Virus record (IMG/VR): IMGVR_UViG_3300046004_002771
Span: 1 to 27,609 of that record
Length of the DNA stretch: 27,609 nucleotides
Reading direction: 5' to 3' (one strand)
DNA from: a virus
Shown: positions 1 to 27,609 of the stretch, one piece after another
Position numbering within the stretch: the stretch's first letter is position 1
Layout: the number at the start of each line of letters is the position of its first letter
Position numbers and translations under genes: made by a program
Notes under the pieces: generated by a model
What the model saw: only the letters and a program-made list of their open reading frames with translations
What the model was told of the DNA's origin: nothing
Database searches by the model: none

Positions 1-2
1 TC

Positions 3-2642
3 ATGGCGCAAGATGAGGATTTCGTCACTCAACTATATGGCGGGACAGAAACGGAAAAGGATATCTCGCTGGCACAAGTATTCGAAGCGATCGATAATAC
101 GCCTCAGATCACAATTGCCGAGAGCGGTGTTACTGCTGGTCTCAATATCAAAGATGTTCGAATCGAACAATTCGTTGGGCCGACCGAACGTTATCGCAAT
201 ACCAACATGACGCTCATCACCATGCAGGTTGATGAACCTCTCGGAACATCGTTGCTCGAAACAATGCGGAATGCTGCATTGGAGTTGCGCGTTCGCAACC
301 TGGACAAATGTCCGTATTTCCTCGAACTTACCTTCATTGGATACCAAGGCGACGACAGCGATGGAAATGTCGGCGACACGGTCACCAATCTATTGGCCAA
401 TGACAAGTTCGACAATGGCGGGAGATGGCTATACGAGGTCGCTGTTACCAATATCGATACCGAACTCGAAACGGCTGGTAGCCGATATACGCTGTCAATG
501 CGCCCACACAACGAATCAGCTTTTGACAATGAGCTAAATGTCGTTCCGTCATTTGGACAGGCCAAGGGCGAAACGGTCGGACAATTTCTTGAGAGCTTCA
601 AAGCACAGTTGAACGAACTCTGGAGGTTCCGCTATGGCCGCCCCGTCTATACGTTTGATTTCAAACTGCACGGGATAAACAATCTGGAAGGCGACGACCC
701 GAGCCAATTTCGCATTGCTCCACTAACGCCAGATGAAGAGAGCATCCGAAGCTTTTCGTGGGTGGGTGGATCGGCATTGCCGATAATGCATTTGATGGGC
801 GGCGCCAGAATTCAGGATGTCATCGAGCATTTGTTTGCCTCGACCGATAAAGGCGCGGCGATCATCAAAGCTGTAAAGAAAACGATGGATGTCGATGAAG
901 CCAAGGACAAGTCAACCATGGACTTGTTCAGGAAGTCTATTCTGTTGAGAATAGAACCGGATGTCGATCTCGGTATATACGATCCGATTATCAACAATTA
1001 CCAAAAGCATATCACATTCCACATTTGGGGATACTACACCCAGAATGTGATTCTGTCTCGTGCCCAAGAAATCAATGCGTCAGACAATTCCGTTCAGGCC
1101 CATATGGTTCGTGAATTACTCGACAAGGGATTTTTCCGCAAACGATACGACTATCTCTTCACTGGTCTCAACACGGAAGTTCTGCGACTTGATATCAAAT
1201 ACAATATGGCTTGGAACGTTGCTCTTCCGACCTTGGCCCAATTCGGAACCGATATCGAGCAATCTGTTACCAATGCCAAAGTTGGCGATCAGGTTTTGGC
1301 GGATAGGTTGGCGGCTCAGCGATATACTGAAGCACAAGAAGAATTCAAGAAATACCAAAACAACGTAGTCGAGATAAACAATTCGCTGGCATCCCCTGAT
1401 TTGACTGAAGAAGATCGTCGGCGGCTACAGAGAGAATACGAAGCAGCTAGACGGGCGGAATTGGACGCCAGGAAAAAGGTTGATGCCCTTCAAGCTGAAC
1501 AACTCGAAATCGCGGCCAGAGTAGCACAAACCGATCAAGACATACGAGCTAGTCGGTCTCATAAGGGTAAATGGCGCGGTTATGCCGAAGACCTCGAAAC
1601 GCCGTCTGTCCAGGATAGCGGAGCCATCCCTCTGATGATTTCCTATCGGGAAATGAATATCGGCGAGGGGAAACAACAAACCGGAACAGGTTTCGAAAAA
1701 CCAGTAAACGGTGAACGAGGTATCTATGGCGCGATCCTGGAACAGGTCTATGGTCCATTATCGGCGGCACTTCTCAACATCGAAATGGATATTCGCGGCG
1801 ATCCCTATTGGCTGAGTTACTCCAATATCGAACGCCGCATGCATATGCGCGGAAGCAACTCTCCGGTATTGAACTCTGAAGTCAATTCCCCGAATTACAT
1901 CGAGGGAGACAATGTCGTTCAACTTCATTTCAAGTATCCGTTCAATATAGATTCGGAGACCGGCGACATTAATATTCGTGCTGGCGACAAGTTCAATGGA
2001 CTGTATCGTATCACGAAAGTCATTCATCAGTTCGCTGGTGGAGAGTTCAAACAAACACTTACGGGCATTCGCTATACACTGGTCGATATTGCGCGAGCTT
2101 TGGAGTGGGATGGCATCGAAGGTGGCGCCGTTTCAAAACCAGGATCGACTGGTAGAACCGAACTGGTGAGCCCTCCGCCGAGTGCGGCTGCTGGAGCCAG
2201 AACGACTCCTGGTCCGGCTGCCGGTCCAAGAGGAATTCGGAATAACAATCCCGGAAACATCAAGACTTCGTCTATCCGTTGGCAAGGGCAAACGGGAAGT
2301 GACGGAACATTCGTGACTTTCGATACACCGGAGAGCGGAATTCGTGCACTTTCCAAGAACCTTTTGGCCAAACAAGACTTGCACGGTTTGGGGACCGTTC
2401 GCGATATCATCAGTGATCAGACCTGGGGCTGGGCGCCTGCTTCAGACGGCAACGATCCGGTAGCGTATTCGAAATTTGTGGCAGAACGAATGGGAGTGTC
2501 GCCGACTCAGCAAATAAACCTGCATGATCCTGCCACATTGGCCAAATTTACTGCGGCGATTATACAAGTAGAAAATGGCAAACAACCGTATTCACAGAGT
2601 ATAATAAATTCCGGTGTCAGTAGAGCACTGGCGGGAGATTAA
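3..2642 (+). CDS. Baseplate hub-like tail protein with C-terminal RNNNPGNI-type domain
   Basis: This 879-residue reading frame starts at an ATG two bases from the window edge, so the true start could lie further upstream. Residues 1 to about 420 form a large globular region without a motif I can name. Residues about 430-515 are a charged, Ala/Glu/Arg-rich coiled coil. A further globular part (about 530-720) leads to a Pro/Ala/Gly/Ser-rich linker (about 720-742). The last 137 residues open with RGIRNNNPGNIK, a signature of a domain in phage virion proteins and lysins often annotated as structural protein P5-like and presumed muralytic. The gene lies two bases before a gp5-like spike gene. In T4 the spike partner is the hub gp27, so a hub role is inferred from position. 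The coding and linker calls are firm; the hub name is moderate. Confidence 0.75.
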   Translation: MAQDEDFVTQLYGGTETEKDISLAQVFEAIDNTPQITIAESGVTAGLNIKDVRIEQFVGPTERYRNTNMTLITMQVDEPLGTSLLETMRNAALELRVRNLDKCPYFLELTFIGYQGDDSDGNVGDTVTNLLANDKFDNGGRWLYEVAVTNIDTELETAGSRYTLSMRPHNESAFDNELNVVPSFGQAKGETVGQFLESFKAQLNELWRFRYGRPVYTFDFKLHGINNLEGDDPSQFRIAPLTPDEESIRSFSWVGGSALPIMHLMGGARIQDVIEHLFASTDKGAAIIKAVKKTMDVDEAKDKSTMDLFRKSILLRIEPDVDLGIYDPIINNYQKHITFHIWGYYTQNVILSRAQEINASDNSVQAHMVRELLDKGFFRKRYDYLFTGLNTEVLRLDIKYNMAWNVALPTLAQFGTDIEQSVTNAKVGDQVLADRLAAQRYTEAQEEFKKYQNNVVEINNSLASPDLTEEDRRRLQREYEAARRAELDARKKVDALQAEQLEIAARVAQTDQDIRASRSHKGKWRGYAEDLETPSVQDSGAIPLMISYREMNIGEGKQQTGTGFEKPVNGERGIYGAILEQVYGPLSAALLNIEMDIRGDPYWLSYSNIERRMHMRGSNSPVLNSEVNSPNYIEGDNVVQLHFKYPFNIDSETGDINIRAGDKFNGLYRITKVIHQFAGGEFKQTLTGIRYTLVDIARALEWDGIEGGAVSKPGSTGRTELVSPPPSAAAGARTTPGPAAGPRGIRNNNPGNIKTSSIRWQGQTGSDGTFVTFDTPESGIRALSKNLLAKQDLHGLGTVRDIISDQTWGWAPASDGNDPVAYSKFVAERMGVSPTQQINLHDPATLAKFTAAIIQVENGKQPYSQSIINSGVSRALAGD

Positions 2643-2644
2643 AA

Positions 2645-4525
2645 ATGGCGCCGACATACAGAGCAGATAAACCAATTAAGGGTTATAGAGCGATACTGCC
2701 GACGACCGGCGTATTTGGTATGCACATCGGTATCGTAAAGAAAAACGATGATCCTCAACGAATGGGTCGTTTGATGGTCTGGATACCGGAGTTCGGTGGT
2801 GATCCAGATAATGCGACTAATTGGATCAACGTTAGCTATGCGTCTCCGTTTGCTGGTTCCACGCCGTCCAGTGCTTTGAGAAAAGATGGCGAAGACATGG
2901 CGTCGTCATCGCAATCTTATGGTTGGTGGGCAGTGCCGCCCGATCTCGATAACCAAGTTCTGTGTTGCTTTGCCAATGGCAATATCTCGCACGGGTATTG
3001 GATTGCATGCATTTACCAGCAAAACATGAACCAGATGGTTCCCGGTATTGCCTCTGCCACGCCGACTGATGAACAAGCCGTTCGGTGTGGTGTCGAGCCT
3101 CCGACTGTTGAATACAACCGATGGAGTGATCAGAATCCAAATGCACCTCGCCGCCCGGTATTTGAACCCCTGGACGGAGGATTGTCACGAGAAGGATTGT
3201 ATCCAGACCCACAACGCGGACCTTCTTCTACATCCGCGAGACGTGAGGCCCCGAGCGCAGTATATGGAATGCTGTCGCCGAGAGGAAATACCTTCCATAT
3301 TGATGATAATCCCGAAAACGAGTTCATTCGGTTGCGGACCAGAACGGGAGCACAAGTTCTCGTCAACGAAACAACCGGCTTCGTTTACATCAACTCCCGA
3401 GATGGTAACTCGTGGATCGAAGTCAGCGATGTCGCCGTGGATATTTACAGCCTCGGAACCGTGAACCTTCGTTCGGAAGGTTCGCTGAATATCCACGCCG
3501 ACGCCAGCCTAAACATTGAAGCTGATGGTAATCTCAACTTCCGTGCTGGTGGAAACATCACGATGCAGAGCGCGGTGAACCTAGACGTGTCGGTCAATGG
3601 CCACACGGCATTCAATTCTGGTGGCGCATTTTCTGCTGTGACCAATGGAGACCTTGGGTTGGTATCAGCCGGGGCGATCGGTCTGGAAGCCGGGGGTAAT
3701 ATTTTCCAGGGCGCGGGCGGCAATCATGTTCGTAATGCCGCGATCATCTATGACAATAGCGGCGGGTCTGGGTCGGCAGTTAATTTGACTGCGGCGGTCG
3801 CCACGATGAACACACTCCCCGAGGTTACTGGCGAAGCCCCGTGCTACACGGCCACGACCCGTAAAACCATATTGCATAGAATGCCGACGCACGAACCGTA
3901 TGTCGAGCACCCGTCTGCGGGAGATGCCCCGCCTGCTTCAAAGGCGTCCGAGTATCCTACCGCAGAAGAAACCGAATCAGTCGCCGATGGGCCTGTTCCC
4001 GTTGGCGAACCGGCCAATTCGATTTCAAACCTCTCAGCTACTGAATTGGATTGGTTGACTTGCTGCATGATCGACGAGGCGGCGAACCAGGGCGATGATG
4101 GATTGGCCGCTGTCGCCCAAGTCGTCAAAAACCGGATGGCGATGCGCCAATCCAGCGATGGCACGATCAAGTCTACGGTGTTGTGGCCAAACCAGTTTTC
4201 GGGTTTCTATTTCGACACTTCGCCGAAGTGGCATCGTGTTTGTTCTGATCGCAAATGCGCGGAACAGCGCGGACTTCAGAAAATAGAACGATACAAGAAG
4301 AATAAATCAAAGTGGGATCATGCATATGACATCGGTAGACGAGTCATGGCCGGGACCTATAGCGGCGGCGCGGGATATCAAGCAATCCGAGCCAACAAGA
4401 GATGCACGATGTATCTCAACCTACCGGTAACCAAGGCAAACAATCCAAAAGGAAGTTGGACTGGTTGGGCCAAGGATTCCAAAAAAGTAACCACAGTCAA
4501 GGACCATACATTCTACCTAGCATGA
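2645..4525 (+). CDS. gp5: Baseplate spike (gp5-like) with OB-fold, octapeptide beta-helix and SleB-type hydrolase domain
   Basis: This 626-residue protein is a membrane-piercing tail spike. Residues about 22-110 contain the OB-fold seen in gp5/VgrG spikes (FGMHIGIVKKNDDPQRMGRL, then VWIPEFGGD). Residues about 272-359 consist of about eleven consecutive eight-residue units such as SLNIHADA, SLNIEADG, NLNFRAGG and AIGLEAGG, the pattern of the T4 gp5C trimeric beta-helix. After an acidic, Pro-rich linker, residues about 457-626 match the SleB/Hydrolase_2 cell-wall hydrolase family: a Glu at residue 478 in DEAANQGDDG, AVAQVVKNRM, PNQFSG, and a terminal DHTFY. The second Glu of the usual EArGE motif is Gln here. 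In T4 the lysozyme sits before the helix; here the hydrolase follows it. A GGGAG ribosome site at 2633-2637, seven bases before the ATG, supports the start. The stop overlaps the next gene as ATGA. Confidence 0.9.
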   Translation: MAPTYRADKPIKGYRAILPTTGVFGMHIGIVKKNDDPQRMGRLMVWIPEFGGDPDNATNWINVSYASPFAGSTPSSALRKDGEDMASSSQSYGWWAVPPDLDNQVLCCFANGNISHGYWIACIYQQNMNQMVPGIASATPTDEQAVRCGVEPPTVEYNRWSDQNPNAPRRPVFEPLDGGLSREGLYPDPQRGPSSTSARREAPSAVYGMLSPRGNTFHIDDNPENEFIRLRTRTGAQVLVNETTGFVYINSRDGNSWIEVSDVAVDIYSLGTVNLRSEGSLNIHADASLNIEADGNLNFRAGGNITMQSAVNLDVSVNGHTAFNSGGAFSAVTNGDLGLVSAGAIGLEAGGNIFQGAGGNHVRNAAIIYDNSGGSGSAVNLTAAVATMNTLPEVTGEAPCYTATTRKTILHRMPTHEPYVEHPSAGDAPPASKASEYPTAEETESVADGPVPVGEPANSISNLSATELDWLTCCMIDEAANQGDDGLAAVAQVVKNRMAMRQSSDGTIKSTVLWPNQFSGFYFDTSPKWHRVCSDRKCAEQRGLQKIERYKKNKSKWDHAYDIGRRVMAGTYSGGAGYQAIRANKRCTMYLNLPVTKANNPKGSWTGWAKDSKKVTTVKDHTFYLA

Positions 4526-5115
4526 CAAACATTTCAGCATTCAAAATCACGCCAACTGTGTTGGCAGCAATCAGACACGCTCACGCCGTGTCGCAAATCG
4601 ACTTCGGTTTCCTTATGGCAATGTGTGCTCAAGAAAGCGCATTTAATCCATTGGCCAAACCGGGAATCAACCCAAAGACTGGCAAGAGATATTCCAGTGC
4701 CGTTGGCCTGTATCAATTTCTCGATGCGACCTGGGCGGGCTTAGTTCAAAAATATGGGCTCAAGTATCGAATTGGTATCAATGATCGAGAAAATCCCATG
4801 GCGAATGCCATTATGGGTGCGTTGTTTGCCAAAGAGAACGCCGACTATCTGACCAAGAAAGGTCACAAGGTCGGGAGAACGGAGCTATATATGGGCCACT
4901 TCCTCGGAGCCGGTGGAGCAAACGTGTTCCTTAGTGCTTTGGCGAAAAACCCATCCGCAAAAGCGGCTAACATCACGGAAAGTGCCGCCAAGGCCAATCC
5001 GTCGATCTATTACAAAAACGGCGTAGCAAAGACGCTGGCTGAAGTATACGCGTTTTTCCAAGCCAAGATTGAACCCAACGCAACTGCTTTTGCCGCTGCT
5101 TATAAAGCGGCCTAA
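4522..5115 (+). CDS. SLT-like lytic transglycosylase, probably virion-associated or endolysin
   Basis: This 197-residue protein has the lysozyme-like SLT fold signature. The catalytic Glu is E38 in AMCAQESAFNP, followed by SAVGLYQFLDATW at residues 59-71 and an aromatic/Gly-rich segment (YMGHFLGAGGAN) typical of the helical core. Such enzymes cleave the MurNAc-GlcNAc bond of peptidoglycan. There is no signal peptide or membrane segment, so the protein either needs a holin for export or travels in the tail. I chose the ATG at 4522, which overlaps the stop of the spike gene as ATGA. An in-frame ATG at 4402 lies inside the hydrolase domain of the previous gene and is unlikely. No good ribosome site precedes 4522, so translation is probably coupled. 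Position after hub and spike suggests a tail-tip function; a lysis endolysin is the alternative. Confidence 0.85.
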   Translation: MTNISAFKITPTVLAAIRHAHAVSQIDFGFLMAMCAQESAFNPLAKPGINPKTGKRYSSAVGLYQFLDATWAGLVQKYGLKYRIGINDRENPMANAIMGALFAKENADYLTKKGHKVGRTELYMGHFLGAGGANVFLSALAKNPSAKAANITESAAKANPSIYYKNGVAKTLAEVYAFFQAKIEPNATAFAAAYKAA

Positions 5116-5837
5116 ACGATTTCGTGCCTACCCAGTTTCAGGGGATGATCTTTTGGTCTCCTGATCTGGGGTTCGGCGGGAAGCTGCAATTCTTCCAACC
5201 CGCTATCTCTGAAGAGATAGTGGTAAAAAGGCACTTCTGGCGGACAGCCAGGATATTTTGAATCCGGGTAACGGCCAGCGTGACGATAGAACTCGCATGC
5301 ACGATCGAACGATGGCGAGGCGCCATAGAAGAACAAGTCACCAACTCTTCTTCCGAAATTCGGATCATCATACGAGTGGACGGTATAGAGAGTATTTGGT
5401 TCCGGTATGGGAAATCTTGCCAGAACCGATAGCGGCTCTCTGGCAAATACCAAATCCATTCGACCACGAACGCATATGTCGTAATCAAATCCATTGTCGA
5501 TTTCGTGATTACGCTTCAACTGCGACGCAACCATCATTGAATAGAATTGTGATGCTTGCCATTTAACCGATGACGGTTCTTTGCTTTGACGAATGATGCC
5601 GCGTTCTGGTTCCCGACACCCGTCGATACGCATGGCGACTGGCTTATATGCACTTCGAAATTTCTCGATATCCAAGGGGTCTATTTCATGATCACCATCG
5701 TGGGTCGTGTTCTTGGACCATGTGTGGACGAAAATATCGAATTCGACATCGCCGTGACGGCGAAACATTGGTTCCCACCATGAAAGACACGACTCCCAGG
5801 TTCGCATCTGACCGGATAAGCAAATCGCTACTTTCAT
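5112..5837 (-). CDS. Putative glycosyltransferase-like protein (CLSGQMRTW type)
   Basis: This 241-residue protein begins KVAICLSGQMRTWESC. That opening is shared by a loosely annotated set of glycosyltransferase-like proteins in phages and viruses, usually followed by a D-x-F-x-H-x-W segment (here FDIFVHTWS at residues 33-41). YDICVRGRMDLVF at about 119-131 resembles the R-x-R-x-D-x-x-F metal/sugar-nucleotide region of that set, with D128 as the candidate acidic ligand. It is the last gene of the minus-strand unit. Its ATG overlaps the stop of the 275-residue glycosyltransferase as ATGA, and its own stop overlaps the stop of the convergent transglycosylase gene. Substrate and acceptor cannot be read from the sequence. 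The transferase call is moderate because the family is poorly characterised. Confidence 0.65.
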   Translation of the reverse strand: MKVAICLSGQMRTWESCLSWWEPMFRRHGDVEFDIFVHTWSKNTTHDGDHEIDPLDIEKFRSAYKPVAMRIDGCREPERGIIRQSKEPSSVKWQASQFYSMMVASQLKRNHEIDNGFDYDICVRGRMDLVFAREPLSVLARFPIPEPNTLYTVHSYDDPNFGRRVGDLFFYGASPSFDRACEFYRHAGRYPDSKYPGCPPEVPFYHYLFRDSGLEELQLPAEPQIRRPKDHPLKLGRHEIV

Positions 5838-6661
5838 TTCATCTCTATGAAGAAACGTGAGATGCTGGGTTCGAGATATCGAATTTCGATGCCGGTAGCG
5901 AGCATGATTTTGTTTTCCAGACTATCGATGGCCGCGCGCATATCGACTTTCGATGCCTCGTTTTCCCAGTGATCATTGAACCAATCGAAATCACGAACGA
6001 CCGTTGGATCGAATCCCTCGTCCAACATGCGTGCCCACCCTGCCCGAGTTCCGAAAATGGCGGCATCACCAAACGGTGTGTGCGATCCAACACAAGACCA
6101 CATGCGAAGGTTTCGGAGATTGAAAGGGTGTAGGTCGATCATTTTTTCAGGATCAACCCGGCGGCCCCGATCCATGCAGAGTTTGACGCCTTCTCGAAAT
6201 CCAACCCGGTAGGCTTGATAGTTGGACCCGAACTCTACGCTCGAATATACGATGGACGAATGTTCGTAGCCGTCTTGCCAGCAAAAATCGATAGCAGTGT
6301 CGGATGAATCATTGATTTCGTGTCCGGCGCCGCCGTTCAGCACAAACTCTTTATTCCAAATCTTGATCCCGCCATTGCCGTATTGGAGACCGTTTATGGT
6401 ATTACGAGCGGCATAGGACAAACAGGCCGAGACAGCAGGAGCGGAATTCTGTTCAAAGAACGATTGATCAACGACGTTGTCAGCGTCAATGGTGATGAAC
6501 CGATCAGTTTCGGATAACTTTGCTGCCATTTCATGGACCGCGCCGAAACCTTTCACTCCATGAATTCGTTGAGCCCATGGTGCTTTGTTCAACAGGTCGG
6601 CCCAATGCTCCTCGGCGTTGGGCTCATCATAGGATAGGAAAAACAAGTCTAGTTCATTCAT
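5834..6661 (-). CDS. GT-A type glycosyltransferase
   Basis: This 275-residue protein shows a GT-A-like glycosyltransferase pattern. The N-terminal strand LDLFFLSYDEPNAEEHW resembles phage glycosyltransferases opening with S-Y-D-E-P-N. A conserved HGVKGFGAVHEMAAKLS segment precedes the D-x-D metal/nucleotide-sugar motif ITIDADNVV (D59, D61). Residues GGAGHEIND and the C-terminal DFDWFNDHWEN may contribute to the acceptor pocket. The start ATG overlaps the stop of the 166-residue gene (ATGA at 6658-6661), and the stop overlaps the 241-residue gene in the same way, so the product is made as part of a coupled cassette. It could modify tail fibres, virion proteins, phage DNA or host surface glycans; the sequence does not decide. 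The fold-level call is fairly confident. Confidence 0.8.
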   Translation of the reverse strand: MNELDLFFLSYDEPNAEEHWADLLNKAPWAQRIHGVKGFGAVHEMAAKLSETDRFITIDADNVVDQSFFEQNSAPAVSACLSYAARNTINGLQYGNGGIKIWNKEFVLNGGAGHEINDSSDTAIDFCWQDGYEHSSIVYSSVEFGSNYQAYRVGFREGVKLCMDRGRRVDPEKMIDLHPFNLRNLRMWSCVGSHTPFGDAAIFGTRAGWARMLDEGFDPTVVRDFDWFNDHWENEASKVDMRAAIDSLENKIMLATGIEIRYLEPSISRFFIEMK

Positions 6662-7158
6662 CGCTTTATCGTAATCGGAATTGTTGTCGGGCTGGTATAT
6701 ATATCGTGCGTCTTGTTCCGTATTCCTAACGCGTATTCGATCGAAATTTCCATTTCAGCACGGGGCGTGAGTAAAGCGCAAAGAGCTAATGGATCGTCAG
6801 CTTCCGTTATCGCGATAAAAGGATCGTCGGTTAGCCAAATTCGATCAAAGGCCCCAGAGAGCGTCAGGAGACCGTTCGCGTGGTTCACGACACCGAGTGA
6901 CGGGCCAGACACTGAACGGTCTTCCACGGCTCTCCTGAGGCCTGGGGGACCATGATTGATCGTTGTCGATATCATGGCAAGGCAACCGGCCTCGTTCCAA
7001 CCGATATACCAATCAGATGGCGAGAGTTCGCCGCGAAGGAAAGATCGTGCGGTCTCTTCGTCGATTTCGATTTTGGAATATTGCTCTAACGTTTCGTCGG
7101 TTCGAAAGGAAACGCCACGAATGCTCCCATCGGTATCATAATACATATGGGCGGGCAT
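6658..7158 (-). CDS. Hypothetical protein within the glycosyltransferase cassette
   Basis: I do not recognise this 166-residue protein. It begins with MYYDTDGSIRGVSF at residues 5-18, a short beta-rich opening with a charged DTDG turn. Residues about 30-50 follow an FLRGELSPSDWYIGWNE pattern reminiscent of small phage virion-associated proteins. The middle is beta-rich and there is no membrane segment, cysteine cluster or signal peptide. The start at 7158 is favoured over the in-frame ATG at 7146 because an AAAGG ribosome site lies seven bases upstream of it. This makes the gene overlap the end of the 291-residue glycosyltransferase gene by 23 bases, the longest overlap in the cassette. The stop shares ATGA with the 275-residue gene. 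Being enclosed by transferases suggests an acceptor, adaptor or structural protein, but that is inference. Confidence 0.75.
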   Translation of the reverse strand: MPAHMYYDTDGSIRGVSFRTDETLEQYSKIEIDEETARSFLRGELSPSDWYIGWNEAGCLAMISTTINHGPPGLRRAVEDRSVSGPSLGVVNHANGLLTLSGAFDRIWLTDDPFIAITEADDPLALCALLTPRAEMEISIEYALGIRNKTHDIYTSPTTIPITIKR

Positions 7159-8011
7159 CGAGCAGCCTTTCGTATTTGGAAATTATATCATCGGTCAGAG
7201 CAGATTTGACATGATAGTGAACCGGAAGTGTTTGCTGAAAAACGCCGATATGAACCGATCCATCATTGTGTAGTTTCAAATCTACGTGTTTGGTCCAGTC
7301 GTCATTTGACGTTTCTGGCCAATTTTGCAATTTGGTTTTCATGTGAACGAATCGCGGGATCGGGAAACCCGAAAACGTCATGGTATTTTCGGCATCCAGA
7401 ATTTTAACCGCCATAGCGAATACGACATCGGTCGTTTGGGGCTGCCTCGTTTGGGGCGTCAACCTGTTTACGAAGTCGTCCCAGTTGTTCCATATCGTAT
7501 CGACCATATCGAAAAGTTGCTGGGCGTGGTCTGAGTGTTTGAAATACATGAAAGCGGTGTAGATGTTCGGAAGTTCATTATCGGTAAAGACCCGTCTGTA
7601 ATGATCCGACGTGATGGTTTCGCCGCGATACGTTTCTACAGCGGTCGATATCCACACATCTTGTTTCGCTAAAATGTCCCACCATGCACTGATGTCTTCC
7701 GAAAATAACATGTCGGCATCTAGCTTTATGGTCTCTTCATACGGAGAGACGTGATAGGCCTTCCATTCATTTTCCAGTTTCCATGCCGATTCTTCAGCCG
7801 CATCACCCCATGGAACTTCTATGATCTCGTCAAAGACATCTCGATACTTGGGTTCAATTTCCGTTCCAGGAGTAACGATGATAGACAACCACGGAATGGT
7901 TGATTGTGATGTCTTCAAGCTCATCGCTAAGGCATAGGCCAGTCGGACGTAATCAATAGACGAATTTTGGGCGATCGTAAGAAAGCCACGCTTTCGTTTG
8001 AACTCCCTCAC
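7136..8011 (-). CDS. Putative GT-A glycosyltransferase, paralogue of the 278-residue neighbour
   Basis: This 291-residue protein carries a D-x-D motif in TIKLDADMLF (D98, D100), preceded by KAYHVSPYEET. The same arrangement, AYHLSPYDET then MMIDADYLI, occurs in the gene immediately upstream, so the two are evidently paralogues. Later segments such as PNIYTAFMYFKHS and PQTTDVVFAMAVKIL fit the acceptor-side half of a GT-A enzyme, and a His-rich PVHYHVKS lies near the C-terminus. The start is GTG rather than ATG: the upstream gene's stop overlaps it as GTGA, and a GAGGA ribosome site lies seven bases before it. The alanine- and leucine-rich opening (residues 11-32) is the usual first Rossmann-like strand and helix. 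Sugar donor and acceptor are unknown. Confidence 0.75.
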   Translation of the reverse strand: MREFKRKRGFLTIAQNSSIDYVRLAYALAMSLKTSQSTIPWLSIIVTPGTEIEPKYRDVFDEIIEVPWGDAAEESAWKLENEWKAYHVSPYEETIKLDADMLFSEDISAWWDILAKQDVWISTAVETYRGETITSDHYRRVFTDNELPNIYTAFMYFKHSDHAQQLFDMVDTIWNNWDDFVNRLTPQTRQPQTTDVVFAMAVKILDAENTMTFSGFPIPRFVHMKTKLQNWPETSNDDWTKHVDLKLHNDGSVHIGVFQQTLPVHYHVKSALTDDIISKYERLLDARPYVL

Positions 8012-8844
8012 TGGTATTCCTCGATTATGTAGTCGGCATTTCGCATTATCGCGAACTTGTTCATCACGTGGATGTTGAAATCCCGTATCCTGGCCAGAGT
8101 CCCATCTTCGCTCACGAAGGTGAAATCGTTTTTCGCGACGTTGATCAAATCATCATTTTCTCCGGCAACCATCATAGTCGGATACGGCAACTGAAACACA
8201 TTGTGTTTCAACACATGGGCCGCGATGCTGAACGAATAATCATTTCGATATAGGCTGCCAGGGAAATGATATATTTGCTGGTAGTAGTTGTAATGGTTTC
8301 GGATATTCTCAACCATACCGAAGAAACGTTCGGCCAGCGGTGTCTTTCTGAAAAACACAGATGTGGCCCAATACAATGGGATGCCGTATGGCTCTAGCCG
8401 CTGTTCGTTTTCATGAAGTGGTTCGTGCTTTAGTGATATCGCGGTTTTGTTGGCCATAACATCTGCATATGAAGACCAAACCGCATCGAGCGTGTTGTCC
8501 ATGATGAGATAATCGGCATCGATCATCATCGTTTCATCATATGGCGATAGGTGATACGCGTCGGCCCGAGCACGATTTCTCCAGAGCAACCGATGTGATG
8601 CCTTCATCGTATCATTGAAACGTCTGGTTTGCGTTTCGCCGCCATCATGCAGGATGATTTGGTCAAACGTTTTTACCAAGTTGCCGCGTTTTTTGATCAG
8701 CCACTCGACGCTGTTCTCATCGGTCACCAGGGTAACCTTTTTTTCGGACGAGTTGGCGCGGATCATCAAGGCGTTGCATAGAGCGATATCGGTGTAATCG
8801 ACCTTGTCGTTATTGTATCCGTATATGAGAAAGCCACTACTCAT
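8008..8844 (-). CDS. Putative GT-A glycosyltransferase
   Basis: This 278-residue protein has an N-terminal strand (GFLIYGYNN), a second strand KVTLVTDENS, and a D-x-D motif MIDADYLI (D109, D111) preceded by DAYHLSPYDET. This is the order expected for a retaining or inverting GT-A glycosyltransferase. YGIPLYWATSVFFRKTPLAERFF at about residues 152-174 and the aromatic segment RNHYNYYQQIYHFPG (about 182-196) are candidate acceptor-binding parts. It is paralogous to the 291-residue gene downstream. Its start shares ATGA with the stop of the 112-residue gene, making it the first enzyme of the glycosyltransferase cassette that follows the tail fibre genes. Whether it modifies the fibre is inference from location. 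Confidence 0.8.
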   Translation of the reverse strand: MSSGFLIYGYNNDKVDYTDIALCNALMIRANSSEKKVTLVTDENSVEWLIKKRGNLVKTFDQIILHDGGETQTRRFNDTMKASHRLLWRNRARADAYHLSPYDETMMIDADYLIMDNTLDAVWSSYADVMANKTAISLKHEPLHENEQRLEPYGIPLYWATSVFFRKTPLAERFFGMVENIRNHYNYYQQIYHFPGSLYRNDYSFSIAAHVLKHNVFQLPYPTMMVAGENDDLINVAKNDFTFVSEDGTLARIRDFNIHVMNKFAIMRNADYIIEEYQ

Positions 8845-9179
8845 TTGATCAAAGCCTCAACTGTCCGCTGTTTTCTGAGTTTTTCAAAATCAGAGAAATA
8901 GCTGTTGGTGGCTTGAAAATATATGTCTGAAATCTTGGATAGGAATGACTCCACGTCTCTAATCATGATCGGAGTATCGCGATCGTCGATCAGAACAACA
9001 TCCCCATGATGTGCCATTGCTGTGCAGAAATTTATGAGTTCTCTCGTTATCCGAAAGGTTCCGCCATTGCAGCTATAGAGAAGAGCAGCCTCGTATTTGA
9101 GCCTGAGATTTTTCCTCGTAAGTGCAAGAGTTGCTGAATAATTCGCTTGCGCGAGAGCAGCCGATAAACGTTCATCCAT
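8841..9179 (-). CDS. Small conserved-looking phage protein at the head of the glycosyltransferase cassette
   Basis: This 112-residue protein lacks a signal peptide or membrane segment and is predicted to be mixed alpha/beta. The segment LLYSCNGGTFRITRELINFC, then DVVLIDDRDTPIMIRDVESF, then a helical tail ending EKLRKQRTVEALIK, looks like short proteins encoded near tail genes in T4-like phages of cyanobacteria and alphaproteobacteria; this is from memory and has not been searched. The ATG lies inside the 3' arm of a perfect 11-bp inverted repeat, and the only purine-rich ribosome-like sequence (GGGG) is two bases from the ATG in the hairpin loop. Translation is therefore likely poor unless the hairpin opens. 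The stop overlaps the next gene as ATGA, so its translation rate would influence the whole cassette. Confidence 0.75.
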   Translation of the reverse strand: MDERLSAALAQANYSATLALTRKNLRLKYEAALLYSCNGGTFRITRELINFCTAMAHHGDVVLIDDRDTPIMIRDVESFLSKISDIYFQATNSYFSDFEKLRKQRTVEALIK

Positions 9180-9210
9180 TGCCCCAGTATAGCGTAGGAC
9201 AATGGATGAA
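9171..9210 (-). promoter_or_regulatory. Perfect 11-bp inverted repeat enclosing the start codon of the 112-residue gene
   Basis: The arms TTCATCCATTG (9171-9181) and CAATGGATGAA (9200-9210) are exact reverse complements separated by 18 bases. In the minus-strand transcript the hairpin begins eight bases after the stop codon of the tail fibre gene. The start codon of the next gene (9177-9179) is paired within the 3' arm, while the nearby GGGG is in the loop. No run of U follows, so it is not a typical intrinsic terminator. A translational attenuator, mRNA-stability element or protein-binding site are the readings I consider; none is proved. Confidence 0.7.
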
Positions 9211-9217
9211 GTCTAAA

Positions 9218-11152
9218 TTAAGCTGCTGCTGTTCCGCCGGTCTCACCATAGCTCGGCCATGTGAATTCGACAAAACCAGGATTTCCTGCGCCGCCGGGCC
9301 AATTGTAGGATTCCGCTCGGTCTTTGTTGCCGCTGCCGCCGCCGCCAGAACCGTATCCGGTGCCAACTTTACCGGTAGAAGCTCCGCTGTATTGCGCGCC
9401 GCCCGCTGTCGTGCCGCCCAAACCACCAACAGACCCGACCAGGGGTCCTGCGGCGCCGTTACCACCGGAAACGCTCGACGTGTCGCCCGAACCAACGCTG
9501 CCGCCCTGGCCGCTGACGCCATTTGGTGAGCCGCCAGCACCGCCCGCAGCTTGTGAGCTATTGGGGCGACCGTCTTGTCCTTTGCTTCCGCCCGTTACCG
9601 TAATTACCGGAGTTCCATTTTTTGAAACAATGGTTGATCCGGACGCGGTGTCTCCGACATCAGTTCCGCCCGGAGGATCGCCCGGAGCATCAAGACCACC
9701 TTGTCCAATGACAAAGCTGAAGACATCGCCCGGTGTGCAAGAGACGGGTTCGTAATGGACCCAACCGCCGGAACCGCCGCCGCCGCCGCCGCTACCATCC
9801 CCTTCGGTATGTCCGGTTCCTCCGGCGCCACCGCCGCCGATCACCCACGTGAACATGACCTCGGTCACCCCGGCAGGAACAGTCCAGTCACCATCGGTTG
9901 TGATCTGTGTTGTTGTTGCGTTTAGTTTGTTGACGGTGAAAGAGAAATTACGCGTTGACGACGCCGAACCATCGCTTACGGCGATTGAGAATGGATATGT
10001 CGTTGCAGTAGTAACGATTGGGAAATTACCCGACAACAATCCGCTAGACGATAGCGTAACTCCGGGAGGAAGCGATGTTCCATTGACGAGAGCATAACTG
10101 AGCGCGCCGCCTTCTGGATCGGTGGCGGCCAATTGAACCGAGACCGCCGCTCCACTGGTATTCGTTCCGAGACTTCCAGATGCTGTTGTCCAAGTTGGGG
10201 CTTGGTTTGATGCGCTAAATGAAGTCACGGTGGTGAACGTTGGCATTCCAATCGAAGACAGATATGTCGCTCTAAGAACATCGACATGTAATGCAGTTCC
10301 GGAAAGCAATCCAGTCTCGGCCACTTCCGCGTTCGTATATGCATCATCAAGGACTACCGTAAATCGAATTCCGGTTCCATTTCCGCCGTTGACGTTGGCT
10401 CTATTCAAAACCTTCGCAGTAACGGTTACGTCGTTCATGGAATACGCGCCGGTTCCGAGATTTTGTCCGTTAAGAACTGTTGTCGGAGTAGATGAACCCA
10501 AGCTATAGAAACCAACATTGGAAACTGCCGCTGACGCCGTTCCGGAAATGGAAAATGATCCGGCCTTAAGTGTCATTGTTCCAATCGCATTGCTTAGCAA
10601 AGTTCGCCAATCTGCGTCCTTGGTGGTTCCGCCCGATGGATGAACTAAACGAATGCGTAGTTCTCCTCCCGAATTGAAGAAATATCGTGCCGCGTTTTCC
10701 GATCCAAAATCCACATCAAAAACGCCGGTAATGGCGGTGCTCCAGGCTCCGCTTCGCGTCAACGTAAAGGAAGACGTGGACAAGGTCATCGACGCTGCAT
10801 CAGCAGTCAGACGATTGGTATCGATCGCCGCGATATAACTATCGAGGTCGTAAGTATTAGATGATGGTGCAGCTTGTTCGTGTGCAAAAATGGTTTGGCC
10901 CGCAGCAAACGATCCCGATGGCGGTAGGTTTGTGATTGACGTGCCTTGGTGCGTTGCGCATACCGCAATCATCGATCGTAGATTTGTCCAATGGCTGGCG
11001 GCGACGTTCGCACCAACCACGACATTGCTCTGCGTTACGGTGGTCTGACCGTATCCGCGATTGCCTGTTCCGACTCCATAGATATCTCGCACTGAGGCGA
11101 GGAAGCCGTTCAGGTCCGCAGCAGCGATAACGTCTCCCTTACGATAAGCCAT
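9218..11152 (-). CDS. Tail fibre with Ig-like domain and glycine-rich tip
   Basis: This 644-residue protein has three parts. Residues 1-75 (MAYRKGDVIAAADLNGF, then GTGNRGYGQ) are an attachment-type N-terminus like those of other T4-like phage fibre proteins. A long Ser/Thr-rich beta region follows. Residues about 315-413 match the putative Ig/cadherin-like He_PIG fold (ATDPEGGALSYALVNG, then LPPGVTLSSSGLLSG). From about residue 422 the protein opens WTVPAGVTEVMFTW and continues as a glycine-rich domain with Gly runs, comparable to the polyglycine-type adhesin tips of some T4-like phages; this part probably binds the host. No good ribosome site precedes the ATG, two bases after the previous stop, so coupling is likely. 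The Ser/Thr-rich content and adjacency to glycosyltransferases make it a candidate glycosylation substrate. The Ig and Gly-rich calls are firm; receptor binding is inferred. Confidence 0.85.
   Translation of the reverse strand: MAYRKGDVIAAADLNGFLASVRDIYGVGTGNRGYGQTTVTQSNVVVGANVAASHWTNLRSMIAVCATHQGTSITNLPPSGSFAAGQTIFAHEQAAPSSNTYDLDSYIAAIDTNRLTADAASMTLSTSSFTLTRSGAWSTAITGVFDVDFGSENAARYFFNSGGELRIRLVHPSGGTTKDADWRTLLSNAIGTMTLKAGSFSISGTASAAVSNVGFYSLGSSTPTTVLNGQNLGTGAYSMNDVTVTAKVLNRANVNGGNGTGIRFTVVLDDAYTNAEVAETGLLSGTALHVDVLRATYLSSIGMPTFTTVTSFSASNQAPTWTTASGSLGTNTSGAAVSVQLAATDPEGGALSYALVNGTSLPPGVTLSSSGLLSGNFPIVTTATTYPFSIAVSDGSASSTRNFSFTVNKLNATTTQITTDGDWTVPAGVTEVMFTWVIGGGGAGGTGHTEGDGSGGGGGGSGGWVHYEPVSCTPGDVFSFVIGQGGLDAPGDPPGGTDVGDTASGSTIVSKNGTPVITVTGGSKGQDGRPNSSQAAGGAGGSPNGVSGQGGSVGSGDTSSVSGGNGAAGPLVGSVGGLGGTTAGGAQYSGASTGKVGTGYGSGGGGSGNKDRAESYNWPGGAGNPGFVEFTWPSYGETGGTAAA
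9774..9791. repeat. (CCG)6 triplet run in the tail-fibre tip coding sequence
   Basis: Six consecutive CCG units, read as six glycine codons on the minus strand (the GSGGGGGGSGG stretch of the fibre tip). It is an in-frame triplet repeat, so slippage would change glycine number without frameshift. Shorter runs occur at about 9330-9346 and 9830-9839. Confidence 0.9.
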
Positions 11153-11154
11153 TG

Positions 11155-12036
11155 TTAACGAGTTCCGATCACCGCCAAGACAAGTCCAACATCATCGATT
11201 TCTTTGTCTTCGAGGGCGCGGCCAACCATGAAGCCATAGACGCCACCTTCGATCTCGGAGGCTCTAGCGGCTCCGGGGGTTTCACTCATTCCGAGGACAT
11301 CGCCCTTTTTGACTTTACCTAAAACTTTCACTGGGACCCGACCCAAGTAACCAACAAACGGATGTGTGTCGTCGGACCCCGCATCTTCGTTCATTCGAAC
11401 TCCAGGGTTTCCGGAAATAACACCGAGGCAATATCCATCGCTCCAGAATGACTTACGAATTTCGCCGTCTCCGCCCAACCCGACGATGTCTCCGATTTCC
11501 AATGCTTCGCTGGCTTCAAATCGTTCGGCAACGTCAGCGTAAACCGTGGAGGTTGCTTGTCCCTGGAATTTAACACCAACGACATCGCCGCTTGAGTTAC
11601 GAATTACGGCGGTCAACGGAGTGGCGGGGATAGCAGAATCGTATCCGTCAAGATAATCTGCATTTAGATTGGCGACTTTTGTCTTGCTACTTGTAACAAT
11701 AGGAGCAACACCATCTGGACAAGTAAGAACAAGCTGATATCCGGTTAGGGTAGCCCCGTTTGACGAGAACGATGCAACGATTGCCCATGCCGATCCATTA
11801 TAGAGTTTTAGAGCCAAACTCCCTTTATCAAACCACAATTGACCGATCAACGGATTGGCCGGAGCAGTGTTCGACGCGTGATTTTCGAGAATTTTGACTA
11901 GGCTTTCCGCAACCGGAACACCATAACCAGCCGTGCGGCGACCGACGAGAGAAATCGAACACGCACCCGTGTTGACCGTTCCTTCTTCAATCGTTGTTAG
12001 GACCGTTCCGTCCGACTTGTGAATAGTATAGGTCAT
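11155..12036 (-). CDS. Fibre-associated structural protein with a DVAERF-type C-terminal domain
   Basis: This 293-residue protein begins TYTIHKSDGTVLTTIEEGTV and continues with SISLVGRRTAGYGVPVAESLVKILENH and PLIGQLWFDKGSLALKLYNG. This N-terminal module is common in T4-like phages of cyanobacteria and alphaproteobacteria and resembles fibre-attachment sequence. From about residue 165 it has YADVAERFEASEALEIGDIVGLGGDGEI, then LGVISGNPGVRMN, then VGYLGRVPVKVLGKVKKGDVLGMS. This resembles the peptidase G2/IMC-like chaperone-type domains of some fibres, which can self-cleave, but I cannot show cleavage residues. A GGAGA ribosome site four bases before the ATG, plus a CATAAATA motif at 12065-12072, supports expression from this point. 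Confidence 0.7.
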   Translation of the reverse strand: MTYTIHKSDGTVLTTIEEGTVNTGACSISLVGRRTAGYGVPVAESLVKILENHASNTAPANPLIGQLWFDKGSLALKLYNGSAWAIVASFSSNGATLTGYQLVLTCPDGVAPIVTSSKTKVANLNADYLDGYDSAIPATPLTAVIRNSSGDVVGVKFQGQATSTVYADVAERFEASEALEIGDIVGLGGDGEIRKSFWSDGYCLGVISGNPGVRMNEDAGSDDTHPFVGYLGRVPVKVLGKVKKGDVLGMSETPGAARASEIEGGVYGFMVGRALEDKEIDDVGLVLAVIGTR

Positions 12037-12064
12037 TCAGTCTCCAAGTATGTAATATCAGTCG

Positions 12065-12072
12065 TATTTATG
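12065..12072 (-). promoter_or_regulatory. CATAAATA late-promoter-like motif
   Basis: The octamer CATAAATA (minus strand) lies 28 bases before the start codon of the 293-residue fibre protein, in the only sizeable gap of the structural unit (12037-12094). It matches the NATAAATA form of the T4-type late promoter -10 box, which needs no -35 element. One of three such motifs found at gene boundaries here; the motif is short, so function is inferred. Confidence 0.55.
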
Positions 12073-12094
12073 AGTAAAATAAACACCAGACATA

Positions 12095-12694
12095 TCACGC
12101 CATGTATATTCTAAGGGTGTAGACGATTTCGATGATTCGGTTCAATGATTTCTGGATAGGATGGAAAACAACATGGGTCAGAAGTTTTCCTGCGCCTTGC
12201 TCGGTATCGAACGCTTTCAGTCCTAGCTCATCGAATACATAATCACTTTCAGTATCTGTGGCGTCGTCGAATGCTTCTTGGCCGGATGGTTCATTGTAGT
12301 CGAGCGTGCAAAGAACAACGATGTCGCTATAGAGGCTGTTAGCGGTGTGCTGAACCGTGATCTTGTTTTTCAATCGATCCGGGGCAGACATCAATGGGCT
12401 CTTGTCATCGACCAGTTTTCTGAATGTCTGGTTGTATAGTTCGGAATCCGTTCCCGTAGCGTTTGGCGGGAAATAAGTAATAGCTCCGGTTCCGGAAACC
12501 GTTGAAGCTCCGTTACCAAATACCATTTCATGAATATGGCCTCGCGCATCATTCGATAGCGCGAAACCAAGTGCTTCGGACATGTTTTCATAGTTGATCG
12601 CGTTCATTCGATCACACAGGACTTCACCGGTCCCGGCATCTCGAATCAAAACATGTCCAACCATTTTGGATTGGCCGTTGTCAATCAATGGCAT
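12095..12694 (-). CDS. Putative tail/virion structural protein
   Basis: This 199-residue protein begins PLIDNGQSKMVGHVLIRDAG, then TGEVLCDRMNAINYENMSEAL, GHIHEMVFGNGASTVSGTGAITYFPP and a beta-rich C-terminus. Proteins of this type accompany tail-fibre genes in T4-like phages; I assign no exact function. The N-terminal GHVLIRDxxTGEVL stretch is mirrored in the 52-residue protein that overlaps its start (12681-12839). The ATG at 12694 is supported by an AAGGG ribosome site, though translation could also begin at the internal ATG eleven codons on. The gene lies between the giant structural gene and the fibre genes, suggesting a linker or fibre-base part. Confidence 0.65.
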   Translation of the reverse strand: MPLIDNGQSKMVGHVLIRDAGTGEVLCDRMNAINYENMSEALGFALSNDARGHIHEMVFGNGASTVSGTGAITYFPPNATGTDSELYNQTFRKLVDDKSPLMSAPDRLKNKITVQHTANSLYSDIVVLCTLDYNEPSGQEAFDDATDTESDYVFDELGLKAFDTEQGAGKLLTHVVFHPIQKSLNRIIEIVYTLRIYMA

Positions 12695-12839
12695 TAACTT
12701 TACCCTTCATTTCGTGGTCATAGACCGGTATATCTCGTTGATTTAGTAAAACCTCGCCACTTTGTGGGTCTCGGATTAACAAATGAGCGACGATCATTGG
12801 TTTCACGCCTTCATCAACTGTGGATTCATCTTGCATCAT
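12681..12839 (-). CDS. 52-residue mini-protein related to the N-terminus of the 199-residue protein
   Basis: A 53-codon frame runs from ATG at 12839 to TGA at 12681: MMQDESTVDEGVKPMIVAHL, then LIRDPQSGEVLLNQRDIPVY, then DHEMKGKVNAID. It is a short frame but compact. Its MIVAHLLIRDPQSGEVLLNQRD resembles MVGHVLIRDAGTGEVLCDRMN at the start of the next gene, so the pair looks like a duplication of one small module. It begins five bases after the giant gene's stop and overlaps the next gene by 14 bases. Short proteins with HLLIRDxxTGEVLVNxR patterns occur in other T4-like phages as I recall; not searched. The second ATG (12836) is an alternative start. The ribosome site is weak. Confidence 0.7.
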   Translation of the reverse strand: MMQDESTVDEGVKPMIVAHLLIRDPQSGEVLLNQRDIPVYDHEMKGKVNAID

Positions 12840-12840
12840 C

Positions 12841-12848
12841 TATTTATA
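12841..12848 (-). promoter_or_regulatory. TATAAATA late-promoter-like motif
   Basis: A full match to the T4 late -10 consensus on the minus strand, overlapping the giant gene's TAA stop (12844-12846). Initiation roughly five to six bases downstream would fall about at the start codon of the 52-residue gene, making that message leaderless or serving the 199-residue gene instead. The position between the giant gene and the fibre module is a plausible place to restart transcription. Short motif, so not proved. Confidence 0.6.
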
Positions 12849-15800
12849 GTCTCGTATTACTTGGATAGAATACTTCCGCCACCGTGACGACTGAAGTATC
12901 GATGGGGTGAGTGTGAGAACTGATATTCTCGTATATCATAACAGTTTCCGACGCGAGAGGAGCAGTATTAAATGTGACGCGGGCAACATTTCCAATCAGA
13001 ACTACATCGTAATCGATGTCTTTTTGTTTGGCGGTCGAGACACCGTCTTGGTCGAATACATAAACGAGCACTTGATCACTTGACGCGTCGTCAAGATCGA
13101 AGACAGTTCTCGATCCTGTTCCGTCAATGTGCTGCATCCGATAGCTCACTTGCCCGATCGCCGTCCCTTTTGTTCCACGACGCATTGACTTGAGAACGAA
13201 CGCCCCGGTTTCGTCATCCCACTCGACCAACCCGTATTCTACGCGTTCGTTTCCGATCCAGGCCACGGATGGGGAATCCGACTGAGGCTTACGGAACATG
13301 GTGTCTCCCAATATCCCGGTCGATGTCATCATCGGAGTGACTGATGCGTTTGTCGTAGGCAACAAGGCGACCGACAGGGAACCATCACGGAAGTTAGAAA
13401 GACGAGAATACTCCCATCCACCATCCATGTGATTTATTGCTCTGAATTCGCCCAAGTAGACACCGGACGGGACTTCTTCAGTAACCGTGCCGACGCCGCT
13501 GTCCCATTCGTCATCATCCCACAAACCAGTATCCCAATCACCGTCCACAAACGGGCGCATAATAGCTTTCGTCGGGATGATGGTGCTTGCAATGAAACCA
13601 TGAGGCAGAGAGGCCGCATTTGCTGCAAAAACAGTAGCTCGGAAATCGTCCGTGACTTCGTGACCAGCGGTAAAGAAAATGCCATCTTCGGTCAGGTTGA
13701 ATTCCGTGCTCGATACTCGAACGCCATTTTTAGTCAACCAAACATATTCTTTTGATACCGGGACTGACGACAGCGGGTAAATGCCCGTGCTATTTCCCAA
13801 AAATGACTGAGTAGTCATCGACATGCTTGCGCTACTTGGGAACGTCGTTACCGTCACATAGCTGACGCCATTGGTCATCGAGACGCCCCCGGCAATCGTC
13901 AGAGTCGATCCCGAAATGGTATATTCGGTTGTCGGAATTAGACGAATGCCATCGACTTCAACGATCATGGTGTTGACGTTTGATGGCGACGATAGGTTCG
14001 TAACCGTGAAAGTCCTGGTTCCAGAATAACTGAACGTTTGGGTTCGAACGCGAATTGATTCTTCCCCAGAGATGTTTTCCCGAACAACAATCATAACCTG
14101 ATCGTTGTCCGCCAGACTATCCGTGATTGTTACAACAGAGGAAGCCACGGTGAAACCAGAAGTCGCTACTCCATTGACGATCACTTCAACTGCACCGCTT
14201 TCGGTAATTGCGAAAGTCTGGGGGTCTGGTGACGAATATTTGTAGAACAACATTTCTCTGATCTGGCTCTCACTTCCGATACCGAATACGTGAACGATGA
14301 CTTGTTCAACCGGCGTTGTATCTGGATGAGCCATATCGACAGTTGCCGTTCTGGCAAACAAATCGATTGTGTATGCTGAAGTCGGGGCACGCTTTCCGTC
14401 TCGGAAAACCAAGACGGCTTCTGAACTCTGCGGAATACTCACGAAGGGAACCGTCGCCGAACCAGTGGTGATATTCAACGAAGACCGAGTCCAGAGTTTA
14501 ACTTCTTGTTCTGGGGCTCCAGGACGACCATATCCGCGAACCTTGATCGAGAGATTGTCATAGTGTCCGGCAAGAACAAGTTCTTCAGGATGGTCATCGT
14601 CCCAATCGGGGTCATTGAGTAGCAGACCAACTCGCCCATCCACGTTCGGGTTCAGGGATAGCGTGATGGCATTTGCCGAGACATTGGCATTGCTCATATC
14701 GAGCCCGGTGACTTCCATTTCCACGGTCAGTTGGTTGGCAAGCTTATCGCCATCCGTTAGAGGACCTTTGAAGTTGAGGTTCATCAGGGCGGCGATATTC
14801 TTTTCCGCCATGGTATCGGTCGGATTGTAATGTGCTTCGATTTTTGAAGCGGCTCCGAGAAGCAGACCATTATCCAACAGAGTAGAACCCAAAGTCACGG
14901 TATCGTTCACCGATACCGAATTGGGCACAGTAACCCCATCGATACGATCAAAGACCAAAGTGGTCGTTAGACGACGGATCGGGTTCCACGTTGCAGAGTT
15001 ATACTCATCGATATCGGTTCCCGTTTTGAGATAGTTTTCATACCATTTCACATAACGGTCATCGGTGGACAAGATCGCGAGATCGCCAGGAACTGAAAGG
15101 TTCAAAGAGCGATATGCCGTCATTGCGTTGTCGTAATAACGAGGTTTGTCGAAATCGGTGGTCGTTACGGTGCCTTGATCTATTTCCGGAGGAGATAGAG
15201 TTCTGGAAAAATCTCGTGTTTTGACTCGATATGGCTTGACTTCATCGATATACGAAACGATGGCCGAAATGTTGTCTGGACGCTGAACTGGAGTTTGCTC
15301 AAGTTTTTCATTGAACCCGCTGACATGCATGAACGAAGTCTTGAATGCCCAGTTGATCTGGTCTTGATGAGCATGCGCGAAATGAACCATAGAGAAGAAG
15401 AGTTCATTCACTTCATCATCTGTGAAGAATGATTCCCGAAGTGCATGGAGAAGAGCACGAAGCTCGTTTCCACCGTCACGGGTTGCAATCACATCAAGAT
15501 CGAATACGCCGTCTCGCCCGTAGGGTAGGCGGCTGTTATCGTAGAAATCGGCAGACAGTGCTACCGTGGCATTCTCGCGGGCGACAGTCTCCCAGGAGCT
15601 TCCGCTCGGAATTTTCCAAATCCAGCGACCAGTTCCATCGTTGGCGATAGAGACGAATGGCGACTTCTCAGAATCGGCTTCTGCGATCGTGAATTCGTTA
15701 ACCGTTGCATAATGGACAACCGGGGGGTTCGCCGCCGAATAGCCATCCGCATACCAATCAATTTCGGAAATGAACGGGGTGGTGTTATAGCTCTGAAGAC

Positions 15801-18800
15801 GAAGAGTTTCCCATCCACTCGGTGCCTCGGGGATGTGGCGGAATAGACCCCAGAAACCACGTCCGGTGTCGCTTACCATCACGCGGTGACCAACCTCCAG
15901 GGGAGTATCTCCGACCCGCAGGGCATCCCTCTCGGCGATCGTGCTTACGAGATCATCATATACCGAAGCAATCGCGAACTCATGGCTCGCGGTATCGTAT
16001 TCCCATACGCTCCATTGCGGAATCGCGTCAGCAACACGGTTGACGAAAATACGAATGGTTCCGATCATCGCGGCCACGTCATCGCGAAGAACTAACTCGT
16101 CTCGTTCCTCAATAGAGAATACTTCGAAATCATATTCTTTGGAAGACGGTAGAGAAATATCTGTTCCCACGCTTGACGACCAGAACAGTTTGTTTTCTAG
16201 TTCATCAACGGACAATTGCCATGTATCGGTCAAGTCAATCAAGCCGGAATACCATCCGGGTCTTTCCGACCGGGCCAAAATAGTGTTGATCATACCAACC
16301 AGTGACTCACGAGCCGCCATTATGGTTTCATCAATTGTGTGTTGCGATCCAGCGAACAACGATTGACGGGGACGAATGCTAATTCCCTGGCGAGACGTGT
16401 TGTGCAACAAACGATCTGGAACTGACTGGAACCTAGCGTTCATGCCGACGACGCTATCGACCATTCGATCCCACAGATGATCGGGTGGAAGTTGGTCGCC
16501 TTCCCGAATTAGTGTCCACTCGGTATGAACCACCCCATCGTTGTTCGGAAGATTGTCAATCTCGATTTGCATGACCGACGAGGTGTCGTTCAAGTATTGA
16601 GAAATTCCACTCACGATAAAGCAATCCGGCGCCAGGGATGCAATCCATGGAATATCAAATGCGCTCGGGTTGTTCACCATTCTGGCCACGGTCGCCGCAG
16701 GAAGAGTTCTTCCCGTCATGATAGGAGCCGAAATTGCTCCTTTTACCCAGAAATAGTAAACCGTGATTGTTTTGTTCAAGTTTGGATCGAATTCCGTTGT
16801 TTCAGTCCAGCTATAGTTGCCATCCGGACTATACGGGGTCCCGTCGCCATTCCAGTTCTCCGGAAGTTTCAGACTCCGGGTCCATTCGTAGATGTCGATC
16901 GTGGTTCCAGGAGCAATCGTTCCCCAATTCTCGGCACGATACTGGACTTCAGTCGTATCGGGGATGATCAGCGGATCGTTGGTCTCGGTTTCGACAAAGC
17001 GAACCGCAGAGATATCCCACCACAGAAGGCCGACCTGTTCTAATCCCCAGACATTTTCGCCGAGTTCATAGCCCTGATTATAGCAGGCTGGGTCGAATTC
17101 TAGTTTGAATGAAATGTTGATGTCGGCTGGACCCGGAATCAAACCCCTGGCGGGATCATAGACCGAGATATGGTTGAGCAACAGCGGTTCCGCATTCAAC
17201 AGTGACGAAGTCTGGACCGTTGATTTGTCATACAACAACGCGGATGTGATTCTGGAAGAATCCATAACACGTGGCTGACGACGAACCGCAGTCCATCCAT
17301 CTGATGTTTTGCTGAATACTTTCCATCCATCGGTCAACGGGCCGTTGCTATCGGACGTGGCATCGACATATACCAGTTCGTCTTCGGGAACGAACCCGCC
17401 GTTTTCGTCTCTGTCAGCTTCGGAAGCGAAACGAACGGAACGAAGGATGCGGACAGATGGCGCGAGAGCTTCATCTTCGATATTTGCTGTTTCGTCCGGT
17501 GTCGGATCGCCACTCTGCGTTATCCAAACATAGGCATCTTCTCCGACCGTCAAGATATCTACCCAGTCGTCACCAACGTCCGTGATTGTTTGGATGCCCT
17601 GCAATTCCGTGGTTCCGTCAACAATCATGAGCAGGCCGACATCACTGTCTGTGAGGCCATGAGCATTTTCGAAATACAAACGAGATGTTACGAGAGCATT
17701 GGAGTCGAGAGGGACATCAATTCTTCTGATACGATTCTTTTCCCCATCAGCACTCATGTGAGATGAACGCAGGATCGACCATTCGTTATTGTAATCATAC
17801 ACCCAAATCCGCTCACCGTTCAGCAAGAACCCAGGACGATCAACACCTTCTTGCATTGTTCCCGACAATGCTTGGGTTTTTTCCAAATACAGGTCTTGAA
17901 CATCAGCGATGTGGAAGAGTGTGTAGTTGACATCGGTCAGGCGGGCATACCCAGCAGTCGGCATATCGCCTTTTTTGGAATCCAGCCCAGACCTTACGGG
18001 GAAAAAGGCCGATTTGATTGCTGGAATTTCCAAGAAATCAGTGGTCTTGATCCCGATGATGTCGCTGCTCGATGTTTCGACAAAGCGAACGAGTTGCGGT
18101 TCTCTGTTCAACGAAGACTGCGTTAGATCAAATGCAGCCCGTTGTGTTGCTTCAAGCGCACCATAGGATGCCGCTTTCAGTGCCCATTCTTCATTGAACA
18201 CTAGATCGCGCGCCTGCCCAATGAACGTGCTGCGCAGCAGTTTATTGAAAACGTCCGGTGCGCCTTTTTGCTTGATCATTCCGAGATAGAACTCGAACTG
18301 TTCTGTATCGGACAACACCATTTCGGTCATGTAGTTACGGGACTCGTATCCCATCAAATGGCGAGCATAGTCGTGCAGCGTTTTGTTATCAGTCCCTTCG
18401 ATTTCAAAGGCAGTCCTGATATCTTCGGATGCTTTCTCGAAATTGGGCTTGATCTTGTTGTCAATGAGAACATAGCCAGGAGCGTCCATACGTCCGGCCC
18501 AATCCTGAGATCGTTGGCCAATCAAACGAAGGCGCGGTTGACGCAAATCAAGCAACGGGTTGTATATAACGTCGTCGAAGATGGTCTGGTTGCTGAAGAT
18601 CAAGGCATGTTCGATCTCTCCGACACTCAGCCGGATTCCGTATAGGCTCGAACCATTAACCGTTATGGTCAATTCGCCGTCCATTCGGGTTACGAAGGTG
18701 TCGCGGCGATTGATCGGCATACCAGCCCGATCAACCATGCCGTAGACGCCCTTGAAACTCTGTTCAAGGTCGTAGACCATGCCGTGATCAGTAACGAACT

Positions 18801-21800
18801 TGATCTTGTCGGCTCCAGGAGAGAGGGTAATGAAGTGCCCCGGAGCCCATTGAACCTGTGACCAATTAAGGAATTCTCTGACGGATTGGGTCCAATCAGT
18901 TACGATGCCGGATTCGGGTTCTCGTTCATCGAATACCCATCCACGGCTCACCAGATAACGTTCGTAATCAAACAGGAATGACGCAACATCTTGGATAGAG
19001 TTGAATTCAGTTCCATACGGAACTGCGGCGATTTCATCCAGAGCGGAAGTATACTTTTCGACCCGAAGAGTCTGCGAACGCAGCAAGCCGGGCTCTGCTT
19101 TCCAATAATCGCTTTCGAACGTGGAAGACGACGTGTGGGCGCGGAGTGCTCTATAGGTAGACTCTTTATACGAGACGAGAATATTCGTCTGATAGAAAAC
19201 GTTTGGTCTCCACTCGACAATAACGAGTTCCTCGGCGCCTTCTTCCAATCGAACAGTGACATGGGGGCCATATGGATCACCGGGAATAACTGAGAATGAC
19301 GGATTGGTCGCGTCGTATCCAATAACTCGCCACGACTCTCCAGTCCATTCAACGATGACACCAGAATAGAATTCTTCCCGGATACTTGGGGAGGTATAGA
19401 GAACGATTTGGACGTTTTCTTCCGGAACAAGACCAAAATTGTCGGCCATGACTCGAAGGTTCTCGTCAGTGGTGAAACCGGCCATGCGGTGTGACAGACG
19501 TGCATCGAGACCACGAACGGCGAGGCCCAAAATAGAAGGAGATTGCCCCTTCGAAATCAGGTGTTCGCTAATCCACTGTTGAATTCCATATCGGGAAATT
19601 TTCGATCCGTTATCGTCAACCTCACCGTGAACAGAGTAAGACGAGTTATTCGGACGATTTCCCGTCTCGTTATAAATCAACTGGTCTTGGTGAACTATAC
19701 GGTTGTTGACCGTATCCCAACCGAATTCCACCCAACGGGCAGGTTTCATCAGGAATGCCGCTTTAGCAATAGAGAACCCGTAGGAGATTGAAATTCTCCA
19801 GAGATTTTCCACCGGACCGTGATCGCCGAACACCCATGGCCGCGAAGCCAGATATTCAGTCGGTTGCGTCGGGATAATCCGGGAAGCAATCGGATCGAGC
19901 AATTCGCCAGTATCATCGACTGGGAGGACATCCATGAGGCCAGGGCGGGCAAACCGAGTGTCGGTTCCTTCACGGGCTCCAGAACGGATAACCCCATCCC
20001 GGAGGTCATGCCACATATCGGTGTTTTCGCTCGTGTATGGGGCTGCGCCATACTCGTCTTCCCACCAGTCTGGCTGGTTGGCAAAGCCAAGCATTTCCCA
20101 CGGAGCGATATGTGGACGATCAGTATCGAAATACCAACGATATATTCCCCGCCAATGGCCAGGAACGGACGCGCCATTTCGATCCGGAGTTAGGCGATAA
20201 TTCCAACTGAATGGATCATTGGCATCGTAAGTCGCGTTTGTTCTGAAATCCAACTGATTGTTCTGTGCCCAACGCAAGAACATCGGGCTCATGATTTGGT
20301 TGAACTCACTGCGTGAATACGTTGAATTCTCTGAAGAATTCTCTCTGTATTTTCCCTCGACCCATTGTTCTAGTCTGAAGATCGGGTCAGTTTGCAAATA
20401 CACTTCATCATCAGGCCCGAACTCGGCAATGATGGCGTCGAAAATCTTGTTTTCTAGAGCCAGGAGAGCCTGATCGCGAACATCATTCACCGTGACGACG
20501 ACGGTTGCGCCAGAAGCAATACTGGCGGTGAGACGGATCAGCCGCCCCATCTGCGTGAAATCAGATTCATCCAGTTCATCGCCGTCAACCGTTATCGTAA
20601 CCGGACCGTGTGGGTCTTGCGTTAGGACTACGTCATCATTGTCGTCGTATTCAAACGTGAGGATTTCGCCGAATATAGGAGTTCGGCTTCCGTCGTGTCC
20701 TTGAAGGAAAACGATCGGGGATGGGAAAGTCAAATCCGTGATTGTGGCGGGACGAGCCGCTTGGGCCAGACCCATTGATGCCGGGGTGGGCGGAATGAAG
20801 TTTTGGCCGCCGCCGACCTTGGATAGCGAGAAAGCAAAGTCGCTAGTCTTGTTGGCCTTCATCGAAGTGAGGATTAGCTCTACCCACGTGTCGGGGCCAT
20901 CGTCGTCCAACGAGACAGGATTGATCTGTCCGTTATTGTAAAACTCAATGGTTTTTTGAACAAATCGATTTCTGAAACGAGTGTATTCTTGTTCAACAAA
21001 TCGCGCGGCGTTCATGTAGTCGAATGCCGGATCGCTTGCAAGCAACATCGTCTTCAACAACGGACTACGGTGTTGAAGAATGCGAGTTCCCTTACTCAAT
21101 ACTCTCGCGGTATCTCTCCAGTTGTTGGTCGAATACGCCACCCCGTCGAAATCGTCTTGAGAAGTCAAAATGGCATTGAAATGATCGAACCACTGGCCGC
21201 GCGTGATGAAGGTAACTTCATCATTGTTTGGGTTGGCTTGAAGATTAGCCGGAATGGAAAACACACCGTCAGATGTAGCGATTTGGCGAGTTGTGTCGTT
21301 GGTGAAATGCCAGTCGTTAACGAAAGCATCATTGGCTGGATTGGGAGCCATTTGACGGAAGAAGTGAAATCCCTTTACGCTCCCACCATCGTAGGTGTAA
21401 CGACGCGACGCGATATCGTTTTCGAAAACGATTTGGCCATTCTTGTCGTATTTGAGAGGCTGTCCCAGGACAGCATCCACCCGTCCGGTCCCGAGCGCAA
21501 ACGAGAACAGACGATTGCCCGCGAAGGTGCTGTCCGTATAAATCGTCTCGTCGTCAAGGGCCACGCCATCGACATCATAGAGATTGAACAACGGGGCTTC
21601 GGCTGGCGAAAACTCCTGTGCTTTGCCCCAAACCGTTCCATTGAAGAAAAATTCAATGTTGGTTCCGCTTAGGGTCGCGATGTCGCCGTCATTGGAAGCC
21701 GGTTCAGGAATAAGCACGATGACTTCAATTCCTTCAACGTCGAACGTTGTCTCTACCGTCACGATTCGATGACTGAACTGGGGATATCCGGGGACAGTCG

Positions 21801-23052
21801 CTGCAATTAGCAGGCGATCTCCGTCTTGAATCGTATTGAAGTAATCATCCGATACGGTTCCGATTGGTTTACCGTTGATCTGGGCCAGAGCAACACTGCC
21901 CTGTTCCCAACGTTCTTCATCCCACGGAGTGGTATCCCAGCCAAGAATGTAGTTGGCCGGTCCAGTCAATACCTTATCGACATCCGCAACATGTTGGCGG
22001 CCATAGTTGAATAGCTCGATGTCTTGGATGAACTCAATGATGGGACGAGAAGCTTGATATGGCTGGAAATTACTCCGATCCCAACTGAATGCTTTTTTGT
22101 GCACCCAACGATTGGTTTTGCTCCAACCATTCTGGTCACTAGATCGACGATCTATTGTTGTATAGATGGGATCAAGAGCGGTTTCATCATCCGAATAGGG
22201 AGTAAAAACGATTGAAGTTCCAACTCCATCGACATAATACGTTCCCGTGACTGTTCTCGTTATCCCATCTTCAATGGAAATTCGATGTCCTGATGTGAGA
22301 AATTCGAGGTCGGTTAGGGCAGCCGGGTGTTCTGCGTCGATAAAATCAACGATGTTGAATGAAGACTTGCCTTGAATCAGAGTCCGCAAATTGCTGTAAC
22401 GATAAACCTCAACGACTGCATTGATCCCTGGAGTCGAAATCGACAAATTATTCCCAGATCGGGAATAATTTACCGAAACGCCATTGACGAAAACTGCTGG
22501 GCTTTCATCGCCGATTTCAAGGTCTCCCGAAACGGCAGGCATAGCGAAGACGCTGGTCGAACCATTGCCAGTATACTGTGCAATCGGCGATTTCAATGCA
22601 AGAATTGGTTGTTCCACGACATCGCCATTGTCGTCAGTGTTTAGGCTAAACCAGTAATACTGTTGGAAGTTGTTTATCTTGTCCAGGTCGAGCGGCGGAC
22701 CCCACGAATAGAAATCGTTCTCGAACATGCGAGAATGATTATTGTCCAGGGCGCCGTTTGCCCGAAGATGATTTACCAAGTCTGAGTAAAACAAAACGCG
22801 GTCGATGGCGGTGTCTGAGATAGACACCATCGTTGGTTCTAGTTGACGCGAATACCGTTCGATCGTCGGCTCGGTAATGTAGAAATCAATCGTGTCGTCA
22901 TAGTAATCCGGGTATTGGCCAATATATCCGGTAAGCGTTTCCGCTTTACCGGGTTGGAAAGCCTGATCTATAGTCGCAGCAAAGAATTTACGAAGATCAT
23001 CCGTTCTGAGGTGCGGGGGCAGTAGGTCTATAATTCGGCGTTTGTCAACCAT
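12844..23052 (-). CDS. Giant 3402-residue virion structural protein downstream of gp6
   Basis: A single uninterrupted frame of about 10.2 kb. The start TAATG overlaps the gp6 stop by one base. The N-terminus (DKRRIIDLLPPHLRTDDLRK, then FFAATIDQAFQPG, YIGQYPDYYDD and FYITEPTIERYSRQLEP) resembles large structural proteins found after gp6 in some T4-like phages. Repeated beta-sandwich modules of about 60 residues share a V-x-V-x-x-x-G-V-x-x-x-x-x-x-Y/F-x pattern. I see them at about residues 154-219, 774-860, 2852-2925, 2939-2994, 3012-3072, 3087-3144 and 3312-3377; four of the last five run almost consecutively. A YIDEVKPYRVKTRDF segment occurs at about 2594-2615. The protein probably belongs to the baseplate wedge or a fibre-like extension; position is the main evidence. 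I cannot name a T4 counterpart. Confidence 0.75.
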   Translation of the reverse strand: MVDKRRIIDLLPPHLRTDDLRKFFAATIDQAFQPGKAETLTGYIGQYPDYYDDTIDFYITEPTIERYSRQLEPTMVSISDTAIDRVLFYSDLVNHLRANGALDNNHSRMFENDFYSWGPPLDLDKINNFQQYYWFSLNTDDNGDVVEQPILALKSPIAQYTGNGSTSVFAMPAVSGDLEIGDESPAVFVNGVSVNYSRSGNNLSISTPGINAVVEVYRYSNLRTLIQGKSSFNIVDFIDAEHPAALTDLEFLTSGHRISIEDGITRTVTGTYYVDGVGTSIVFTPYSDDETALDPIYTTIDRRSSDQNGWSKTNRWVHKKAFSWDRSNFQPYQASRPIIEFIQDIELFNYGRQHVADVDKVLTGPANYILGWDTTPWDEERWEQGSVALAQINGKPIGTVSDDYFNTIQDGDRLLIAATVPGYPQFSHRIVTVETTFDVEGIEVIVLIPEPASNDGDIATLSGTNIEFFFNGTVWGKAQEFSPAEAPLFNLYDVDGVALDDETIYTDSTFAGNRLFSFALGTGRVDAVLGQPLKYDKNGQIVFENDIASRRYTYDGGSVKGFHFFRQMAPNPANDAFVNDWHFTNDTTRQIATSDGVFSIPANLQANPNNDEVTFITRGQWFDHFNAILTSQDDFDGVAYSTNNWRDTARVLSKGTRILQHRSPLLKTMLLASDPAFDYMNAARFVEQEYTRFRNRFVQKTIEFYNNGQINPVSLDDDGPDTWVELILTSMKANKTSDFAFSLSKVGGGQNFIPPTPASMGLAQAARPATITDLTFPSPIVFLQGHDGSRTPIFGEILTFEYDDNDDVVLTQDPHGPVTITVDGDELDESDFTQMGRLIRLTASIASGATVVVTVNDVRDQALLALENKIFDAIIAEFGPDDEVYLQTDPIFRLEQWVEGKYRENSSENSTYSRSEFNQIMSPMFLRWAQNNQLDFRTNATYDANDPFSWNYRLTPDRNGASVPGHWRGIYRWYFDTDRPHIAPWEMLGFANQPDWWEDEYGAAPYTSENTDMWHDLRDGVIRSGAREGTDTRFARPGLMDVLPVDDTGELLDPIASRIIPTQPTEYLASRPWVFGDHGPVENLWRISISYGFSIAKAAFLMKPARWVEFGWDTVNNRIVHQDQLIYNETGNRPNNSSYSVHGEVDDNGSKISRYGIQQWISEHLISKGQSPSILGLAVRGLDARLSHRMAGFTTDENLRVMADNFGLVPEENVQIVLYTSPSIREEFYSGVIVEWTGESWRVIGYDATNPSFSVIPGDPYGPHVTVRLEEGAEELVIVEWRPNVFYQTNILVSYKESTYRALRAHTSSSTFESDYWKAEPGLLRSQTLRVEKYTSALDEIAAVPYGTEFNSIQDVASFLFDYERYLVSRGWVFDEREPESGIVTDWTQSVREFLNWSQVQWAPGHFITLSPGADKIKFVTDHGMVYDLEQSFKGVYGMVDRAGMPINRRDTFVTRMDGELTITVNGSSLYGIRLSVGEIEHALIFSNQTIFDDVIYNPLLDLRQPRLRLIGQRSQDWAGRMDAPGYVLIDNKIKPNFEKASEDIRTAFEIEGTDNKTLHDYARHLMGYESRNYMTEMVLSDTEQFEFYLGMIKQKGAPDVFNKLLRSTFIGQARDLVFNEEWALKAASYGALEATQRAAFDLTQSSLNREPQLVRFVETSSSDIIGIKTTDFLEIPAIKSAFFPVRSGLDSKKGDMPTAGYARLTDVNYTLFHIADVQDLYLEKTQALSGTMQEGVDRPGFLLNGERIWVYDYNNEWSILRSSHMSADGEKNRIRRIDVPLDSNALVTSRLYFENAHGLTDSDVGLLMIVDGTTELQGIQTITDVGDDWVDILTVGEDAYVWITQSGDPTPDETANIEDEALAPSVRILRSVRFASEADRDENGGFVPEDELVYVDATSDSNGPLTDGWKVFSKTSDGWTAVRRQPRVMDSSRITSALLYDKSTVQTSSLLNAEPLLLNHISVYDPARGLIPGPADINISFKLEFDPACYNQGYELGENVWGLEQVGLLWWDISAVRFVETETNDPLIIPDTTEVQYRAENWGTIAPGTTIDIYEWTRSLKLPENWNGDGTPYSPDGNYSWTETTEFDPNLNKTITVYYFWVKGAISAPIMTGRTLPAATVARMVNNPSAFDIPWIASLAPDCFIVSGISQYLNDTSSVMQIEIDNLPNNDGVVHTEWTLIREGDQLPPDHLWDRMVDSVVGMNARFQSVPDRLLHNTSRQGISIRPRQSLFAGSQHTIDETIMAARESLVGMINTILARSERPGWYSGLIDLTDTWQLSVDELENKLFWSSSVGTDISLPSSKEYDFEVFSIEERDELVLRDDVAAMIGTIRIFVNRVADAIPQWSVWEYDTASHEFAIASVYDDLVSTIAERDALRVGDTPLEVGHRVMVSDTGRGFWGLFRHIPEAPSGWETLRLQSYNTTPFISEIDWYADGYSAANPPVVHYATVNEFTIAEADSEKSPFVSIANDGTGRWIWKIPSGSSWETVARENATVALSADFYDNSRLPYGRDGVFDLDVIATRDGGNELRALLHALRESFFTDDEVNELFFSMVHFAHAHQDQINWAFKTSFMHVSGFNEKLEQTPVQRPDNISAIVSYIDEVKPYRVKTRDFSRTLSPPEIDQGTVTTTDFDKPRYYDNAMTAYRSLNLSVPGDLAILSTDDRYVKWYENYLKTGTDIDEYNSATWNPIRRLTTTLVFDRIDGVTVPNSVSVNDTVTLGSTLLDNGLLLGAASKIEAHYNPTDTMAEKNIAALMNLNFKGPLTDGDKLANQLTVEMEVTGLDMSNANVSANAITLSLNPNVDGRVGLLLNDPDWDDDHPEELVLAGHYDNLSIKVRGYGRPGAPEQEVKLWTRSSLNITTGSATVPFVSIPQSSEAVLVFRDGKRAPTSAYTIDLFARTATVDMAHPDTTPVEQVIVHVFGIGSESQIREMLFYKYSSPDPQTFAITESGAVEVIVNGVATSGFTVASSVVTITDSLADNDQVMIVVRENISGEESIRVRTQTFSYSGTRTFTVTNLSSPSNVNTMIVEVDGIRLIPTTEYTISGSTLTIAGGVSMTNGVSYVTVTTFPSSASMSMTTQSFLGNSTGIYPLSSVPVSKEYVWLTKNGVRVSSTEFNLTEDGIFFTAGHEVTDDFRATVFAANAASLPHGFIASTIIPTKAIMRPFVDGDWDTGLWDDDEWDSGVGTVTEEVPSGVYLGEFRAINHMDGGWEYSRLSNFRDGSLSVALLPTTNASVTPMMTSTGILGDTMFRKPQSDSPSVAWIGNERVEYGLVEWDDETGAFVLKSMRRGTKGTAIGQVSYRMQHIDGTGSRTVFDLDDASSDQVLVYVFDQDGVSTAKQKDIDYDVVLIGNVARVTFNTAPLASETVMIYENISSHTHPIDTSVVTVAEVFYPSNTRL

Positions 23053-26000
23053 TATCGGATTCTCAAATTCGCTGCGGTGTTAGAGTTAATGATTACGACA
23101 TCAGATACCTGAGCCGTAGAAATGAATAGTTCGTCGCTTCTGCAACGGATTTCGAAACCTTCACCGAAGCTGCCTTCTCCCGACAACGGGACCAAAACGA
23201 TGCTGGCGATCGATCCCGCGAGTCTTTGGTGAATGAAGCCCGACAGTTCGGTATAGTAAAACGTGTCTCCGAAATCCCAATACGACACATCGAAGAACTC
23301 GTTTATGGCGCGAATGACGCGGCTTTTGATTTCCCCGTCGCTCAATGTGGAATTCGACAACTTGACGACCTTGAACTGTGCGCGAAGCTCTTGGGGGGCT
23401 CCAGTGCCGAACAAGAACTTGTATTGGACCGGTCTCCAAACGATTCCGTCACTGAACATGCTGTAATTCTCTAGATCAGCAAATGCCAACCGAAGATCAA
23501 GTTCAGATGGGGGTAGAGGAAGATCGGCTACCTTGGCTCCATTGGCAATCCATTGACGAGTTACGTAATCATATTCGTTGGTCAGCACAAAAATGTCGAT
23601 AATATTCGTCTTTGATGGGTCAATTCTATGGTCGGTTGGCGCATAATGTTTCCATTGAAACGCAATAGGCAATTGACGAACATCAGTTGATGTCGTTTCG
23701 CCATCGGCATACCATTCCTTGGCAACGTTTGGTCCTCGGCCTCGGCGATAACGGAATTCACGATACAACCTCGTCCACACGAGGCTCGATCCGTCCTTGG
23801 TTATTTGCCAAAACGTATTCGATGGGGTTGATCCATCAACCAACTCAAACGCCACGGTTCCTTCTGCCAGATCGGCCAGGGCAGCTACGCGATCGTCTCG
23901 TGTTTCGTAAACGATGACTTTGTTGGTAGGCAGGTAAGCTCCATCAGAAGACCTTTCCCAGAAAAGATATGGCGCGGCGTCGATATCTCCGATCACACGA
24001 ACGTAGGTGTCGGGATCATCGGGCTGGCCGTCTTCATCCGAATCGAAGAAACGAACACTCACGCGACGAGGTTCGGCATAGCCGTCTGCGTAGAGGATAA
24101 GCTTGTCGATCGCGAGATCATATGGCCGTTGAAGAGCACGACCAGAGAGGCCACCTTCGGTATCTAATGCGGTTACGTCTTCATTGGTGGGCAGAACACG
24201 GATGAGATCGGCATTTTCCAATCCCGTCGATCCGTCAATCGTCTTGGCGCCTTCGAAATACCATTGAACATTCTCGACGCTTTCGAAGACATAGCGTAGG
24301 CCGCGAATTGTCAGGCGCCAGATGCCAGGAAGACGTTCTGCAACCAGCATCTTGATTCGCGTCACGCCTGACGAGTCATCAAATTCTGGAGTAGAAACAC
24401 TATCCGGGGAACCGACTTCCCAATGCTCAGCAGTGATAGTCGGCGAATAGTTATACCACAGTGTGAATGGCGTATTGTCTTGCAACTTTTCTTCAATGGC
24501 TGAAAATGCGTCGCCGCCAAGAGTAGACAGGTAACGAGGGATGATCCGCGTGATAGTTGCGTTGTCGGCAACTGTTTCAGTCAACGTCACGGGTCCTTTG
24601 TAGTTCGTAGCTGGTGCCACATTGAATGCAGAATCGATTTGATCAATCGACACCCATTTCTTGACACCACTTTCACTGACTTCCAGGATTGCTCCCGGTC
24701 TAATCAATACACTGCTATCCAGTCCAGTGAAGTATCCAGTAGAAGAGAACTTGCCGGACGTGCTTTTTCTCCACCGAGCATCTTCTGGTGCAGTCACAAC
24801 ACGGTCGAGCAACATGCTCCAAGCATAATTTGCTGCTTGTCGATCGGACAGGAGAGGCTGAATGCTCTGTGACACGATTTCGCTGACCGACTGTCCAAGG
24901 CCGGTGATGACTTCGGTATAGAGGTTGGCGGCTTCGTTGTAGAAAATGCCATCATCGCTGAATACGTTCGTGTCTTGATAATTCCCAGTAGGATCATTCA
25001 AGTCGATGAAACGCGAATGTCCAGAATACGTCCGGTTAATCGCTTTCAACTTCATAGCAAGGTTGGATTGAAGCGGGAAGATGTTGTAATCTTCGCCCGA
25101 CACCATTCGATTCTGGGTCGCATACACTTGCGGTGCGCGGCGACGAATTTGTTCGTCGGTTTCGCGCAGAGCCGAGTTGCTTACTGGCGTTTGTAGAGAA
25201 AACGTCAGATACAAGCTACGCTCAACACCGCGACGGTTCGTATACCGGAAAGGCATACGGATGCGATCAATTTCCTGGGGTCGAATCGTGTATTGGAGAC
25301 CATTCGACGTTCTATAGGTGACCCGAATATTGCCGTATGGAGCACTACCAAAACGACCATCCGAGAAACGAATGCTGATCCGGTCATCATCACGCGTGAT
25401 GACTTGGAAAATGTTCCGAGTCGTTACCGGGAGGCTATTGAAGGTGATATTATCACTAAACAGTGACGGAACTTTTTCCCAATCGACCAGGATAGTGCCA
25501 CTATCGTTGATGGTTTGAACCCAAACGTCAGTTTCGTTGATCCCCGTCGTCTCGATATCGAGGATTTGGTTTTCAATCGGCGCGGCGATCGAGAATGTTT
25601 GGCGATTGGTCGAACCCTGCTTGAACAGCATGAAGAACCCAGTGTCGTTTGACGAGTTGCCGTTGCCATCGGCTCGATAATAGAACTGGAACGCGGAATC
25701 GGTATTCGGGACTCGCTCAGTGAAGCCACCGAGGTCATCAAAATCACCGTTGCAGAGTTCGAAATCGGTTCGTTCTCCGCCGGTTGTGGCCGAAAACGAT
25801 AGTGACTGGCCGCCAACGCTATTGTTCAGTCGGTAGGATTGCGTGCGAATTCCGCCAACTGTCCCAGAAGAAATCGGCTGGCCGAATTGGTTGTTGGCGA
25901 CAAATGCATTGTTCAATACAAGGATGAACCGTTCGAACCAATCAGGATCGTCGGGATTATCCCACTCGACGATCGTGTTTGCCAAGCTGATGCCATATGA

Positions 26001-26393
26001 ATCGACGATGTCATCATCGGTCTCGACTTCGACCAGTTTCACTAGGCCGCGAGCAGCTTGGTTTCGACGAGGATTGTAAGACAGGAACCGGGCCAGACGG
26101 AGAATTGATTCTCTCGCTTCGGCACTTTCTAGGAAATTTTCACGAGCATTGATGTCGGTCTTGAATGCAAGGATGCCAGCCGTCCACGCAACAAGCTCCA
26201 GGAGGAACATGAACTCACTGGACTCAATGTAGTCATTGTAGTCTTCCGGGTAGTTGACTTGGAGATATTGGCGCATTGCCAGGGCGATCGAGGGAGGATC
26301 ACTGGCGTTGAAGTTTACTTGAGTGAACGCCCGATAAAGGACGCGCCAATCATCACCGGCAAATAGTTCAGACTGTCTGAGTGACGTGCTCAT
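23052..26393 (-). CDS. gp6: Baseplate wedge protein gp6 homologue
   Basis: This 1113-residue protein matches the gp6/baseplate J family that forms the wedge ring around the hub. The N-terminal part has LELVAWTAGILAFKTDINAR, then ENFLESAEARESILRLARFL and SYNPRRNQAARG, the typical core. The C-terminus carries VSYWDFGDTFYYTELSGFIH, then ASIVLVPLSGEGSFGEGFEI, the gp6 dimerisation-type region. T4 gp6 is 660 residues, so this form is much larger. An acidic D-x-D-x-D-G-x-x-D-x-x-D stretch at residues 784-795 lies in the extra middle region. A ribosome site AAGGA six to seven bases before the ATG supports the start, eight bases after gp25. The gp25-gp6 order is the same as in other T4-like phages, which makes the assignment firm. 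Confidence 0.9.
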   Translation of the reverse strand: MSTSLRQSELFAGDDWRVLYRAFTQVNFNASDPPSIALAMRQYLQVNYPEDYNDYIESSEFMFLLELVAWTAGILAFKTDINARENFLESAEARESILRLARFLSYNPRRNQAARGLVKLVEVETDDDIVDSYGISLANTIVEWDNPDDPDWFERFILVLNNAFVANNQFGQPISSGTVGGIRTQSYRLNNSVGGQSLSFSATTGGERTDFELCNGDFDDLGGFTERVPNTDSAFQFYYRADGNGNSSNDTGFFMLFKQGSTNRQTFSIAAPIENQILDIETTGINETDVWVQTINDSGTILVDWEKVPSLFSDNITFNSLPVTTRNIFQVITRDDDRISIRFSDGRFGSAPYGNIRVTYRTSNGLQYTIRPQEIDRIRMPFRYTNRRGVERSLYLTFSLQTPVSNSALRETDEQIRRRAPQVYATQNRMVSGEDYNIFPLQSNLAMKLKAINRTYSGHSRFIDLNDPTGNYQDTNVFSDDGIFYNEAANLYTEVITGLGQSVSEIVSQSIQPLLSDRQAANYAWSMLLDRVVTAPEDARWRKSTSGKFSSTGYFTGLDSSVLIRPGAILEVSESGVKKWVSIDQIDSAFNVAPATNYKGPVTLTETVADNATITRIIPRYLSTLGGDAFSAIEEKLQDNTPFTLWYNYSPTITAEHWEVGSPDSVSTPEFDDSSGVTRIKMLVAERLPGIWRLTIRGLRYVFESVENVQWYFEGAKTIDGSTGLENADLIRVLPTNEDVTALDTEGGLSGRALQRPYDLAIDKLILYADGYAEPRRVSVRFFDSDEDGQPDDPDTYVRVIGDIDAAPYLFWERSSDGAYLPTNKVIVYETRDDRVAALADLAEGTVAFELVDGSTPSNTFWQITKDGSSLVWTRLYREFRYRRGRGPNVAKEWYADGETTSTDVRQLPIAFQWKHYAPTDHRIDPSKTNIIDIFVLTNEYDYVTRQWIANGAKVADLPLPPSELDLRLAFADLENYSMFSDGIVWRPVQYKFLFGTGAPQELRAQFKVVKLSNSTLSDGEIKSRVIRAINEFFDVSYWDFGDTFYYTELSGFIHQRLAGSIASIVLVPLSGEGSFGEGFEIRCRSDELFISTAQVSDVVIINSNTAANLRIR

Positions 26394-26401
26394 GGTATTC
26401 C

Positions 26402-26806
26402 TTAGTTGCTTCCGCCGTTATTCCAGCGAGCCGTTTCGCGGCGTTCAAAATCAAGAGAAAAGGTGTCTTTTACGTTGTGTGGAGAGAACACCAGGGGAAC
26501 TTCAACCCGAATGCCTTGGTTTCTTTCATAAACCAGCACGCTGCTTTCATCCAATGTCACGCGGGTTTCGGCCCGACAAATCCGAATCACTTCGGACACG
26601 ATGTCATCACGAACAGCCGGGGTGAACTGTTCCATTACATAGTCCCAGATGCGGCATCCCCACGTGGGGCGCATCACACGCTCACCAATTCTAGTATAGA
26701 AATGGTTCATCAAGTCACGCTTGATCAGTTCGATGTCGTAAAAGGTGTGTTCTCTCGTTAGGCTCGTGCCGACAGTAGAAAACCCTTTGAAGTAATGCGT
26801 AGCCAT
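26402..26806 (-). CDS. gp25: Baseplate wedge protein gp25 homologue
   Basis: This 134-residue protein (MATHYFKGFSTVGTSL start) matches the gp25/GPW family of short baseplate wedge proteins: YDIELIKRDLMNHFYTRIGE, then RVMRPTWGCRIWDYVME, then RICRAETRVTLDESSV and GIRVEVPLVF. The family is required for sheath initiation; T4 gp25 is 132 residues. The frame can be extended to a TTG at 26827, but I prefer ATG at 26806: it starts at the conserved MAT-type opening and the length fits. The TTG extension would place the AATAAATA motif inside the gene. No strong ribosome site precedes the ATG. A near-leaderless message from that promoter is possible. It is followed by gp6 after eight bases. Confidence 0.88.
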   Translation of the reverse strand: MATHYFKGFSTVGTSLTREHTFYDIELIKRDLMNHFYTRIGERVMRPTWGCRIWDYVMEQFTPAVRDDIVSEVIRICRAETRVTLDESSVLVYERNQGIRVEVPLVFSPHNVKDTFSLDFERRETARWNNGGSN

Positions 26807-26813
26807 GTCAGGG

Positions 26814-26821
26814 TATTTATT
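26814..26821 (-). promoter_or_regulatory. AATAAATA late-promoter-like motif before gp25
   Basis: The octamer fits NATAAATA and ends seven bases before the chosen gp25 ATG. With a T4-type spacing the transcript would begin about two bases before the start codon. It lies between the partial right-edge gene and gp25, at the beginning of the structural run gp25-gp6-giant. Confidence 0.5.
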
Positions 26822-26852
26822 CCCCAATTATGACCACATATTACTCTGGCGT

Positions 26853-27609
26853 CTATTTGATTGGATTTTCTTGTGAATACCGGTGAACGGCCAGGGCTTT
26901 TACTTTTTCTGGATCACGGACAACGAATGAACCTTCGTGGGCGCCGCCGCACAACCATGTTGGGTGAACTGCTGACCCTTTTCGAATCCAGATCAAATAT
27001 TCCCCATCATTGGTCGGGTAATCGACGAGAACGGCGCGCTTACACCTCAAGTCCATATCCTCGTCGAGCACGTCTTGGCGAAGAAAGAACCGGGCCAAAC
27101 CGTTAGTATCGCGGCCAGAATTAGAGATGAACCAAAATACCAAACTCGGAATATCGTATCCGAAATCATACAGAATGGCTTTGCTCCCATTAGGCCCCTC
27201 TATTTCGGCAGTATTGAGTAACGTATAATCCATTGTTTTGGCACGATCATACAAATCCTCCATGTCGCCGACCAGAGAAAGAATTGCGATCGCCAGTTGA
27301 TTTCGGTCAAGGCTTTCTACAATTTTCTCTTCCCAAATTTTCGGGATACCGTGGCGTGCAATACGACTCAACACATCGATTTTTTCTTTGATCTTCAGCT
27401 TGAAATCTACCAGTTCGAATATTTCAACTGGAAAATTATTCCAGTTGACTGGCTCGTCTCGTTCGTCCATGTATTGTTCGGCACCGGGACAAAACTGCCA
27501 TCTGCGGTTCGTTTTCTTGTCCAGGATGATGAATAACCGTCCGTGTTCATCGGCGTAATCATTGAAGTAATTGTGTGATCCCGTTGCGGCGGTGCACCAC
27601 TGTGTGTTC
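26853..27609 (-). CDS. Unknown conserved-looking phage protein, N-terminus cut by window edge
   Basis: The frame continues upstream of the apparent ATG at 27470 without a stop to the window end, giving at least 251 residues. The upstream part reads NTQWCTAATGSHNYFNDYAD, then EHGRLFIILDKKTNRRWQF, then CPGAEQYMDERDEPVNWNNF, so the WCTA, Y-F-x-x-Y, K-x-x-x-x-W-Q-F and MDE-x-DEPV elements lie across the ATG. They form one motif set and the protein probably does not start at 27470. That set recalls a phage family with W-C-T-A and Q-F-M-D motifs that I cannot name securely. The C-terminal half has an acidic region and FRLRQDVLDED-like segment (FFLRQDVLDEDMDL). No membrane segment. It precedes gp25 by about 46 bases. 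Function unknown. Confidence 0.65.
   Translation of the reverse strand, partial: NTQWCTAATGSHNYFNDYADEHGRLFIILDKKTNRRWQFCPGAEQYMDERDEPVNWNNFPVEIFELVDFKLKIKEKIDVLSRIARHGIPKIWEEKIVESLDRNQLAIAILSLVGDMEDLYDRAKTMDYTLLNTAEIEGPNGSKAILYDFGYDIPSLVFWFISNSGRDTNGLARFFLRQDVLDEDMDLRCKRAVLVDYPTNDGEYLIWIRKGSAVHPTWLCGGAHEGSFVVRDPEKVKALAVHRYSQENPIK

Follow-up and report, generated by a model that had tools for sequence, protein, structure and literature searches.

Glycosyltransferase genes beside phage structural genes

The mycobacteriophages Che8, Corndog and Myrna encode glycosyltransferases that act on virion proteins, with a proven effect and with capsid and tail-tube proteins as acceptors (as cited in PMC12363180). 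The locus described here, on a 27.6-kb IMG/VR fragment (hereafter the window) of an Atu_ph07/RaK2-like jumbo myophage, likewise encodes glycosyltransferase-like proteins, but here the acceptor would be a tail fibre. In the related Xanthomonas jumbo phage XacN1, which was isolated and falls within the same broad group, glycosyltransferase genes (ORF328-334) follow the giant structural gene, and the virion proteome contains at least two glycoproteins (PMC5852040). However, the glycosyltransferases in this slot of XacN1 belong to other families, GT9 and PF11397 (a GlcNAc transferase), and XacN1 has none of FIB, U112 and GT1-GT3 of our locus (Table 1). The closest isolate relatives, Atu_ph07 (gp165-gp172) and Phosso (283-291), have an enzyme cassette in the same slot as well, but in these phages radical-SAM genes replace the glycosyltransferases (joined by a JmjC/cupin gene in Atu_ph07) and FIB is lacking.

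A comparable arrangement is found in pelagimyophages, where GT8-type and radical-SAM genes lie beside the tail fibres, after a large baseplate gene, in a hypervariable, non-syntenic island that was interpreted as serving O-chain modification (PMC7029224). In contrast, the cassette described here has a near-fixed gene order, includes a DUF4376-like gene and was not found in isolate phage records: tblastn searches of 50,697 phage records, with queries from the window or from its relatives, detected no relatives of GT1-GT3 or U112.

Gene content of the locus

The initial annotation reported five ORFs on one strand at positions 5112-8844, four of them glycosyltransferase-like, with stop-start overlaps and directly after fibre genes. 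All five ORFs are present, on the minus strand, and so are the D-x-D motifs reported for three of them (Table 1). Neighbouring genes overlap by 4 bp, except GT2 and U166, which overlap by 23 bp. Contrary to the annotation, the enzyme genes do not directly follow the fibre, because the gene for the 112-aa protein U112, which overlaps GT1 by 4 bp, intervenes between FIB and GT1. A possible start of the operon is a T4-late-promoter-like box upstream of F3, although such boxes occur in the window as often as expected by chance (shuffle counts match). Sigma-70-type promoters in the window were fewer than the shuffle mean.

Table 1. Features of the fibre and glycosyltransferase locus, with positions in the window.
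Feature	Position	Strand	Description
F3	12095..12694	-	Conserved 199-aa protein, phrog_11259, after giant structural gene
T4-late-promoter-like box	12841..12848	-	Exact TATAAATA, upstream of F3
F2	11155..12036	-	Short fibre, 293 aa, C-terminal Peptidase_G2-like stretch
FIB	9218..11152	-	644-aa fibre; proposed acceptor
U112	8841..9179	-	112 aa, DUF4376-like helical hairpin; putative fibre chaperone/adaptor
GT1	8008..8844	-	278 aa, D109/D111; glycosyltransferase-like
GT2	7136..8011	-	291 aa, GTG start, D98/D100; glycogenin/GT8-like
U166	6658..7158	-	166 aa; shortened member of family between GT2 and GT3
GT3	5834..6661	-	275 aa, D59/D61; GT-A fold (predicted)
GT4	5112..5837	-	241 aa, R-G-R-M-D ending at D128; phrog_13607; variable cassette member

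The conserved FIB family comprises residues 1-330 of FIB, and the remainder carries an Ig-like domain and a Gly-rich domain (PF21722). In line with the initial annotation, FIB is rich in Ser and Thr (23.9%, against a FIB family mean of 24.6% and 12.6% in other ORFs). This is not diagnostic, however, as the FIB homologue of phage PA5oct, which lacks the cassette, reaches 22.2%; after this control, Ser/Thr-richness was dropped as evidence of glycosylation. N-glycosylation sequons in FIB also showed no excess compared to PA5oct. F2 is much shorter than its relatives (293 aa versus 611-794 aa), and its Peptidase_G2-like stretch is of the intramolecular chaperone type.

Predicted glycosyltransferases

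Pfam, NCBIfam and PHROG scans gave no enzyme names for single window proteins, and viral scans run on single sequences of GT1, U166 and GT4 were unproductive, so that alignments were required. The profile of GT2 matches glycogenin (glycogenin-2, E = 5e-4), and GT1 and GT2, which are paralogues, match each other at 99.3% in a profile-profile comparison; both matches are weak, and the GT8 assignment is therefore made at the superfamily level. GT3 shows no relation to GT2 at profile level. Its AF2 model (pLDDT 80.8) resembles the fucosyltransferase WrtF (E = 1.7e-4) and B4GALNT1 (VIA Z 10.3, rmsd 3.0, 137 aligned), with the nucleotidyltransferases MobA and IspD tying at Z ~10, and indicates that GT3 carries the GT-A nucleotide-sugar-binding fold. 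Both Asp residues of the GT1 motif are retained in 178/178 relatives. In GT2 relatives, D100 is retained in 166/166 and D98 in 158/166, with Glu in the remainder, while D61 of GT3 is found in all 212 relatives.

The GT2 profile, the homology of GT1 to GT2 and the fold of GT3 thus support GT1, GT2 and GT3 as putative GT-A glycosyltransferases. GT4, the fourth enzyme proposed by the annotation, remains a candidate glycosyltransferase. It is a phrog_13607 protein, one relative of which matches DUF7796. PDB profile searches with GT1, GT3, GT4 and U112 gave chance matches only. U166 is a degenerate and shortened member of a conserved family that always lies between GT2 and GT3. Some cassette relatives have a UDP-sugar dehydrogenase downstream. 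In some relatives a putative 2OG-Fe(II) oxygenase is encoded between GT1 and GT2, but it matched at E = 0.04 only and is not claimed.

U112 as a putative fibre chaperone

Phages V22 and A5 use DUF4376 proteins as tail-fibre chaperones (PMC7289586, PMC10579305). Like these Alteromonas phage proteins (gp27 in V22), U112 has its gene just 3' of a fibre gene and has a similar predicted fold (BFVD, E = 1.9e-4, probability 1.0), with DUF4376 names dominating the match list. It differs from them in being shorter (112 aa), in being coupled to glycosyltransferases and in sequence, as none of 46 U112 members matched the DUF4376 signature at E up to 0.1. FIB is the upstream neighbour of U112 in 66 of 80 loci, and U112 lies at most three genes away in all 49 FIB-seeded loci with room. 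The predicted fold points to U112 as a putative tail-fibre chaperone or adaptor. Prefoldin beta subunits formed the top PDB rows for U112, but their Z of 7.2 falls in the noise range and hence a likeness to prefoldin is not claimed.

Conservation across IMG/VR relatives

More than 150 IMG/VR contigs share the near-fixed order FIB-U112-GT1-GT2-U166-GT3. All cassette genes lie on the same strand and neighbours overlap (median -4 bp for both U112/GT1 and GT1/GT2). Median dN/dS values of 0.06-0.10 for U112, the three glycosyltransferases and U166 indicate purifying selection. With this gene order, the conserved Asp residues and the low dN/dS, the gene set is far above chance expectation. Among F3-seeded contigs, 37 contained both FIB and the cassette and 16 contained neither, while none contained only one of the two (21, 8 and 0, respectively, after dereplication). 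Furthermore, the divergence of U112 and GT1-3 tracks that of FIB beyond that of F3 (partial r 0.55-0.62, 0/2000 permutations), although the cassette is closer to FIB than to F3, and linkage alone could therefore produce such co-divergence. Comparative genomics in this way strongly supports the coupling of cassette and fibre proposed in the initial annotation. One scan of cellular genomes, which sees only loci matching short peptide patterns, found no GT2.

The PA5oct-like phages are an exception, with FIB in the virion but without U112 or the glycosyltransferases, which indicates that the cassette is not always needed. In PA5oct the FIB homologue gp360 is annotated as detected in the virion and the F3 homologue gp357 as detected by ESI-MS/MS, and no U112 homologue was found near FIB.

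A proposed chaperone-coupled fibre-glycosylation operon

Our preferred explanation, in which we place about even confidence, is that FIB, U112, GT1-GT3, U166 and the variable GT4 form a chaperone-coupled fibre-glycosylation operon. The whole locus would be co-transcribed as one virion-morphogenesis operon. U112 may act as a chaperone by binding the nascent FIB chain, while the cytosolic GT1-GT3 would add sugars stepwise to Ser/Thr or other residues of FIB, with host nucleotide-sugars as donors. The product would be a glycosylated fibre on the virion; the acceptor role of FIB, the type of sugar and its linkage are all presumed. As the initial annotation supposed, sugars on the fibre might alter receptor binding or immune recognition. 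Animal immune recognition is an unlikely selective reason, given the mainly environmental origin of the contigs. More tentatively, aquatic jumbo and large myophages might share a widespread, near-fixed operon of this kind, in which one fibre family receives its glycan from several GT-A enzymes at assembly. With similar reserve, this might be a dedicated tail-fibre glycosylation system that is absent from the isolate phage records searched. A literature search on glycosylated tail fibres, incomplete in its coverage, returned nothing relevant.

The main alternative explanation, unlikely but to be taken seriously, might be that the enzymes change the LPS O-chain or capsule of the host during infection. 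This could block superinfection or aid virion release, and the adjacency to the fibre would then reflect a host-recognition island moving as a block. The GT8-type genes beside pelagimyophage tail fibres were read in this way (PMC7029224), and cyanophage glycosyltransferase clusters were read as capsule/O-antigen systems (PMC7824862). Moreover, GT4 relatives sit in cyanophage sugar clusters, and short GT3 relatives in arrays of radical-SAM, carbamoyltransferase and sugar-dehydrogenase genes. Yet, the window cassette includes no membrane protein (none of its proteins has a transmembrane segment), no lipid-linked step and no sugar-nucleotide gene. It also lies within a run of structural genes, and its pairing with a single fibre family and a chaperone-like gene is strict.

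It is rather improbable that the acceptor is another virion protein, such as F2, the giant structural protein or the capsid. Mycobacteriophage glycosyltransferases are reported to act on capsid and tail-tube proteins (as cited in PMC12619734 and PMC12363180), and F2 is also Ser/Thr-rich (18.9%). However, in the F3-seeded set the cassette is always absent from contigs that have F3 and F2 but lack FIB.

We give little credence to a mobile host-recognition module in which FIB, U112 and the enzymes are co-inherited or exchanged as a unit and the fibre functions independently of the enzymes. Host-recognition blocks do move between unrelated phages (PMC10579305), and the FIB of PA5oct works without the cassette. 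This explanation is at odds with the position of U112 inside the enzyme run, and with the persistence of gene order and overlaps despite a mean amino-acid difference of ~62% among GT1 relatives.

Phage glycosyltransferases that act on DNA are known from T4, whose alpha- and beta-glucosyltransferases are GT-B enzymes. A T4-like modification of hydroxymethylated phage DNA is very improbable here, as the predicted fold of GT3 is GT-A, the sequence of GT2 resembles glycogenin, and the locus lies in a structural operon tightly tied to the fibre. Least credible of all is that the glycosyltransferase-like folds are non-enzymatic, structural or sugar-binding parts of fibre assembly: a GT3-like domain is fused to ~10 repeats of a large protein in L031-L033, but the D-x-D residues are almost fully kept in hundreds of sequences.

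Implications for phage biology

If fibre glycosylation is indeed the function of this operon, a sizeable group of aquatic phages, as yet uncultured, would coat its own fibre with sugars using its own enzymes. Such a phage-encoded change in surface chemistry would not be visible in the fibre sequence, and would be one reason why fibre genes alone may not reveal host range. The customary reading of phage glycosyltransferases as modifiers of DNA or LPS would also be called into question, and the cassette would offer a compact protein-glycosylation toolkit for the bacterial cytosol.

Genomic context

The baseplate wedge protein of the window shares 45% identity with its counterparts in Agrobacterium phage Atu_ph07 and Sinorhizobium phage Phosso; for GAP32, CBB, PBECO4 and similar phages the figure is ~40%. 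These identities identify the 27,609-base IMG/VR virus record as a fragment of a jumbo myophage belonging to this broad group. On one strand, a giant structural gene (3,402 aa) precedes F3 (199 aa), the short fibre gene F2, the 644-aa fibre gene FIB and the cassette. From the left, the hub and transglycosylase genes run towards the cassette and overlap the glycosyltransferase-like gene GT4 by 4 bp. As called, the hub-lysozyme-like and transglycosylase-like ORFs overlap by 124 bp, and the true start of the latter is probably further downstream. F2 encodes 293 aa versus 611–794 aa in relatives; its ends align and the middle is absent. The open-ended ORF 'NTQWCTAATGSHNYFNDYADEHGRLFIILDKKT...' has no PHROG match.

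The five ORFs described in the initial annotation agree with the window sequence in length, D-x-D positions and overlaps. The glycosyltransferase-like genes do lie downstream of FIB, but the annotation had overlooked U112, a 112-aa gene in between, separated from FIB by 38 bp and sharing 4 bp with GT1.

Features in the window and in related loci
Feature	Contig or phage	Coordinates (strand)	Remark
Hub-lysozyme-like ORF	window	2645-4525 (+)	
Transglycosylase-like ORF	window	4402-5115 (+)	
U112	window	8841-9179 (-)	112 aa
F2	window	11155-12036 (-)	293 aa
Baseplate wedge protein	window	23052-26393	
Open-ended ORF	window	26853-27608 (-)	
Possible 2OG-Fe(II) oxygenase ORF	L010	2660-3241	between GT1 and GT2
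Possible 2OG-Fe(II) oxygenase ORF	L013	6865-7443	between GT1 and GT2
Possible 2OG-Fe(II) oxygenase ORF	L017	7482-8063	between GT1 and GT2
Possible 2OG-Fe(II) oxygenase ORF	L030	7501-8097	between GT1 and GT2
Repeat and GT3-like fusion protein	L031	6812-10684	
Repeat and GT3-like fusion protein	L032	5911-9783	
Repeat and GT3-like fusion protein	L033	6703-10542	
Post-fibre slot	L034 (Atu_ph07)	16909-23647	gp165-gp172
Post-fibre slot	L035 (Phosso)	20272-28015	
ORF328-334	L036 (XacN1)	29561-38509	beside giant structural gene

Conservation of the cassette

Scans seeded with U112 and GT2 yielded 196 and 167 relatives, respectively, and the best 80 of each were analysed. The order FIB-U112-GT1-GT2-U166-GT3 is nearly universal. 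U112 is directly followed by GT1 in 74 of 80 cases; where sequence suffices, FIB lies upstream of GT2 in 69/69 loci and GT3 downstream in 66/66 (39/39 and 37/37 after dereplication). All cassette genes share a single strand in 160/160 loci, and neighbours typically overlap by a few bases, although the overlap counts are upper estimates because ORF starts were called mechanically. The gene after GT3 is usually a twitch-domain radical-SAM gene (identified in the related locus L008 with E=2e-96) or a similar ORF. GT4 takes this place in the window, and several other contigs have GT4 relatives downstream of the cassette. In some relatives, an ORF between GT1 and GT2 may encode a 2OG-Fe(II) oxygenase; the L010 match reaches only E=0.04.

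Relatives of GT3 also occur elsewhere. Contigs L031-L033 encode proteins of 1,279-1,290 aa with about ten 'FDFSWRPDPREPPFIYVWGNKY' repeats and a C-terminal GT3-like domain, adjoining radical-SAM-like gene arrays. Contigs L021-L029 carry short GT3 relatives inside such arrays, and by eye from translations several also contain carbamoyltransferase-, amidinotransferase- and sugar-dehydrogenase-like ORFs.

All collected relatives retain D109 and D111 of GT1 (178/178), D100 of GT2 (166/166) and D61 of GT3 (212/212); in GT2 and GT3 relatives, Glu rarely replaces the first Asp of the motif. Median dN/dS was 0.06-0.10 for U112, GT1-3 and U166, and 0.135 for FIB. The 166-aa U166 scored 19.1 bits over its N-terminal third against a family profile built without it, whereas 1000 shuffles reached at most 3.1. 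It is a genuine, though degenerate, member of the family located between GT2 and GT3.

Putative enzymes and chaperone

Direct searches with the cassette proteins found no credible named enzyme family for any of them. GT1 and GT2 are paralogues (blastp 2e-10; profile-profile 99.3%). The GT2 profile matched glycogenin-2 in the PDB (E=5e-4), and this match spans the nucleotide-binding half with its D-x-D motif. In the GT3 structure model (pLDDT 80.8), residues 1-149 form a GT-A domain. Foldseek placed glycosyltransferases on top (WrtF, E=1.7e-4), and VIA-align gave Z ~10 for glycosyltransferases such as B4GALNT1 and equally for the nucleotidyltransferases MobA and IspD; because of this tie, the model assigns GT3 to a superfamily, and glycosyl transfer is its putative reaction. 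GT4 matches phrog_13607, and its relatives in isolates lie within cyanophage sugar clusters, one matching DUF7796. Of the four glycosyltransferases originally proposed, GT1, GT2 and GT3 are supported at superfamily level, while GT4 is an unproven candidate enzyme.

The U112 model, from a 46-sequence alignment, is confident (pLDDT 93.5). Its top match in a viral structure library is an uncharacterised phage protein, followed by DUF4376-domain proteins (E=1.9e-4, prob 1.0), which dominate the list. V22 gp27, identified as a tail-fibre chaperone of a new type (PMC7289586), has DUF4376 as its C-terminal domain, as does the chaperone of phage A5 (PMC10579305). U112 resembles these chaperones in fold and position but has no DUF4376 sequence match, and we regard it as a putative chaperone.

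Association with the fibre

With F3 as a seed independent of FIB and the cassette, 37 of the 53 informative contigs contained both, 16 neither and none one alone (Fisher p=7e-14; dereplicated, 21 both and 8 neither, p=2e-7). A FIB-seeded scan found U112 downstream within three genes in 49/49 loci with room. Across 53 dereplicated loci, U112 and GT1-3 distances track those of FIB when F3 is partialled out (partial r 0.55-0.62; 0/2000 permutations as high), and F3 distances add nothing significant once FIB is accounted for. Since FIB sits closer to the cassette than F3 does, linkage alone could produce this co-divergence.

In the PA5oct/Paride group of Pseudomonas phages, the same slot contains a FIB homologue (HMM E=1e-52), with no U112 or GT homologue downstream. 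Therefore, not every phage with this fibre needs the cassette. A place for FIB in the virion is very probable, because the PA5oct homologue is annotated in its record as detected by ESI-MS/MS. Ser/Thr content was rejected as a sign of glycosylation, since this cassette-free homologue has 22% Ser+Thr versus 24.5 +/- 2.8% in FIBs accompanied by the cassette.

The closest isolates, Atu_ph07 and Phosso, have no FIB, and their slot holds a different modification cassette consisting of radical-SAM genes and, in Atu_ph07, additionally a JmjC/cupin gene. The XacN1 slot encodes GT9, a PF11397 GlcNAc transferase (E=3e-77), HtrL/YibB and a carbamoyltransferase. The PF11397 family is known for modification of cytosolic protein. 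The slot thus repeatedly accumulates modification enzymes in this phage group. Proteomic analysis of XacN1 indicated at least two glycoproteins, and its authors suggested phage-encoded glycosylation (PMC5852040).

Function of the cassette

The best-supported reading, which we consider evenly balanced between right and wrong, is that the GT enzymes would glycosylate FIB in the cytosol and that this glycosylation would be coupled to the DUF4376-like chaperone U112. The main rival is that the enzymes modify the host O-chain, as proposed for pelagimyophage GT8 enzymes beside tail fibres (PMC7029224); likewise, capsule/O-antigen synthesis was proposed for cyanophage sugar clusters (PMC7824862). However, the near-fixed gene order, the chaperone-like gene in the set, the strict association with a single fibre family and the fact that the window cassette contains neither membrane nor sugar-nucleotide genes disfavour host modification. 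Another virion protein is a possible acceptor, and DNA modification is unlikely.

Glycosyltransferase genes beside phage fibre genes are already known, as is virion glycosylation by phage glycosyltransferases. Neither tblastn against 50,697 records of isolate phages nor one pattern scan of 84,980 cellular genomes found the fibre-chaperone-GT operon, and the literature searched held no description of a near-fixed operon of such breadth.
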